Assembly: GCA_028870115.1 (NCBI GenBank)
Contig: JAGWQH010000097.1
Coordinates: forward strand, 1 to 64,000
From: Candidatus Methylomirabilota bacterium
GTDB lineage: Bacteria > Methylomirabilota > Methylomirabilia > Methylomirabilales > Methylomirabilaceae
DNA: 64,000 nucleotides
Reading direction: 5' to 3'
The notes under the pieces were generated by a model, which was not told the DNA's origin, did no database searches, and was given only the letters and a program-made list of their open reading frames with translations. This document shows, piece by piece, positions 1 to 64,000 of the stretch; positions within the stretch are counted from its first letter, which is position 1; the number at the start of each line of letters is the position of its first letter. A program made the translations under genes and the position numbers.

Positions 1-644
1 ATCCACTTGCCGTAGTAGCGCACGTCCTCGGCGAGGCCCTGGGCGCCCTTCCACTCGCGGGCGAGCAGCGACTTCTCACGACGTGATTCGGGATTCATCG
101 GTGGCATCCCGGCGAACTTGGGGGGAATCTCGATCATGGCCTTGTTGATCAGCACGGCGACCGGGTTCAGATCACTCGCGTACGCCTCGAGTCCCAGCCG
201 CTGTGCCTCGAGCGGCAGCGCGCCGCCGCCGGCGAACGGGTCGTGGAAGGCGGGCAGCTTGTGCCGGTCGAACAGCTCCTTCGCCCGCGGATGGTCCGCG
301 TTCTCGGCGCACGCCCGCCGCCAGCTCTGCCAGATCTCGTCCCGCGCCTGCTGGAGCACCTTCTCGTTGGTGGTGTTCTCCCACAGCACGAGGTTCTCGA
401 TGATGCGGAACAGCCGCTGCCGCTCCTTTTCCTGCTTCTTCTCGGTCGGAAACAGATCCGGGCAGCTCGACGGGTCATCCACCATCTGCGCGAAGATCAC
501 CGCCCGCGCCGCCGCCAACGGCCGCCTCGCCCACCACAGGTGCAAGGTGGAGGGGTGCCCATGCCGGATGGATTTCTCCCGCGCCGAGGCCTTGTTGATC
601 GCCTCCAGCGGCAACGCGACCTCGATGAGCTTCTTCTTGGTCAT
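1..644 (-). CDS. DUF1156-type adenine-specific DNA methylase (N-terminal part, runs off left edge)
   Basis: The reading frame is open from the ATG at 644 to the window edge, giving about 214 N-terminal residues. It begins [17 protein letters not shown] and continues with a basic segment ([22 protein letters not shown]) that is typical of DUF1156/COG1743 proteins. A SAM-binding motif, [13 protein letters not shown], follows near residue 140. Family members are large N6-adenine methylases of multi-gene anti-phage loci. The ATG overlaps the TGA of the RloB-like gene (ATGA), so the two are translationally coupled. The C-terminus, including the catalytic NPPY-type motif, lies outside the window. 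Whether the system is DISARM-like (drmA, drmB, drmC) or the DUF1156-DUF499-DUF3780-HerA type depends on genes further left. The family call is confident; the system name is not. Confidence 0.85.
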
Positions 645-1282
645 GGGGTTTCTTGTCCAGCCACTACCTGGAAATGTCGTAGAATTTGTTGGACGGAGGT
701 GTAGGGGTTGTAATCGTTGTTCCCGGCACGGGCTTCAAGCCATGCGGCATTTTCGATGGCAGTGTCTATGTGCGCAATGAGCTGCCTAGCGATTACGTTA
801 TCGGCCTTTTCGTAGCCCGGCATGTGGTTGCGCACACGGTCTATCACATTCGCACAACAGTCGAATGGGGCATCAGTCCTTTCAAAATGCAGCAGCACCC
901 ATACCTCGAAACACGGGATGGAAATAGCTTCTTCGATGGGCAGTGGTTTCTTTTTTCGATTGGCCATAGTCCTGATTTTCTGGCGCGCCTCATCAAAACT
1001 TGAGTGACTATTGCGGTCGAAGACACAATAAATCTTGTCATAGCTACCCGGTTCTCCACTTTTTTCCTTCGCACATTCGACCACACTGATGGGCGCGGAG
1101 CCTTTCGTGTTCTCGGCAAGGATGATCTCTGCCGTCGTCAGCCCATAATGGATTCGCGCTGCGCTGAGATATTCTTGCTCGGTCTCGCCCTCGCACACGA
1201 TGAGAGTGATGGATCGGGGAGATTTTTTCCCAGCCCGGCGCTGGAACGATCCATGGCTTCGCAGCTTCGAAATCCGGACCAT
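641..1282 (-). CDS. rloB: RloB-like Toprim-fold protein
   Basis: A 213-residue protein with the RloB family pattern: an early Toprim strand ending [12 protein letters not shown] (E31), a second acidic strand [15 protein letters not shown] (D89) and the block [12 protein letters not shown]. RloB proteins pair with RloA-type ATPases and are thought to act as nuclease effectors, as the ATPase/Toprim partners of PARIS and OLD-type systems do. The usual family text here is DRD; this copy reads DRN (N91), so one metal-binding acid may be lost. The gene starts three bases after the RloA stop and ends in an ATGA overlap with the methylase, making a tight operon. Family assignment is firm; nuclease activity is inferred. 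Confidence 0.8.
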
Positions 1283-1285
1283 TCA

Positions 1286-2590
1286 TCAGACCCCGAGGTT
1301 GCCGATGAACGGAATGGCGCCATAACGCCCCTTGAGATAACCGCGTTCCAATGCTTCATCCTTCCTCGGGGAATATTCGAGCAATGAGTAGAAACGGGAC
1401 GAACGCTGCTCGTCCTTTTCAACGAACCATATCTGGTCGCGCCGGAGCAGGTCGGTGTCCAGGAGAGTCGTGTCGTGAGTGGTAAAAATCAGCTGCGAGT
1501 TTTTATCGTTGCTGCGGCTGTGGAAGAGCCCAACGAGGAACCGCGTCATATGCGGATGCAGACTACGGTCCAACTCATCGACGAACAGGGTAGCCCCCCA
1601 TTCCAATGCACGTAACCACCCGCCCGTGAACTCGAATAATTTTTTGGTACCATCGGACTCATCATTGATATCGAGCGGCACTTCCTCGCTTGAATCAGTT
1701 CGCTTATGCCATGCGAGGACACGAAAACGTTTCTGCACTGGCGGCGGAGCGCCGGGTGGGACGCTGACTTCAAAGTGAACCCGTATTTCACCGGGAGACA
1801 GAATGCCGGTGGGGCCTGATGGGGGCAGTTCCTCTTCCAGCAGTTCCAGCCGATCGATGCCGATATCCGCCGCACGCATGAATCGCATGATTTGTTCTTT
1901 TCCGCTGTCCTCGCGCAGGAGATTGAGGCTCAGGAATGGGTTCAGGTCTATGCCGGTGCCGGGTATCAGTACAATAAGCTTCTGCGTCAACCAAGCGAAT
2001 ACTGGTTTAAGCTGCTCGTTGTTGAGCTGGATTGCGGTCGAGATGAAAAGCGCATTGGCGCGCGTGAAGTCCTGCCAGACTTTACGCTCCGCACGCTCCG
2101 CCCTGAAATTCGGACCGAACCACCAATCGTAGGTATTGGTCTTGGGAACAAACTCACGCTCATACCACCGCTGAGAGCGGCCGCGTGGATAGGCAACGAG
2201 CCATTCCTTATGAACGCGCGCGGCGCTCACCACACAGCAATAGTGATATCGAACACCGTCGTCGGCGATGAAAATAATCTCGAACTCCGACGGTTGCTCG
2301 GCAGACGTCTTTGAGAACAGATACGGCGTGACCGGCAGGCGCTGGCCTTCCTGAGTCCCGGTGGCCGAACTCTGAACCAGTGCCCTCAGAGTTTCCAAGG
2401 CGCGCAGGAGATTGCTCTTGCCCGCCGCGTTTGGCCCGTAGATGACCGCCGAGCGGAGCAAGCGCGGCTCATCGCCCTTACCGGAAATGACATTCTGTTG
2501 GAGATGCTTTGCATCCGGGCCGGCAACCATGCTGAGGGTCTGTCGCGACCGAATAGAGCGAAAATTGGAGGCACTGAATTCAATAAACAT
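1286..2590 (-). CDS. rloA: RloA-like AAA ATPase
   Basis: I place the start at the ATG at 2590 (MFIEFSASNFRSI, the canonical opening of this family). The GTG 15 bases upstream lies inside the AGGTGGA ribosome-binding sequence. The protein has 434 residues. A Walker A motif, GPNAAGKSN, lies near residue 53, and a C-terminal DELDRSLHP Walker B/D-loop is followed by a conserved TTHDTTLLDTDLLRRDQIWFVEK switch region. Such SMC/ABC-like AAA ATPases sense infection or nucleic acid and control a partner nuclease. The partner here is the RloB-like protein three bases downstream. An AT-rich stretch upstream makes this pair likely to have its own promoter, unlike a simple internal operon gene. Confidence 0.82.
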   Translation of the reverse strand: MFIEFSASNFRSIRSRQTLSMVAGPDAKHLQQNVISGKGDEPRLLRSAVIYGPNAAGKSNLLRALETLRALVQSSATGTQEGQRLPVTPYLFSKTSAEQPSEFEIIFIADDGVRYHYCCVVSAARVHKEWLVAYPRGRSQRWYEREFVPKTNTYDWWFGPNFRAERAERKVWQDFTRANALFISTAIQLNNEQLKPVFAWLTQKLIVLIPGTGIDLNPFLSLNLLREDSGKEQIMRFMRAADIGIDRLELLEEELPPSGPTGILSPGEIRVHFEVSVPPGAPPPVQKRFRVLAWHKRTDSSEEVPLDINDESDGTKKLFEFTGGWLRALEWGATLFVDELDRSLHPHMTRFLVGLFHSRSNDKNSQLIFTTHDTTLLDTDLLRRDQIWFVEKDEQRSSRFYSLLEYSPRKDEALERGYLKGRYGAIPFIGNLGV

Positions 2591-2625
2591 GGCAGTAGTT
2601 TCCACCTATTATTAATCTCATATCA

Positions 2626-2654
2626 ATATTTGCGTATAATCTGCAAATAGTCAA
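2626..2654 (-). promoter_or_regulatory. Candidate promoter of the rloAB-like pair
   Basis: On the minus strand TTGACT (2649-2654) is followed after 17 bases by AAATAT (2626-2631), about 35 bases before the RloA ATG. It sits in a conspicuously AT-rich patch (2606-2690) between GC-rich genes. The -10 match is only moderate. Confidence 0.35.
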
Positions 2655-2750
2655 GACTAATTTAATACCAATTAGCATTAGGCGGCGAAATACGCAAGTT
2701 GCGCTCAAATTCGTGATAGTGGGTATCTTTCTGGCCTTGTTTCTATACCG

Positions 2751-2828
2751 TCATCGCGGCGCTTCCCCGCGGGCCAGTAGTTCCGCAAAGTTGTAGTTCA
2801 CGCTGGTGACGCCAAAGTCGGGTTCGCG
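2751..2828 (-). repeat. Helicase 3'-end repeat, copy 2
   Basis: 78 bases aligned without gaps to 4320-4397, in the same reading frame and ending at the same stop codon. The encoded tails differ at only a few residues (VNYNFAELLARGEAPR against VNYDFAELLARAEGPR). The third-position differences show the copy is not very recent. Confidence 0.85.
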
Positions 2829-2879
2829 ATTGATCGCCTCCAGCGGCAACGCCACCTCGATGAGTTTTTTGCGAGCCAT
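2751..2879 (-). pseudogene. 42-codon chimera of methylase start and helicase tail
   Basis: An open frame of 42 codons. Its first 17 residues, [17 protein letters not shown], match the start of the DUF1156 methylase at 644 ([17 protein letters not shown]). The rest, REPDFGVTSVNYNFAELL and on to the stop, matches the last 25 residues of the SNF2 helicase. The ATG overlaps the stop of the DUF4143 ATPase (ATGA), exactly as a methylase start would. Its own stop again overlaps an ATG (ATGACGGTATAG), a three-codon stub reading MTV. I read it as a recombination scar left when cargo genes entered between helicase and methylase. Translation as a peptide is possible but unsupported. Confidence 0.8.
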
Positions 2880-4201
2880 CACATCTCCTCCAGGAGCCAG
2901 CGGGCGGCGGGCGCCCAAGTGAGCCCATCGGGCATGGGCCGGCTCGGCGGGACCGTGTCGAGCGTCACAAGGAAGGGACGGGCGTCGTGATGCGCCGCCG
3001 CCGCGGCCAGCGCCCGCAGCTCGCGCTCCCAGGTCTCGTCGCCTTCGCTCTCCAGACACGCCTGGATCAAGAGCGGCGGGTCCCCGGCGCGATGCGCGAG
3101 GAAGTCCACCTCATAGCCCTCGGGCGAGCGCACGTAAGCGACCTCGAAACCGCGGCGCTCCAGCTCGATCAGGATCGCGGTTTCCAGTGCCCGGCCGTGG
3201 TGCGTCCGGCCGCTGCGCTCGAAGAGCGCGATCAGCCCAGAGTCCACGGGATAGGCCTTGCGCGGGTTCACCATTCGCTGGCGCTCCGAGGCGCTGTGCA
3301 TCGCCACCGTGCGCACGAGGAACGCATCCTCTAGGTGGGCCAGGTAGTCGTGCAAGGTATCCTTACCCACCGACACACCCTGCGAGCGCAGGGTGTCGTA
3401 GTGCTTCTTGACCGAGAACGACCCGCCGGGGTTGGCCAGGAGCTGCCGCTCGATCCAGCGCAGCGCCAGCGGATTGCTAACCGCGTAACGCTCGATCACG
3501 TCGCGCAGCACCACCACGTCCACGTACCCACCCAGCAGGGCCGCGCGATCGCGGGACGTGGCCCCCTGCGCTTCTGGAAAGCCTCCCTCGGCGAGGTAGC
3601 GTCGAAGCTGCTGATCCAGCGCCGCGCGGTCGGCCTGGCGCAGGCGCAGGACGGGCTTTTGCGGCTCGGCCCCGGCATGACGCAGCGCCTCGCGGAAGCT
3701 GAACGGGTGGACGAGCACCTCCATCGCCCGGCCCCGCAGGCTCGTCGCCACTTCCCGGGAAAGGAGCTTGGCCGAGGAGCCCGAGACGAATATCTCGATG
3801 CCACCCCGGTCCATCTGGCGGCGGACGAGTCCCTCCCAGCCCGTGACCGTCTGCACCTCGTCCAGGTAGAGCGTCATCCCACCCGCTTCGCGCAGCCCCG
3901 GGAACTGGCGCGCGTGCTCGTCGAGCAGCCAGCCGAGGTCGGCAACCGAAAGGCCGGTCAGCCGTTCGTCCTCCAACGAGACGAGGAGCTGCGCCTCGCG
4001 GGGACGGCCGGCGGCGAGGCGGTCGGCCCGGCACTGAGCCAGGAATGAGGTCTTGCCACCCCGGCGCACGCCGATCACCGCAAACGCCTTGCCGGGGATG
4101 CCGGGCAGAACCACGTCGCGCCGCGTCAGGACGGGCGGGTCTGCCGCCAGCGATTCGGCGAGCTTCAGGCGCAAGAGGTCGTGGGATATTGTCATTGTCA
4201 T
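2879..4201 (-). CDS. AAA ATPase with DUF4143 (cargo gene)
   Basis: A 440-residue protein of the AAA_14/DUF4143 family. The P-loop GVRRGGKTS lies near residue 44 and the Walker B strand MTLYLDEVQTV near 105. A sensor-like VSGSSAKLLSREVATSLRGR block follows, and the C-terminal half carries the DUF4143 nuclease-like signature (EVDFLAHRAG near residue 376). Family members are widespread single-gene ATPases, and several occur in defence islands. It lies between remnants of the helicase/methylase junction and its stop overlaps the chimeric ORF start (ATGA), so it is an inserted cargo gene. Function is not known. Confidence 0.8.
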   Translation of the reverse strand: MTMTISHDLLRLKLAESLAADPPVLTRRDVVLPGIPGKAFAVIGVRRGGKTSFLAQCRADRLAAGRPREAQLLVSLEDERLTGLSVADLGWLLDEHARQFPGLREAGGMTLYLDEVQTVTGWEGLVRRQMDRGGIEIFVSGSSAKLLSREVATSLRGRAMEVLVHPFSFREALRHAGAEPQKPVLRLRQADRAALDQQLRRYLAEGGFPEAQGATSRDRAALLGGYVDVVVLRDVIERYAVSNPLALRWIERQLLANPGGSFSVKKHYDTLRSQGVSVGKDTLHDYLAHLEDAFLVRTVAMHSASERQRMVNPRKAYPVDSGLIALFERSGRTHHGRALETAILIELERRGFEVAYVRSPEGYEVDFLAHRAGDPPLLIQACLESEGDETWERELRALAAAAAHHDARPFLVTLDTVPPSRPMPDGLTWAPAARWLLEEM

Positions 4202-4215
4202 AAGGACACTCTACG

Positions 4216-4319
4216 CTACATCGGTCCTGTCTGGAAGGACAATTCTGTCGCAGGAGCGGCTGGCTTCCGGCACGAGCGCTTACGCGGTGCCTCGTTGATG
4301 GCCTCCGCACGCCGAGAAG

Positions 4320-4323
<4 letters not shown>
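4216..4323 (-). pseudogene. Remnant of the methylase 5' end after the helicase
   Basis: A 35-codon frame whose ATG overlaps the helicase stop (ATGA). It reads MTSRRAEAINEAPRKRSCRK, which resembles the methylase opening MTKKK...[14 protein letters not shown] with about eight residues deleted. It then degenerates before a TAG. The similarity is short, but the coupling geometry is the same as at the other two junctions. Confidence 0.5.
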
Positions 4324-7934
<3,611 letters not shown>

Positions 7935-8014
7935 CCCATCCCGTTAAGCTTGTAACCGCAACGTCTGATCTTCTGCAACCGGCCACAGGTTCACCTTTTG
8001 TCTCTCCAATCTCG

Positions 8015-8887
8015 CTACAACAGAAGCACATCGAGGAGGGTGAAGCCGAATAGAGAGATGCTGAGCAGACCGTTAGTCGTGAAAAAGGCGGCGTCGAGTC
8101 GCTTCAGGCCATGACGGATAAGGAGAAGATGCTCATACACCAGGAGACCAGTAGCCAGGAGGACGCCGGTTAAGTAGAAAGAGCGCAGATCCAAGAGGAA
8201 AACCAGCAGCAACAGAAGCAGCAGGGTGACCGCGTGAAGGGCTCGAGAAATGGCCATCCCGGCTGGTACTCCAAACCGAGCCGGAATCGAATGGAGGCCG
8301 GTGACCAGGTCAAAGTCAATATCGGCCATGGCGTACAGGATATCGAACCCGGCTACCCAGAAGAGGACGGCGAGGCCGAGCACGACTGGTGCCGTCGCCA
8401 TTTCTCCGGTCACTGCGATCCATGCGCCGAGAGGCGCTATAGCGAGTGCCAGCCCCAGGATCAGATGGGACAGAAAGGTAAAACGCTTGGCGTAGGAGTA
8501 CAGGATCAGAACCGCCATGGCCAAGGGAGCCAACTGTAGGCAAAGAGGATTCAGTCGGGCGGCGGCAAACAGGAACAGTGCAAACGATCCAAGCGTGAGC
8601 AGAATTACCTCCCCGCGCCGGACCAGACCCTTCGGCAGGGCTCGCTCCTGCGTACGGGGATTTTGCGCATCAAACTCCTGATCGGCCAGGCGGTTCATCG
8701 CCATGGCTCCGCTCCTGGCGCCGACCATAGCCAGCATAATCCAGAAGAGTGTCGGCAGCGCCGGGATTCCTCGAGCTGCCAGGACCGCACCCATGAGGGC
8801 GAACGGAAGCGCGAAGACCGTATGAGAAAACTTCACCAGCTCAAGATACACGACTGTCTTACGAACGGCCGGCCCCAGCGGATTCAT
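8015..8887 (-). CDS. ubiA: UbiA-type prenyltransferase (UbiA or MqnP)
   Basis: A 290-residue polytopic membrane protein. It carries both Asp-rich motifs of the UbiA superfamily: NRLADQEFD (residues 65-73) and DIDFD (189-193), preceded by GARSGAMAM. It transfers a polyprenyl chain to an aromatic quinone precursor. The ATG at 8887 overlaps the UbiE stop, so ubiE and ubiA are coupled. A longer in-frame extension upstream runs through ubiE and is not credible. The sequence is close to the UbiA-like group that includes MqnP of the futalosine route. Which ring is prenylated cannot be decided because no mqn or men genes are in view. Confidence 0.85.
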   Translation of the reverse strand: MNPLGPAVRKTVVYLELVKFSHTVFALPFALMGAVLAARGIPALPTLFWIMLAMVGARSGAMAMNRLADQEFDAQNPRTQERALPKGLVRRGEVILLTLGSFALFLFAAARLNPLCLQLAPLAMAVLILYSYAKRFTFLSHLILGLALAIAPLGAWIAVTGEMATAPVVLGLAVLFWVAGFDILYAMADIDFDLVTGLHSIPARFGVPAGMAISRALHAVTLLLLLLLVFLLDLRSFYLTGVLLATGLLVYEHLLLIRHGLKRLDAAFFTTNGLLSISLFGFTLLDVLLL

Positions 8888-9606
8888 GCCGATTTCTTTC
8901 CCACATGAAGGGTGACAATCCCACCGGTCAGCGTGCGGAAGTGTACATCGCAGAAGCCCACCTCTTCCATCATCCTGGACAGCTCCTGTGGGGCTGGGAA
9001 GACCGATACAGAGGCTGGAAGGTATCTGTACGCCTGAGCGTCCCCTGAAATCAGACCGCCCAACCACGGGAGCCCCCAATGAAAATAGACACGATACAGC
9101 CACCCAAAGAGTGGCCCCCGGGGCATGGCAAACTCCAGAATGATCCCCACGCCCCCAGGACGCAGCACCCTGCACAGTTCCGTCAGCCCGCACTTGCGAT
9201 CTACAACGTTGCGGATGCCGAAGGCAATGGTAACGGCATCAAAGGTATCAACGCCGAACGGCAGAGCCTCAGCAGAGCCGACCTGCACCCGGACACGATC
9301 GGTCAGGCCCTTGCGGGCTACCTTCTCCGCCGCGATACGAATCATCGGCAGACAAAAGTCCACCCCGATAATCGCCCTGGCTGAAGGAAACTGTCTGGCC
9401 AACTCGAGGGCCATGTCGGCAGTCCCGGTGCAGACATCCAGCGCCATCCCGCCCGAAGGGAGCTGCGCGTGAGCCACGGCCTCCCGGCGCCAATAGCGGT
9501 CCCGCGCGAGACTGAGAAGACGATTGAGGAGATCGTATCGAGGCGCGATGCCGCCAAACATCCGACGAATGGCGTCGCCATCTCTTGCCCCTTCATTCGC
9601 CCTCAT
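8884..9606 (-). CDS. ubiE: Ubiquinone/menaquinone C-methyltransferase
   Basis: A 240-residue class I methyltransferase. The UbiE signature MFGGIAPRYDLLNRLLS opens the protein, motif I LDVCTGTAD lies at residues 57-65, and the second signature is AFGIRNVVDR. It methylates the demethylmenaquinone or ubiquinone precursor ring, downstream of the prenyltransferase encoded by the overlapping next gene. The frame extends 42 codons further upstream, but the ATG at 9606 follows GGAGGG at nine bases and matches the family N-terminus, so I use it. Confidence 0.9.
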   Translation of the reverse strand: MRANEGARDGDAIRRMFGGIAPRYDLLNRLLSLARDRYWRREAVAHAQLPSGGMALDVCTGTADMALELARQFPSARAIIGVDFCLPMIRIAAEKVARKGLTDRVRVQVGSAEALPFGVDTFDAVTIAFGIRNVVDRKCGLTELCRVLRPGGVGIILEFAMPRGPLFGWLYRVYFHWGLPWLGGLISGDAQAYRYLPASVSVFPAPQELSRMMEEVGFCDVHFRTLTGGIVTLHVGKKSA

Positions 9607-9698
9607 ATGGTCGATCCCTCCGCCACGAACCTGACAACCTTCGCCTCTTTCAACTCGGGCAGGGGGTTGAATGGATGTTGTCGGCGCGTCCGAAAATG

Positions 9699-9728
9699 AA
9701 AAACCCCCTGGTCTCTTTCCCCAGAGGG
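9699..9728 (-). terminator. Rho-independent terminator after the M48 protease gene
   Basis: On the minus strand CCCTCTGG and CCAGGGGG form a GC-rich stem that runs into TTTTT. It lies about 60 bases after the M48 stop and before ubiE, separating the two transcription units. Confidence 0.75.
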
Positions 9729-9790
9729 CCAATCAGTCTCCTCGACTGTCTTTTCTGCTTGTTGTATCGCCAGCCTTCTCAGCAACACGT

Positions 9791-10855
9791 TCAGTTCGGG
9801 GAGAGTTCCAACTGCCGCTCTCCACGTGATCCCGTAGACACAGGCGACAGCGTTTTCACCTGGTCCCCCTGATGGAAGGTCGTCGCTTCCTTGATCCCAT
9901 TCAGATTCGCCACCTCCCACGCCAGTTGCTGATCGCCCAGCACATCCCTGGCCACGGTTGTGGGGGTATCTCCCTCTTTGGCGACATAGATCTTCACGCG
10001 TCGATGATCCTGCTTTGCCCCGTAGACCAGACCGTCGAGATGCGCTTTATACTCGTTCGCCTTCACCTCGAGACTGCCGCTACCCTGCCCGATGAGAATG
10101 GAGGCCATGGTCTCAGCCTTCACGACGCGATCGATGGTCTCCGGATGAGTCCCTTGAAAGCCGTGATACCCCAGCGCCTCCAGTCGTTCCTTCATCTTCA
10201 TCGCATTGAGGAACGTCACCATTTCCGCAGGATCGTAACCGGCGCGGTAGGCTGTGCGGAGTCCGAGCTCGTCGGCCTCCAGCTCCGCCTCTCGGCCATA
10301 CCCCAAGAGGATATGTTCGAAGATGGCTCCCGACACCCTCGCCCACTCCCCTGTGTTCTCACGGCCGCCAGGGCTGACGGCCATGAGACCCAGCGACAGG
10401 ATCTGCGCGCCTAATGCTTTGGTAAGCTGTTTCGCCGCATGACGAGAGGTGGCGTGGCCGATCTCGTGGCCGAGGACCCCCGCGAGTTGCGCCTCGTTAT
10501 TCAGCATCGCCAGCATTCCTCTGGTGATGTAGATGTAGCCGCCGGGCAAGGCCATCGCGTTCACTTCCGCTGTATCGATGATCTTGAAACTGTAATGGAA
10601 ACTGGTTGGACCAATCCCGTCAAGCAACCGCTGGCCGACCGACTCCACATACGCTTGCAGTTGCTGATCGCGGTAACGACCAAAATGCTCAAGAATCTCC
10701 TGATCGGCCTTCTTCCCGATCTCGTTCTCCTCAGCTTCAGAGATGATGGTGAAACCGGAGGCGCGTGGAGGGGAAACGAATCCAAGCAACGATCCCACGA
10801 CTAAGAGCAAGACAACGCGCCTATCGACCCGGCTACGGCTACCCATTACTGACAA
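9791..10855 (-). CDS. M48 family zinc metalloprotease with C-terminal LysM-like tail
   Basis: 354 residues. A basic N-terminus and hydrophobic stretch (residues 13-30) look like a signal peptide or anchor. The zinc motif HEIGH is at residues 130-134, and the third ligand is in ELEAD (E191). The C-terminal 60 residues (VAKEGDTPTTVARDVLG...LNGI) resemble a LysM-type repeat. The layout is that of periplasmic BepA/LoiP-like proteases, which maintain outer-membrane proteins. It starts 16 bases after the TPR protein gene, so the two form an operon ended by the hairpin at 9699-9728. Confidence 0.85.
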   Translation of the reverse strand: MSVMGSRSRVDRRVVLLLVVGSLLGFVSPPRASGFTIISEAEENEIGKKADQEILEHFGRYRDQQLQAYVESVGQRLLDGIGPTSFHYSFKIIDTAEVNAMALPGGYIYITRGMLAMLNNEAQLAGVLGHEIGHATSRHAAKQLTKALGAQILSLGLMAVSPGGRENTGEWARVSGAIFEHILLGYGREAELEADELGLRTAYRAGYDPAEMVTFLNAMKMKERLEALGYHGFQGTHPETIDRVVKAETMASILIGQGSGSLEVKANEYKAHLDGLVYGAKQDHRRVKIYVAKEGDTPTTVARDVLGDQQLAWEVANLNGIKEATTFHQGDQVKTLSPVSTGSRGERQLELSPN

Positions 10856-10871
10856 TCCTCACACCGAACGC

Positions 10872-11327
10872 CTATCGAAGTCTCAACTCCACTGCCTTCA
10901 GGTTCTGCCGGGCCTTTTCGGCCAATGGGCCCTTTGGCAGATACTGCAGATACGACTTGTACTCTTTCAGCGCCTTGCGGTACAGAAGCTTATCGTCAAC
11001 GCTTAACTTGGCCTTCGTATGGTACGAAAGCCCGAGATAGTAGTGTGCCTCGGCAAAGTCGCCCCGAAGCTTGATCGCCTGCTCGTACTCGGCAATCGCC
11101 TGGTCGAGATCGGCAAACATGCGCTCATGGTAAGAGACCCCGAGTTCGTAATGCGCCTCTGCCGTCGTCGCCAGATTCGCGGCCGGCTTACGCTCGGCGT
11201 CCGGCGATTTGCCCTCACGCGCGAGACTTAACCCCGGCAGGGCAAGGACAACCAGCGCCGTAACGAGACCGTAAAAGCGCCGCCTCTTCCCACAATGCTT
11301 CGGGCTATAGGGAACCAATAGGACCAT
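10872..11327 (-). CDS. Exported TPR-repeat protein
   Basis: 151 residues with a signal-like hydrophobic segment (residues 19-36, ending LSLA). Two or three TPR units follow, visible as AEAHYELGVSYHE, AIAEYEQAIKL and AEAHYYLGLSYH. TPR proteins act as protein-protein scaffolds. The gene directly precedes the M48 protease, and BepA-type proteases use TPR units, so a partnership is plausible but only inferred from context. Confidence 0.75.
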   Translation of the reverse strand: MVLLVPYSPKHCGKRRRFYGLVTALVVLALPGLSLAREGKSPDAERKPAANLATTAEAHYELGVSYHERMFADLDQAIAEYEQAIKLRGDFAEAHYYLGLSYHTKAKLSVDDKLLYRKALKEYKSYLQYLPKGPLAEKARQNLKAVELRLR

Positions 11328-11731
11328 ATGAAAAATACCATAGCGTACCGCAAGGAAGTGTTCAAGTCTTTTCCATCATGGCCTGTAGAGTTACCTACAT
11401 GAATAACCCTCACTCCTGTGGTCGAAAAGAGGGAAGCGTCCGACGCTCCCACTCAACCGAAAAGAGGAGGATCGTCGTCCTGGTTGCCTGGTGAGCTTCT
11501 TGCTCATGAAATCGCCCGCCCCTTCAATCCTGTTTTACTCCGTCTACTTGCCCACCAGTTTCAGGAACTTATCTTCATTGAATGGTCATTCTCTGGGGGT
11601 ATAGTAGTTCCTCGGAAAGAGGATGAACTTGAGCGTCAATTCCCGAGCGGGTTGGTGGATGAATCTCTCTTCAGAACGTTGGAGAGGACCACAGAAAAGC
11701 GGTTCCCGTCCGGGAACGGGGTATTTGTCGG
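11328..11731. other. Intergenic region, no supported gene
   Basis: 404 bases between the TPR gene and the glgX stop. A rightward frame (11418-11846) crosses into glgX, has no recognisable domain and lacks a good ribosome-binding site. I see no clear terminator or RNA. Confidence 0.5.
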
Positions 11732-13846
11732 TCAGCGGACAATCGAACCCAGTGGGCCTGAGACGAGCACAACAATGCTCCGGCCCTCAATAGTACAGAC
11801 ATTCGCGTCAAGCGCAATCTCGTTTCCGGGGTCTATGATGTCCTGAGGCGAGGGTAGAGCCGTATCGATCGTCTTAAACCATTGCCGACCAGGCACCGGT
11901 GGGATTTCAAATTCGAGGCGCTCCCAGTACATGTTCAGCATGACGTGAATGTCCGGTTCGTTATCGAATCCGCCCAGCGTTACGCCCAGCGCCCGAGCGT
12001 CCGGATCGGACCAGCCTGGCTGATTCAACTTGCAGCCATGCCAAGAAACATCCGGTAGCCCCCGCTCATTGACCGCTCCGCTGAAGAAGAATCGGCGGTG
12101 AAGGGTCGAATGGCTCTTCCGAAATTCGATCATCCGCTTCCAGAACCGGAATATCCCCTCCCGATGCTTCTGCGCGAGCATCCAGTCAAACCAACCGATC
12201 TCATTATCCTGGCAGTAGGCGTTATTGTTCCCCTTCTGCGTCCGGCGGACCTCATCCCCGGATAAGATCATCGGCACCCCTCGCGACAGCAGCAGGATCG
12301 TGGCGAAGTTCTTGATCTGGCGCTCCCGGAGCGCGTCAACGGCGGGATCTGCCGTGTCGCCCTCTACGCCATAGTTCCAGCTCAGATTGTCATTGATGCC
12401 GTCCCGGTTGCCCTCGCCGTTTCCCTCATTGTGCTTTGTGTTGTAGGAGACCAGGTCGTTCATGGTAAAGCCATCATGACAGGTGATGAAGTTGATGCTG
12501 TTGATCGGCAGTTCCCCGAGCGCCTGATAGAGGTCCGCGCTCCCGGCCAGCCGGGACGCCACAGCGCCGACAAGCCCGGGCTCCCCCTTGACAAATCGAC
12601 GGATGTCGTCACGATACCGACCGTTCCACTCCGCCCAGCGATCGCCGGGAAAATGGCCGATCTGATACAGGCCAGCGGCATCCCACGCCTCGGCGATCAC
12701 CTTCGTCTCCGCCAGCTCCTCATCCAGCTCGATCTGCCAGACGACCGGGGGATGCGGAAGGGGAGCACCATCCTCGCCCCGCGACAGAATCGAGCCCTCG
12801 TCAAACCGAAATCCATCGACGTGCGTCTCTCGAACCCAATACCGCAGACACTCCACGATGAGCTTTTGCGCAATCGGATGATTGCAGTTGAAGGTATTGC
12901 CGCAGCCTGAGTAATCAAGATAGAACTGTCTGTCCCACGGCACCAGGAAATAATAGACGCGGTTATCGATCCCCTTAAAAGAGAAGACGGGTCCCTGGTG
13001 ATTGCCCTCATCGGTGTGATTGAAGACGACATCGAGAATCACCTCGATGCCGGCCCTGTGCAGCGCCTTCACTAGATCGCGAAACTCTCGTAGATGACAG
13101 CCGCCTTCCGGGGAGACGCAAAAGGCGGATTGCGGCGCGAAAAACCCCATGGTGCTATACCCCCAGAAGTTCCGGAGAGGCTGGCCATCCACTACCCGGA
13201 GGATGTCCGTTTCATCAAAGTCAAACACCGGCAGCAGTTCGACGGCGGTGACGCCCAACTCCTTGAGGTAGGGAATCTTCTCGATGATGCCTGAGAAGGT
13301 GCCGGGATACGTGACCCCGGAGGTAGGTGACTTGGTGAAGCCGCTTGCGTGCATCTCATAGATGATCGCGTCCTCCATGGGCCGGTTCAGCGGCCGATCC
13401 CCTTCCCAGTCATATTCCGACGTATCGATCACGACGGATCGCATAGAGGTTTTGAGGTTGTCGTCAGAGATGCAGGCATCTGCGCGCTTCCAGAGGCTGT
13501 TCGTGTTGCCTCTGGCGTACGGATCGATCAGCACCTTGTTCCGATTGAAACGATGCCCGGCCCCCGGATCGTAAGGGCCGTCTACTCGGTAGGCGTAGTG
13601 CGTGCCCGGTGTTAATCCACGGACGTAGACATGCCACAAATGGAAGGTTTTGTTCACGAAGGGATCGAGCGGGATAACCTGAAACGGTTCGGGCGCATCA
13701 TGTCGCTCGAACAACAGCAGTTCGACGCCGGTCGCGTTCTCCGAAAACAGCGAGAAATTTACACCGTCTTGATCAGGGGTTGCCCCGAGCGGATGGGGCG
13801 ATCCCTTCTCAACCTGGAGCGGATTCTTGGCAGCAACGACCGTCAT
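11732..13846 (-). CDS. glgX: Glycogen debranching enzyme GlgX (isoamylase type)
   Basis: A 704-residue GH13 enzyme that hydrolyses alpha-1,6 branches of glycogen or limit dextrin. The N-terminal CBM48 domain runs from about residue 15 (GVNFSLFSENA) to 150. Barrel motifs include VILDVVFNHT, GFRFDEGS with the nucleophile D349, VIAEAWDA with the acid E386, and TCHDGFT with the stabiliser D458. The ATG at 13846 follows AAGGAGG at an ideal distance; the upstream in-frame ATG does not. It stands alone, with no other glycogen gene in the window. A decayed fragment lies just upstream. Confidence 0.92.
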   Translation of the reverse strand: MTVVAAKNPLQVEKGSPHPLGATPDQDGVNFSLFSENATGVELLLFERHDAPEPFQVIPLDPFVNKTFHLWHVYVRGLTPGTHYAYRVDGPYDPGAGHRFNRNKVLIDPYARGNTNSLWKRADACISDDNLKTSMRSVVIDTSEYDWEGDRPLNRPMEDAIIYEMHASGFTKSPTSGVTYPGTFSGIIEKIPYLKELGVTAVELLPVFDFDETDILRVVDGQPLRNFWGYSTMGFFAPQSAFCVSPEGGCHLREFRDLVKALHRAGIEVILDVVFNHTDEGNHQGPVFSFKGIDNRVYYFLVPWDRQFYLDYSGCGNTFNCNHPIAQKLIVECLRYWVRETHVDGFRFDEGSILSRGEDGAPLPHPPVVWQIELDEELAETKVIAEAWDAAGLYQIGHFPGDRWAEWNGRYRDDIRRFVKGEPGLVGAVASRLAGSADLYQALGELPINSINFITCHDGFTMNDLVSYNTKHNEGNGEGNRDGINDNLSWNYGVEGDTADPAVDALRERQIKNFATILLLSRGVPMILSGDEVRRTQKGNNNAYCQDNEIGWFDWMLAQKHREGIFRFWKRMIEFRKSHSTLHRRFFFSGAVNERGLPDVSWHGCKLNQPGWSDPDARALGVTLGGFDNEPDIHVMLNMYWERLEFEIPPVPGRQWFKTIDTALPSPQDIIDPGNEIALDANVCTIEGRSIVVLVSGPLGSIVR

Positions 13847-14055
13847 CAAGCTTGCCTCCTTGAAATACAAATCAACCCTGCCCCACGATCATGGACGCTT
13901 CTATAAGGCCAGCCAGCGCCTCACCCGCCAACTCCCGACAAAATCTCATACCCACTCCCTTGACAAAGGAAACGATGGAGGCCGTCCCGTCACCGCAGTT
14001 GGGCATCGTGAAATACCTCTGGCGGTTTCCTGCCTTTCCCGGGTTTAGTAGTCCG

Positions 14056-14180
14056 CTATTCCTCTTTGGCGATGGCCCAGAAGGCCTGTTCGTATCAATC
14101 AACGGACTCCCGCAGGAACTCCAGCAAGGCCTTCGCATCGATCGGGCTGGTAATGACCCTGGTGTCCAGATAGATCGCTC
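14056..14180 (-). pseudogene. Decayed gene fragment (3' end)
   Basis: Within the 589-base gap upstream of glgX, one minus-strand frame reads AIYLDTRVITSPIDAK, then ALLEFLRESVD, a TGA, then YEQAFWAIAKEE and a TAG. The amphipathic, protein-like text across the in-frame TGA suggests the end of a gene with a nonsense mutation (CGA to TGA would restore R). Upstream of this the frame is not recognisable. The remaining gap (13847-14055 and 14181-14425) holds nothing I can support. Confidence 0.35.
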
Positions 14181-14425
14181 AAAGCATGGCCAATGTCCCA
14201 ATACATCGGGGGTCACTCGTAACCCACCCACTCCTTCGGGCTGCGTTACAGCAGGGGATCCAAACCACGACGCGTTTGCAAGAGACCGTGACGTAACAGC
14301 GATGCGGTGGCCGCTTCGGAATATCAACGAACATTGGGAGTGACTCGAAATAGAATTCCACGCCCACAAACGCACTCAGGGAAGCCGGTGAAACCTCCCT
14401 TAGGGCTGTAGGGAATTAGGCCCAA

Positions 14426-14449
14426 CAGTGGCGAGTCAGTTCGCCACTG
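14426..14449 (-). terminator. Hairpin overlapping the end of the papain-like gene
   Basis: A perfect 9-bp stem (CAGTGGCGA with TCGCCACTG, six-base loop) spans the last codons and stop at 14436. There is no T-run after it, so it may be a rho-assisted terminator or an mRNA-stabilising hairpin. Confidence 0.4.
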
Positions 14450-15176
14450 CCCCCAAATCGGCTTGTAGCTGATTAAAGTCGAACCCTGGCGCAAAATCGG
14501 ATTTCTTCGCTTCCGGAGGAAGAATTGCGTACGCTTCGTCGACACATTCATCCCACCACGCCCAAGTCGCCTTCTGGGTATTCCCCCACGTGAGGACGGT
14601 CACGCCCGTCGAATCGTATGTGACGGCAAATACCGCGTGGCCATCCTGGGTCAGCGGGCCAGGCGTCCATGGCTGACGAGCATCAAACTCCTGAATGCAA
14701 TTCTGTTGCACCTGAAATCCCAGGTAGACGCCTCCAAAAAGTTGAACTGCCTGTTGAACGTGGGTGTGATTCTTCACATCTATGCTGGCGTAGGCCAGGA
14801 TCTTATCTCCAGACACGGCGTGACTGCGCCAGTAGTTCAGCACATCGAGCTCGTTCAGGCCGGAGTCTACTCCGCCCGTCAGATGCATGTACAACTTGAC
14901 CACATCCTGCTTCGCCATGATCTTCTGCGTGCCGACCAAGCCGCGATAGGCCGTGACCGCGTGGGCTAGAGCCGCGATAGTGCAATCTCCCCAGTGATCG
15001 TTCCCATCCATAGGGAATAACTTTGTCGGGTCCGACACGTTCAGCTTCTGATAGATCCTGGGCAACACATCGTAGGAAGCGGGCGGCGCCGCAAGTGCAG
15101 ACGTCAGATAGTTCTTCAAGCGTAAGGTGCGATAGTCCTGTTTCGGAGGGTGCTTTCCAAATCGATATGTTGACAT
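14436..15176 (-). CDS. Papain-like cysteine peptidase-fold protein, family unknown
   Basis: 246 residues, no signal peptide. The order and text of three segments suggest a papain-type triad: HWGDCTIAALAHA (C65), QDGHAVFAVTYD (H180) and TWGNTQKATWAWWDE (N199). I do not recognise a named family. The residues are intact, so peptidase or transamidase activity is plausible. The gene is solitary, with 366 bases upstream containing an attC-like palindrome 44 bases before the start. The ATG at 15176 follows AAGGAGATC. Its neighbour on the same strand is a serine protease, but the two are not in one operon. Confidence 0.6.
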   Translation of the reverse strand: MSTYRFGKHPPKQDYRTLRLKNYLTSALAAPPASYDVLPRIYQKLNVSDPTKLFPMDGNDHWGDCTIAALAHAVTAYRGLVGTQKIMAKQDVVKLYMHLTGGVDSGLNELDVLNYWRSHAVSGDKILAYASIDVKNHTHVQQAVQLFGGVYLGFQVQQNCIQEFDARQPWTPGPLTQDGHAVFAVTYDSTGVTVLTWGNTQKATWAWWDECVDEAYAILPPEAKKSDFAPGFDFNQLQADLGAVAN

Positions 15177-15219
15177 AAATGTGATCTCCTTATGGTTGAA
15201 GTTATTTTCTTTGTTCGGC

Positions 15220-15304
15220 GCCTAACGGAGGGTGCAGCAGGCCATGTCGCTCACGAGGAGCCGCCTGCTCCAGAGAAGCAGCTCCACGGGAACCGGTGTT
15301 AGGT
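15220..15304 (-). repeat. attC-like imperfect palindrome
   Basis: 85 bases bounded by ACCTAAC and GTTAGGC on the minus strand, which fit the RYYYAAC and GTTRRRY ends of integron recombination sites. Inner complementary blocks (GCAGGC with GCCTGC) are present. The GTTAGGC end sits 44 bases before the start of the papain-like gene, the usual arrangement in a gene cassette. The rest of the gap (15305-15542) holds nothing clear. Confidence 0.4.
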
Positions 15305-15542
15305 GTTGTTTCCACGGAACCAAGCGTCTTATCTTTCTACCTTACCCATGTCCACTCTTCAACCTTTTAATTTGTCCGCTCAATCGACGCAACTTCCTCT
15401 CAAAACGCCATGAACCCAAGGTCAACCGAAGGCAACTACATTTGCAACACTGAAAAGTTGACTCCAACGCGCGATTATCTACGTCGCACTCCTATCAGTC
15501 GACCAGCTTCGCATGTTCGCTGATGCTGGTCCATCAGGAGGC

Positions 15543-16691
15543 TTATGGCCAATTGTTCTGCGCCCAGATGATCAGATCAACCATCGGTGATCCAGCAGCC
15601 GCGATGTTATTGTCTTCAGTCGAGAACGGAAAGCTATATTCTTCTTCTTGGCCTGAAACCTCGCCTACGATGTAGGGCCAACCGTCGTCCCACCACGCAA
15701 AGAAGGGTCCACCGGAGTCGCCCGGCGAGGAATCCCCGTTATCGGTCTCCAATTCCATCGCATCTCCGTCTTCGTCGTCGTCGTGGAAGCTGATACCACC
15801 TTGCCACGAGGGCTGCTCGGCGCTTGCCACGGCACCGGGATACCCAACAAGATTCCAGTAGTTTCCGTCGTTCCAGCCATCGTCGTAGGTCTTACTACCG
15901 AACCAGCCCAGCGAGTCGCCAAGCGGATCGTAGAGCTTCATCACACAGTAATCCCAGGCTGAAACTTGATCATTCGTGTTATAGCCCCAGTAGCTTTCCA
16001 CGTATGAGTATACATTGGAGCCTAGGGTCGAAGAGCCGTTATAATACGCGGGTACGAACAATACCATCCACGGGTCCACCCCCCAGGGTGCCACGTGTCC
16101 GGCCGTCAATATCGTGTTACGGGTCACTAACGCACCCGATCCCGACCACGCCCAGTTGGGGTTGGAGGGATCCGTCCAGGCGAAGACCCGCCCGATGCAC
16201 TGCCAGGGGTAGCCGGAGGGGAAGAACGGCTGGCGATCGTCGTTGCCGAATACGTAGTGCGGCCGAACCCGACGGCCATTGATGCGCCGCAGGTTTGCGC
16301 GGATGATCCCTGGTGACATCTTCGGATAGTGAACCAAATCAGCCCACTCAGGGCGATGCCCTTTGACTAAGCCGCCCGCCCCTTTGGTCTTCTTTACTTC
16401 ATCGCGCGAGATGCGACCGGCTTCCATGCCGGGCAGCCCACGGATGGTGCTTTGTGCACGTATATTCCACGCACTCATCCCCTTCTTTTTTAGTGCAATC
16501 TTATAGAGGTTACTCTCCAATTTGTAGTCGCTTGCAGCTCCCACAACTGTCAGACTGTGCGAAGACTTAAGCGACTGTAACTCATTGGGAATGTCCATGC
16601 GCTTTATTACGTCTTTCAGTCGGATTACCTGATCTGGCATCAATGGTGGCTGAGACTTCGGTTTTTTTGGTTGCCATTTCTTCATTTCCAT
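15543..16691 (-). CDS. V8/glutamyl-endopeptidase-like serine protease
   Basis: A 382-residue trypsin-fold protease. The triad segments are LTAGHV (H199), AWDYCVMKL (D247) and SSPGDSGGPFF (S326), with LVGYPG between them as in V8-type enzymes. About 150 residues precede the protease domain, contain many Lys/Arg and may be a propeptide; there is no obvious signal peptide. The gene is monocistronic, flanked by gaps of 366 and 459 bases. It lies among other exotic genes of region 3, so a role in processing the neighbouring large proteins is conceivable, but nothing in the sequence proves it. Confidence 0.85.
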   Translation of the reverse strand: MEMKKWQPKKPKSQPPLMPDQVIRLKDVIKRMDIPNELQSLKSSHSLTVVGAASDYKLESNLYKIALKKKGMSAWNIRAQSTIRGLPGMEAGRISRDEVKKTKGAGGLVKGHRPEWADLVHYPKMSPGIIRANLRRINGRRVRPHYVFGNDDRQPFFPSGYPWQCIGRVFAWTDPSNPNWAWSGSGALVTRNTILTAGHVAPWGVDPWMVLFVPAYYNGSSTLGSNVYSYVESYWGYNTNDQVSAWDYCVMKLYDPLGDSLGWFGSKTYDDGWNDGNYWNLVGYPGAVASAEQPSWQGGISFHDDDEDGDAMELETDNGDSSPGDSGGPFFAWWDDGWPYIVGEVSGQEEEYSFPFSTEDNNIAAAGSPMVDLIIWAQNNWP

Positions 16692-16895
16692 TGTCTTACT
16701 ACTCCCTTGTGTGGTTAACTGTACCCACTCAGCCCCGTATTATCCGTCTCTTTTTGGCTTCCACGCGCCTTTTCATTGTTGTGGGGGCTCGTATACGAAG
16801 CCAATATTGGCCAATGACGCCGCACGATCTCAAGCGGCAGTGCAGCAGGAATCACTTAGACGTTCATAAGTAAGAATGCCTATAGTATCCCTTGA

Positions 16896-16962
16896 TGTCA
16901 TCCGGGGCTTGACCCGGAATCCAGTTTGCTGGGCCTGGATTCCCGCCTTCGCGGGAATGACA
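16896..16962. repeat. Bipartite palindromic intergenic repeat
   Basis: TGTCAT and ATGACA form the outer arms and AATCCAG/CTGGATT the middle arms. Two GC hairpins sit between them (CCGGGGCTTGACCCGG and CCCGCCTTCGCGGG). This is the layout of the REP/MITE-like element common in intergenic DNA of many Gram-negative genomes. The rest of 16692-17150 holds no supported gene. Confidence 0.7.
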
Positions 16963-17150
16963 TGGTGCTGTCCTGCTTATGAGCTCCTCAGTATGTCATC
17001 AACTCGCATGACTGGCCGCCATCCACCTCAGCCACGCTCGACGATCTGGGGAATTCGATCAACCACCTCCTCGATACGACGCCGGTCCCACAATCGACAT
17101 TGGTTAGGCATGATTGTTGTCGTTCGTTGAGATCTCTCTCTGTTGTTTAG

Positions 17151-18413
17151 TTATTTATCGGACTTAGCTGCCTCTGTCTCGCTTGCTGGGCAACAGCGAT
17201 ATTCTTGTGACTTCTCGAGGAGATTGATCTGCTTCTTGAGCAACTCATTCTGGAGGCGTTTACGCTCAAGATCTAGCTCGATTTCCTTGAGCAGTGTCGG
17301 TTCGCACACGTCGCAGTCGTCCAGGCAGCCCTTCACCAGGATGCCCGGTGTCGGTAGCGATGACTGCTTCTGGAAAGAGTAGCGTGCTTTCGCTTCGTCC
17401 GAGACTTCGCCGGCGGCGTCCAGTAGCTTCTCCTGCGCAAGTTCCTTTTGTACCTGTTTGATGGCCTGCTGACGCTGAGCAATCGTGAATATCGGCGTAA
17501 GCTGGATCGCGGGCACCCCCGGTCCCTGTACCAGCGCGACCTCGCCCACTCCCGCCGTGGCCAACACGTTGATCGAAGTAACGCCGAGGCCGCGACTCGG
17601 CGCGACCGGATTGCCGGCAACGCGAGTGAAGTCCTTACTCGGATCGGCATCCATCATCACACGCAAGTCAATCGATTCGAGCGTGTACTTCACTATCTGC
17701 GTCTTGTTGATCTGATAGAACATGAAGGTGACCGCGTGGCATTTGTTCTTATTCTCGAACTCACGAGAGGAGGATTCGTAGTGGTCCTGGGACTCGGATT
17801 CCGTATGAGTGCGGCTTTGCGACTCGCCGATGGACACGCTCGCTGACTTGCGCGTGCCCATCTCAGCGGCATGAAAGGAGTTCTCCGCATGTTGCTGGTG
17901 TTCACCCAAGAATGAGGAGACGGAGTTGGAATCGAAGTTGCCGCTCATGTTGGCAGAGCCGCCCAGGCCGGTGATGTCGATGCCAGCATCGCCGTGACCG
18001 TCGACGTGCGCATGCGACTGATTGCTGGAGTTCGCGGTGTCCCGCGAGTTCGTGTCAAAGAGCGAATCGCTCATCTGCTGCATAAAAAAAGACTCTTCCG
18101 AGGACTGCGTGTTGCGATAGCCGAATTTCGTCGCGGTATCAAAGCTGAATTTTGAGCGTCGGTCGGATGTGAACAACTTTACCTTCTCTCCGGGCAAAAG
18201 GGTCGTGGTATAGGCGAGGTCACCAATCGCCAGTGGCCCACGACAGCGCGTCAGACGAAAATGGAATTTGACCTCCACCGGTATGTTCCGGTCAGCTACC
18301 ACCGTTGGATAGGTCAGGCGATAATGGAAGTCGAGCACGTCGCACACGTCATTGGGTGCGAGTGTCGGGCAACAGGGAACGATGTGGGTATTGGTTTCGG
18401 TTTCGGTTGTCAT
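17151..18413 (-). CDS. Uncharacterised 420-residue protein with Ser/His-rich centre and C-terminal coiled coil
   Basis: No family recognised. The ATG at 18413 follows GGGAGG and is preferred over one 15 bases upstream. The N-terminal 100 residues hold beta-rich text (VEVKFHFRLTRC, TLLPGEKVKLFTSDRRSKFSFD). Residues 105-225 are low complexity, rich in Ser, His, Asn, Gln and Gly. A structured part follows (about 230-330). The C-terminal third is helical and charged (ELAQEKLL, EIELDLERKRLQNELLKKQINLLEK), interrupted by a Cys cluster CLDDCDVCEP and closed by CC. The paired cysteines could bind metal or form disulfides. It is followed 3' only by non-coding DNA and preceded by the equally obscure 798-residue gene. 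Confidence 0.6.
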   Translation of the reverse strand: MTTETETNTHIVPCCPTLAPNDVCDVLDFHYRLTYPTVVADRNIPVEVKFHFRLTRCRGPLAIGDLAYTTTLLPGEKVKLFTSDRRSKFSFDTATKFGYRNTQSSEESFFMQQMSDSLFDTNSRDTANSSNQSHAHVDGHGDAGIDITGLGGSANMSGNFDSNSVSSFLGEHQQHAENSFHAAEMGTRKSASVSIGESQSRTHTESESQDHYESSSREFENKNKCHAVTFMFYQINKTQIVKYTLESIDLRVMMDADPSKDFTRVAGNPVAPSRGLGVTSINVLATAGVGEVALVQGPGVPAIQLTPIFTIAQRQQAIKQVQKELAQEKLLDAAGEVSDEAKARYSFQKQSSLPTPGILVKGCLDDCDVCEPTLLKEIELDLERKRLQNELLKKQINLLEKSQEYRCCPASETEAAKSDK

Positions 18414-18514
18414 ATTTCTTCCTCCCACCTGAATGTTGCACCATTGTGTTGATTGCTGACTCCGCAGTCAACGTGCTCGCGTCCTAATTGCTACCGCAAT
18501 GGATGTCGATCTTC

Positions 18515-20911
18515 TTACTTGGGGGTCACTTTTGCCCGCAAGCAGAAACCAACCCCCATTTCGTTGTAATGGCCCGAGCAACTGCTACTCACCAGTGCCC
18601 GGTCCCACGCTCCCAGCAATATGGTGTAGCCGCACGGCGTCATTCCGACGGTAGACAACGTGAAGGTTCCGCTGGTTCCGCCAGTATTCGTGCCGTCGTA
18701 AATTACCTCGCTCTGTCCGTAGTTGGCGTTGGACAGCACAACCGGGTTCTCCGGTTGTGGAATGCCCCCAACGGTGATGGGTACCAGAGCGATGCTGACG
18801 ATGCCGAAGAACTCATCCGTCACGTCGTAGCTGCCCTTGATGATGTCTCCCACCTGCACATCACCACAGTCTCCCGACGGTGACGTAAGGGTAATGAACA
18901 CCTCTGGCCGGAACTCCTGGATCGGGGGGCCGCCGGCAGTCAACTCAAAATGCGGATAGCCGTTGTAGACGTGGATCGTCTTGCTCTGCGGTGGGATCGA
19001 CACGTAACTGGCTACGCCATCCCACTTGAAGCCACGGATTTCGATGGTATAGTTGCCTTCCGCGAGGCCTCCGGCCTCAAACACCGCCAACGTCCGCGGA
19101 TTCACCGCCTGCAGATCTGACTCCCAGTAGATGTAGTACTGCGTTCCGGGGATACCACCCGGGACCGGACCCGGAGCAGGCACGACGTGTTGCATGTAGA
19201 ACACCCCGCCCACCGCGTTCGGAGGATAAAGCTCGATGCCGAACGAGTCGGTGAGCTGGAAGGCCGTTCCGACAGGTGGAGTTACCCATGCCTGGTAGAT
19301 GATGGGCTTGGCTCCTGGCGAGAGCATACCGGTGGTGTGATCGAAGACATCGATCTTTGGGATGAAATCACCCTCTGTAATGGTTTCACCGCCGAAGGGG
19401 CTATTGGGTTGCACGGGGGGACCGAGCCATGGGCTGCCCAGGCCAGGGCAGTCGCCCGCCACATATCCGAGACCCGGCGGAAACGGCGGCACGAAAACGG
19501 GATCAACCACGGCAAGGCCAGTCACATTGTCGATGTTTGCGACGGTCACCCGGCCGATGCGCATCAACCGCATCTCCTCACCCACACCGGCAACGATTTG
19601 CGGCTGAACATGGGTATTGAGAATATTTCCCCACACTGGAATGAAGTTCGGACCGGTGGGAGGCGTTTCCCAGGACAGAATCGCGCGCAGTGGGACGCCT
19701 TCCAAACCTTGGCACGGCGCCGATGTCAGGTTCGAAATCCGGAACACCGCGTAGCTGATCGGGTGTGCAGGGCTGGCCGCCGTCAGATCGTGGACCTGCA
19801 CCTGCGCTGTGCCCAAAGCGTTCCAGGCTCCACCAAAGAAAGCGAAGAAGCTCACGTACTCCGTGCTGCCGGGTGTACACAACCCGCCGGAGTACCCGCT
19901 GCTCTGTTTCACCTGGATAATGCCTTCCAGCGCACGAGTGTGAGGGTTGTACCCCGCACAGGTCAATTCCTCAAAAGTTGTGTCGCCACTGGTTGCTTCG
20001 ATTCCCGCCAGGATTGCACCTAGCTCCGCGCCTGCCACCAAGCCCACAGACACGGATAGTTCAACGGCTACCTTCGCCTTACCGGGTGCTGTTCCCGGCG
20101 GCGGTGCAGGGATTGGAGGCAGAGCCGTCGTGATCGGTCCTTTTGACAGTTTGGTTGCATCGCTAAACCCAAAGCGGTGGCCCGGAACTTTCTTGTCCGC
20201 ATACAACGCCTTCAGCTCGCCGAAGCTCAGAGCCTTCGGCGGATTGGCTGGTAGCGGCTGTTTGGCATCCAGTTGCTTGAGCAGGTCTGGTTTAATGGAG
20301 AGCTCCTTTTCCACAATCAGCTCCCCGATCGGAACTTCAAACAGCAACAGGGGTGCCACCTGGACGTTGGCGCTGACCACGTTGCCCCACACAGGAATGA
20401 AGTTGGGATCGCCTGGAGTGGGTGCCCATTGCCACGACAGAATAGCGCGTACCTGGACGATATTCTCCGTTTGGCAGAACTTGCGCGCCTCACTGAAGTC
20501 CACCGAGACCGAGTAACTTAGTGGAAGCGGGCCGGCGAGATCGTACACCTGGACCGAGCTCAGACCCAGGTCATGCCAACCTGTCGCATCGCGCACGAAA
20601 AACCGCACGTATTCTGTTGTACCGGCGCCGCAGGCGTCGGTGCCGTAACCGAAATGCTGTTTGATGCGGACAACGCCTTCCAGAAGGCCGTTTCCCAAAG
20701 AGCCGGTGGGATTCAGGCCCAAGCACGTCAGTTCCTCGTAGGTCGTATCGCCACTGAGTGGTTTGATCGCCTTCCCGCCGAACTTGGGAAAGGTGCCAAA
20801 GTAATTGGGGTTGCCGAGAATGAGGTTGTTAAACTTTCCCCGCTCCGCCGGGATCGAGACTTTTTCCGTGGGAGACAAGCCTTCCCTCTTCGGGCTACTC
20901 TCTTTTGTCAT
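18515..20911 (-). CDS. Uncharacterised 798-residue protein with an internally duplicated domain
   Basis: No family recognised. AAGGAGGAGTTC precedes the ATG at 20911. A domain of about 150 residues occurs twice. Copy 1 (about 54-198) runs from SGDTTYEELTCLGLNP to FIPVWGNVVSANVQ. Copy 2 (about 310-450) runs from SGDTTFEELTCAGYNP to FIPVWGNILNTHVQ. Both hold TEYVxFF and RAILSW blocks and several matched cysteines. A Pro/Ala-rich linker (PPIPAPPPGTAPGKAK) separates them. The C-terminal 300 residues are beta-rich and contain further Ig-like text (FELTAGGPPIQEF). No signal peptide or membrane span is visible, so export, if any, is non-classical. It lies 101 bases upstream of the 420-residue gene. 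Confidence 0.65.
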   Translation of the reverse strand: MTKESSPKREGLSPTEKVSIPAERGKFNNLILGNPNYFGTFPKFGGKAIKPLSGDTTYEELTCLGLNPTGSLGNGLLEGVVRIKQHFGYGTDACGAGTTEYVRFFVRDATGWHDLGLSSVQVYDLAGPLPLSYSVSVDFSEARKFCQTENIVQVRAILSWQWAPTPGDPNFIPVWGNVVSANVQVAPLLLFEVPIGELIVEKELSIKPDLLKQLDAKQPLPANPPKALSFGELKALYADKKVPGHRFGFSDATKLSKGPITTALPPIPAPPPGTAPGKAKVAVELSVSVGLVAGAELGAILAGIEATSGDTTFEELTCAGYNPHTRALEGIIQVKQSSGYSGGLCTPGSTEYVSFFAFFGGAWNALGTAQVQVHDLTAASPAHPISYAVFRISNLTSAPCQGLEGVPLRAILSWETPPTGPNFIPVWGNILNTHVQPQIVAGVGEEMRLMRIGRVTVANIDNVTGLAVVDPVFVPPFPPGLGYVAGDCPGLGSPWLGPPVQPNSPFGGETITEGDFIPKIDVFDHTTGMLSPGAKPIIYQAWVTPPVGTAFQLTDSFGIELYPPNAVGGVFYMQHVVPAPGPVPGGIPGTQYYIYWESDLQAVNPRTLAVFEAGGLAEGNYTIEIRGFKWDGVASYVSIPPQSKTIHVYNGYPHFELTAGGPPIQEFRPEVFITLTSPSGDCGDVQVGDIIKGSYDVTDEFFGIVSIALVPITVGGIPQPENPVVLSNANYGQSEVIYDGTNTGGTSGTFTLSTVGMTPCGYTILLGAWDRALVSSSCSGHYNEMGVGFCLRAKVTPK

Positions 20912-20969
20912 GAACTCCTCCTTAGCTTGAAATCCGAAGTGGACCCCACTGCCAAGACATGAAGTGTGA

Positions 20970-21224
20970 TCAGTTTAAGCCAAGCTCTCCCCCACGATTG
21001 AAGTAGACCTCCTCAGGTATGAAGTACGTCAGCGCCTGATCATGATTGCCACCAGATACAAAAAGCCGGCTCGCACCTGAATGTAGCTGATGTCCGTCGC
21101 CTATACGCGGCTTAGGACATGCGACTTCAAACTCAGGAAGCAAATACGGGGCCACCCTGGGATACGCGGCAACGATCCTGTATAAGTAGTCATAACAACA
21201 GCATTTTCTCCAGGTTTCTCTCAT
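20970..21224 (-). CDS. Possible small protein of 84 residues
   Basis: An open frame beginning MRETWRKCCCYDYLY with a weak GAGAGGG about a dozen bases upstream. No domain is recognised. It could be chance; I list it because it fills part of the 535-base gap 20912-21446. Confidence 0.2.
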   Translation of the reverse strand: MRETWRKCCCYDYLYRIVAAYPRVAPYLLPEFEVACPKPRIGDGHQLHSGASRLFVSGGNHDQALTYFIPEEVYFNRGGELGLN

Positions 21225-21399
21225 TCAGAGCTTTACCCTCTCGGCAGGGGGTATTACAGCGGGGTGTTACGCGTGCTTGAACTGATGCGGGGATAGGACA
21301 GCGGAGAAGCAGAGCAGGTAGGGATTAAGAGCGCATGGAAAATCACTACCTTAGCCGACGCCATTAGAGGCAGTAACGGGGGAGGAGCCGCGATCTTGA

Positions 21400-21435
21400 A
21401 CTGTCACACCGCACTGTCACACCGGTGTCACATCG
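21400..21435. repeat. Three-copy TGTCACAYCG repeat
   Basis: TGTCACACCG at 21402-21411 and 21415-21424, then TGTCACATCG at 21426-21435. The first two sit in a longer repeat, ACTGTCACACCG. The array lies just 3' of the sigma-54-type regulator. It may be a binding site array; no partner is known. Confidence 0.4.
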
Positions 21436-21446
21436 AGAGGGGGATG

Positions 21447-22829
21447 CTACAGTCTGCTGTCCGACAGCACCGGCGTGTCAAGGTCAGTTTTGCTACGACT
21501 GCTGATGATGTGGTATTTTGTTAACTTCCGATAGAGGGTCATCCGGGACCAACGCAGTTTCTGGGCGGCCTTACTCTTGTTCCACTGCGTCGCAAACAGG
21601 GCACTCAGAATCGACTCTTTCTCGGCAGTTGCGTTGCCCGCCCACCGGTGTCGATACTGTTCCGGCATGTGATCCAGGTCGATTATACCGGCATCAAGGT
21701 TCATCAGACACACCTCTGTCATATTCCTGAGCTCTCGGACGTTGCCTGGCCAGTCGTACTGGAGTAGCCGCTCAACCAGTTGGGGGGCGACTCCATATAC
21801 CCGTTTAGCAAGCCCCGCATTGAGTTCACGGATAAAGTGTCTCAACAGAAGCGGGATATCGTCCCTCCTGGCCCTCAAGGGCGGCAGGTCGATGTACGCA
21901 ACGTTCAAACGATAATAGAGATCTCGTCGAAACTTACCGGCAGCCATCAGCCCTTCCAGATCCTGGTTGGTAGCGGCGATGACGCGAAGATCGATGGTCA
22001 CGTCCCTTCGCCCACCCACTCGTTGGATAGTTTTCTTCTCCAACAGCCGAAGCAGCTTCGCCTGGGCGGATAGCGACATGTCGCCGATCTCGTCCAGGAA
22101 GACCGTTCCCCCATCGGCTTGCTTGAGCTTCCCCTCGTAGGCGGCGTAGGCGCCGGTGAACGCCCCCCGCTCATAGCCGAATAACTCACTTTCCGTCAGA
22201 GATTCCGGAATCGCGGCGCAGTTGAGGCAGACGAGCAGCCTTCCGGCTCGCTCACCGTTTTTGTGAATCAGCTCAGCCACCAGTTCCTTGCCTGTGCCGG
22301 TTTCCCCCGTAATGAGCACGTTGCTATCGGTCGCCCCAACCTTGCGGATGAGGGTCTTGACCCCCCTCATCAGCGAACTCTCGCCGACCAGCCGATGTCC
22401 GTCAATCAAGTCGGGAGCGCCACCGGTCATGTCGATTGGTACCGGACGAATACGCGGCTCGCGTGAGGCTAAAAGCCGCCGAATGCTCTCCATAAGAGCG
22501 TCGGATGCAAACGGCTGCAGAAAGTAATCACCTATCCCCGCCCTGAGAGCTTCGATGACCAGCTTCTCGGAACTGAAGGCTGTAATGAGAATGACAGGTA
22601 GCCCTGGGTCCCGCAGTTTCATAAGTCTGGCCAGTTCCAAACCTGAGGGTTCACCGGGTAGCTTGTAATCGAGGATCGCCAGATCGACAGCAGTCAGGGC
22701 CAGGGTACGTAAGGCGTGTTCAGAATCCGAAGCGAGTATGGGGATGAAGCCGTGTTGTTCCAGGGCGGATTTCAGGAAGCCCAGCATGTGGGGATCAGCC
22801 TCGACGGCGAGAATCCGTGGCTTCTCCAT
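21447..22829 (-). CDS. NtrC-family sigma-54-dependent response regulator
   Basis: 460 residues in the order receiver, AAA, Fis-type HTH. The receiver has the phosphoacceptor D54 (LAILDYKLPG), but the acidic pocket reads VEADP (E10, D12). The conserved lysine is replaced by glutamine (FLQPF, Q105). The central domain has GETGTGKE (175-182), GAFTGA (222-227) for sigma-54 contact, and the R-finger region RRDLYYRL. The C-terminus (WNKSKAAQKLRWSRMTLYRKL) is the DNA-binding HTH. No sensor kinase is adjacent, so it is an orphan. The altered receiver may respond weakly, or not at all, to phosphorylation. Confidence 0.9.
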   Translation of the reverse strand: MEKPRILAVEADPHMLGFLKSALEQHGFIPILASDSEHALRTLALTAVDLAILDYKLPGEPSGLELARLMKLRDPGLPVILITAFSSEKLVIEALRAGIGDYFLQPFASDALMESIRRLLASREPRIRPVPIDMTGGAPDLIDGHRLVGESSLMRGVKTLIRKVGATDSNVLITGETGTGKELVAELIHKNGERAGRLLVCLNCAAIPESLTESELFGYERGAFTGAYAAYEGKLKQADGGTVFLDEIGDMSLSAQAKLLRLLEKKTIQRVGGRRDVTIDLRVIAATNQDLEGLMAAGKFRRDLYYRLNVAYIDLPPLRARRDDIPLLLRHFIRELNAGLAKRVYGVAPQLVERLLQYDWPGNVRELRNMTEVCLMNLDAGIIDLDHMPEQYRHRWAGNATAEKESILSALFATQWNKSKAAQKLRWSRMTLYRKLTKYHIISSRSKTDLDTPVLSDSRL

Positions 22830-23531
22830 TGGAAACCTCCCTGTCTCCCAATCAAAAGGGGTTGGAAGATCATGCGGGTGATGGTTCTATTCGCACAATG
22901 CTTATAACCTCAAGAGGAACGGTGAAGTCACGCAGCATAATCCATCGAGCTACACCCAGCGGTCTGGGGACTGAACGCGTTGAATTGTACGCAAGCCACG
23001 GGCCATCAGCGAGGTATTGGCAGAAAAAACCTCCAATCTCCATACAGTCAAGCGGTTATGAGACTCGGGTCTAGCCGCTTGCGACCGAGCGAGTCCCAAG
23101 TCAGTATGATTTTGTTACACTACAGTGTACGAAAGGATACCTCCATCTGCTTCGCTCCTTGACCAACAGGGCCCTCTGGCGTCGTATGGATGTAAAGGCG
23201 TCTGCGTCATCATCCTTCGACATTCGCTGGCAAGAGGTCGGCAACGTGATGGGTACGGTAGCATCTTCGTCCACGGAGTATCTGACTTCAGACAAAGGGC
23301 TATGGAACGGAGAAGATGTCTAGCGCTGGCGACGAACGGGAGGGCATCTCGCAATACAAAGCCCTCCGCAACATGTTACTCTACGGAGGGCTTGACCAAT
23401 CAGAGCCGTGATGGCAGGTCGATATCGTCTCGGCTTCACTTCAGTCACCCCGGCGCCATGTTCAACACCTCCGAAGACGTATCGTCTTCAAGTAAGGAGC
23501 GGTTCCGTCACAATAATGAGATTTCTATCTG
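22830..23531. other. Intergenic region with one strong hairpin
   Basis: 702 bases upstream of the regulator without a supported gene. At 23359-23393 the arms AAGCCCTCCG and CGGAGGGCTT form a 10-bp stem around a 15-base loop; it lacks a T-run. Frames in this stretch have no domain and no good ribosome-binding site. Confidence 0.5.
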
Positions 23532-23607
23532 TGGAGCCGGCGGGGGGACTTGAACCCTCGACCTGCTGATTACGAATCAGCTGCTCTGCCAACTGAGCTA
23601 CGCCGGC
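23532..23607 (-). tRNA. tRNA-Thr(CGT)
   Basis: 76 bases with encoded CCA. The acceptor stem pairs GCCGGCG with CGCCGGC. The D-arm GTAGCTCAGTTGGCAGAGC and T-arm GGTTCAAGTCC are standard. The anticodon stem GCTGA/TCAGC encloses TTCGTAA with anticodon CGT. Confidence 0.95.
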
Positions 23608-23646
23608 GGGAGAGTGCGACTACTATAGTCAAGGGCCTCAGAGCTG

Positions 23647-24474
23647 TCAAGCTGCAGGCGTTTCGGCGTCTTTCCGGCCGACCATAACCTCTGCTCCTCG
23701 TTCTATGCCGAGGAGCCGGGACGCATCCCCCTGATTTACGAAGATCTCCAGATAATCGGCGCTTCCAATGACCGCGCCAAGTGCGGCAGGGGCAACTTGG
23801 CCATAGTAGGCAACAACCGGAATCTCCATCTCAGAGACATACACCATGCATGCTGCCGGAGAATCCCCAGTCGCCAAGTGTTCCAGATCAACTCGGCCAA
23901 TATTCGTCACCAGGTTACCGAACCGATCGATGTGGAGAATTTTCCCCCTGATTAATGAGGCCCCGGACGGCGCTGCGCGCGGGAGTACCAAACGGACATA
24001 GTCATTGATCGGTTCTCCGAACTCGGCGGGCTCAGCCCCAAGCGACAGATGCCCCGCTACGGGCGCAAAAATGTCGCGTCCGTGGAAGGTGGTGCTGACC
24101 GGCTGCAGGAAATACCGGACCGCGGCAACGGCCCTGACCTTCGACCCGGCCTTTTCTGCCAGCGGAGCCAGGAGTCCGTTGTCCGGGCCGATGAACAGAT
24201 GGCCGTCGCAGGTGACGAGTATCGGCCGACGAGGCCCGCCTACCCCAGGATCAACGACTGCAACATGGATCGTGCCGGCGGGGAAGTAGCGGTAGGACGC
24301 GATGAGCTGAAATGTCGCTTCGGCAGCGTCGTACGCCTTGCCGCTATGGCACAGATCGACAAGCGCCGCATCGGGGTTGATCCCGAGGATCACCCCTTTC
24401 ATGATACCAACGAATGGGTCGCTCAACCCGAAATCCGTCAGCAACGTGACGACTCGGCGCGTGTCCCCTCCCAT
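23647..24474 (-). CDS. SAM hydroxide adenosyltransferase / SAM hydrolase (DUF62)
   Basis: 275 residues with the family marks: VVTLLTDFG at the start, HVAVVDPGVGG, IGPDNGLL, TFHGRDIFAPVAGHL, and the C-terminal ILHIDRFGNLVTNI. Members split S-adenosylmethionine into adenosine and methionine. The upstream thioesterase gene ends two bases before this start, so the two are co-transcribed. The pairing has no obvious metabolic logic. Confidence 0.88.
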   Translation of the reverse strand: MGGDTRRVVTLLTDFGLSDPFVGIMKGVILGINPDAALVDLCHSGKAYDAAEATFQLIASYRYFPAGTIHVAVVDPGVGGPRRPILVTCDGHLFIGPDNGLLAPLAEKAGSKVRAVAAVRYFLQPVSTTFHGRDIFAPVAGHLSLGAEPAEFGEPINDYVRLVLPRAAPSGASLIRGKILHIDRFGNLVTNIGRVDLEHLATGDSPAACMVYVSEMEIPVVAYYGQVAPAALGAVIGSADYLEIFVNQGDASRLLGIERGAEVMVGRKDAETPAA

Positions 24475-24475
24475 C

Positions 24476-24874
24476 CTATCCTCGGACTTTCATTAGAAGA
24501 CCAGTGGCCTCGGCAACGATTGCCCCGTCCTCCTGCTCGGCCCACCCCTTCGTCGTGACCGTCCTGCTATCCTGCTTTACGATCTGACCGTAAAAGATCA
24601 ACCGCGCGCCGATAGCGGCCGGGCGCCTGAGCCTCATCTCAAGCTTGGTCGTCACGGCCATGATCTGCCGCAAGTAGGCGTTGTTCACCATCACCTCGTC
24701 AAGAATGGTCGCAATAATCCCTCCATGCAGGATATCTTTCCAGCCTTGAAACCTCTTCGGTGGGATAAACTCGGTCCGGATCCGATCATCGCCAACCAAC
24801 TCGAAATGCAGGTGCAGGCCGTCTGCATTCTGCTTGCCGCAGACAAAACACATCTGATCGTCTTCGTAATTCAT
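24476..24874 (-). CDS. PaaI-type hotdog-fold thioesterase
   Basis: 132 residues. A single hotdog domain with HGGIIATILDEVM, the HGG active-site motif in the central helix. CFVCGKQNADGLHLHFEL at the N-terminus, with two cysteines, is typical of one PaaI/YbgC-like subgroup. The likely substrate is an acyl-CoA or acyl-ACP, not identifiable from sequence. It is the first gene of a two-gene unit with the SAM hydrolase. Confidence 0.85.
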   Translation of the reverse strand: MNYEDDQMCFVCGKQNADGLHLHFELVGDDRIRTEFIPPKRFQGWKDILHGGIIATILDEVMVNNAYLRQIMAVTTKLEMRLRRPAAIGARLIFYGQIVKQDSRTVTTKGWAEQEDGAIVAEATGLLMKVRG

Positions 24875-24956
24875 GGGCTCTTCCTGCGCTTTTTCCGTTG
24901 ACTTTTACGAGTTGACCCTTTACAAGTAATGACCGGAGGCGACTGACGACGCCAGT

Positions 24957-25043
24957 GCCGAAGTGGCGGAATTGGTAGACGCGCTGCGTTCAGGGCGCAG
25001 TGAGCGTATGCTCATCGGGGTTCGAGTCCCCGCTTCGGCACCA
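24957..25043 (+). tRNA. tRNA-Leu(CAG)
   Basis: 87 bases, class II with a long variable arm (GTGAGCGTATGCTCATC) and encoded CCA. Acceptor arms are GCCGAAG and CTTCGGC. The anticodon stem CTGCG/CGCAG encloses TTCAGGG, giving CAG. Its last 50 bases recur at 27669-27718. Confidence 0.95.
24994..25043 (+). repeat. Left 50-bp repeat (tRNA-Leu 3' end, att-like)
   Basis: The 3' part of tRNA-Leu, from the anticodon arm through CCA. It matches 27669-27718 with two mismatches and no gaps. A tRNA 3' end is the classic integrase target, so these look like the two attachment sites of an integrated element of about 2.7 kb. Confidence 0.8.
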
Positions 25044-25061
25044 TCAGTTTCAAGAACTCAC

Positions 25062-25083
25062 GGGCCTCAGATATCTGAGGCCC
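25062..25083 (+). terminator. Hairpin after tRNA-Leu
   Basis: A perfect palindrome, GGGCCTCAG-ATAT-CTGAGGCCC, followed by TTCGTATTT, 19 bases after the tRNA. It probably terminates the tRNA transcript. Confidence 0.6.
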
Positions 25084-25137
25084 TTCGTATTTAAAAAAGA
25101 CAATCGACTTTCTTCGAGAGGTTTACCTCTGCTCGGC

Positions 25138-25368
25138 TCAGAGCAACTCGAGGAATTGTTCGATGGTAAGCCCAGCCTGATCGATTATCGATTCAAGGGT
25201 CCTACGCTTGAGGTCTCTGGTGTGGAAAGGGATGGTAACTCGAAGCGTGGGGTTGCCTGGATACTTAAGAACGTAATGGCTTCCTGATGCATGATGGAGA
25301 AGAAAGCCAGCTCTTTGTAGAGCCCGAAGAACCTGCCGTGGCATGAGGGCAGGCAACCGCCGCTTCAT
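25138..25368 (-). CDS. hicA: HicA-type mRNA interferase toxin
   Basis: 76 residues with the dsRBD-like HicA fold. The catalytic histidine is in HHASGSHYVL, and IPFHTRDLKRRTLESIIDQAGLTIEQFLELL is the family C-terminus. It cleaves mRNA in a ribosome-independent way when not bound by HicB. It overlaps the end of hicB by four bases. The order antitoxin first, toxin second is one of the two known HicAB layouts. Confidence 0.9.
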   Translation of the reverse strand: MKRRLPALMPRQVLRALQRAGFLLHHASGSHYVLKYPGNPTLRVTIPFHTRDLKRRTLESIIDQAGLTIEQFLELL

Positions 25369-25619
25369 GCAGCTTCAAAGGCTACCCTCACCTTCTCCTT
25401 GACCGGTTTCAGCTTAATCTCTCTATCAGGCGGAACAGGAAGCCCGTCCTTACGCAGACTTTCAAGGTAAGCTCGGATGGCGTCCTGAGCCATCTCGCGC
25501 GCCTCTGCGAGGGTATCGCCCTCTGTCACAAGACCAGGCAGCGCTGGGCAGGTCACAACGTACCCGCCCTCTTCGGCAGGCTCAAAAAGGACCGTGTAGC
25601 TATACTCCTTAGCTCCCAA
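25365..25619 (-). CDS. hicB: HicB-type antitoxin
   Basis: 84 residues. The partial RNase H-like HicB fold is visible as YTVLFEPAEEGGYVVTCPALPGLVTEGDTLAEAREMAQDAI. A TTG start at 25619 follows AAGGAGG at ten bases; no better start fits the family N-terminus. There is no C-terminal DNA-binding domain, unlike longer HicB proteins, so autoregulation may need another factor. Confidence 0.88.
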   Translation of the reverse strand: MGAKEYSYTVLFEPAEEGGYVVTCPALPGLVTEGDTLAEAREMAQDAIRAYLESLRKDGLPVPPDREIKLKPVKEKVRVAFEAA

Positions 25620-25658
25620 ATTTCGCGTCCTCCTTATGGATACCCTGTAGCTGCAATT

Positions 25659-25687
25659 TTTGTATCACAACGATATGGACCCGTCAA
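25659..25687 (-). promoter_or_regulatory. Candidate hicBA promoter
   Basis: TTGACG (25682-25687), 17 bases, then TACAAA (25659-25664), about 40 bases before the hicB start on the minus strand. Confidence 0.45.
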
Positions 25688-26029
25688 CGAAGTAGAGATG
25701 CATTATTTCACGGACTGTCAAGTGTTGGTTGATGCGCAGCTCGCAGAGTGACTCACTCAGGGTCTTACATCGAAGGGCTGAGTGAGGTCTGGGGTGACCC
25801 TACCCACGCTTTCAAGCCGGTACTTGGCGCGCCCGCAGGGTCCGCTCCGCGCACGGTCCGCTGCCGTCCCGCCAGAATTATGCCAACCAACATTTCCCGG
25901 TAACGGCGGGTTTCAGAAGGCCTTGACAGGTCGTCGGAAGCACGTGACAATAGCCCCGCTCGTTAGAGATTTCATGGGCGTGGCCGATCAGCATACTCAG
26001 CAGTTAGACGACGAAACTAGGCAATCAAG
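25688..26029. other. Intergenic region inside the tRNA-Leu island
   Basis: Divergent gap between hicBA and the DUF4145 gene, with no supported ORF. At 26003-26009 GTTAGAC fits the GTTRRRY end of an integron site, 21 bases before the DUF4145 start. No matching RYYYAAC partner is seen to its left. Confidence 0.35.
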
Positions 26030-26677
26030 ATGAGCGGACATCCATTCACGCCACCCGAGGTACATAAATCGGCATTTCATTGCCCGAGGTGTAACGCGTA
26101 CGCGAAACAGCTCTGGGGCAGGGCTCACGCAAATTTTACCGGCCTGCACTTTGAAGAGGTCGGTGGGGTGACTTTCGGTTGGTGTACACATTGCCAGCAG
26201 GAATCCATTTGGGTTGACACAACGTTGATCCATCCCGCTGCAACACAAGCGCCGCCACCGAATTCAGATTTGCCAGAAACCATACGAGAAGATTATGACG
26301 AAGCGAGTTCCATAGTCGGCCATTCTCCGCGTGGCGCGGCAGCGCTTCTTCGACTTTGCATTCAAAAACTGTGCAAGCACCTGGGCGGATCTGGGAAGAA
26401 CATAAATGACGATATTTCTCTGCTTGTGAAGCAGGGTCTAAATCCAAAAATTCAGAAAAGCCTCGACATCGTTAGAGTTATTGGTAATGAGGCGGTCCAC
26501 CCAGGCACCATAGACCTGAATGACAAGCCGGAGACGGCCATTGCCTTATTTCATCTGATCAATGTCATTGCGGAAGCAATGATTACTCAGCCGAAGATGA
26601 TCGAGACTCTCTATGGAAGCCTTCCTGAGGATAAGCGTGACCAAATCAGTCAACGAGACAAGAAGTCGTCTAACTAA
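26030..26677 (+). CDS. DUF4145 domain protein
   Basis: 215 residues. An N-terminal zinc-ribbon-like part (CPRC near 18-21, CTHC near 52-55) is followed by the DUF4145 helical domain, including ALLRLCIQKLCKHLG and VRVIGNEAVHPG. DUF4145 is related to HEPN domains and is common in defence islands, alone or fused to restriction subunits; a function cannot be assigned. The gene is flanked by sequences that fit integron cassette boundaries and lies within the tRNA-Leu-bounded island. Confidence 0.8.
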   Translation: MSGHPFTPPEVHKSAFHCPRCNAYAKQLWGRAHANFTGLHFEEVGGVTFGWCTHCQQESIWVDTTLIHPAATQAPPPNSDLPETIREDYDEASSIVGHSPRGAAALLRLCIQKLCKHLGGSGKNINDDISLLVKQGLNPKIQKSLDIVRVIGNEAVHPGTIDLNDKPETAIALFHLINVIAEAMITQPKMIETLYGSLPEDKRDQISQRDKKSSN

Positions 26678-26755
26678 CTGCTGGTGCGGACGGGCCACTA
26701 GCATCACGCGACTTCGCTTGTCTGTGCCAGCCCATTGCACAGCAACACATTAGGT
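26668..26755 (+). repeat. attC-like sequence after the DUF4145 gene
   Basis: It starts with GTCTAAC, overlapping the stop region, and ends with ATTAGGT, one mismatch from GTTRRRY. Inside, GCTGGTGCGG pairs imperfectly with CCATTGCACAGC. The length (88 bases) and the position between two same-strand genes fit a degenerate cassette site. Confidence 0.35.
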
Positions 26756-26792
26756 CGCGCGATGGTGTTCGATTTTCGGGAGGATACCAGTG

Positions 26793-27533
26793 ATGTTTAA
26801 GGGAGCGGTCACCTTCGTTGCAGCAATCAAAGGCAACGGTCTAAAGTTTGAGTCGTTCGAGTTTAACCCTGACGAAGCGAGCGTCGAGAAAGTCGACATT
26901 GTGGGGCAGAATGGAGAGGAAATACGAACCACTGTCTACTTGAGCTCAGTTGCATCGCACGACGAAGGGAGAGCTCTTGCGGCGAAAGTGACCGAGAAAG
27001 CCTTGGACCGGATGAGTATCCGGCATAATCTTGCCATAGAGAAGGCCCGAATGACCGAAGACCAGTTCTCCCCGCTGAACTCTAAACCCGGTGTACTGGA
27101 AGTTGCAGCCGGTTCAGTCGTCTGCGTCGGGTTCGCCGCTAAACTTGTCCTTGGTATTCCCCCTGCCGAACTTAAGGCGGAGCTGGAGAAGCCCTCGCTA
27201 CCTGGCGAGGATTATTTTGGGCTTTTTCGTTCAGCTTGTCAGTCGACCGGTCCGGTGGAGGCATTCATGCACCTCTACAACATACTCCTAATGCTCCGTA
27301 AAGACCAAGCCGGTGTCGATGCGTTCATCATCACGAAAGACCCTACTGTGCCGCAGACCCCGCAGCCTGGTAAGCCAAAGGTTACGGAGACGGTCTATAC
27401 GCGCCTCCGAAACGAATTGGGTCACCATCGCGCAGGTGTGAACCTAGACAACACGAAGGCGGAAATGGCTACTCGGCTCGGAGGCTTGATGTCACTTACA
27501 GCACAAGCTATCCAATTGTGTAATTCCGGGTAG
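26793..27533 (+). CDS. MauJ-like / HEPN-like protein of unknown function
   Basis: 246 residues. The ATG at 26793 follows GGGAGGA at eight bases and is preferred to the GTG just before it. The C-terminal segment TRLRNELGHHRAGV contains RNELGH, which fits the R-x4-H HEPN ribonuclease motif; similar text occurs in proteins annotated MauJ, although no methylamine genes are present here. The N-terminal half is not recognised. It is the last gene of the tRNA-Leu island, on the same strand as DUF4145. A defensive or toxin-like role is inference. Confidence 0.6.
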   Translation: MFKGAVTFVAAIKGNGLKFESFEFNPDEASVEKVDIVGQNGEEIRTTVYLSSVASHDEGRALAAKVTEKALDRMSIRHNLAIEKARMTEDQFSPLNSKPGVLEVAAGSVVCVGFAAKLVLGIPPAELKAELEKPSLPGEDYFGLFRSACQSTGPVEAFMHLYNILLMLRKDQAGVDAFIITKDPTVPQTPQPGKPKVTETVYTRLRNELGHHRAGVNLDNTKAEMATRLGGLMSLTAQAIQLCNSG

Positions 27534-27668
27534 CCGGTATGCCCGAAAGTAAGCCCGCGATTTCTCGCTCCCCCCTCCTCTACCCCACTACAGCAAAGCT
27601 TGCCATCGCCCCAACCTGTTGGAATCGAAGCATTTCGATAGCTTAAGAGACGGAGCACCCGCCTTCAT

Positions 27669-27718
27669 GGCGCCGTGAGCGTATGCTCATCGGGGTTCGA
27701 GTCCCTGCTTCGGCACCA
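27669..27718 (+). repeat. Right 50-bp repeat (tRNA-Leu 3' fragment)
   Basis: A copy of 24994-25043 with two substitutions. It lacks the 5' half of the tRNA and cannot be a functional gene. It marks the right border of the island. The rest of 27534-27892 contains nothing else I can support. Confidence 0.85.
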
Positions 27719-27892
27719 CATCATATCGCTGGCTCTTCCGGAAGTCGTGTGGGTGACTGCATGGTGTGTAACGGTGCCATTCAGGTCGTAGGGTGTATAG
27801 ACCGGAGTCGAGGGTAACAGGTATTCGGGGACAAAGTGACACCGTAATAGTCATTCATCGCGGTGACCCATCGTTGGGAGGCAATATCGATT

Positions 27893-29602
27893 TTACGATC
27901 CTGACGCCCTTGCAGCTTTCCACCGTTCGGCGGCCTCCAGAATCTCCCGGGCATGGTGCAGAGGGGTATCCGATCGCTCCGTTGCGCCGAGCATCCTGGC
28001 AATCTCGCAAATCCGTTCTTCGCCCTCCAGCAGCTCGACAGCGATTTCAGTGCGAGCTCCCTTCACACGCTTGACAATCGAAAAATGACGGTCGGCCAAG
28101 GCCGCAATCTGCGGCAGGTGCGTGATGGAGAGGACCTGCCGCTCTTGCGCGATCGTCCAGAGCTTCTGGCCTACTACCGCAGCCATCCCGCCGCCGATCC
28201 CTACATCCACCTCATCAAAGACCAGCGTCGGTATCCGATCAGAAGCCGCAAGGATGGCCTTGACGGCCAGCATCACCCGGGACAGCTCGCCGCCAGAGGC
28301 GATACGGCCCAGCGGCTTCAGTTCTTCGCCGGGATTCGGGGCGATCAGGAACTCCACCTCGTCTGCCCCATGTGCCTCCAGCCCGGAACCGCCGGACTCG
28401 GAATGCGGCCTGACTTGGACGGCAAAGGCCGCCTTTTCCATCCTCAGAGCCTGTAGTTGCTCCTGCACTGCCTTGGCCAGCCGCTCGGCCGCCGCTCTCC
28501 GGCGCGCGGTGAGGCCAGCCGCTCGCTGCGCGAGCGTCCCTTCCAGCGTTGCCAGTTCCCGCTCCACTTCTTGGCCTCGCTGTTCTGAACTCGTCAGACG
28601 CTGCAACTCCTCTTCAGCCGACTTTGCACATTCGAGAATCTCGGCAATTGAGTCGCCGTATTTTCGTTTCAATTTGCCGATCTCGTGCAGGCGTCCCTCC
28701 ACTTGCTCCAGGCGCTCGGGGTCAAAGGCCACATCCTCCCTGTAGTCCCTGAGCTGGGCCGCCGCATCCTCAACCGACGCGATGGCCGCCTCGCAGGCAT
28801 CCACCATCCCATGCAGCCTCGGATCGATACGCTGCGCATCTTTCAGCTTTGAAGCAATCGCGGCCAGGCGGCCCGCCACCGAGCCCTGCTCTCCATACAG
28901 ACCCTCGTATCCCAGGTGCGCCGCAGCGTGCAGCCGCTCGGCGTGCATGAGAATCGTCCGTTCCTGGATGAGCGCTTCTTCCTCCCCCTCGACGAGGCGC
29001 GCGGCTGCGATCTCCCCCCGCTGATACTGAAGTTGATCAAGTCGCTGCGCCTTCTCCCGCTCGCCCGCGCGGAGAACATCCATCTCCACCCTCAGAGCCT
29101 GCCGCCTGCCGTACAGCGCGCGGAACGCCGCCACATCATCTGTCAGACCGCCGTACGCGTCGAGGAGCAGCCGCTGGCGGGAAGGCTGGGTCAGGGCCAC
29201 CCCCTGGTGCTGGCCATGGACGTCGACCAGGAGTTCGCCGAGGCTCCGAAGCCACGCCGACGACGAGAGGCGGCCATTCAGGTAGGCCTTGCTCTTCCCC
29301 TCCCGGAGGAGTACGCGCCGTACGACCAGGAATTCATCCGGCGGACAGTCGATCCCACTGTCGGCGAGCAGTCCACGAGCCTCCTCGTCGCAGCGATCGA
29401 ACGCGGCCTCCACCGTCGTCCCGTCGGCCCCGGTGCGGATCTGCTCCGCCTCGCCCCTCATCCCTAGCGTGAGTCCCAAGGCGTCGATGATGATCGACTT
29501 GCCTGCCCCAGTCTCGCCGGTCAGGACGTTCAAGCCGGGGCCGAACTCAACCCGAAGCTCGTCGATCAGGGCGAAATCCGTAATGTGGAGCTCGCGGAGC
29601 AC
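27893..29602 (-). CDS. recN: DNA repair protein RecN
   Basis: A 569-residue SMC-like ATPase for double-strand-break repair. It starts MLRELHITDFALIDEL; the Walker A GETGAGKS lies at residues 29-36. Long charged coiled-coil arms fill the middle. The C-terminal head has GGELSRVMLAVK (signature) and PTLVFDEVDVGIGG (Walker B). It is the last gene of the xseA-xseB-ispA-tlyA-nadK-recN run, four bases after nadK. Confidence 0.95.
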   Translation of the reverse strand: MLRELHITDFALIDELRVEFGPGLNVLTGETGAGKSIIIDALGLTLGMRGEAEQIRTGADGTTVEAAFDRCDEEARGLLADSGIDCPPDEFLVVRRVLLREGKSKAYLNGRLSSSAWLRSLGELLVDVHGQHQGVALTQPSRQRLLLDAYGGLTDDVAAFRALYGRRQALRVEMDVLRAGEREKAQRLDQLQYQRGEIAAARLVEGEEEALIQERTILMHAERLHAAAHLGYEGLYGEQGSVAGRLAAIASKLKDAQRIDPRLHGMVDACEAAIASVEDAAAQLRDYREDVAFDPERLEQVEGRLHEIGKLKRKYGDSIAEILECAKSAEEELQRLTSSEQRGQEVERELATLEGTLAQRAAGLTARRRAAAERLAKAVQEQLQALRMEKAAFAVQVRPHSESGGSGLEAHGADEVEFLIAPNPGEELKPLGRIASGGELSRVMLAVKAILAASDRIPTLVFDEVDVGIGGGMAAVVGQKLWTIAQERQVLSITHLPQIAALADRHFSIVKRVKGARTEIAVELLEGEERICEIARMLGATERSDTPLHHAREILEAAERWKAARASGS

Positions 29603-29606
29603 GGCG

Positions 29607-30461
29607 TTAACGCTCGCCCCATTTCAGCTTTGTACGGAGGATCTGAAAATAGTCTTTCCCGGGCGCCTTGAGTAGCGTAATGGTATGGTCTGAGCGGACG
29701 ACCTTGATCACATCGCGATGGCGGAGGGTAAATCCGACTTGGCCGTCCATGGTCAGGCAGGTGTTCTCGTCCGTTGAGCTCTGAACGATCTCTATCTTTG
29801 CGGTATCCGGAATCACAATAGGACGTAGCGTGAGCGTATGAGGGCAGATCGGGGCCACGACGAGCGCGCGAAGGGTCGGATAAACAATCGGCCCGCCGGC
29901 CGCCAGACAGTAGGCGGTGGAGCCGGTCGGAGTAGAAAGGATGAGGCCGTCGGCGCGGAAGGTCGTCACATATCGCCCGTCGATATAGGTCTCCAGCTCG
30001 ATCATTCGGGCCAGCACACCCTTGTTGATGACCGCGTCATTGAGTGCAACATACTCGGCGATCCGCTCCCCCTGCCGGTAGACTGTCGCGGTCAGCAAAA
30101 TCCGCTGGGTCACCTCATAGGTTCCCTGCAACACGGCATCCAGCGTTGAGTAGATCTCCTCCAGGGTGACCTCGGTCAAAAACCCGAGGCCGCCAAGGTT
30201 CACTCCCAGGATCGGCACGTCACGCGTCCCGACCAGACGCGCCACCGACAGGAGCGTTCCGTCCCCCCCCAGAACCAATAGGAGATCTACAAGTCTAGGC
30301 AGATCAGGCTTCGACTGAGCGCCGGTAATCCCGGCCAATTTGGCGGTCTCCTCGTCCGGGACCGCCTCCACACCCTTGGCCGTGAGCCACGGTAGCAGCT
30401 CCTGGAGGATGGCCCGGGCCTCCGGCTTGTGGAGCTTGGCAATGATACCGATCCGTTTCAT
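29607..30461 (-). CDS. nadK: NAD kinase
   Basis: 284 residues. It phosphorylates NAD to NADP. GGDGTLL lies at 65-71, LGVNLGGLGFLTEV follows, the substrate motif LNDAVINKG and TPTGSTAYCLAAGGPIV are intact. The start overlaps the tlyA stop by four bases. Length is normal for the family. Confidence 0.95.
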   Translation of the reverse strand: MKRIGIIAKLHKPEARAILQELLPWLTAKGVEAVPDEETAKLAGITGAQSKPDLPRLVDLLLVLGGDGTLLSVARLVGTRDVPILGVNLGGLGFLTEVTLEEIYSTLDAVLQGTYEVTQRILLTATVYRQGERIAEYVALNDAVINKGVLARMIELETYIDGRYVTTFRADGLILSTPTGSTAYCLAAGGPIVYPTLRALVVAPICPHTLTLRPIVIPDTAKIEIVQSSTDENTCLTMDGQVGFTLRHRDVIKVVRSDHTITLLKAPGKDYFQILRTKLKWGER

Positions 30462-31327
30462 GCGCCTTCCCTTCGACCGGGATCAGGGCTGGCCCCAACC
30501 GCCTGTTCGGCCGCCTCTTCGGGCGTGACACTTATCCCGATCTTACTTAAATAGATGAAAAACTCGCGGTTTCCCTTTGGTCCGAGCAGGCAGGAAGGGG
30601 CCGCACCAAGGATCCGCAGCCCCAATTCCACGGATCGCCTGCCGACCTTTGTAATGACCAGCCGATGCGCCTCGGGATCACGGACTACGCCCCCTTTTCC
30701 GACGTGACCCTTCCCGACCTCGAATTGCGGCTTGATCAGCGCCAGGATATCGCCGGAATCGGCAAGAAGCGATGGGAGAACCGGGAGAATGGAGGCAAGA
30801 GAGATAAACGAAAGGTCTACAGTTGCAAGATCCGGTCGATCCGGGAAGTCGGTCGGCAGGAGGGTCAGTGCGTGAGTCCGTTCCATGACGACGACCCGTG
30901 GATCGGCCCTGAGCCTCGCATCGAGCTGTCCGCGCCCAACATCAACAGCATAGACGTGGGCGGCGCCATGCTGAAGCAGACAGTCAGTAAATCCACCCGT
31001 TGATGCGCCGAGATCGAGGCAGACGCGCCCGGTGACGGAGATGGCAAATCTTTCCAGAGCACCCTGAAGCTTGACACCCCCGCGCCCCACGTACGGGTGC
31101 TCGGGAACCACAAGTGCAATCCGAGCTTCTTCCGGCACCAAGGTTCCCGCCTTGTCCACCATCCGGCCGTCTACCAGCACAACTCCCGCCAGGATCAGCG
31201 CCCTGGCCCGCTCGCGGCTCGCAGCCAGACCTTGCTCCTGCATCGCCAGGTCCAGTCGGATTCGGCCGGCCTTCTTCGCAACCGGCCAGTCGGCATTCGA
31301 GAGCAGGCGTCGGCTCACAGCCGCCAT
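30458..31327 (-). CDS. tlyA: TlyA-family rRNA methyltransferase (hemolysin A type)
   Basis: 289 residues. An N-terminal S4 RNA-binding domain (RLDLAMQEQGLAASRERARALILAG) is joined to an FtsJ-like methyltransferase with YVGRGGVKLQGAL and LDLGASTGGFTDCLLQHGA. TlyA enzymes 2'-O-methylate cytidines of ribosomal RNA. It sits between ispA and nadK in the usual conserved order. Confidence 0.92.
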   Translation of the reverse strand: MAAVSRRLLSNADWPVAKKAGRIRLDLAMQEQGLAASRERARALILAGVVLVDGRMVDKAGTLVPEEARIALVVPEHPYVGRGGVKLQGALERFAISVTGRVCLDLGASTGGFTDCLLQHGAAHVYAVDVGRGQLDARLRADPRVVVMERTHALTLLPTDFPDRPDLATVDLSFISLASILPVLPSLLADSGDILALIKPQFEVGKGHVGKGGVVRDPEAHRLVITKVGRRSVELGLRILGAAPSCLLGPKGNREFFIYLSKIGISVTPEEAAEQAVGASPDPGRREGA

Positions 31328-31333
31328 GCGTCA

Positions 31334-32251
31334 TCACCTCCGCCGCATCACGACAAAATCGGCAATCGCGCTCAGTATGGCCCCGCGATCGCCAAAGATG
31401 ACGAGGCTCTGCTTCGCCTCGGACACGAGGCGGTGGGCCCATCGCCGCGACTCTTCGATCCCGAGAAGAGCCGGGAACGTAGCCTTTTTTTTGCGTAGAT
31501 CACTCCCAGCCTGTTTCCCTAGCGCCTCCAGGCTTCCCTCTACATCCAGGATATCATCCACAATCTGGAAGGCCAGTCCGATCCGCTCGCCGTACCGCGT
31601 CAGGGCTTCCAACTGCTCCGGACCGGCTGCCGCGAGAATCCCGCCCACCCGCAGGCAGCCTCGAATCAGGGCGCCGGTCTTATGCGTATGCAGATACTGC
31701 AGCGTCGGTAGATCTATCTCACGATCCTCATTCAGGATGTCTACAACCTGACCGCCAACCATCCCCTTACTGCCCGCAGCTTGGGCGATCTCCTGGATGA
31801 CCTTGAGGTGGGCTTCCGGGCCATGCCCTCCCTTTGGTAAAGGGGGACACGGGGGGATTTCCGCCGACAGGAGAATGAAGGCTTGCGTCAGTAGCGCGTC
31901 CCCCGCCAGGATGGCCATCGCGTCGCCGTAGACCCTGTGGCAGGTCGGTCGTCCACGCCGAAAGTCATCGTCGTCCATGGCCGGCAGGTCATCATGAATC
32001 AGGGAATAGGTGTGGATCATCTCGATGGCGGCCGCTGCGCCAAGCGCCTGTTCTGCCTGTCCGCCTGCAGCCTCTGCCGCCGCCAAGACCAGGATCGGCC
32101 GCAGTCGCTTACCCCCCGCAAAGACACTGTAGCGAACCGCCTCATGGATCTCCTTCGGGGGGTCACCCGTCCCGGGGAGGTATCGCTCCAGGGCCTCATC
32201 GACGAGGACCCGCCGCTCCTCCAGATACCGTTCCAACTCATCCGACGTCAC
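31334..32251 (-). CDS. ispA: Polyprenyl (farnesyl/geranylgeranyl) diphosphate synthase
   Basis: 305 residues from a GTG at 32251 (VTSDELERYLEERR), with GAGGGAG six bases before it; an upstream ATG would overlap xseB. The Asp-rich motifs DDLPAMDDDDFRRG (FARM) and FQIVDDILD (SARM) are intact, with GGKRLRP early. It makes the C15 or C20 precursor for quinone and isoprenoid synthesis. The loop before VIQEIAQAAGSKGMVGGQ carries an extra segment, EIPPCPPLPKGGHGP, encoded by a repeat element. The normal neighbour dxs is absent between ispA and tlyA. Confidence 0.92.
   Translation of the reverse strand: MTSDELERYLEERRVLVDEALERYLPGTGDPPKEIHEAVRYSVFAGGKRLRPILVLAAAEAAGGQAEQALGAAAAIEMIHTYSLIHDDLPAMDDDDFRRGRPTCHRVYGDAMAILAGDALLTQAFILLSAEIPPCPPLPKGGHGPEAHLKVIQEIAQAAGSKGMVGGQVVDILNEDREIDLPTLQYLHTHKTGALIRGCLRVGGILAAAGPEQLEALTRYGERIGLAFQIVDDILDVEGSLEALGKQAGSDLRKKKATFPALLGIEESRRWAHRLVSEAKQSLVIFGDRGAILSAIADFVVMRRR
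31826..31860. repeat. Repeat element inserted in frame within ispA
   Basis: CCCTCCCTTTGGTAAAGGGGG then ACACGGGGGGATTT: an imperfect palindrome of the G-run type found dispersed in many genomes. On the coding strand it gives PPCPPLPKGG, a peptide that recurs in unrelated proteins carrying this element. The frame and both Asp-rich motifs are preserved. Confidence 0.7.
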
Positions 32252-32261
32252 GATTGCTCCC

Positions 32262-32516
32262 TCACAGCTCCTCCTCACCCTCTTCCTCAAATGGCCGCTC
32301 TTCCAGTTCACTGGAGACCGACTCGACGCTGCGCGTCAAGATATTGACCCGACGCTCGGCTTCGCTTAACCGCGCTGAGCACAGCTTGGTCAACCGAACC
32401 CCTTCCTCGAAGACCGAAAGGGCTTCCTCAAGGGGGAGATCTCCACGCTCGAGACGGGAGACAATCGCCTCAAGTTGCTTGAGCGCCTCTTCGAATGGAA
32501 CCTCTTCTTTATCCAT
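32262..32516 (-). CDS. xseB: Exodeoxyribonuclease VII small subunit
   Basis: 84 residues with the family core VPFEEALKQLEAIVSRLERGDLPLEEALSVFEEG. It pairs with XseA to degrade single-stranded DNA. The start is two bases after the xseA stop. Confidence 0.93.
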   Translation of the reverse strand: MDKEEVPFEEALKQLEAIVSRLERGDLPLEEALSVFEEGVRLTKLCSARLSEAERRVNILTRSVESVSSELEERPFEEEGEEEL

Positions 32517-32518
32517 CC

Positions 32519-33739
32519 CTATCCTTCTTGAGGCTGGATCTCACGGACGTCGCATTGCAACTGCCCATGATGGAGGCGCACCTCGACGAGGTCGCCCGCA
32601 ATAACCGTCGAACTGTCTTTCACAATCTCCCGATCAGGCAGTCGAAGACAGATACTGTAGCCCCGACTCAGGATGGCCAACGGGCTCAACGAGTCCAGCT
32701 TGCCGGCAGTAGCCTTCAGCTCACTGTGAAGCGCCGTCAATCGTCGATCGGTCCAGCCGGTCAGACCCTTCAACAGCTCTGTCAGGCGACGCCGCTGTAT
32801 TCGAACCCGCTCGACCGGATTCAGCAGTCGTATGTGACGTTCCAGCCCGGTCATCCGCACCCTCAGACCGTGCAGTCTCGACCGCATGGCGCCGGTCATC
32901 CGCGCGTGAAGGTCGTCAAGCCGCTGCGCCAGTTCGTCCTGCTTGGCGATAACCAGCTCAGCGGCGGCAGACGGCGTGGGAGCCCGAAGGTCCGCCACGA
33001 AATCAGCGATGGTGTAATCGACCTCATGGCCGACGGCGGAGATGACCGGAATCCCGCAAGCCGCAATCGCTCTGGCCACCGTCTCCTCATTGAAGGCCTG
33101 CAGGTCCTCGATCGAGCCGCCCCCCCTGGCCACAATTACGACGTCCAATCCCCCTCGCCGACTCAACTCACCGAGCGCCTCGACGATCTGAGGGGCCGCC
33201 TGATCACCTTGCACCGCCACAGGATAGATCAGGACATCGACGCCGGCGAACCGCCGCCGGAGGACCTGGAGGATATCGTGAATGGCCGCCCCTGTCGGCG
33301 ACGTAATCACCCCGATCCGCCTCGGCAACATAGGAATCGGCCGCTTCCGAGCGTCGTCGAACAGCCCCTCCGCCCGCAGCTTCTCCTTAAGCTGTTCAAA
33401 CGCCAATTGCAGGGCCCCAAGCCCCTTCGGTTCCATGTACTCCGAAACGATCTGATATTCGCCGCGACGCTCATAGACACCGATCTCCCCATAGACCAGA
33501 ACCGCCAGTCCGTCTTTTGGCTGGAACTTGAGTTGCCGATTCTGCATCCGGAACATCACCGCCCGGATCTGACTCTCCTCGTCTTTGAGGCTGAAGTACA
33601 TGTGACCTGACGAGTGCTGATGAAAATTGGAAAGCTCACCCTCCACCCAGATTCCGGAGAACGAGTCTTCAAGGAGGGCGCGAATCTCGGCAGTCAAGTC
33701 GCTGACAGTGTAGATCTTCGGCGGCTGAAGGGTGGCCAT
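32519..33739 (-). CDS. xseA: Exodeoxyribonuclease VII large subunit
   Basis: 406 residues. An N-terminal OB fold (YTVSDLTAEIRALLEDSF, WVEGELSNFHQHSSGHMYFSLKD) is followed by the catalytic block GVITSPTGAAIHDILQVL and DVVIVARGGGSIEDLQAFNEE, then a helical C-terminus. First gene of the xseA-xseB-ispA-tlyA-nadK-recN unit. Confidence 0.95.
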   Translation of the reverse strand: MATLQPPKIYTVSDLTAEIRALLEDSFSGIWVEGELSNFHQHSSGHMYFSLKDEESQIRAVMFRMQNRQLKFQPKDGLAVLVYGEIGVYERRGEYQIVSEYMEPKGLGALQLAFEQLKEKLRAEGLFDDARKRPIPMLPRRIGVITSPTGAAIHDILQVLRRRFAGVDVLIYPVAVQGDQAAPQIVEALGELSRRGGLDVVIVARGGGSIEDLQAFNEETVARAIAACGIPVISAVGHEVDYTIADFVADLRAPTPSAAAELVIAKQDELAQRLDDLHARMTGAMRSRLHGLRVRMTGLERHIRLLNPVERVRIQRRRLTELLKGLTGWTDRRLTALHSELKATAGKLDSLSPLAILSRGYSICLRLPDREIVKDSSTVIAGDLVEVRLHHGQLQCDVREIQPQEG

Positions 33740-33745
33740 GCGGCT

Positions 33746-33774
33746 CTCTTAACATACGCCCACCCCGTTGTCAA
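33746..33774 (-). promoter_or_regulatory. Candidate xseA promoter
   Basis: A perfect TTGACA (33769-33774) is followed after 17 bases by TAAGAG (33746-33751). The predicted start of transcription would lie next to the xseA ATG, giving almost no leader. The -10 is weak. Confidence 0.3.
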
Positions 33775-33838
33775 ACGCATTCCCCGGTCCTAAAGAGATA
33801 TTGCCTTCTCAAAAATAAAGCTCCCCGCTCACAAGTGG

Positions 33839-33859
33839 CAGTGCGCGAAGCGCGCACTG
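33839..33859. terminator. Strong 9-bp hairpin upstream of xseA
   Basis: CAGTGCGCG-AAG-CGCGCACTG, perfect stem, no T-run. It lies in the divergent gap 33740-34067, which contains no other supported feature apart from the two promoters. Confidence 0.35.
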
Positions 33860-34019
33860 GTCGAGACGCGCGGAATTGCCAGGCTGCAGCATGCTGTCGA
33901 GCCGCCGACGGAGTGCGACGGCGTGTGACACGGCCATGGGAAGTCGCATGGTGGCCGCGCTAGACATTTCCATCGCCGTTCTTGAGGGGGCCATACCACT
34001 ATTTCACTAGAATTTGACG

Positions 34020-34028
34020 TGTTATAAT
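34020..34028 (+). promoter_or_regulatory. Extended -10 promoter of the LOG gene
   Basis: TGTTATAAT is a perfect extended -10 (TGnTATAAT), about 40 bases before the ATG at 34068. The -35 region shows no good match, which is normal for extended -10 promoters. Confidence 0.55.
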
Positions 34029-34067
34029 TATATTTTAAAGGATAATGAGGGAGGCATTGAACTCAAC

Positions 34068-34733
34068 ATGAAATTCCCATTCGCCCTTGACCGCTTGGCC
34101 GCGCATGACATCCGCATGATCTTCCGCGTCGTGGCAGAGTTCGTCGACGGATTCGAGGTGCTCGCCAAGATTCCGCCGGCGGTCTCTGTCTTCGGATCGA
34201 CGCATATCGGACGAGATGATCCCGCCTATGCCATGGCCGAGCAGATAGGCCGCTTGTTGGCCCAGCACGGGTATGCCGTCATTACCGGCGGGGGCCCTGG
34301 AGCCATGGAAGCGGCAAACAAAGGCGCCTACGAGGCTGGTGGTGTGTCGGTCGGTCTCAACATCGAGCTTCCCCAGCAGCAGGAACCCAACCGATATCTG
34401 ACCAACCTTGTGAATTTCCAGCACTTCTTCGTCAGAAAGGTCATGTTCGTGAAGCACTCCATTGCGTTCGTCATCCTGCCAGGCGGTTATGGCACGCTGG
34501 ATGAGCTGTTTGAATCGATCACGCTGATCCAGACCAAAAAGATCAAGCCGTTCCCGGTCATCCTCACAGATGATGACTACTGGCGCGGCTTGCAGGAGTG
34601 GCTCCGCGATCCCGTCACGAGCGAGGGGAAGATCTCCCCGGACGACCTCGCACTACTCAAAATGGCTCATCATCCTGAAGAGGTCATCCAGATCATCAAG
34701 AACTCCTCGACTTCCAATTCTCTGACCCCTTGA
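34068..34733 (+). CDS. LOG-family Rossmann-fold protein (TIGR00730)
   Basis: 221 residues from the ATG at 34068 (MKFPFALDRL); an upstream TTG would overlap the promoter. The family motifs VITGGGPGAMEAANKGAYEAGG, the nucleotide-binding VRKVMFVKHSIAFVILPGGYGTLDELFE and the central GLNIELP are clear. LOG proteins act as cytokinin-type ribosyl phosphate hydrolases or nucleotide-5'-monophosphate glycosylases; the substrate here is unknown. It precedes nth by 27 bases. Confidence 0.9.
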   Translation: MKFPFALDRLAAHDIRMIFRVVAEFVDGFEVLAKIPPAVSVFGSTHIGRDDPAYAMAEQIGRLLAQHGYAVITGGGPGAMEAANKGAYEAGGVSVGLNIELPQQQEPNRYLTNLVNFQHFFVRKVMFVKHSIAFVILPGGYGTLDELFESITLIQTKKIKPFPVILTDDDYWRGLQEWLRDPVTSEGKISPDDLALLKMAHHPEEVIQIIKNSSTSNSLTP

Positions 34734-34760
34734 CATCTCCTTTTCCGTACGATCAGCCCA

Positions 34761-35420
34761 TTGGTCACCAACCGGCAGATAACTAGAATCTTGGGGCAGG
34801 TCCGACAAGCTATCAGCGCCTGGGAGCCCGGCGTCGTGGGCAAGATCGCCGAGGAGTCCCGCGATCCGTTTCGAGTCCTGATCTCCTGCATCCTGAGCCA
34901 GCAAACCAAGGATCACGTCACGGGTGAAGCCTCGGATCGGCTGTATCGGCTTGCCGATAGGCCGGACACGATGCTCATGCTGAGCGAGCGGCAGATCGAG
35001 AAGGCCATCTACCCGGTCAGTTTCTATCGGATCAAAACCAGAGCCATCCGTGAGGTCTGCCACACCCTTCTGACCCAGTTCGCCGGGCGCGTCCCCGATA
35101 CTCTCGAGGCGCTTCTCAGCCTCAATGGGGTCGGTCGAAAGACCGCTAACCTTGTCGTAACGGTGGGCTATAGAAAGCCGGGGATCTGCGTCGATACGCA
35201 TGTCCATCGGATCTCGAACCGCTGGGGTTACGTCAAGACTAAGACCCCCGAACAGACCGAAATGGCCCTTCGGCGGACACTGCCGAAGCGGCACTGGATC
35301 TATTACAACGACCTGCTGGTCCCATTCGGGCAGCACCTGTGCCGGCCGATCTCCCCTTTCTGCAGCCGCTGCCCGATCGAGCGCTGGTGCGCCAAGGTCG
35401 GCGTGACCATCCATCGGTAA
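34761..35420 (+). CDS. nth: Endonuclease III (HhH-GPD base excision enzyme)
   Basis: 219 residues from a TTG start. SCILSQQTKD, the helix-hairpin-helix LLSLNGVGRKTANLV, catalytic Asp in VDTHVHRISNR, and a 4Fe-4S cluster with C-x6-C-x2-C-x5-C spacing at the C-terminus (CRPISPFCSRCPIERWC). The catalytic Lys is expected in the HhH hairpin (GRKT). It removes oxidised pyrimidines. It is likely co-transcribed with the LOG gene. Confidence 0.93.
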   Translation: MVTNRQITRILGQVRQAISAWEPGVVGKIAEESRDPFRVLISCILSQQTKDHVTGEASDRLYRLADRPDTMLMLSERQIEKAIYPVSFYRIKTRAIREVCHTLLTQFAGRVPDTLEALLSLNGVGRKTANLVVTVGYRKPGICVDTHVHRISNRWGYVKTKTPEQTEMALRRTLPKRHWIYYNDLLVPFGQHLCRPISPFCSRCPIERWCAKVGVTIHR

Positions 35421-35626
35421 AACCTACGTTCATCGTCACGGTCTGAACAAGGGGGGATCGCGTCGAATGTGATCACCTATCTGGCGAGGGGCGATGTGGC
35501 ACTGGCTGTAAAATATCTTTCGCCCGCTGCGGTGCTCCCTGACGCCCTCTTCAGTATCTGGCACAACCTTTCAGGTGCAGCGCTGGTAAGTGTCTGGTCC
35601 CGAACCGGCCGTACCTAGAGACCTTG

Positions 35627-36067
35627 CTAATCGTCCGTCGACAGATCCCAATACTCCTTGGACGGTCCATGCGGGCCAGCCGTCGGCGCAGGCCGCTCGG
35701 TTTCGCCCAGAACCTTCTCAATAGCGGCCAGAAGCTGATCGTTATCGGCAGGCTTGAGGAAGAAGGCCCTGGCGCCGGCATCCAGAGCCCGTTTCCTGTT
35801 CGTCGATGGATCTCTGCCGGTCACAACAATAAAGGGTACGGAGGTCTCGGTTATCGATACCAATCGCTCCATCACGATGAAGCCGTCTCCTCCGGGCAGT
35901 CCAATATCAAGGATGATCAGATCAGGTTTTTCCTTTCGCGCCATGCCGGTTGCAGAGATGGCATCGTGGGCGAGGACAACATTGTAGCCGCTGGCTTTCA
36001 ACCGTATGCCCAGCCCGCGTCGCATATCTTCATCATCATCAACAACCAGAATCTTTTTTCCAATCAT
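35627..36067 (-). CDS. Single-domain response regulator
   Basis: 146 residues: a CheY-like receiver with acidic pocket VVDDDED, phosphoacceptor D54 (LIILDIGLPG), T/S in VTGRD and conserved Lys in FLKPAD, then a short tail without an output domain. The start overlaps the stop of the histidine kinase, so the pair is one operon; the receiver probably relays the signal to another protein. Confidence 0.9.
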   Translation of the reverse strand: MIGKKILVVDDDEDMRRGLGIRLKASGYNVVLAHDAISATGMARKEKPDLIILDIGLPGGDGFIVMERLVSITETSVPFIVVTGRDPSTNRKRALDAGARAFFLKPADNDQLLAAIEKVLGETERPAPTAGPHGPSKEYWDLSTDD

Positions 36068-37305
36068 GCCGTTGCTCCTTTGTGTGGATGGTCAGTGACA
36101 GCAAGGGGTGCAAGCTGGTTCGCTGATGAGAAGATCGGCAGCGTAAAGAAAAATGTGCTGCCGCGCCCGAGTTGACTTTCCACCCAGATTCGCCCGCCGT
36201 GGCGAGAAACCAATTCCCTGCAGATAGACAGTCCAAGTCCAAGACCCTTTCGGCTGGCTTCGATAGAGCTTGTTCCCTGGTACAACCGCTCAAAAATCTT
36301 CTCGCATTCCTCGGGGCTTATTCCGCATCCGGTATCGGCCACCGCAATGCGGATAGCGTGACGCTCTTCATCAAACAGATGGGCACGGATGGTGATGGTC
36401 CCATTATCAGGTGTGAATCTGATCCCGTTCTCGATCAGGTTCCGAAGAATCTGTCCGACGCGTTGAGGATCGGCATACACAGACGGGAGGTGAGCGGCCA
36501 CGTCAGCAGAGAGGGCGATGCCTTTCGCGCCGGCAAGCGTACGCAGGGAGCTGACGGTTTCGCCGATCAGTTCGGCTATCGAGGTAGGCTGCGCCTCAAT
36601 CGAGAGCTTACCCGTCTGAACCCGGGTGACCTCCAGGAGATCCTCAATCATCGTCCGAAGTTGGTTGGCGTTCCTCAGTACGATCTCCAGGTACTCCCGT
36701 TGCTCACTGCTGAGGTCACCGGCCAATTCGTCCAAGAGAATCGTCACAAATTGATAGATGGCGGTCAAGGGCGAGCGAAGCTCATGCGAGACGTGGGAAA
36801 GAAACTGATCTCTTAATTCCAGTTGTTGTCGTCGGGTCTGTTCCAGCTCCGCGAGCGCCACCTTACGCTGGGTCACCTCATGTCGCAACTGTTCATTAGA
36901 TTGTGAAAGCTCGACTGTCCGCTCCTTCACCAACCTTTCAAGCTCTTCATGAGTGTGTTTCTCCGTTTCCTCTACTCGCTTGCGCTGAAAGCAGAAGCCT
37001 GCCGTCATCCAGATAAACAGGACGCCGAGCGCGCGGTTAAACAAGGCATGAAGTGGCGTGATATCGGAGGAACCGGGTGGAGCAAGAAAGGCGGCCAGCA
37101 GGAGGAGGGCCGTTGCGGCCACTGCACTATAGAGGGTGTGCCTTCGAGATGGCGTCCATAAAGAAATCAGCACAAGCCCCGCATACGGAAGCCAGACCGC
37201 CAGCCCCAGTGGCAGTACGAGATCCGCCACGAATATCTCAGCGGCAAGAATGATGGTGATGGTGAGAGCCCAACTCCGCCCGGTGCTTCGGAGTGCCTCC
37301 GTCAT
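36064..37305 (-). CDS. Membrane sensor histidine kinase
   Basis: 413 residues. Several hydrophobic segments (about 12-100) form a membrane input domain. A coiled coil (110-170) leads to the HisKA box FLSHVSHELRSPLTAI with H174. The HATPase domain has NLIENGIRFTP, VADTGCGISPEE and GLGLGLSICRELV. No periplasmic sensor domain of known type is visible, so the stimulus is unknown. It precedes the single-domain receiver by a four-base overlap. Confidence 0.92.
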   Translation of the reverse strand: MTEALRSTGRSWALTITIILAAEIFVADLVLPLGLAVWLPYAGLVLISLWTPSRRHTLYSAVAATALLLLAAFLAPPGSSDITPLHALFNRALGVLFIWMTAGFCFQRKRVEETEKHTHEELERLVKERTVELSQSNEQLRHEVTQRKVALAELEQTRRQQLELRDQFLSHVSHELRSPLTAIYQFVTILLDELAGDLSSEQREYLEIVLRNANQLRTMIEDLLEVTRVQTGKLSIEAQPTSIAELIGETVSSLRTLAGAKGIALSADVAAHLPSVYADPQRVGQILRNLIENGIRFTPDNGTITIRAHLFDEERHAIRIAVADTGCGISPEECEKIFERLYQGTSSIEASRKGLGLGLSICRELVSRHGGRIWVESQLGRGSTFFFTLPIFSSANQLAPLAVTDHPHKGATA

Positions 37306-37381
37306 GTCTCAGCTCCCTGTTACCTCGTTACCTGTTCGGTCATATTGGCGAACCGTTGTGTCTCTTTACGCAATATACTTT

Positions 37382-37387
37382 ATTATA
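37382..37387 (-). promoter_or_regulatory. Candidate -10 of the kinase/receiver operon
   Basis: A perfect TATAAT on the minus strand, about 77 bases before the kinase ATG, in the AT-rich gap 37306-37523. The -35 is poor. Confidence 0.4.
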
Positions 37388-37523
37388 CAGGATCGTTAAA
37401 TAGAATCGACCAGATAATAGTAACATATAGAGTCCTGTAATATCGGAGAAGAGAATATCAGAACTTGAGATGTGATGATTGATATCGTCTTCGGAGGGCG
37501 CTTGACCAACCGATCTTCTGGAC

Positions 37524-38657
37524 TCAGTAGAGTTCGCGGAAGGGTGCGACGTAACCGGTCATTTCGAGATATCCCACGCCGGAAATCGGCCGGTCACCCG
37601 CAGTCCCAGAAATGGCGACTGACCCTTCCCAGTAGGTGACCAGGGTGCTGCCGCGCGTATCCAGCTCCTGATCGGGAAACGCTGCCCGCACCGACAGGTC
37701 GAGGTGTCGGTCGGGGACTTGGACCCGCCATCGGATCGGGTACCGACCGCTACTCTTCGGACTCTGCCAGACTTCTTGCGGCGTCAGCATAAAGGCGCTG
37801 CGCGGCAGATGCTCGACTCGCCCGTCCGAATGGATCAGGCTGCCGCTGGAGTGGAGATCAGGACGGCCATCCGTCAACCGAAGTTGATAGAGCATCAGCT
37901 CGGCGCCATTCTCAAGCTGGATCGCGAACCAGTCCCAGCCTACCTGCGATTCCGTAAGTTGGTTACTCCCAAACTCGTGATCCATCCAGGTTGATCCGGT
38001 CACGGTCTGCCGCTTTCCGGCGAAGGTCAAGATCCCCTTGGTGGTCATCCTGGTAAGCGAGTAATAGTGAGAGGCACGGCCTAGCCCGGCCGCCTTTTGG
38101 CTCACGCCATTACTGCCATGGATGGCGGGCGGTTTGCTCAGGCTCAGGGTGAGGTCGATCGCATACCCCTCAACATGAGCGATTAAATGCTGGGCCTTCC
38201 CGTCTCCACTGGCTTCCCATGGGCCGTTCCAGACCTTGAACTCTTTGGTCAAGGCGCCGGCCGAGTCCAGGGCGCCGCGACTGCGGCGCTCCCAGTATTG
38301 GAAGCGTCGATGTGTGAGGTCAGAGAGGGCGAAGTGAGCCAGATGCAAGTCTCGAACCGCCCAGAGTGATCGGCTTGTGCCTCTCAGAGACGGATCGACG
38401 CCAACCCGAAAGAAGGTCAGTTGGTAGCCGAACCGCTGCCCGTCCTCGGTCTGCAGATGACCCGAATAGTACCACCACTCGGTCTTGAAGTCGGGATGCG
38501 AGGCATGATCCCGCGGAAAAGCAAATCGATAGCCGGGAAGCGCCTGCCGGAAGGCCGCTTCTGCCGACGCCATAAACCCGCTAAGCAGGCAAAAGAGCGC
38601 CACTGCTTCGACCAGGCTCAGCACAGGCATTGCGATTCCGAACCCCTTATCCCTCAT
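37524..38657 (-). CDS. attH: AttH/CrtC-like secreted lipocalin-fold protein
   Basis: 377 residues with a signal peptide (hydrophobic 9-32, ending AEAAF). The signature TEWWYYSGHLQTEDGQRFGYQLTFFR and GSTWMDHEFGSNQL are those of AttH and carotenoid 1,2-hydratase (CrtC) proteins. No carotenoid genes are nearby. The gene overlaps the permease gene by 11 bases, as in attEFGH-type operons, so AttH is the better name. The ligand is not known; AttH-type ABC systems resemble lipid or lipoprotein exporters. Confidence 0.82.
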   Translation of the reverse strand: MRDKGFGIAMPVLSLVEAVALFCLLSGFMASAEAAFRQALPGYRFAFPRDHASHPDFKTEWWYYSGHLQTEDGQRFGYQLTFFRVGVDPSLRGTSRSLWAVRDLHLAHFALSDLTHRRFQYWERRSRGALDSAGALTKEFKVWNGPWEASGDGKAQHLIAHVEGYAIDLTLSLSKPPAIHGSNGVSQKAAGLGRASHYYSLTRMTTKGILTFAGKRQTVTGSTWMDHEFGSNQLTESQVGWDWFAIQLENGAELMLYQLRLTDGRPDLHSSGSLIHSDGRVEHLPRSAFMLTPQEVWQSPKSSGRYPIRWRVQVPDRHLDLSVRAAFPDQELDTRGSTLVTYWEGSVAISGTAGDRPISGVGYLEMTGYVAPFRELY

Positions 38658-41223
38658 ACGCCACTGCCGCCGCGATGTTCAGATGGGCCGCCTGCCTTGC
38701 AGGCAGATAGCCGGCCAGTAATGCCGTACCGAGCGCAATGATCGACGACTTGAGGACAACCCACCAGGAGAACTGAAACTGGATGGTCCAGCCGAATGAC
38801 TGCTTGTTGATGACATAGATCAGAATGAGCGACAGCGCGATGCCGGCAAGCAGGCCAAGCAGATCAGCCAACAGGCCGAGGAGTCCCGCTTCCCCCAGGA
38901 CGATCCGCAGAAGCTGCGCTCTCGTCGCCCCGACCGACCGCAGTACGCCGATCTCCCGCCGGCGACTCAGGACCGAGGCCCACAAGACGTTAAAGATCCC
39001 GAGCACGCCCACCAGGATCGCGATCAGTTCCAGGGCGCGCGCCACCGCAAAGGTGTTGTCAAAGACCACCAGAACCCTGGCCCTCAGCGCTTGATTCGAG
39101 TTGAGCGCGATCGCGCTGCCCTCCCCCGCAATCGTCAGAAGCTGTCGCCGCACAGCGGCGAGGTCAGCGCCAGGCTGAAGATAGATCGCCAGGATGTCGG
39201 CTCCAGGCTCACCCAAGAGCTTCGCCCAGAGCGTCCGATCCATCACGACCTTGCCGCCGTCGGTCGAGTAGTCATAGAAGACCCCGGCAATCGGGAGTTC
39301 GACCCGACCTGAGGGAAGGAAGAGAGGCAACCGATCCCCCTCGGTAAGCCCTCTGGACAGCGCGAGACTCTCGGAAATGATGACCCCGCCCTCAGCCTTT
39401 GCGTGCTTAAGAACAATGGCCGACTCCCCTTTCCTGAACAGGAGCCTGCCGTAACCCGCAACCACCTCGAAGTCCCCCGCCGCGAGCAGCCCCTGCTGTC
39501 CGAGCAGTTCGACACGCTGGCCGATGAACGGGTCGAGGGCAGCGATACCGGGGATCCGAGCGGCGCCTTCGATGAAGAAGCCCGGAAGCCTTGCCTGACT
39601 TCCCTTCACGAAGCGGGCAGCCGGCGACACGATGAGGTCGGCCCTGATCGTCTGCTCCACCCACAGCTCCACCGTTCGCCGGAAGCTGCCGATCATGAGA
39701 GTCAGCCCAACCAGCATCGCAATGGCGGTCATCATGGCGGCGACCGCGACCGCACTTCGGCCGACCTGTGAAGAGAGGTTGCCGGCCGCAAGCGTAAGCA
39801 GTGGAGCCCGCTTTCCCCCGCAGAGGGCATGAATGCCCGACCCGATGCAGCGCAAGAGCTGGGGGGTGAAACAGGCGACGCCAAAGATGAGGCAGGCCAG
39901 AGAAAGATAGCCGAAGAGGGGAGCGCCACCAATCGGACCCGGGCGAGTCAACAAGAAAGAGACGGTGAGCAGCAGGAGGCCGCACAGGAGAATGAGCGGG
40001 GAGCGGCGCACCCAGGTCCTTTCAGAGGACCCGATCTGCATCGCGTCCTTTGGCGCGATCCGGCTCGCCGCATAGGCCGGCGCGAGGGAGGCCAGTAAGG
40101 CGCCGGCGCTTCCCAACCCGAGCGCCGTGAGCAGCAGGACCGGACTAACCTCGATCTCTTCTACCCGGAGGAAGGCATAGAGGGACGAGACCGTCTGTGA
40201 GACCGTCTGCAGGAGGGCCCGGCCAAGCAGCAGCCCGCCGCCGACTCCAAGCAGCGAGCCCATGAGCCCCAGCGCCATCCCTTCCGCGGTAAAGAGCGCG
40301 GCCACTGCACCGCGCGTGAGCCCGAGTGAACGAAGGATTCCGATCTGACGCCGCCGCTCCAGAACGGAAAGGGAAACGGCATTGTAGACCAGGAAGAGGC
40401 TGACCAGCAGCGCGATCGCGCTCAAGGCGGTCAAGTTGAGACGAAACGCCCTGAGCATCTTCTCCACCTGGTGGCCTCGCCGATCCGGTCGCTGGACAGT
40501 CAGATGTGGAGGGAGGACGTCTGCCAGGCGCGCCCTAATCTCATCCAGCGGCACCCGCTCATCCGTCACCAGATCGATCCGATCGAGTCGCCCGATCTTA
40601 CCGAACGCTACCTGAGCCGCGGCAATGTCTAAGATCGCTATATTGCCATCGAAGGCCCGCGCCGGCCCTTGCGAGGTAAGCAGTCCCTTGATGCTGAACC
40701 GCTGTCGTCTCGGCCCGACCAGAAGGGTGAGGGTTCCACCTTTCTGCAGTCCGTGCGCCTCTGCGAACGCAGCAGTCACAAAGATTGCGTTGGGGCTGAG
40801 CAACTCCTCCATCCCGGGCGGACGGTCGCCGTCAGCCAGTCGATACTCTCGAAACGGATCTTCGGCGAACAGATCGACGCCCATCAGCAGAAGGGCTTCG
40901 CCATGCTGATCCGCGACGGAAGCGACGGCTTGCATGATTGGCGCGGCAGCCGATACCCCGTCCACCCGCTGCACCGTCGGCAGAAGCCGTTCGTCGATGC
41001 CCAGTTCGCCACCGGAGATCTCCAGCGTGGCTCGACCTGCCACCAGATCGATGGCCCGCGTAAACGAGCGCAAGACGCTCTCGTTGGTCACCTGGATTGC
41101 GGTGAAGGTGGCGACACCGATGGCGACGCCCGTTATGGTTACCAGCATTCTGACCGGGCTCGTCCACAGATGGCGAAGGATGGTAAGCCGTATGATCGAC
41201 CAGGTATGCACGTCAGGACCCAT
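38647..41223 (-). CDS. ABC transporter permease with two FtsX domains
   Basis: 858 residues. An N-terminal segment like MacB (SIIRLTILRHLWTSPVRMLVTITGVAIGVATFTAIQV) is followed by two FtsX-type permease modules: one near 260-400, containing ERRRQIGILRSLGLTRGAV, and one near 730-850, containing SRRREIGVLRSVGATRAQL. Each has three or four membrane spans. A single long protein thus replaces AttF and AttG. It overlaps the ATPase gene by 11 bases at its start and attH by 11 at its end. Confidence 0.88.
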   Translation of the reverse strand: MGPDVHTWSIIRLTILRHLWTSPVRMLVTITGVAIGVATFTAIQVTNESVLRSFTRAIDLVAGRATLEISGGELGIDERLLPTVQRVDGVSAAAPIMQAVASVADQHGEALLLMGVDLFAEDPFREYRLADGDRPPGMEELLSPNAIFVTAAFAEAHGLQKGGTLTLLVGPRRQRFSIKGLLTSQGPARAFDGNIAILDIAAAQVAFGKIGRLDRIDLVTDERVPLDEIRARLADVLPPHLTVQRPDRRGHQVEKMLRAFRLNLTALSAIALLVSLFLVYNAVSLSVLERRRQIGILRSLGLTRGAVAALFTAEGMALGLMGSLLGVGGGLLLGRALLQTVSQTVSSLYAFLRVEEIEVSPVLLLTALGLGSAGALLASLAPAYAASRIAPKDAMQIGSSERTWVRRSPLILLCGLLLLTVSFLLTRPGPIGGAPLFGYLSLACLIFGVACFTPQLLRCIGSGIHALCGGKRAPLLTLAAGNLSSQVGRSAVAVAAMMTAIAMLVGLTLMIGSFRRTVELWVEQTIRADLIVSPAARFVKGSQARLPGFFIEGAARIPGIAALDPFIGQRVELLGQQGLLAAGDFEVVAGYGRLLFRKGESAIVLKHAKAEGGVIISESLALSRGLTEGDRLPLFLPSGRVELPIAGVFYDYSTDGGKVVMDRTLWAKLLGEPGADILAIYLQPGADLAAVRRQLLTIAGEGSAIALNSNQALRARVLVVFDNTFAVARALELIAILVGVLGIFNVLWASVLSRRREIGVLRSVGATRAQLLRIVLGEAGLLGLLADLLGLLAGIALSLILIYVINKQSFGWTIQFQFSWWVVLKSSIIALGTALLAGYLPARQAAHLNIAAAVAYEG

Positions 41224-41890
41224 CGAGCCCCTCTATCCTCCCATCGCGGAGGTGGATAATCCGACCGGCCCTTTTCACCGCCTCATGGCTGTGGGTTGCC
41301 AGAACAATCGTCTGGCCGTGATTCCGATGCAACTCCTCGAGCAGATCCAGGACCGCGCCACCCGCTACCGAATCCAGGTTTCCGGTCGGCTCGTCGGCCA
41401 GGACAACCCGCGGCCCAGCCACGATCGCTCGGGCTATCGCCACCCGCTGCTGTTCCCCGCCGGACAGCTCATGGGGCCAGTGCTCCGCGCGGTGTGTCAA
41501 CCCTACCCGTTGCAGTCCCTGCTCAACGCGTCCCTCGATCTCACCGCGCGGCAAGCTATCTAACAGGAGAGGTAGGGCGACGTTCTCCCTGGCGGTGAGT
41601 GTCGGAAGCAGGTTGAAGAACTGGTAGACGATCCCAACCTTGGTCCGGCGAAGCCGCGTAAGGCCATCGTCGGACAGACGATCCAGACGCTCCCCCTCAA
41701 GCCACACCTCCCCCAAGGTCGGCCGGTCGATCCCGGCCATCAGGTTGAGCAGGGTACTCTTGCCGCAACCGCTCGGTCCGACCAATGCGACAAACTCCCC
41801 AGGCCCAATGGTCAGCGTGACACCATCCAGGGCCCGCACCTCAACCTTGCCCAGCGAATAGACCTTTGCAATCTGCCACAGTCTGATCAT
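41213..41890 (-). CDS. LolD/MacB-type ABC ATP-binding protein
   Basis: 225 residues. Walker A GPSGCGKST, Q-loop QFFNLLPTLTARENV, signature LSGGEQQRVAIARA, Walker B VVLADEPTGNLD, switch His in LATHSHEAV. It energises the two-module permease downstream; the three genes make an AttEFGH-like operon with the order ATPase, permease, AttH. Confidence 0.92.
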   Translation of the reverse strand: MIRLWQIAKVYSLGKVEVRALDGVTLTIGPGEFVALVGPSGCGKSTLLNLMAGIDRPTLGEVWLEGERLDRLSDDGLTRLRRTKVGIVYQFFNLLPTLTARENVALPLLLDSLPRGEIEGRVEQGLQRVGLTHRAEHWPHELSGGEQQRVAIARAIVAGPRVVLADEPTGNLDSVAGGAVLDLLEELHRNHGQTIVLATHSHEAVKRAGRIIHLRDGRIEGLDGS

Positions 41891-42192
41891 CTACGCCCCC
41901 TCATCTAACTCTAACTCATTATCACGTGTACCTTCCGCCGAGTCAACGTGCCCGCTCCTGGAGGCGCTCGTACAAAAAGCCAGAAATTCGATTGACAAGC
42001 CAATAGACGAGGGGTATAGATACTTCTATTAATCCGAAACAGTGTGTAATGACGTTGACCGTTATCCGTTTCCATCTATCCTGCCTGCCGGCAGGAGGCC
42101 GTTTGTTGCGTGTATAGTGTGAATGAAGTAAGGTTGCGGCGGTACTGCGAGTCGCTTTATCTAAAGAACATTCTATGAGGAGGCGAAAGCAA
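41891..42192. other. Divergent intergenic region
   Basis: 302 bases between the ABC operon and pal. It contains the perfect palindrome CCTGCCGGCAGG at about 42085-42096. No gene is supported. Pal is translated from the ATG at 42193 after GAGGAGG. Confidence 0.4.
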
Positions 42193-42774
42193 ATGGAGAC
42201 ATCATGGAGATTCAGGACTATCTCAAGCATCGGGCTGCTTTTTTCCGTCGTGCTTCTGCTCTCAGGCTGCCCGAAGCGTGCGGAACTCGCCGGTACGGAA
42301 GCAACGCCGACCCCGCCCGCTGCGCCATCTGCACGTGCAACTCAATCGGAGGAGGTGGTTAAACCATCGACGCCGATTCAAGAGCCGCCAGCAGCAGGAG
42401 CGCCATCCGCGCAACAGCCGGCAATGGCAGGCAAGGAGTCGCCGCTCAAGGACATCTTCTTCGACTTTGACAAATCGACTATCCGCAACGATGCAAAGTC
42501 AAATCTCAAGGAGGATCTTCAGTGGCTGAACGCTAATCCGGCAGCGCAGATTACGGTTGAAGGTCACTGCGACGAACGCGGGACGGCGGAATACAATCTA
42601 GGCCTGGGCGAACGACGGGCCAAGGCTACCAGAGACTACCTGGTGGCGGCCGGCATCAATGCCAAGCGCATCAAGACCGTGAGCTTCGGAAAGGAACGCC
42701 CGTTCGTCATGGGTCATGACGAGTCGGCCTGGAAGTGGAATCGCCGAGCACACTTCGTGGTGAGCGAGCGGTAG
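42193..42774 (+). CDS. pal: Peptidoglycan-associated OmpA-like lipoprotein (Pal type)
   Basis: 193 residues. The lipobox LLSGC ends the signal peptide. A Pro/Ala-rich linker is followed by the OmpA-C domain with FFDFDKSTIRNDA, EGHCDERGTAEYNLGLGERRA and RAHFVV. It anchors the outer membrane to peptidoglycan. No tolB or ybgF is adjacent, so it is separated from the usual tol-pal set. Start ATG at 42193 has a strong ribosome-binding site; the ATG 18 bases upstream overlaps it. Confidence 0.9.
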   Translation: METSWRFRTISSIGLLFSVVLLLSGCPKRAELAGTEATPTPPAAPSARATQSEEVVKPSTPIQEPPAAGAPSAQQPAMAGKESPLKDIFFDFDKSTIRNDAKSNLKEDLQWLNANPAAQITVEGHCDERGTAEYNLGLGERRAKATRDYLVAAGINAKRIKTVSFGKERPFVMGHDESAWKWNRRAHFVVSER

Positions 42775-42784
42775 CGCCACGACG

Positions 42785-44158
42785 CTATGAGCGGAAGAAG
42801 ACGAGGGTAACCAGGAGAAACAGGGGAAGGAGAATGCCGATGGAATACTTCATATACCCAAAGAACGACGGCATCTTGATCCCGGCATCTTCTGCGATCG
42901 CCTTGACCATGAAGTTGGGACCGTTGCCGATATAGGTATTCGCGCCCATGGAGACGGCGCCAACAGAAATCGCGGTCAGAAGCGTTTCTCCATGCATGGG
43001 CCCGATTGTGGCCTGCAGAAGTTGACCCAGACGCGCGGCCTCCGTTCCCATCAGGCCGCTGGCCATTGACGCAAAGGTCAGATAAGTCGGCGCATTGTCG
43101 AGGACGCTCGAGAGGAGTCCCGACACCCAAAAGAACTGCCATGGTCGCGCAAGGCCGAGTTCGCCTCCGCGTGACTCCAGGATGGCCAGAGCAGGGATCA
43201 TCGTCGCGAAGATCCCTGCAAAGATTACGGCTACCTCGACAATGGGGGACAAGGTGAAGCCGTTGGCGGCGCGCGTTTCCTGACACGTCATCAGCATCGA
43301 CAGTCCTGCGAGAATGCCCATCCCCATCACCTGCCCTCCCCGGCGCGCATATTCGGACTGCAGACCGATCTGAACCCCGAATCGCCCGATCACAAAGGCC
43401 ACCGCGAGCACGCCCAGTAATAGCAGGACATTCACCTTGCCTTCCACGCTGAGCTTCTCCACAACATCGAACTCCGTCCTTGCGGCCTCCCGGTGTATCG
43501 TTCGCTCAACCTGAAACCAACGCCGGTCCCATACGTAGAAGATGATGAGCAGCGCCGTGATCATCATGAGCCAGTGAGGCAGCAGCCGGATCGTCCACTC
43601 GAACGGTACCCCTCGAAGAAAGCCGAGGAAGAGCGGCGGATCGCCCAGGGGGGTAAGCAGCCCGCCGATATTCGAGACGATGAAAATGAAGAACACCACA
43701 ATGTGCACCTGATGCCGACGCCGCTCGTTGGCGCGAAGAATCGGACGAATCAGCAGCATCGATGCGCCTGTGGTTCCGATAAGATTTGAGAAGATGGCCC
43801 CCATCGCCAGGACGGCGGTGTTGGTGAAAGGGGTTCCGGATAGTGAACCTCGCAGGTAGATTCCGCCGGAGATGATAAACAGGGCTGTGAGCAGGGCCAT
43901 AAATGCCGCATACTCAATCCCCGTATCGAGAAGGCGAGAACTATCCAGCCTGAAGATGTAGAATAATACGGGAAGCGAGAAGACGGCGCTGGTGATCGCC
44001 TTGTTGAGGTTAAATTCCCACCAGCGGGGAACCAGCAGCGGCAGAACCGCAATGGAAAGGAGTAACAGGGCGAATGGGGTCACCCAGATCAGGCCAAGCT
44101 GATGACCCAATGGCGTCCAACCCTCCTCCGCGGCCACGGCGAAACCCTGCAGGGCCAA
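42785..44158 (-). CDS. Sodium/proton antiporter-like membrane protein (ArsB/NhaD superfamily)
   Basis: 457 residues with about eleven hydrophobic spans. The text LIGTTGASMLLIRPILRANERR, SNIGGLLTPLGDPPLFLGFLRG and DNAPTYLTFASM is characteristic of the NhaD/citrate-type ion transporter superfamily. The exchanged ion cannot be fixed from sequence; annotators usually call such proteins sodium:proton antiporters. The gene is convergent with pal (gap of ten bases) and divergent from the metallophosphoesterase. Confidence 0.85.
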   Translation of the reverse strand: MALQGFAVAAEEGWTPLGHQLGLIWVTPFALLLLSIAVLPLLVPRWWEFNLNKAITSAVFSLPVLFYIFRLDSSRLLDTGIEYAAFMALLTALFIISGGIYLRGSLSGTPFTNTAVLAMGAIFSNLIGTTGASMLLIRPILRANERRRHQVHIVVFFIFIVSNIGGLLTPLGDPPLFLGFLRGVPFEWTIRLLPHWLMMITALLIIFYVWDRRWFQVERTIHREAARTEFDVVEKLSVEGKVNVLLLLGVLAVAFVIGRFGVQIGLQSEYARRGGQVMGMGILAGLSMLMTCQETRAANGFTLSPIVEVAVIFAGIFATMIPALAILESRGGELGLARPWQFFWVSGLLSSVLDNAPTYLTFASMASGLMGTEAARLGQLLQATIGPMHGETLLTAISVGAVSMGANTYIGNGPNFMVKAIAEDAGIKMPSFFGYMKYSIGILLPLFLLVTLVFFRS

Positions 44159-44311
44159 GTGTGCCGGTGCCGTTTACACCGGTTTCGCACGTCAGGTTTC
44201 ACCATACCAGAGTTGACATGAAAGTCAAAGTGCTTCCGGAATCGCATGGTTCATCCGCCCTTTGTGTCCACTCCTGGTACGGCCCCCGATCTTGCTGTGT
44301 TATACTAAATT

Positions 44312-45337
44312 ATGTCGTATCAACAGTCTCAGCAGAGCAAAGGAATCTTCAGGATCGCCCACCTCTCCGATCTCCATCTCACATCACTGGTTGATGTCAA
44401 GACCCGCGATCTCCTGAGCAAGCGCGCACTCGGCTATCTGTCCTGGCGACTCCGGCGTCGCCGTGAGCATGCGCCTGAGATCTTAGCTGCTTTGCTTCAC
44501 GACTTGAGCGGGCTGGCGTTGGACCACATCGTGATTACGGGCGATCTGACCCACATCGGCCTCCCCAGTGAATTTGCACAAGTCCGACAATGGCTGGAAA
44601 TGCTTGGCTCACCGACCGATGTTACCGTTGTCCCGGGTAATCACGATACATACGTTCGCACTCCGTGGGAGAATACCTTCGCCTTGTGGGCGCCTTACAT
44701 GGCCTCCGATCCGGGACTGCGAACCGGACAACAGCAGGCGCCAGGCCGTTCATTCTTTCCAAGCGCACGTATACGTGGACATACCGTTCTGATTGGAGCG
44801 ACCTCCGCACACCCCTCCGCTCCTTTTTTTGCCACGGGAAGTCTGGGAGTTGCACAGATGGACAGACTCGGCGACGTCCTCGATCTCACCCGCCGACAGG
44901 GGTTGTTCAGGATCCTCCTCATCCACCATCCTCCTATGACGGGCATGGTCGGGTGGCGGAAACAACTTACCGACTGGGCCGCGTTAAGGGCCCTTCTCGC
45001 CCGGTACGGTGTGGAGATGATTGTGCACGGACATACCCATCGTTCTTCCGTGGTGTACCTTCCCGAGGTGCAAGACACTATCCCCGTGATAGGCGCGCCT
45101 TCCGCCTCCGCGCGCAGGACACAGCCGAAGCGATGTGCGGGGTATTATGTCCATGAGGTGCGTCCGTCGTCTCATGGATGGGAGATCCGAATATCGGCAC
45201 GCATCTACTCCCAGATGGACCATTGTTTTCTTGCGGGGAATCAGCAAGTGATAAGGGTACCATGCTCCGTAACGGGCTCACTGTATACGACGGTACACCC
45301 ACATAGTCACCCCGCCCAGCACCGCCAGGGGGCTTAA
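44312..45337 (+). CDS. Calcineurin-like metallophosphoesterase
   Basis: 341 residues with all five metal-binding blocks: AHLSDLHLT (D20, H22), HIVITGDLTHIG, VVPGNHDTYV, LLIHHPPM and VHGHTHRSS. The N-terminus is basic. It resembles Icc/CpdA-type enzymes and UDP-2,3-diacylglucosamine hydrolases (LpxI/LpxG-like activities); the exact substrate is unclear. Its last 60 bases overlap the 3' end of lptG on the opposite strand. Confidence 0.85.
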   Translation: MSYQQSQQSKGIFRIAHLSDLHLTSLVDVKTRDLLSKRALGYLSWRLRRRREHAPEILAALLHDLSGLALDHIVITGDLTHIGLPSEFAQVRQWLEMLGSPTDVTVVPGNHDTYVRTPWENTFALWAPYMASDPGLRTGQQQAPGRSFFPSARIRGHTVLIGATSAHPSAPFFATGSLGVAQMDRLGDVLDLTRRQGLFRILLIHHPPMTGMVGWRKQLTDWAALRALLARYGVEMIVHGHTHRSSVVYLPEVQDTIPVIGAPSASARRTQPKRCAGYYVHEVRPSSHGWEIRISARIYSQMDHCFLAGNQQVIRVPCSVTGSLYTTVHPHSHPAQHRQGA

Positions 45338-46345
45338 TACGGTCAGCGCTGGGTTCAGATGCCAGATGGCCCCGAGATAGGCTATGGAATGGCTGCCCAG
45401 ATGAAAGGTAGCGCCGATCAGCGATCCGTGAAGGATCCGCTGGCCGGCAGTCGCCTTCCGAAGGGGACCGAGTACAAAAGGGATCGCGACGAGTACCATC
45501 ATCAGGGTCGACAGGGGCATCGTCATCTGCTGCCACAGACGGATCTCCAGACGCGCCACATCCTGATCGGTCTTTTTCAGGAATGCTATATACTGGCTGA
45601 GGGTAGAACGCGACAGAATATCAACGGGCAGGATGAGCAGGTCCACCTGCGCCGGTGTCAGTGATCCAGCCCAGGGAAGACTGGCACCTTGCTTCGCCAC
45701 TGCCCCTTCTCCTTCGATCATTCGTTGCGCCACGTCTATGAGCATCCACCGATGCGAATCCTTTGGGTCGGCTCGTGCAGCCCATGTCACCAGGCGCAAC
45801 CGATCGTGGTCGTCGAATTCGTAGATCTCGACATCGGAGAGAACGCGACCGGGCAGCACCTGATGTACCCGAATAAATTGCCGCCCATCGCGCGACCAGA
45901 ATCCCCGCTTAGTATGCAGGCCGTCCGGGTTCGAGATCGCTTGGGTGCGGAGCGTGTAGGCAAGTTGATCCGTGGACGGAGCAACCCACTCCTGAACCCC
46001 TATCACCACAGTCATGAGGAGGATGCCGGTTACGGTTACCGACCATCCGATACGCAGCGGCGCAGTACCCAAGGCCTGCATGGCGATGAGTTCGTGGCTA
46101 GCTGCTAATTCTCCGAGGCCGATGATGCTCCCCAGTACGGCGGTCGCCGGCGCCAGCTCGATCATCCGGCTCGGTACGGTCAAGAGGACATTCAGGAACG
46201 CGTCGCCCAGCGTGTAGGTGCCGCGGCCCACCGAGTCCAGCTCGTTGACGAACGCCATCAGGCTGAAGACCGACAACAGAACGGCCATCACAAGGGCATA
46301 GCCCTTGATCACCCGGAACCAGATATGGCGATCTATCGTACTCAT
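45278..46345 (-). CDS. lptG: LPS export permease LptG
   Basis: 355 residues; the ATG at 46345 (MSTIDRHIWFRVIKGY) overlaps the lptF stop by four bases. Six membrane spans in two groups with a periplasmic beta-jellyroll region between them, and the LptG text MIELAPATAVLGSIIGLGELAASHELIAMQALG. With LptF and LptB it moves lipopolysaccharide from the inner membrane to the LptA bridge. The terminus overlaps the metallophosphoesterase gene in convergent orientation. Confidence 0.92.
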   Translation of the reverse strand: MSTIDRHIWFRVIKGYALVMAVLLSVFSLMAFVNELDSVGRGTYTLGDAFLNVLLTVPSRMIELAPATAVLGSIIGLGELAASHELIAMQALGTAPLRIGWSVTVTGILLMTVVIGVQEWVAPSTDQLAYTLRTQAISNPDGLHTKRGFWSRDGRQFIRVHQVLPGRVLSDVEIYEFDDHDRLRLVTWAARADPKDSHRWMLIDVAQRMIEGEGAVAKQGASLPWAGSLTPAQVDLLILPVDILSRSTLSQYIAFLKKTDQDVARLEIRLWQQMTMPLSTLMMVLVAIPFVLGPLRKATAGQRILHGSLIGATFHLGSHSIAYLGAIWHLNPALTVLSPLAVLGGVTMWVYRRIQ

Positions 46346-47406
46346 GGGTGCGTTGTCCGTCGCCACAACAGGCCCGCAACCAGGATCCCTAAAAGAAGAT
46401 GGACCCACCAGATACCAGGAACGGTGCCCACCACCCCCTTCTCAACCCATGTCCTCGCCATCATATTCAGATTATAAAACGTGGCATAGCTTACCACCGA
46501 CACGAACAACTTGGCATACTTACCTTGGCGTGGCTTGGCGCGGCTGAGGGGGAAGCCCAACAATCCCATCAGCAAGGCGGCTATCGGGGTTGAGAGTCGC
46601 CATTGAAACTCCGCGATATCTTTGGACAACACTGAGCGAGCTAACTGCCAGGTAGGGGCAGCTTTTCGCCGGTACTCCTCTAAAAGGACCTTTGCCTTTT
46701 CCCACTCTAGAATCAACTCGTCGGATCTGGCCTGTCTGACCACGCCACGATCTCGAGAGAGCTCATAGGTCAGCGCGCTGGAGCAGACCAGAGTCCGACT
46801 GGCACCCGCTTCTGTAGGTTCGGGGTAATAGGCCTCTTCTGCCCAGATGAGCCGAACCCGATCCTCCGAACGAGACTGGATAAAGACCTTGTGCATTCGG
46901 CCGCTGTTCGGGTCGCGCTGTTGAAAGAACAAGACAGTGCCTGAGGAGTTTTCGTAGAAGTGACCCGGCTGCATATCGTTCAGATCAACGTCCGCGACCG
47001 CCTCGCGCTCCAGGCGATAGCGGTTTGCGTTGGCCCATGGTCGTACATAGATAGACAGAAAGGCCACGAGTCCCGCCACGACGAGAGACCCCGCGAACAC
47101 AATGCGTATGATCCGTGCCGGACTTACACCGGAACCGAAGATGGCGGTCATTTCAGAATCGGTGTAGAGACGTCCCAGCGTCACGACAACCGATAGGTGC
47201 AGCGCGACCGGCAACAGGATCTCCAACGCGACAGCGGCCCTGACCAGGACCAGCGGCATGACACTTTGGAAGGGCATGAGGCCGTCGGCTACTCGGTTCA
47301 GGTAACGGATGGCGGTAAAATTGGCAAAGAGCAATAACAGCCCGCCGCAAAAAACGATGAGTGGCTTGGCGATCTCTCGGGTCAGATATCGATCGAGTAT
47401 CAACAT
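46342..47406 (-). CDS. lptF: LPS export permease LptF
   Basis: 354 residues beginning MLILDRYLTREIAKPLIVFC, with LPVALHLSVVVTLGRLYTDSEMTAIFGSGVSP, the characteristic coupling helix of LptF. Six membrane spans flank a periplasmic domain. lptF and lptG are adjacent and coupled. No other lpt gene is in the window. Together they show the host makes LPS. Confidence 0.92.
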   Translation of the reverse strand: MLILDRYLTREIAKPLIVFCGGLLLLFANFTAIRYLNRVADGLMPFQSVMPLVLVRAAVALEILLPVALHLSVVVTLGRLYTDSEMTAIFGSGVSPARIIRIVFAGSLVVAGLVAFLSIYVRPWANANRYRLEREAVADVDLNDMQPGHFYENSSGTVLFFQQRDPNSGRMHKVFIQSRSEDRVRLIWAEEAYYPEPTEAGASRTLVCSSALTYELSRDRGVVRQARSDELILEWEKAKVLLEEYRRKAAPTWQLARSVLSKDIAEFQWRLSTPIAALLMGLLGFPLSRAKPRQGKYAKLFVSVVSYATFYNLNMMARTWVEKGVVGTVPGIWWVHLLLGILVAGLLWRRTTHP

Positions 47407-47706
47407 AGGAATCTACGAAACGTCACACCTTTCCCTTTCAGGGTGTGATATAGTATCGTACCGCTGCCGGATTGCACAAGTCTGCTCTGTTTGAAGATAG
47501 GACCGCTCTCACCGTCTCGAGCATGCAGCCGCGAGTCCGTGAGAGGAGGATGTCAATGAGGTGTATCGCATGAAGCGCAGGCTGGGACGATGTCTGCTCC
47601 CGCTCATGGCAGAGATTCCAACATGTCTCACCCGGAGGGACAGTAATCCGAGAATAAATCGGCCCCTCGCTGAAAAGCGTTACATGAACAGGAGGCCTGT
47701 GCAACG
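47407..47706. other. Divergent intergenic region with inverted repeat
   Basis: 300 bases with the inverted repeat TCACACC (47423-47429) / GGTGTGA (47442-47448) just upstream of lptF, which could be an operator. No gene supported. Confidence 0.35.
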
Positions 47707-48612
47707 GTGAGAGATGGTTGCGACATACACCCAGGACGGCCGGTAGCCAAAGGCGAGACAGCCAATCGCTGCAACCTTGTTGTTCACCCCCTTCACGGCG
47801 CCGTTAGTAACCCGGATACGGATGCCGGTCAGTACACTGTTGAGGTAAATCCGGGGCATCCGAGCGAGTTGCTGGAAGGGCTCCGGCCGGCTGGAGCTGG
47901 CGCGGCAGAGCCACTGGCGAGGAAGGATACAGCAAAGAAAACCCACGAACGCGTTAATGATATTTTGTTGGGCCCGCTGGAAAGGCCGGTGTTGCAGTTG
48001 CTTTGCCGGCATATGCCCGCGTGGATCAATCCTGATATACTCACAGCCATGGGCGTCGGCGGCGGCCTTATCATCGCTTTCGGCTATTGGCTCAGTAATT
48101 TCGATAAGAATTTCTTATGGCTGGTAGATTTCGGATTTGTCGTCAATTGGTTGGGAGACAGTCTGGACGGCACCCTGGCGCGATATCGAAAAATCGAACG
48201 ATTCAAGTATGGATATTTTATTGATCATACGGTAGATACTTTTACTCAAACCATGGTTTGCATCGGCTTAGGGTTATCGCCGTTCGTCGATTTTAATTAC
48301 GCCATGCTGGCACTGGTCAGCTACTTGCAACTTGGGATTTTGACATATGTGCGTACGGCGGTTACGGGTGTTTTTAAGGTGTCTTACGGTAAAATCGGGC
48401 CCACAGAAGTTCGTGTCATTGTTGTCGGTGTGAATGCGGTTTTTTATTTCGCCAGCAATCCGATGATTCATTTGTTAGTTATCAATATCTCGCTTTTTGA
48501 TTTAATCATTCTTAGCATTGCCGTAGCGTTTTTTATTCATTATATCGTCGTTACGCTGCAACAGGCTGCGGCTTTAAGCAAACAAGATGGGTCCAGAAAA
48601 AAGTGCGCGTAG
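47707..48612 (+). CDS. CDP-alcohol phosphatidyltransferase
   Basis: 301 residues from a GTG with AGGAGG upstream. The first 75 residues are an odd, Pro/Gly-rich extension, and the true start may be further in. The CDP-OH-P motif reads GDSLDGTLARY through YGYFIDHTVD, with D151, D154, D173 and D177 in the required spacing. Six membrane helices follow. These enzymes attach an alcohol to a CDP-activated lipid or polyol. From about 48,030 on, base composition is markedly AT-richer than the flanks. Confidence 0.88.
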   Translation: MRDGCDIHPGRPVAKGETANRCNLVVHPLHGAVSNPDTDAGQYTVEVNPGHPSELLEGLRPAGAGAAEPLARKDTAKKTHERVNDILLGPLERPVLQLLCRHMPAWINPDILTAMGVGGGLIIAFGYWLSNFDKNFLWLVDFGFVVNWLGDSLDGTLARYRKIERFKYGYFIDHTVDTFTQTMVCIGLGLSPFVDFNYAMLALVSYLQLGILTYVRTAVTGVFKVSYGKIGPTEVRVIVVGVNAVFYFASNPMIHLLVINISLFDLIILSIAVAFFIHYIVVTLQQAAALSKQDGSRKKCA

Positions 48613-48854
48613 TGTGCGCTTGCAGTCTTGTAGGTCTGCAGTCTGCACGAATGTGTCAGTATTTACGCAACGAGCCTCGCGCCACAGATCATCAGTCAAG
48701 AATCAAGGAAGAAGTGTCACCTGCCGGGCGTCCGTGGCAAGCGGAAAGCGCTCCAACGGATGCTTCCCTTACTGGTCACTTTGAGGCAAAGCTTCATGCG
48801 TGTATTTCAGAAGAACATGCTTTGAATTGCGGAGTTTTAGTAGACAATGAATGA
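48603..48854 (+). CDS. Possible small protein of 83 residues
   Basis: A GTG-started frame that overlaps the end of the phosphatidyltransferase and the start of the next gene. It fills the 234-base gap between them without recognisable domain. Coupling of both ends supports it; lack of conservation data does not. Confidence 0.3.
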   Translation: MRVVCACSLVGLQSARMCQYLRNEPRATDHQSRIKEEVSPAGRPWQAESAPTDASLTGHFEAKLHACISEEHALNCGVLVDNE

Positions 48855-50334
48855 ATGTATTACGCAAGCTGTTCTCATTGCTCTAAATGCAGGACCTGTC
48901 GGCGCTACATACGATTCTGTATATGGCGGGGAAACGCTTTTAAATCGAGCCTTAATAGCCATGTCCAAAGCAGGCATACGACTGGCTAAAATTATTTGTT
49001 CTGACGGTCAGCGGGAACAAATTGAATCAATAATAAATTCGGTTCGAAAACGGATTGCTCTTGAATATGAAGTTTCAGAATTGAGATCCGATGAAATGTT
49101 ATCGAAAAGAATTTCCTGTATCGTCGGGAAATGGGATGATTCCTTTTTGATATTCGAAACGGATAAAATTGTACATCCGACATTTTTTGAGCAGGCTGCG
49201 AAAATCCATTCACAGCAAAAACCTTTGCTGATTGCGTACAAAAATGTTTGGTCGGATAACGGGCAGGTTGCGTTTGCTGAGCCATTTACTGAGAAATTCA
49301 AGGTAATCTTTAGCAATCCGAACGCATTTACGAAAATTGCTTTAAGTAAAAACGCTTTTCAGAATGCTACGTTTGATTGTGCCGAATCTCATTCCGTCGA
49401 GATTTCACCCGATTTAAAAAATGGCGTCTTCAGTACAGACATTGTCGTATGCCGTCGATCCGATGTACACAATATAGCCTTCAAGAATTTCGCTGAAATG
49501 ATCCAACGATGGAACGAAAAACATGTGCTTACCATAGGGTTCTTGGAAAGAGCTTGGTGGCTGAAAGTTACCGGAAGGGAAGGTAAAGCGCAGCTCACAG
49601 AATTGTTTTGGAGAATTGCTTTTAAGGAAATCAGCGGAGAATTTTCAAAACTCGTGAATTCCAAACTTTCTAAGCCGATGACATTTCTTTTTGTTCGCCT
49701 TGGATTCAGTCCGAATGTGATCAGCCTCATCCAGCTTATTCTGCTGCTGGTATCTTCGTCATTTTTATTAGTCAATCGGTATTGGGCGATGCTTGTATTC
49801 GCCATCGTATGGCAATTCGCCGCAGGGGTTTTAGACCGGTGCGATGGCGAGACGGCGCGCGTGCGTAATTATGAATCGGAGGCCGGAGGCCGATTCGACA
49901 TGCTGATTGATGATCTACGATTCGGTTTTCCTTTTGTTTTTTTGACGATTGCGCATTATCGACAATATCCGCAAGAGCTCAATTATGTGTTGATGGCTGC
50001 TGCAACGGCTATCTGGTATTGCACCGCGGCAGTCTTTCACAATCGCTTTCTGCGCCGCGCCGGCTACGTCAGCCATCAAGCCATGGGAGTAGATTTTCTG
50101 AAAACGCAGGAAAGCGCCTGGTTAAAATTCTACCAACGGATTCAGCCGTTCATCAAAGGCGACATCCGAACGTTTTATATTTTTCTTGTGACTTTTCTCG
50201 GTCACAAAAATGTTATCTTCTGGATGCTGATGGCGTATGCCTGGCCATTGGGCGCTCAATATCTTTTTACCATAAAGAAGTTTCGGCTCCTGTCCGAGAG
50301 AGTATGGGCACCTCACCTCGAGTCACCGTCCTGA
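48847..50334 (+). CDS. Fusion: degenerate nucleotidyltransferase domain + CDP-alcohol phosphotransferase
   Basis: 495 residues. The layout is that of bifunctional inositol-phosphate cytidylyltransferase / di-myo-inositol-phosphate synthase (IPCT-DIPPS). The N-terminal half has a Rossmann-like opening, AVLIALNAGPVGATYDSVYGGETLLNRALIA, but not the usual G-x-G-x-R nucleotide loop. The C-terminal half carries the intact CDP-OH-P motif, VLDRCDGETARV to GGRFDMLIDD (D330, D333, D351, D355), and several membrane spans. The N-terminal enzyme activity is therefore doubtful, and a separate nucleotidyltransferase lies at 54881. Codons are AT-rich. Confidence 0.78.
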   Translation: MNECITQAVLIALNAGPVGATYDSVYGGETLLNRALIAMSKAGIRLAKIICSDGQREQIESIINSVRKRIALEYEVSELRSDEMLSKRISCIVGKWDDSFLIFETDKIVHPTFFEQAAKIHSQQKPLLIAYKNVWSDNGQVAFAEPFTEKFKVIFSNPNAFTKIALSKNAFQNATFDCAESHSVEISPDLKNGVFSTDIVVCRRSDVHNIAFKNFAEMIQRWNEKHVLTIGFLERAWWLKVTGREGKAQLTELFWRIAFKEISGEFSKLVNSKLSKPMTFLFVRLGFSPNVISLIQLILLLVSSSFLLVNRYWAMLVFAIVWQFAAGVLDRCDGETARVRNYESEAGGRFDMLIDDLRFGFPFVFLTIAHYRQYPQELNYVLMAAATAIWYCTAAVFHNRFLRRAGYVSHQAMGVDFLKTQESAWLKFYQRIQPFIKGDIRTFYIFLVTFLGHKNVIFWMLMAYAWPLGAQYLFTIKKFRLLSERVWAPHLESPS

Positions 50335-51341
50335 TCCCGGTCCATAACCGCGAGCAGCATGTCGCCGCAGCAATCGAGAGCATCCTCGCCCAGAGCTTCA
50401 CCGACTTCGAACTCCTGCTTATCGACGACGGCTCTACCGACGGCAGCGTAGGAATCATGCGGTCGTATACGGCCGACCCCCGTGTGCGGCTAGCGTGTAA
50501 TGCGCATAACCTCGGTATACCGAGGACGCGCAACAGGGGCATTGATCTGGCCCGTGGTGAATATATCGCGATGCTGGACAGCGACGACTGGGCCTATCCG
50601 ACCAGGTTGGAGAAGCAGGTGGCCTTTCTTGACCGCCACAGCGACTTTGCGGTGGTGGGGGCCTGGGCCACGGAGATGGATGAGAACGGCCGATCCTTGA
50701 GAAGGGTCAAGATATTGCCCGTCTTACCAGGAGAGTTGCAGTCGCGGCTGCTGTTTACCTCCTGTCATCACCATTCTTCAATTATGGCCAGGACCGCCGT
50801 CTTGCAGGAGTATCGATACCGCGAACAGAATGCGGTTTGCGAAGACGTTGACCTCTTTGTTCGCCTTGCCAGAAAATATAAGCTCGGTAACCTACCCACA
50901 ATCCTGCTGCGTCGCAGGGTACACGCCAGCGGCATTACACGTGAAAAGGCGCAGTTGGTGAAGGAGAAAAACCTGGAAATTATTAGCGCTCAGCTTGCCG
51001 AGCTGGGCGTCGAGTTCACCCCTGCTGACCTGGAGCGCCACTTTCTCTTGCTGCGCATGGACAGGTTGGCGTCGACCCCTGACCGAACGTATATCGAGTG
51101 GGCCAACGCCTGGTTGCTCAAGCTGCAAGCGGCCAACCAACATGCCTTGCGTTATCCCGAACGTCCGTTGGCACGGATGGTGGGCGAGATATGGTGTGTG
51201 GTGTGCTGGCATGCCTTGACCGGCATGGGTTGGAGTGCCTGGAAATACTTCCGGGAGTCACCGTTAAGCAAAGAGGGGTGGTCGAGTGTGAGGATGTATC
51301 TTGTTCTACTGGCTTTCAGACACCTACCCCGGGATATCTGA
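50304..51341 (+). CDS. GT2 family glycosyltransferase, copy 1
   Basis: 345 residues from the ATG at 50304 (MGTSPRVTVLIPVHNREQ); the frame extends upstream inside the preceding gene, which it overlaps by 31 bases. GT-A fold: LLIDDGSTDGS, NLGIPRTRNRGIDLARGEYIAMLDSDDW (the DxD-type metal motif) and NAVCEDVDLFVRLA. The donor sugar is unknown. It has the GC-rich composition of the rest of the cluster, unlike the gene before it. It is a close duplicate of the next gene. Confidence 0.88.
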   Translation: MGTSPRVTVLIPVHNREQHVAAAIESILAQSFTDFELLLIDDGSTDGSVGIMRSYTADPRVRLACNAHNLGIPRTRNRGIDLARGEYIAMLDSDDWAYPTRLEKQVAFLDRHSDFAVVGAWATEMDENGRSLRRVKILPVLPGELQSRLLFTSCHHHSSIMARTAVLQEYRYREQNAVCEDVDLFVRLARKYKLGNLPTILLRRRVHASGITREKAQLVKEKNLEIISAQLAELGVEFTPADLERHFLLLRMDRLASTPDRTYIEWANAWLLKLQAANQHALRYPERPLARMVGEIWCVVCWHALTGMGWSAWKYFRESPLSKEGWSSVRMYLVLLAFRHLPRDI

Positions 51342-51402
51342 AGTATGGTCAGGCCGGCATGCTGACCCGTTGTGAACAGCGCGAGAGCAGAAGGTCTTTG
51401 AT

Positions 51403-52440
51403 GTGAGCATCTCACCTCGAGTCACCGTCCTGATCCCGGTCTATAACCGCGAGAAGTATGTCGCCGCAGCGATTGAGAGCATCCTCGTCCAGAGCTTCAC
51501 CAACTTCGAACTCCTCCTCATTGACGACGGCTCCACCGACGACAGCGTGGAGGTCCTGCAGTCGTATACGACGGACCCCCGTGTGCGGCTGGTGTGCAAT
51601 GAGCATAACCTCGGTATACCGAAGACGCGCAACAGGGGCATTGATCTGGCCTGTGGTGAGTATATCGCGATGCTGGACAGCGACGACTGGGCCTATCCGA
51701 CCAGGTTGGAGAAGCAGGTGGCCTTTCTTGACCGCCACAGCGACTTTGCGGTGGTGGGGGCCTGGGCGACGGAGATGGATGAGACAGGCCGATCCTTGAG
51801 CAGGGACAAGAGACGGTTTGTCTCGCCAGGAGAGTTGCAATCACGACTGCTGTTTCGATGTAGTCTTTGCACTTCTTCGATCATGACCAGAAAAGCCATT
51901 TTACAAGACTACGGGTACCGCGAACAGTACGCGGTTTGCGAAGACTTTGACCTCTTTGTGCGTGTTGCCAAGCACTATAAGCTCGGCAACTTGCCCGAGA
52001 CCCTCGTGCGTAAAAGGACACACGCGGGTAACATTGGGCGCGAGAAGGCACAGTTGACGAAGGCCAAGAACCAGGAGATCGCGAGCGCGCAGCTTACTGA
52101 GCTTGGGGTCACGTTTACCGCGACCGACTTAGAGCGTCATTTTGTCCTTCCCCACATGACCAGGTTGCAGTTTACGCCGGACCGAGAGTATCTGGAGTGG
52201 ACCGACGCCTGGTTGCAAAAGCTGCAGAAAGTCAACCACCGCGTCCTGCGCTATCCCGCGCAGGCATTTACCCGGCTGGTGGGCCAGCTATGGGTTACCG
52301 CATGCTGGCGCGCTTCGGGAGGCATGGGGTGGGCAGCGTGGAAATACTTCTGGCAATCGCCGCTGAGCAGAGGAGCCTGGGCAAGCGTGAAGCAGAATCT
52401 ACTCTTTTCTATTTTCAGACGCCCTCTGTGGGAGACCTAG
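51403..52440 (+). CDS. GT2 family glycosyltransferase, copy 2
   Basis: 345 residues, same length as copy 1 and highly similar throughout (SPRVTVLIPVYNREKYVAAAIES, LDSDDWAYPTRLEKQVAFLD). The nucleotide sequences share stretches of about 100 identical bases (for example around 50562-50671 and 51660-51769), so the duplication is recent or homogenised by gene conversion. C-terminal halves differ more, suggesting different acceptors. Confidence 0.88.
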   Translation: MSISPRVTVLIPVYNREKYVAAAIESILVQSFTNFELLLIDDGSTDDSVEVLQSYTTDPRVRLVCNEHNLGIPKTRNRGIDLACGEYIAMLDSDDWAYPTRLEKQVAFLDRHSDFAVVGAWATEMDETGRSLSRDKRRFVSPGELQSRLLFRCSLCTSSIMTRKAILQDYGYREQYAVCEDFDLFVRVAKHYKLGNLPETLVRKRTHAGNIGREKAQLTKAKNQEIASAQLTELGVTFTATDLERHFVLPHMTRLQFTPDREYLEWTDAWLQKLQKVNHRVLRYPAQAFTRLVGQLWVTACWRASGGMGWAAWKYFWQSPLSRGAWASVKQNLLFSIFRRPLWET

Positions 52441-52446
52441 TGTTGC

Positions 52447-53646
52447 TTGGGGTTGTTCACTAACGTGGCCGAGGATCGCCGGCACCTGGCGCTGTTCATG
52501 CTCAGCCTGTCGGGAGGAGGAGCGCAGCGGGAAATGATGACACTGGCTCACGCCTTCGCGGCTCGGGGCCACAAGGTGGATCTTGTGGTAGTACGCTCAC
52601 AAGATCCACCTCGCCAGGAAATATCGCCTTTAGTGCGCCTGGTGGCCCTTGACCCTTGGTGGACGCACTTGCCACGGGTTACGAAAGGCCCCTGGGCGTT
52701 GGCGAGCATACCAGCTTTGGCACGCTATCTGCAGCGCGAGCGGCCGGCGGTCCTGCTATCATGTTGCCACCTCGTCAATGTTGCCGCCCCGTGGGCACGC
52801 GCTCTCGCCGGCGTCCGTACAAAGTTGGTCATAAGGGTTGGCCAGCATCTGTCCCGAGGTGCTGTGAACATACAAAGACGGTTTGAGCTCTGGCAGGCGC
52901 GCCTCTTTTACCCCAGGGCCGACGCGATCATCACCAATTCGTACGGTGTTGCGAATGACGTCCTCAGCGTCACAGGGTTGCCGCCCGAGCGCATCGCGAT
53001 GATCTATTGTCCGGTGGTGACGCCCGAGCTGCAAGAGAAGATGCGCGCTCCACTGGACCATCCCTGGTTTGTGCCAGGCGGCCCGCCAGTGTTGCTGGCA
53101 GTGGGGAGACTTGTAGCTCAAAAGGATTTCCAGACCCTGCTCAAGGCCTTTGCCCGGGTGCGGGCGGTGCGTCAGGCGCGGCTCGTCATCCTCGGGGAGG
53201 GAAAGAGACGGGCAAGGCTGGAAGTGCTGGCGCAGAAGCTGGGCGTGGCCGCCGATGTGGACCTACCGGGGTTTGCGCTCAATCCCTTCCCGTACATGGT
53301 ACGAGCCTCGGTCTTTGTGCTGTCCTCCGCCTGGGAAGGTTTCGGCATGGTTGTGGCCGAAGCCATGGCCTGTGGCTGCTCGGTAGTGAGTACGGACTGC
53401 CCGAGCGGTCCGGCGGAGATTCTGGACGGCGGTACCTACGGCCCGCTGGTGCCAGTGGGGGACGATGCGGCGCTGGCCAACGCCATTCTCTCGGTGCTGG
53501 AGACGCCGCCGGATCCGAACCGATTGCGCGCGCGGGCGGCCCTGTTCTCTGTAGATCATGCCGCCGATTGCTGTCTGGAGCTGTTGCTGGGGCTGTGCAA
53601 AGGAGAGCAACCGAAGAACATCATCTCGCATGAAAAAAGAAGATAG
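52447..53646 (+). CDS. GT4 family glycosyltransferase, copy 1
   Basis: 399 residues from a TTG at 52447 (a GTG at 52465 is the alternative). GT-B fold: LFMLSLSGGGAQREMMTLAHAFAARGHKVDLVV at the N-terminus, the C-terminal donor site VFVLSSAWEGFGMVVAEAMACGCSVVSTDCPSGPAEIL. It probably transfers a sugar from a nucleotide donor with retention of configuration. A close paralogue follows, overlapping by 17 bases. Confidence 0.88.
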   Translation: MGLFTNVAEDRRHLALFMLSLSGGGAQREMMTLAHAFAARGHKVDLVVVRSQDPPRQEISPLVRLVALDPWWTHLPRVTKGPWALASIPALARYLQRERPAVLLSCCHLVNVAAPWARALAGVRTKLVIRVGQHLSRGAVNIQRRFELWQARLFYPRADAIITNSYGVANDVLSVTGLPPERIAMIYCPVVTPELQEKMRAPLDHPWFVPGGPPVLLAVGRLVAQKDFQTLLKAFARVRAVRQARLVILGEGKRRARLEVLAQKLGVAADVDLPGFALNPFPYMVRASVFVLSSAWEGFGMVVAEAMACGCSVVSTDCPSGPAEILDGGTYGPLVPVGDDAALANAILSVLETPPDPNRLRARAALFSVDHAADCCLELLLGLCKGEQPKNIISHEKRR

Positions 53647-54796
53647 CAGGCACCTGGCCGTATTCATCTACGGCCTCTCTGGAAGCGGATCGGAGCGGCG
53701 CACGCTGACCCTTGCCCACGCCTTTGCTACTCGAGGCCACAAGGTGGATCTTGTGGTGGCCTGTTCGCAAGGTCCTCTTTACCGAGAACTCTCTCCCCTG
53801 GTGCGTCTGGTGGCCCTCGACCACCGCTGGAGGTGCTTACCATGGGCCGCAATGAATAAGTCCCGCTGGGCGTTGGCAAGCGTCGCAGCGTTGGCAAGCT
53901 ATCTACGACACGAACAGCCGGATGTTGTGCTGTCAGCAGCAAACCATGTCAACGATGCGGCCCTGTGGGCGCGGTATCTCGCCCGCGCCCGAACGAGGTT
54001 GGCGGTGAGGGTCAGCAACCATCTGTCCCCATCTGCTGTACACACGCAGAGTAAAAAACTCTTCCGGCCACAACTTGCAGGCCGGTTCTATCCCTGGGCC
54101 GACGCCATTATCGCCGTATCGGATGGCGTTGCGGATGACGTTGCTCGCGTTACCAGCTTGCCGCGTGAGCGCATCACGACGATCTACAATCCGGTGGTGA
54201 CACCCGAGTTGCAAGAGAAGGCGCGCGCTGCGCTCGATCACCCTTGGTTCGCCCCTGGTAGCCCGCCTGTCGTGTTGGGGGTGGGAAGGCTTGCAACGCA
54301 AAAAGATTTCTCGACCCTGCTTAGGGCCTTTGGTCTGGTGCGGGCCGTGCGGAAGGCACGGCTCATTATCCTGGGGGAGGGGAAAGAGCGCCCAGAATTA
54401 GAGGCCTTAACCAGGGGATTGGATATAGCTTCTGATGTGGCTCTACCTGGTTTTACACCAAATCCCTTTCCATACATGGCGCGGGCTTCACTCTTGGTGC
54501 TGTCCTCCGCCTGGGAAGGGCTCCCTGGCGTTCTGATTGAAGCCATGGCCTGCGGCTGTCCGGTGGTGAGTACAGACTGTCCAAGCGGTCCGGCGGAGAT
54601 TCTGGACGGCGGCACCTACGGCCCGCTGGTGCCAGTGGGGGACGATACGGCGCTGGCCAAGGCCATTCTCTCGGTGCTGGAGACGCCGCCCGACTCGGAG
54701 AGGCTGCGTACACAGGCTGCCCAGTTTTCTGTTGACCGTGCCACTGACCGATATCTGCAAGTGTTGCTTGAGCTGAGCGGCCTGCCAAAGTGCTAA
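53630..54796 (+). CDS. GT4 family glycosyltransferase, copy 2
   Basis: 388 residues from the ATG at 53630 (MKKEDSRHLAVFIYGLSGSG). Same architecture as copy 1, with LSSAWEGLPGVLIEAMACGCPVVSTDCPSGPAEIL. The last 250 bases are nearly identical to those of copy 1. The N-terminal halves are more diverged. It ends the rightward glycosyltransferase run; the next gene is on the other strand. Confidence 0.88.
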   Translation: MKKEDSRHLAVFIYGLSGSGSERRTLTLAHAFATRGHKVDLVVACSQGPLYRELSPLVRLVALDHRWRCLPWAAMNKSRWALASVAALASYLRHEQPDVVLSAANHVNDAALWARYLARARTRLAVRVSNHLSPSAVHTQSKKLFRPQLAGRFYPWADAIIAVSDGVADDVARVTSLPRERITTIYNPVVTPELQEKARAALDHPWFAPGSPPVVLGVGRLATQKDFSTLLRAFGLVRAVRKARLIILGEGKERPELEALTRGLDIASDVALPGFTPNPFPYMARASLLVLSSAWEGLPGVLIEAMACGCPVVSTDCPSGPAEILDGGTYGPLVPVGDDTALAKAILSVLETPPDSERLRTQAAQFSVDRATDRYLQVLLELSGLPKC

Positions 54797-54880
54797 ATCA
54801 GACCACAGGAGATTCGTTCTTATGACGGGGACTGCTGAGCCAATCCAGAGGGTCAAAGTGATTTGGCTTGCTGTATGTCC

Positions 54881-55678
54881 TTAAGTATCCCCTGACGGCG
54901 AGAACATTATTGCTTCTTCGGGCACCGTCCGCTCGCGGGCGAAATATGAGCGTGCCTTCGCAAGATCCTTTGGTGTGTCAATTTCCGTCCACCATAGCCC
55001 CTCAATTAACTCAGTCTCCATCGACAACGAGCCGGCCATACTACTGATGACGTCGTGATACCACTTGCGTAGGTTCGCAGGGTTCCGTATAGCTGTATCT
55101 AATGCGGCCCGAAAGGCCTCCACGCCCTTGCCTCGAAACACCATAAGGCCAACCGACTCGCCATCGATCTTAGGAACTGCCAACACTTTCCCCACCGCTT
55201 TAAGTCGGCCACCGCCGTCCAGCACTGTCTTCATATCGTCTTTATCGTACTCTGCCTTTTGATCAATGGCCAGGGTCACAGGACCCTTGTGGGAGGTGAG
55301 CACGCGACGCAGGACTTCCACATCAAAGAGGGTATCACCATTCAGCAGCATAAAGTCCTTTGTCATTTCGGGAATCGCCAGCCAGCATGTGACGAGAGTG
55401 TTGGTGGTCCTGAAGAAGGGGTTGTAACGGGTGTGGACCTCAAGGTTCTCCATCGGATGGGTGGCGAGGAAACGCTCAACCTTGTTAGCGCCGAAACCTA
55501 CCATAACGGTCACATGTTGAATACCGCACTGTGCCAACATGCGCAACTGCAACTCGAGCACCGGTCGTCCGGCGTCTATGGGGAGAAGGCACTTGGGCAA
55601 CTCTGCGGTCATGGGCAGCAGGCGCCGTCCACTGCCGGCGCTAAGAATAATAGCTGTTTCGGTTTGTTGCTGTTTCAT
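54881..55678 (-). CDS. Sugar-phosphate / phosphocholine-type nucleotidyltransferase
   Basis: 265 residues. The nucleotide loop LSAGSGRRLLPMTAELPKCLLPI, the metal motif LLNGDTLFD and ETELIEGLWWTEIDTPKDL are those of NTP_transferase proteins of the LicC/IPCT-like group, which make CDP-alcohols or sugar nucleotides. It may supply the CDP-activated substrate for the two CDP-alcohol transferases upstream, whose own nucleotidyltransferase domain looks damaged. It is transcribed leftward, next to the ceramide synthase-like gene. Confidence 0.82.
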   Translation of the reverse strand: MKQQQTETAIILSAGSGRRLLPMTAELPKCLLPIDAGRPVLELQLRMLAQCGIQHVTVMVGFGANKVERFLATHPMENLEVHTRYNPFFRTTNTLVTCWLAIPEMTKDFMLLNGDTLFDVEVLRRVLTSHKGPVTLAIDQKAEYDKDDMKTVLDGGGRLKAVGKVLAVPKIDGESVGLMVFRGKGVEAFRAALDTAIRNPANLRKWYHDVISSMAGSLSMETELIEGLWWTEIDTPKDLAKARSYFARERTVPEEAIMFSPSGDT

Positions 55679-55757
55679 GAAGAGTTAGTTTACCTTATGG
55701 CCGGTAGCCGTACAAGCATACAGTTCCAGAGGACAAGGTTGAACGGCTGACCATGAC

Positions 55758-56960
55758 TCATCTCAATGCCTTTTCATAGATCCGGTAGCACTTGTAGGGT
55801 ATCCCTCCAATCATGGCAAGCATATTCCGCATCGGCATGTTGTCCTCCAGGATCCAGGACAGTTCGACCTCGCGAACTCCGCGCCTGATTCCATAGCCGC
55901 GCACGGCATCGATGAGCATAAAGGCGAGCGCAGTTCCCAGCGCGCTTCTTTGAAAATATTTGCGTACGCCCATCAGGACGACACGAGCCGTTGTCGGACG
56001 CTTGACTTTCAGCCGCCACAAGAGTTTGAGCCAGCCAAATGGTAACAAACGTCCGCGCAGATCGCCGATCGCCTCATTGAGATTCGGTAGAGCTACGATC
56101 ATGCCGGCCGGCGCCCCGTCTACTTCTGCAATTTGCACGCACTCGTCCTCCACCAGCAGTCGCAAGCTGTACCCCAAATGTCGGAACTCCTCCTCTGTGA
56201 AGGGAATGAAGCCCCAGTTTGCAGACCACGCATCCTCGTAGATCTCCTTGAGAATATGGAGCTCCTCGCTCATAGATGACCTGCGCAACGGTCTGATCCG
56301 AACACATCCGGCGGCTTTATTCACAGCGGCCTGCATAAGCGCGGGTGGCGTGAAATCAGTGGCAACGCGATAGGCCAGCAGATCCTTCGAGCCCTCGTAT
56401 CCCTCGGCCCTGATTCGATCGGCATAATAGGGGCGGGCATGGCCCATCATAATCATTGGAGGCGTGTCGTACCCCTTCACGAGCAGCCCGCACTCCTGGT
56501 TAATCGAGAGGTTAAATGGACCTCTGATGCGCAACATCCCCTGGTTGCGCAGCCAGCTTTCCGCTGTACTCAACAATGCGTGAAACGTCTCTGCCTCGTC
56601 CTCGGCTTCAAGCAAGCCGAAGAATCCGGTGGCATCCCGATGCCGCGCTTCATGTAATTCATCAATTTGGGCGCTGATCCGTCCGACCGGCCTGGTCCCG
56701 CGATAGGCGAGCCAGAAACGGCAGCGCGCGTGTGCGAAGTATGGGTTACGCCGCGAGAACTGCTCTCGTCGCTCGATCAGCAAGGGAGGGATCCATACGG
56801 GATCGTCGGCATAGACCGACCATGGGAGGTGAATGAATCGACGCAGATCCCGCGATCCATTTATCGGCTCGATGCGTATGGAATCGAGAGTTGCTCGCAC
56901 GGAAGGAGGCATCTCCTCAGGAAAGGTGGTGGAGTTCCGATCGGACATCACATCGCCCAC
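55758..56960 (-). CDS. cerS: GNAT-fold bacterial ceramide synthase (bCerS-like)
   Basis: 400 residues. The text FIHLPWSVYADDPVWIPPLLIERREQFSRRNPYFAHARCRFWLAYRG is characteristic of the acyltransferase that accompanies serine palmitoyltransferase in bacterial sphingolipid clusters, described in Caulobacter as the ceramide synthase. It would N-acylate a sphingoid base. A GNAT-like acyl-CoA fold follows (VGRISAQID, MIMMGHARPYY, VVLMGVRKYFQRSALGTALAF). It is divergent from the acyl-AMP ligase gene, and the 460-base gap is their shared regulatory region. Function is inferred from family and context. Confidence 0.75.
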   Translation of the reverse strand: MGDVMSDRNSTTFPEEMPPSVRATLDSIRIEPINGSRDLRRFIHLPWSVYADDPVWIPPLLIERREQFSRRNPYFAHARCRFWLAYRGTRPVGRISAQIDELHEARHRDATGFFGLLEAEDEAETFHALLSTAESWLRNQGMLRIRGPFNLSINQECGLLVKGYDTPPMIMMGHARPYYADRIRAEGYEGSKDLLAYRVATDFTPPALMQAAVNKAAGCVRIRPLRRSSMSEELHILKEIYEDAWSANWGFIPFTEEEFRHLGYSLRLLVEDECVQIAEVDGAPAGMIVALPNLNEAIGDLRGRLLPFGWLKLLWRLKVKRPTTARVVLMGVRKYFQRSALGTALAFMLIDAVRGYGIRRGVREVELSWILEDNMPMRNMLAMIGGIPYKCYRIYEKALR

Positions 56961-57420
56961 GCAGGAGCCGCTTTATCACTTTTCAACAACTTGTATAGTC
57001 CTCTGTTTTTTTGTTGCACAAAACCCCTCAAGTCTTGTATATAATACGGGCTGACTTTTGGGAGTGGGGGTGGCAGGCAGTCGATGACTGCCTTTGATTG
57101 TTCCTATTATGCATGTTTAATGGTGGTATTCAATACATTATAGGCGCTTGATGAAACGGTACGACCGATGCCCCTACGCGCTTAGTCCATGGATCGGAGT
57201 GTTGCAACGGCTATCTGCTGTAGGCTTCGATACATTCGATACATCAGTTCCCTCCGGGAGGCTAGCGGCGGCAGTTTGCCGCTGTCGCTTTACATGCGTC
57301 GCTTGGCTTGTGGTATTGAGCCTGTTCTGCTCCTCTTGGCCAGTACGTGAAAGGTCTTGTCAGCGCTGAGGGGTGAGGTCATCAGGCAACTTCGCTTTGT
57401 GCACAGGGGGTGTAGCGGGA
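56961..57420. other. Divergent regulatory region of the ceramide cluster
   Basis: 460 bases. TATAAT at 57040-57045 (plus strand) is a possible -10. The inverted repeat AGGCAGTC-GAT-GACTGCCT lies at 57075-57093. A rightward frame at 57148-57369 has no domain and no clear ribosome-binding site, so it is not called. Confidence 0.4.
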
Positions 57421-59247
57421 ATGGTAACAGGACCGACGCCGACTGAGAATACTCTGCCGCTTCGGGTCACTGGCTTTTCTACGCTGGCCGAGGCGCTGGA
57501 CTATGCAGCCGGGGGAGAGACTGGATGTAATTTTTACGGGGACCGAGGTGAGCTGTACGCAGTCCTGCCGTATGCTGATCTTCGAGAGCAGGCGCGATTG
57601 CTGGCGCGACGCCTTATGAGCCTGCGACTCGAGCGAGGTGCTCGCGTGGCAATCGTCGCGGATACCGGTCCGGATTTTCAGCGCTTCTTTTTTGCGTGTC
57701 AGTACGCCGGCTTGGTGCCCGTTCCGCTGTCGGCTTCGCTCCTGATAAGCGGTCGTAAGCGATATGTTACCCAACTTCGGGCGCTTCTCGCGAACTGCCG
57801 GCCCTCCGTCGCGATGGCTCCACCTGAATTCTTCCCATTCCTGAGCGAGGCTGCCGACGGTCTCGAGTTGGACCATATCGGCACGGCAGAAAGCTTTGAT
57901 CGCCTGCCTGAAGCCCTGGGGGAGTTGGAGTCCTTGCGTCCTGCCGAGATGGCCTATCTTCAATACACCTCGGGAAGCACTCGGTTTCCCCGCGGGGTGA
58001 TGATTTCCCAGACCGCAGTACTCGCCAACCTGGAGGGAATCCTCACACAGGGTCTCAAGATTCGCCCGGGAGATCGCGCGGTATCCTGGCTGCCTTTTTA
58101 TCACGATATGGGGCTTGTGGGGTTCGTGCTTGCGCCGATGGTGTGCCAGGTCTCCGTAGATTATTTGAAAACGCAGTCGTTTGCCATGCGACCCCGGTTG
58201 TGGCTGTCGCTGATGACGCAGGCGAAGGCTACCATTTCATTCAGCCCATCCTTTGGGTATGAGATGTGTGCGAGGCGTCTCAGGCGGGATGAGGCCAGCA
58301 GGTTTGACCTCAGCGCGTGGCGGGCCGCGGGCGTAGGCGCTGAAACAATTCGGCCCGGTGTCTTAAAGGAATTTGCAGAAGTACTCGCGCCCAGTGGGTT
58401 CAAGTCCAGCGCATTTGTGGCCTGCTATGGAATGGCTGAAGCCTCCCTTGCTGTAAGTTTTGCGCCAACAGATAAGGGTATCGCCATTGATCAGGTAGAC
58501 CAGACCCTTTTGTCCAAGTGCGGGGTGGCATCTCCTCTAAACGGGTGTGAGTTCAGATCGGACTCAGACAAGATAAACATAAGCCGATTTGTCAATTGCG
58601 GCGCCCCGCTGTCTGGAATTCAAGTTGAGGTGCGAGGCGAACAGGGCCATGTTCTACCCGAACGCCACGCGGGCGTAATTTTCGTGCGAGGCGCCAATAT
58701 GACGTCCGGCTATTTCGGCGATCCCGAGAAAACCCGAAAGGTCTTGTCCTCAGATGGATGGCTCGACACAGGGGACCTCGGATATCTCGTGAAAGGCAGC
58801 CTTGTCATCATTGGCCGAAAGAAAGATGTCATTATCGTGCATGGTCGAAACATCTGGCCTCAGGATTTGGAGCATCTCGCCGAGGAGTTGCCGGAGGTCA
58901 GACCGGGCGACGCATGCGCGTTCTCGGTAGAGGCCCCCGACCGGACCGAGATGGCCGTGATGGTCGTCCACTGCCGGGAGCTGGATGCTGCCAAACAAGC
59001 CGATTTTATCCGCCGGTTGCAGGGGGTGATCCGCGAGTATTTCGCGCTCGACTGTTTCGTCGAACTCGTTCCTCCCCGTACCCTGCCGCGCACATCCTCC
59101 GGGAAGCTTTCCCGTTCAAAGACCCGGGAAGAATTTCTGGCCCGCAATAACGTAGTCCAGTTCTTCCACAGCCGAAACGGATCCGCCGAGACTCGTCTAC
59201 AGCAACCCCGCCGGCAAGCGGACCCATGCGGGACGTTGTTGCGTTAA
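57421..59247 (+). CDS. Fatty acyl-AMP ligase (AasR-like)
   Basis: 608 residues from the ATG at 57421, after AGGGGG at ten bases; a GTG 48 bases upstream is possible. An ANL superfamily enzyme: LQYTSGSTRFPRGVMISQ (P-loop), SWLPFYHDMGLVGF (typical of FAAL proteins), CYGMAEASLAVSF, DTGDLGYLVKGSLVIIGRKKDVIIVHGRNIWPQDLE, and the C-terminal lysine in RTSSGKLSRSK. It would load a fatty acid onto the small acyl carrier protein downstream. It overlaps the reductase gene by 22 bases. The same set of gene families surrounds spt in Caulobacter sphingolipid loci. Confidence 0.85.
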   Translation: MVTGPTPTENTLPLRVTGFSTLAEALDYAAGGETGCNFYGDRGELYAVLPYADLREQARLLARRLMSLRLERGARVAIVADTGPDFQRFFFACQYAGLVPVPLSASLLISGRKRYVTQLRALLANCRPSVAMAPPEFFPFLSEAADGLELDHIGTAESFDRLPEALGELESLRPAEMAYLQYTSGSTRFPRGVMISQTAVLANLEGILTQGLKIRPGDRAVSWLPFYHDMGLVGFVLAPMVCQVSVDYLKTQSFAMRPRLWLSLMTQAKATISFSPSFGYEMCARRLRRDEASRFDLSAWRAAGVGAETIRPGVLKEFAEVLAPSGFKSSAFVACYGMAEASLAVSFAPTDKGIAIDQVDQTLLSKCGVASPLNGCEFRSDSDKINISRFVNCGAPLSGIQVEVRGEQGHVLPERHAGVIFVRGANMTSGYFGDPEKTRKVLSSDGWLDTGDLGYLVKGSLVIIGRKKDVIIVHGRNIWPQDLEHLAEELPEVRPGDACAFSVEAPDRTEMAVMVVHCRELDAAKQADFIRRLQGVIREYFALDCFVELVPPRTLPRTSSGKLSRSKTREEFLARNNVVQFFHSRNGSAETRLQQPRRQADPCGTLLR

Positions 59248-60179
59248 CGGGGGCGACGGGATTCATTGGGAGCGCTGTAGCCCGAAGACTGATACAAGGA
59301 GGATGGCGGGTACGCGCGCTACGCCGTTCACCGTCTCTGACAGCCCGCCTTGCGAGCACTCCGCTTCAGTGGGTTCTGGGCACATTCGAAGATCGCGATT
59401 GCCTCGAAAACCTAGTGGGCGACGCGGTTGCTGTGGTCCATTGCGCAGGGGCGGTGCGCGGGATCACCAAGGCCGACTTTTACCCAGCGAACGTTGAGGC
59501 GGTCTCGCGGCTGGCCCATATTGCCGCCAGCCGAAGCCCCGTACCCCGATTTCTGCTGATATCATCATTGGCGGCTCGAGAGCCGGAGTTATCGCCCTAC
59601 GCAGCCAGCAAGCGGATGGGAGAACTCGCCCTATCCGCGGCCGCAGATCGACTTCCGTGGACCGCGCTACGCCCTCCAGTGGTCTATGGCCCAGAAGACC
59701 GGGCGATGCGTCCCCTGCTTCGCCTGATGCTGCACGGGATCGCCCCCATACTGGGTCGAAAAGACGCCAGATTCTCCTTACTTTACGTGGAAGACCTGGC
59801 AGAGGCGGTGATACAGTGGTTGATAAGCAACATCCGAGAGAAACGCCCTTTCGAGTTGGATGATGGGCATCCCAATGGGTATGCTTGGCATGAGGTTGTC
59901 GAAACCTTCCAGCAGCTTCGGGGAAAACAGGTGATCCATTTCCAGGTGCCGGAGCTGATCCTGAATGTCGTCGCGACGCTCAACAAGATGGTGGCATCTG
60001 TGATAGACTACGCACCGATGTTCACCCCAGGGAAGGTGCGAGAGTTTAGACACCAGAGCTGGATTTGCGATAACGCTCCGTTCTGCCAGGTCGCCAACTG
60101 GACGCCAAAGGTGCGTTTGGAAGAAGGTCTGCGGCTCACTCTTGGTCTCCCGTTGCCCGGGCAAGAGGTAGGCGCATAA
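59226..60179 (+). CDS. cerR: NAD-dependent epimerase/reductase, CerR-like
   Basis: 317 residues of the extended SDR family. The nucleotide-binding motif TGATGFIGSAVARRL opens the protein; the catalytic pair lies in SPYAASKRMGE (Y-x3-K). Acceptor and C-terminal segments are intact (RFSLLYVEDLAEAV). CerR proteins reduce the keto group of the sphingoid base or ceramide. It is placed between the acyl-AMP ligase and acyl carrier protein, the order found in bacterial ceramide clusters. Confidence 0.82.
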   Translation: MRDVVALTGATGFIGSAVARRLIQGGWRVRALRRSPSLTARLASTPLQWVLGTFEDRDCLENLVGDAVAVVHCAGAVRGITKADFYPANVEAVSRLAHIAASRSPVPRFLLISSLAAREPELSPYAASKRMGELALSAAADRLPWTALRPPVVYGPEDRAMRPLLRLMLHGIAPILGRKDARFSLLYVEDLAEAVIQWLISNIREKRPFELDDGHPNGYAWHEVVETFQQLRGKQVIHFQVPELILNVVATLNKMVASVIDYAPMFTPGKVREFRHQSWICDNAPFCQVANWTPKVRLEEGLRLTLGLPLPGQEVGA

Positions 60180-60206
60180 CCCGATTCATATCACGCTGAC
60201 TCACAG

Positions 60207-60455
60207 ATGGCTCACTACGAAGCGATACTTCCGCAACTCTACGAGATCCTACGGCCACATGGACAGGACGGACAGACCCTTTCGGAGGGGACAGAGCTCG
60301 TAGCCGATCTCGATCTCGATTCGTTGAAGGTCATGGAGTTGCTGCTTGAGGTAGAGGAACGGTTTGATATCTCCATTCCTTTAAACATCGTCCCGGACTT
60401 ACGGACCATCGGGGATTTCGCCAGGCAGATCGAGCAACTCATGGAGCATAAGTGA
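60207..60455 (+). CDS. Acyl carrier protein (AcpR-like)
   Basis: 82 residues. The phosphopantetheine site DLDLDSLKVMELLLEVEERF has S39. This dedicated carrier probably presents the acyl chain from the ligase to serine palmitoyltransferase or to the ceramide synthase. The gene overlaps spt by four bases (GTGA). Confidence 0.9.
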   Translation: MAHYEAILPQLYEILRPHGQDGQTLSEGTELVADLDLDSLKVMELLLEVEERFDISIPLNIVPDLRTIGDFARQIEQLMEHK

Positions 60456-61642
60456 CAGCCCTTCTGGACAAGTTTCGACAACTCGCCGACGCTCGTGAGG
60501 CGTTGACTCAATCGAGCCAAGATCCCTTTCGGGTGACGATCGAGCGCCTCTTGTCGCCAACCGAGGCCATCGTGAACGGCCGTCCAATGATCCTGGCAGG
60601 GACAAACAACTACCTCGGTTTAACGTTCGACCCTCAGTGTATAGCGGCGGCGGTCCAAGCCGTGCAAGCGCAGGGAACGGGCACGACCGGATCCAGAATG
60701 GCGAATGGCAGTTTCAGTGGACACCTGGCATTAGAGAAAGAGCTGGCGGAGTTTTATGGGCGCCAGCGGTGTGATGTCTTCTCAACCGGCTACCTGGCCA
60801 ATCTGGGCATCATTTCGGCCCTCGCCGGCCCTGGAGATGTGATCCTGATCGATGCCGATTGTCATGCGAGCATCTATGATGGCTGCCGGATGAGCGGGGC
60901 GGAGGTCATTCGATTTCGTCACAACGATACCGCCGATCTCCATAAGCGCCTCACACGTCTGGGGAGGCGTTGCGTCAATACGCTCATCATCGCGGAAGGC
61001 CTCTACAGCATGTTGGGGGATCGAGCGGCGCTGGCGGAGATAACGACCTTGAAGCAGGAGCATGGCGCTTATCTGCTCCTGGATGAGGCCCACTCGCTTG
61101 GGGTCTTGGGAGAGCGGGGCCGCGGGCGTGCCGAGGAGGCCGGCGCCGAGGACAGCGTCGATTTTATCGTCGGGACCTTCAGTAAGAGCCTGGGTGCCAC
61201 CGGAGGGTTCTGTGTCTCGGATCATCCAGCGATGGAACTGGTCCGGTATGCCAGCCGCCCGTATATCTTCACCGCATCCCTATGTCCGTCGGTTGTCGCC
61301 TCCACAAGGGCTGCCCTGCTAAGACTCCGAACGGAACCCGAACTGCGTCTGAAGCTCTGGACCAATGCGCGGCGGTTGTATGACTCGCTGAAGGATTTGG
61401 GATTCAGGCTGGGTCCGGAACCCAGTCCGATCATCGCAGTTCGATTCGGACAGGCAGAAAACACGATCGCCTTCTGGAACGGTCTGTTCCGTCAAGACGT
61501 GTACGTGAACATGATCCTGCCACCGGCGGCCCCAGACGGCGGGAGCCTGCTCCGGTGTAGCGTGAGCGCGGCGCATACCCCTGACCAGATCGACCGCATT
61601 TCGAAAGCCTTTGCGTCCGTGAAGGCAGCCTTCTCTTCGTAA
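60452..61642 (+). CDS. spt: Serine palmitoyltransferase (alpha-oxoamine synthase)
   Basis: 396 residues from a GTG start. A PLP-dependent alpha-oxoamine synthase: H138 in DADCHASIYDG stacks on PLP, D211/H214 in DEAHSLG, and the Schiff-base lysine K245 in GTFSKSLGATGG. The family includes KBL, AONS and ALAS. Coupling to a dedicated acyl carrier protein, acyl ligase and CerR-like reductase makes serine palmitoyltransferase the best call; the reaction joins serine to an acyl chain to give 3-ketosphinganine. Confidence 0.87.
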   Translation: MTALLDKFRQLADAREALTQSSQDPFRVTIERLLSPTEAIVNGRPMILAGTNNYLGLTFDPQCIAAAVQAVQAQGTGTTGSRMANGSFSGHLALEKELAEFYGRQRCDVFSTGYLANLGIISALAGPGDVILIDADCHASIYDGCRMSGAEVIRFRHNDTADLHKRLTRLGRRCVNTLIIAEGLYSMLGDRAALAEITTLKQEHGAYLLLDEAHSLGVLGERGRGRAEEAGAEDSVDFIVGTFSKSLGATGGFCVSDHPAMELVRYASRPYIFTASLCPSVVASTRAALLRLRTEPELRLKLWTNARRLYDSLKDLGFRLGPEPSPIIAVRFGQAENTIAFWNGLFRQDVYVNMILPPAAPDGGSLLRCSVSAAHTPDQIDRISKAFASVKAAFSS

Positions 61643-61796
61643 CGCCGCAGAAGGTTCGGTGCAGTCGTAGAGCCGACCAATCGTAACAGTGACCTCACGA
61701 TTCGCTCTCCTGCAGGCGCAGCGGGATCAGTGGGATTTCCACGACGGTGAACCCGTGTGGCCATAAGGTTGGGCGCTCAACTGATTTGGAGCACAG

Positions 61797-63863
61797 ATGT
61801 GCGGCATTGCCGGATTTCTTGACGCGCGCGGCGCGTTAGACGCCGAGCGCTTGGCGGCGACAGGCGCGGCGATGGCGGCGACCCTGCGCCACCGGGGACC
61901 TGATGATTCCGGCGTCTGGATCGATCCGGCGGCAGGAATCTCGTTGGCGCACCAGCGGCTCGCCATCCTCGACCTCTCGCCCGCGGGGCGGCAGCCGATA
62001 GTGTCCTCATGCGGGCGTCTTGTCCTCACCTATAACGGTGAGATCTACAATCACGCTGAGCTCCGGCGCGAGCTCGAGGCCCGCGGCCGGCGCTTTCGCG
62101 GCCACTGCGATAGCGAGGTCCTTGCCGAGGCGTGCGCAGAGTGGGGAGTCGAACCCGCGCTTGGGCGGCTTAACGGCATGTTCGCCTTTGCCGTGTGGGA
62201 CCGAGTAGCGCGGACGCTTGTGCTGGCGCGTGATCGAGTCGGCATCAAGCCGCTCTACTGGGCACGATTTGGTAACCTGTTCATGTTCGGCTCTGAGCTC
62301 AAGGCGTTGCGCGCGCATGCCGGCTGGGCTCCTGAGATCGATCGAGACAGTCTTGCTGCCTTCGTTCGCTGCAGCTACGTACCGACGCCATACAGTATCT
62401 ATTGCGGCGTCTTCAAGCTGCCGCCCGGTCACCTCCTCATGCTACCCTATGCTGACGCACCAGAGATCCATCCCTACTGGGATGCACGAGAGGTCGCTGC
62501 TGCGGCCGCCGCCAACCGTCTCGACGTCAGCGAGGCGGAGGCCGTCGACGGCCTCGAATCTCTGCTGCGCGATGCCGTCGGCCGTCACATGGCGGCCGAC
62601 GTACCGCTGGGCGCCTTCCTCTCCGGCGGAATCGATTCGTCTGTGGTCGCGGCCCTGATGCAGGCGCAGAGCAGCCGTCCGATCAACACCTACACGATCG
62701 GTTTCGCGGAGCCGCGCTACAATGAGGCGCGCCACGCCCGTGAGGTGGCGGCGCATCTCGGCACCGCGCATACCGAACTGTACGTCGCGCCCGAACAGGC
62801 CTTAGCGATCATCCCCGAGCTGCCGCGCTGGTACGACGAGCCGTTCGCCGACAGTTCCCAGATCCCGACCCTGCTCCTCTCGGAGCTGACCCGGCGGCAT
62901 GTCACCGTGGCGCTCTCAGGCGACGGTGGCGACGAACTGCTCGGAGGCTATACAAGCTACTACAAGGCATGGGCCCTTGCACAGGCTGGCCGGTATCTCC
63001 CCATGCCGCTGCGAGGCGCCACAGCGGGCGCCACAACGGCTGCCGCAGAGTGGATCCTGGCAGGGGGCGCGATGCTGTCCGGCGTTCTCCCGGTCTCCCT
63101 CCGCCATAAGCTTTCGCTCAATCGGAGGAGTGTGCTGACACACACCTTCGTGGGGGCAACTGAGAGCGACCTCTATCGTCAGGTAGTCTGCCCGCTTGAG
63201 GACTCGGCCGCTGTCATGTCCGGCGCCCGTGAACGGCCGGATCTCCTGCAGGATGCGACGGCAGAAGCCACCTTGCCAGACTTTATGGAACGCATCGGCT
63301 TCCTCGATATGATGACACGCCTGCCGGACGGTATGCTGACCAAGGTGGATCGAGCGAGCATGGCATTCGGCCTTGAGGTTCGCGTGCCGCTGCTAGACCA
63401 TCGCGTCGTGGAATACGTCTGGCGCCTGGCGCCGGCACTCAAATATACGGACACCGGCGAGAATAAACGACTCTTGCGCAAGGTGCTTTACCGGTACGTT
63501 CCGCGGGCGCTGGTCGACCGCCCGAAAAGGGGCTTTGACGTGCCGGTCAAGGCGTGGCTTTGGGGTCCGTTACGGGCGTGGGCGGAAGAGCTGCTCGATG
63601 AACGGAGACTCGCCGAGGACGGCTTTTTCGACCCCACACTTGTCCGCGCACGCTGGCACGAACATCTTGCGGGAATGCATAACCGTGGGAAGTTGCTGTG
63701 GCGCGTCCTGATGTTCCAGCAGTGGCTGCGACATCAGGCGGCAGAGTCCGCAATCACGAGTGGCTGCCCAGGAGCATCCGGTATCGATCGTTCGGCGCCG
63801 CCTGAAGCGCCTACGGCTTTTCGGTTGCACGCTGAAGGTGGCTTCAGGAGCATCGTTGGCTAG
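61797..63863 (+). CDS. asnB: Asparagine synthase (glutamine-hydrolysing) family protein
   Basis: 688 residues. The class II amidotransferase domain starts MCGIAGFLD with nucleophile C2; RHRGPDDSG, RLAILDLSPAGRQPI, YNGEIYNH and DSEV follow. The synthase domain has LSGGIDSSVVAAL and SGDGGDELLGGYTSY. Members in surface-polysaccharide clusters often amidate sugars or peptides instead of making free asparagine. The C-terminal 40 residues have no family match. It precedes the Stealth gene by 20 bases. Confidence 0.9.
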   Translation: MCGIAGFLDARGALDAERLAATGAAMAATLRHRGPDDSGVWIDPAAGISLAHQRLAILDLSPAGRQPIVSSCGRLVLTYNGEIYNHAELRRELEARGRRFRGHCDSEVLAEACAEWGVEPALGRLNGMFAFAVWDRVARTLVLARDRVGIKPLYWARFGNLFMFGSELKALRAHAGWAPEIDRDSLAAFVRCSYVPTPYSIYCGVFKLPPGHLLMLPYADAPEIHPYWDAREVAAAAAANRLDVSEAEAVDGLESLLRDAVGRHMAADVPLGAFLSGGIDSSVVAALMQAQSSRPINTYTIGFAEPRYNEARHAREVAAHLGTAHTELYVAPEQALAIIPELPRWYDEPFADSSQIPTLLLSELTRRHVTVALSGDGGDELLGGYTSYYKAWALAQAGRYLPMPLRGATAGATTAAAEWILAGGAMLSGVLPVSLRHKLSLNRRSVLTHTFVGATESDLYRQVVCPLEDSAAVMSGARERPDLLQDATAEATLPDFMERIGFLDMMTRLPDGMLTKVDRASMAFGLEVRVPLLDHRVVEYVWRLAPALKYTDTGENKRLLRKVLYRYVPRALVDRPKRGFDVPVKAWLWGPLRAWAEELLDERRLAEDGFFDPTLVRARWHEHLAGMHNRGKLLWRVLMFQQWLRHQAAESAITSGCPGASGIDRSAPPEAPTAFRLHAEGGFRSIVG

Positions 63864-63882
63864 AGCGAAGGAGGTAGCATGA

Positions 63883-64000
63883 ATGCTAAACGACATCGAT
63901 CTGGTGTATTTATGGGTGGACTCAACAGATCCGGTATGGCAAGCCAAAAAAATTGAAGCGCTTCAAGCAATCGGTGGGCATACTCCGACCCCTTTTGCTG
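63883..64000 (+). CDS. Stealth-type phosphotransferase (N-terminal part, runs off right edge)
   Basis: An open frame of 39 codons from the ATG at 63883, after AAGGAGG at eight bases. It reads MLNDIDLVYLWVDSTDP, the conserved region 1 of Stealth proteins (DxVYxWVDxxDP). Stealth enzymes transfer hexose-1-phosphate in capsule and teichoic-acid-like polymers. It is truncated by the window, so CR2 to CR4 are not seen. Confidence 0.75.
   Translation, partial: MLNDIDLVYLWVDSTDPVWQAKKIEALQAIGGHTPTPFA

Follow-up and report, generated by a model that had tools for sequence, protein, structure and literature searches.

A Caulobacter-type ceramide gene set beside a candidate alternative head-group cassette in Candidatus Methylomirabilis

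The head groups of bacterial sphingolipids are known for few lineages. In Caulobacter crescentus, the genes CC_1152-CC_1168 (aasR, cerR, acpR, spt, cerS, cpgA-D and lptC2/F2/G2) form a ceramide diphosphoglycerate locus (PMC11324152, PMC12275187), and an anionic sphingolipid head group is part of what lets this bacterium survive without LPS (PMC12275187). A locus in Pseudomonas luteola has been reported as orthologous to the Caulobacter one (PMC11324152). This ceramide/CPG2 locus is contiguous, in the order CDP-OH transferase, LptG2, LptF2, CpgD-like, CC_1153-like, CerS, AasR, CerR, AcpR, Spt and ABC transporter. Spt-like genes have already been reported across some 40 phyla (PMC11334938), so their mere presence in a further genome is unsurprising.

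Here we analyzed a 64,000-nucleotide stretch of DNA (the window) from Candidatus Methylomirabilis (NC10), a methane-oxidising bacterium. The comparison with Caulobacter was made via the P. luteola locus and published residues. The relevant features of the window are as follows.

45278..46408, minus strand: LptG2, LptG-type permease of the second, ceramide-locus pair (PF03739; tree)
46342..47406, minus strand: LptF2, LptF-type permease of the second, ceramide-locus pair (PF03739; tree)
47707..48612, plus strand: cdpA, CDP-alcohol phosphotransferase (PF01066; motif D-x2-DG-x2-AR-x8-G-x3-D-x3-D complete)
48847..50334, plus strand: cdpB, CDP-alcohol phosphotransferase of IPCT-DIPPS-like architecture (PF01066; N-terminal domain of ~230 residues)
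50295..51341, plus strand: GT2a, family 2 glycosyltransferase (PF00535; start 50295 used, longest frame from 50019)
51403..52440, plus strand: GT2b, family 2 glycosyltransferase similar to GT2a by cross-matches (PF00535)
52447..53646, plus strand: GT4a, family 4 glycosyltransferase (PF00534/PF13692)
53558..54796, plus strand: GT4b, family 4 glycosyltransferase (PF13692)
54881..55678, minus strand: divergent CpgD-like cytidylyltransferase, an NTP transferase and putative CDP-X synthase (44-49% to CpgD-like proteins)
55758..56960, minus strand: bCerS, tandem-GNAT ceramide synthase (PF00583 Acetyltransf_1, E 1e-7; tandem GNAT fold)
57373..59247, plus strand: AasR-type fatty acyl-AMP ligase / acyl-ACP synthetase (AMP-binding, E 1e-50; PRK09192)
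59226..60179, plus strand: CerR-like ketoceramide reductase, NAD-dependent epimerase/reductase (PF01370 Epimerase, E 8e-26; conserved position)
60207..60455, plus strand: AcpR-type acyl carrier protein with DSL motif (PF00550 PP-binding, E 5e-9; conserved position)
60452..61642, plus strand: putative serine palmitoyltransferase, SPT (NF047599; Aminotran_1_2, E 1e-55; tree)
61797..63863, plus strand: glutamine-hydrolysing asparagine-synthase-like amidotransferase, a possible accessory of uncertain membership (PF00733)

The ceramide genes occupy 55758-61642, each as a full open frame at or very near the position given by the first-pass annotation, which had proposed a Caulobacter-type set of GNAT ceramide synthase, acyl-AMP ligase, CerR-like reductase, acyl carrier protein and SPT. 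This proposal was borne out: homologues of spt, cerR, acpR, aasR and cerS lie together as a complete set, with Pfam or NCBIfam matches and conserved synteny. The bCerS protein matches the P. luteola GNAT protein at 51%, and the acyl-AMP ligase scores 770 bits against the NCBIfam model for PRK09192 fatty acyl-AMP ligases (cut-off 600), with the fatty acyl-adenylate ligase 3pbk as its nearest solved structure. Among named SPT loci, the position of the CerR-like gene beside AasR, ACP and SPT is conserved, and the core gene order is kept across dozens of loci. Because most of 80 such loci, from several phyla, share the same neighbors flanking SPT, the clustering is not due to chance. Taken alone and judged by gene homology, the core is almost certainly of Caulobacter type. 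It is of an already known kind, and the less expected part is the adjoining head-group genes.

In the regions of the genus that were searched, the downstream asparagine-synthase-like gene was found only in the window's own genome (G000), in G022 and in G031; a Stealth-family gene also follows the ceramide locus. No RNA families were found in the 44-64 kb region. Matches to an exact ribosome-site pattern were no more numerous than expected by chance.

The 60452 gene was checked against the related enzymes AONS (BioF) and KBL, either of which would mean that no sphingolipid is made. All belong to one superfamily, and the bioF model does match the protein at 337 bits; however, this is below its cut-off of 426, as is the score of 266 bits for the KBL model 2am3keto_CoA (cut-off 493), whereas the SerpalmtaseBetaP equivalog NF047599 reaches 622 bits, above its NCBIfam cut-off of 500. 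The best solved relatives are 2x8u and 2jg2, and these SPTs group with the 60452 protein in a tree that sets E. coli bioF and kbl apart at 100%. The final tree leaves out the host's own BioF, which scores above the bioF cut-off and is encoded separately on contig C3. Furthermore, four ceramide partner genes adjoin the 60452 gene. The phylogenetic check set by the earlier annotation thus places the protein with SPTs, and by curated model and tree its product is a putative SPT; an AONS or KBL identity is ruled out by cut-offs and tree, and a locus devoid of sphingolipid for this reason is extremely improbable.

The lptFG genes of the window (45278-47406) had been taken as a sign that the host also makes LPS. 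They are no evidence for this, because they form a second, sphingolipid-locus pair and the canonical pair lies on contig C105. In the tree, LptG2 clusters with its counterparts from other ceramide loci, and the C105 pair falls outside both the LptF2 and the LptG2 groups of these loci; tree and canonical pair together rule out the window genes as the LPS pair. LptF2 matches at 36% the P. luteola LptF2, whose gene adjoins CpgD-like and ceramide genes, and the LptF2G2 pair is syntenic with ceramide clusters, including that of P. luteola. A pair distinct from that on C105 thus stands beside ceramide genes, as is characteristic of sphingolipid-locus LptF2 and LptG2. The large gene at 38647-41223, at first considered for LptD, was rejected because it encodes a permease of the MacB/FtsX type; the genome's one LptD match lies on contig C47.

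The head-group slot lies between the LptF2G2 genes and the ceramide synthase. In relatives it holds genes resembling the Caulobacter ceramide-phosphoglycerate pathway. Namely, the type I loci of Candidatus Methylomirabilis (G021, G022, G024, G025, G026) share the core (proteins 73-93% identical), LptF2G2 and flanks with the window, but their slot carries CpgD-like and CC_1153-like genes, and DAGK is present in every genome. The P. luteola locus, with a ceramide core 40-61% identical, differs in having a CC_1153-like gene and a type I CDP-OH transferase and in lacking cdpA, cdpB and the glycosyltransferases. With Caulobacter, by way of P. luteola, the window shares the five ceramide gene homologues, the LptF2G2 pair and a CpgD-family cytidylyltransferase. 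Unlike Caulobacter, it has two CDP-alcohol transferases, four glycosyltransferases and a divergent cytidylyltransferase. Also unlike Caulobacter, no ceramide kinase (DAGK_cat, PF00781) was matched in the 99.99% complete genome of the window, in a search that did return matches in control genomes, and the 46 kb surrounding the locus gave no CC_1153-like homologue. Related genomes have a type I CDP-alcohol transferase that was not found here either.

The cdpA/cdpB type with glycosyltransferases (cassette III) occurs in the window's genome and three relatives (G027, G030, G031), in both clades of the core-protein tree, and complete slots also hold the divergent CpgD-like cytidylyltransferase. The G030 cassette is joined to LptF2, though it does not share a contig with ceramide genes, and that of G027 is represented by one 3.2 kb contig; the contigs read from these two showed no cytidylyltransferase. 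Seven relatives carry a ceramide-kinase-like gene. Across SPT genomes of the genus, DAGK_cat was present in 7/7 with a type I or II cassette versus 0/4 with cassette III (Fisher probability 1 in 330, with relatedness left out of account), two of these four, G027 and G030, being only 80-83% complete. Downstream, the order is ABC transporter, CDP-OH, DAGK and desaturase in G021, G025 and G026, and ABC transporter then desaturase in G000 and G027. The kinase need not be locus-linked, since P. luteola shows no DAGK in the 21 kb covered and type II genomes have it on another contig.

Within the cassette, the true start of cdpA is probably downstream of 47707. The closest solved relatives of cdpB are AF2299 and IPCT-DIPPS. 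IPCT-DIPPS and archaetidylinositol-phosphate-synthase-type enzymes share the CDP-alcohol phosphotransferase motif, and cdpB has the same layout of N-terminal and transferase domains; however, the sequence match is confined to the transferase part. Relatives of cdpB at E 1e-20 were found in only 4/95 genomes of the phylum, all Candidatus Methylomirabilis, and at E 1e-30 in none of 395 genomes of another phylum, a search run without a positive control. In 4/10 genomes with ceramide loci, only matches of 22-32% to part of the protein were found. GT4b has homologues directly 3' of SPT in other ceramide loci (L045, L064, L072) and one at 63% in G022.

We give a probability of roughly 0.5 to the reading that this is a sphingolipid locus with a constant and an exchangeable part, including a kinase-independent CDP-alcohol head-group route and export. 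Gene content and identities are as observed; the enzymatic steps and transport, taken from protein families, would proceed as follows. AasR would load a fatty acid onto AcpR, SPT would condense the acyl group with serine to 3-ketosphinganine, bCerS would N-acylate this product, and CerR would reduce the keto group to give dihydroceramide. The 54881 cytidylyltransferase could form CDP-X from CTP and a phospho-alcohol X (glycerate, inositol or other), from which cdpA/cdpB would transfer phospho-X onto the ceramide 1-OH. The glycosyltransferases (50295-54796) may extend the head group, and the ABC transporter, whose gene lies just past the window end, may deliver the completed lipid to the outer membrane with LptF2G2. 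This route would replace a Caulobacter-like ceramide kinase followed by CDP-glycerate-dependent addition. In favor of this reading are the SPT assignment, the shared core order, the separate LptF2G2 pair, the co-occurrence of cassette III with missing DAGK_cat matches, the differing gene order downstream, the 54881 gene as a CpgD-family outlier, the GT4 homologues next to SPT elsewhere, and the two-clade spread and low GC of the cassette genes cdpA/cdpB.

Alternatively, a Caulobacter-like product could be made by a variant route: the 54881 protein may be a true CpgD making CDP-glycerate, with cdpA/cdpB replacing CpgA and others to give ceramide (di)phosphoglycerate. 

Mapping of the published CpgD pocket residues (PMC13228409) shows that the 54881 protein keeps all of them, including Met147, Lys161, Ser170 and Trp201, with one exception: Asn90, which contacts glycerate in CpgD (PMC13228409), is Thr in the window and G031 and Asn in 32 other sequences. 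The protein, an outlier of the CpgD family that retains catalytic residues, also sits on a long separate branch with 100% support. The branch and the Thr, together with the lack of a kinase-like gene in the genome and of a CC_1153-like gene in the locus, make the variant route unlikely. A head group of inositol type, in which CDP-inositol would be the donor and ceramide phosphoinositol or a derivative the product, would be a sub-case of our main proposal with X fixed. It would suit the architecture of cdpB, the myo-inositol-1-phosphate synthase (MIPS) gene on contig C29, and the fold of the 54881 protein, which is nearest PntC, IMPCT and LicC and so matches inositol-1-phosphate cytidylyltransferase among others. 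However, the 54881 protein resembles CpgD-like proteins far more than it does IMPCT, and the MIPS gene adjoins its own CDP-OH transferase and so may serve another lipid; we consider this sub-case improbable as well.

It is similarly doubtful that the functional unit is just the core with its exporter pair, and perhaps the cytidylyltransferase, and that the CDP-alcohol transferases and glycosyltransferases are an island for some unrelated polysaccharide or glycolipid inserted next to it. Glycosyltransferases of families 2 and 4 are frequent in polysaccharide loci, the asparagine-synthase-like and Stealth-family genes come next, and GC is low in cdpA (0.46) and cdpB (0.44) compared with 0.58 for the window, as also in G031 and, for cdpB with a milder cdpA, in G030. 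The cdpA/cdpB genes and the glycosyltransferases could serve a different glycan. Against this, the set fills the slot of the relatives' head-group genes, recurs in two clades, and occurs where the kinase is lacking and the type I CDP-OH gene is missing from a second place.

Returning to the kinase-independent route, the sphingolipid probably differs from the known one of Caulobacter, because another set of head-group genes, partly foreign and without ceramide kinase, has taken the place of the usual one. With no ceramide-kinase-like gene in the genome, no CC_1153-like gene in the 46 kb locus region and no type I CDP-alcohol transferase found here, the head group itself probably differs from the Caulobacter one. 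The first-pass annotation had suggested phospho- or glyco-sphingolipids from CDP-alcohol transferases and glycosyltransferases beside the ceramide set; Pfam confirms that these genes are present, and such a product is plausible. The 54881 gene, which that annotation left undescribed, encodes a homologue of CpgD-like cytidylyltransferases. More tentatively, the genus may swap entire pathways for the head group at one constant slot, the window's version yielding a new glycosylated ceramide phosphodiester, independent of a kinase and exported via a dedicated LptF2G2 pair.

If the locus works as predicted, nitrite-dependent methane oxidisers would make sphingolipids; a literature search found no report of such lipids in these organisms. 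Finally, a constant core with block-wise head-group change within one genus would offer a natural comparison for assigning the CpgA, CpgC and CC_1153 steps.

The window's genome spans 2.8 Mb at high completeness and belongs to a genus of 15 genomes, one of which is a single contig of 2,752,854 bases. The first-pass annotation had claimed a ceramide gene set here, and Pfam, NCBIfam and solved-structure searches confirmed that all five genes (55758-61642: GNAT-type CerS, AasR, CerR, ACP and SPT) are intact. A PDB sequence search with the GNAT returned no match worth naming; its predicted model has a tandem GNAT fold (mean pLDDT 75). Acylation and reduction are placed in the sequence given in the literature (PMC11087976). 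The SPT passes the SPT equivalog cut-off and fails those for BioF and KBL. Placement with AONS or KBL, together with absence of the lipids, had been named as the result that would speak against the ceramide reading; in a tree that combined eight SPTs from the loci with two of solved structure and with BioF and Kbl of E. coli, the E. coli pair split off at 100%. Internal branching among the SPTs is for the most part poorly supported, and we conclude nothing from it. The closest named SPT relatives (83–86%) come from Candidatus Methylomirabilis or Methylomirabilota MAGs.

Across 80 named SPT loci from several phyla, many of them shortened by contig ends, CerR, ACP, AasR and GNAT recur beside SPT, and a CpgD-like gene is often nearby. 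The P. luteola locus, for which orthology with the CPG2 (ceramide diphosphoglycerate) locus of Caulobacter has been described (PMC11324152), reads CDP-OH, LptG2, LptF2, CpgD-like, MobA-like, CerS, AasR, CerR, AcpR and Spt, with an ABC transporter further on. We call the MobA-like gene CC_1153-like from position and family.

SPT is present in 11 genomes of the genus, and the stretch separating LptF2 from the core varies among them. In the window it holds:

47707-48612, cdpA
48847-50334, cdpB
50295-54796, GT2 and GT4 glycosyltransferases
54881-55678, CpgD-like cytidylyltransferase

Probable head-group cassettes in the genus
Type I (G021, G022, G024, G025, G026): CpgD-like and CC_1153-like genes
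Type II (G033, G034): CC_1153-like; FkbM, a different NTP transferase and Glyphos_transf between GNAT and AasR
Type III (window, G031, G030, and G027 on a short contig): cdpB, two GT2 and at least one GT4

In type III, cdpA is present wherever the contig extends far enough, and the divergent cytidylyltransferase occurs in the window and G031, the G030 and G027 contigs stopping before its expected place. The core tree has two clades, each with 100% support, and type III is found in both. We infer exchange of cassettes, rather than differential retention from an ancestor that carried several. The low GC of cdpA and cdpB (0.46 and 0.44 versus 0.58 for the window, whose lowest-GC 1-kb stretch falls within cdpB) suggests a foreign origin for the pair. 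Corresponding values are 0.46 and 0.45 in G031 and 0.54 and 0.47 in G030; glycosyltransferase GC is close to average. At E 1e-20, a search of the phylum's 95 genomes found cdpB relatives in the four type III genomes only. In the window, the two GT2 genes resemble tandem duplicates of each other, as do the two GT4 genes.

The CpgD ligand residues are published (PMC12275187, PMC13228409), and we mapped them indirectly, via P. luteola, with an offset running from 3 to 0 to 2 along the chain. At 11 of the 13 mapped positions the 54881 protein has the same residue as CpgD, including T88, which varies in the family and makes a backbone contact, and T93, which is Ser in most relatives. In sum, Asn90 is the one mapped residue that is changed. 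In CpgD it touches ribose and glycerate (PMC12275187, PMC13228409); the window and G031 have Thr in its place, against Asn in each of the other 32 sequences. These two proteins form a long branch with 100% support. The closest folds to the predicted model (pLDDT 87.8) are the CTP transferases PntC, IMPCT and LicC.

The cassettes also differ in the ceramide-kinase-like gene. A family search of the genus's SPT genomes found its DAGK_cat domain in all seven genomes of types I and II but not in any of the four of type III. The chance of this split would be 1 in 330 were the genomes independent; they are related, but type III lies in both core-tree clades. Among genomes whose fetched region reaches the ABC–desaturase interval, type I CDP-OH and DAGK genes lie within it in G021, G025 and G026, versus nothing in the window's genome and G027, where the desaturase directly follows the ABC gene. 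In type II genomes the DAGK is on a separate contig. G029, of the same genus, has no SPT at the cut-off used and carries a DAGK_cat gene scoring above the others, possibly an unrelated lipid kinase.

Other loci vary too. The type II GNAT–AasR interval at L004:3325-6411 encodes an FkbM methyltransferase, an NTP transferase and a CDP-glycerol glycerophosphotransferase-family protein, which suggests a third head-group type. Directly after SPT, a position variable in relatives, G021 (type I) has a sulfotransferase-family gene (L105:2075-3001), and locus L006 (9711-17686) has a NeuB, HAD, SDR, aldehyde dehydrogenase, cytidylyltransferase and transketolase series. Just past the window (L111:3-4784) come genes for a Stealth-family protein, an ABC transporter, a desaturase-family protein (fatty acid type) and a DUF2141 protein; in Caulobacter the ceramide acyl chain is reportedly hydroxylated by a DesA-family enzyme (PMC11324152). 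Contig C29 of the same genome carries a second lipid-like module (L123:3255-11923): aminotransferase, oxidoreductase, CDP-alcohol phosphotransferase with an N-terminal domain, myo-inositol-1-phosphate synthase, a 218-aa protein and a 968-aa RND-type transporter similar by inspection to the hopanoid transporter HpnN.

The genome has two LptFG pairs. The window's pair clusters with those of other ceramide loci; the other, on contig C105, falls outside those groups, and the sole LptD match is on contig C47. The Caulobacter export genes are themselves only proposed (PMC11324152). Gene content, identities and order, the absence of family matches and the trees were observed directly; the enzyme activities are predicted from families. 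Phospho-X, the group of a putative CDP-X donor, would be transferred directly onto ceramide; the head group would then be glycosylated, and the finished lipid may be exported by LptF2G2.
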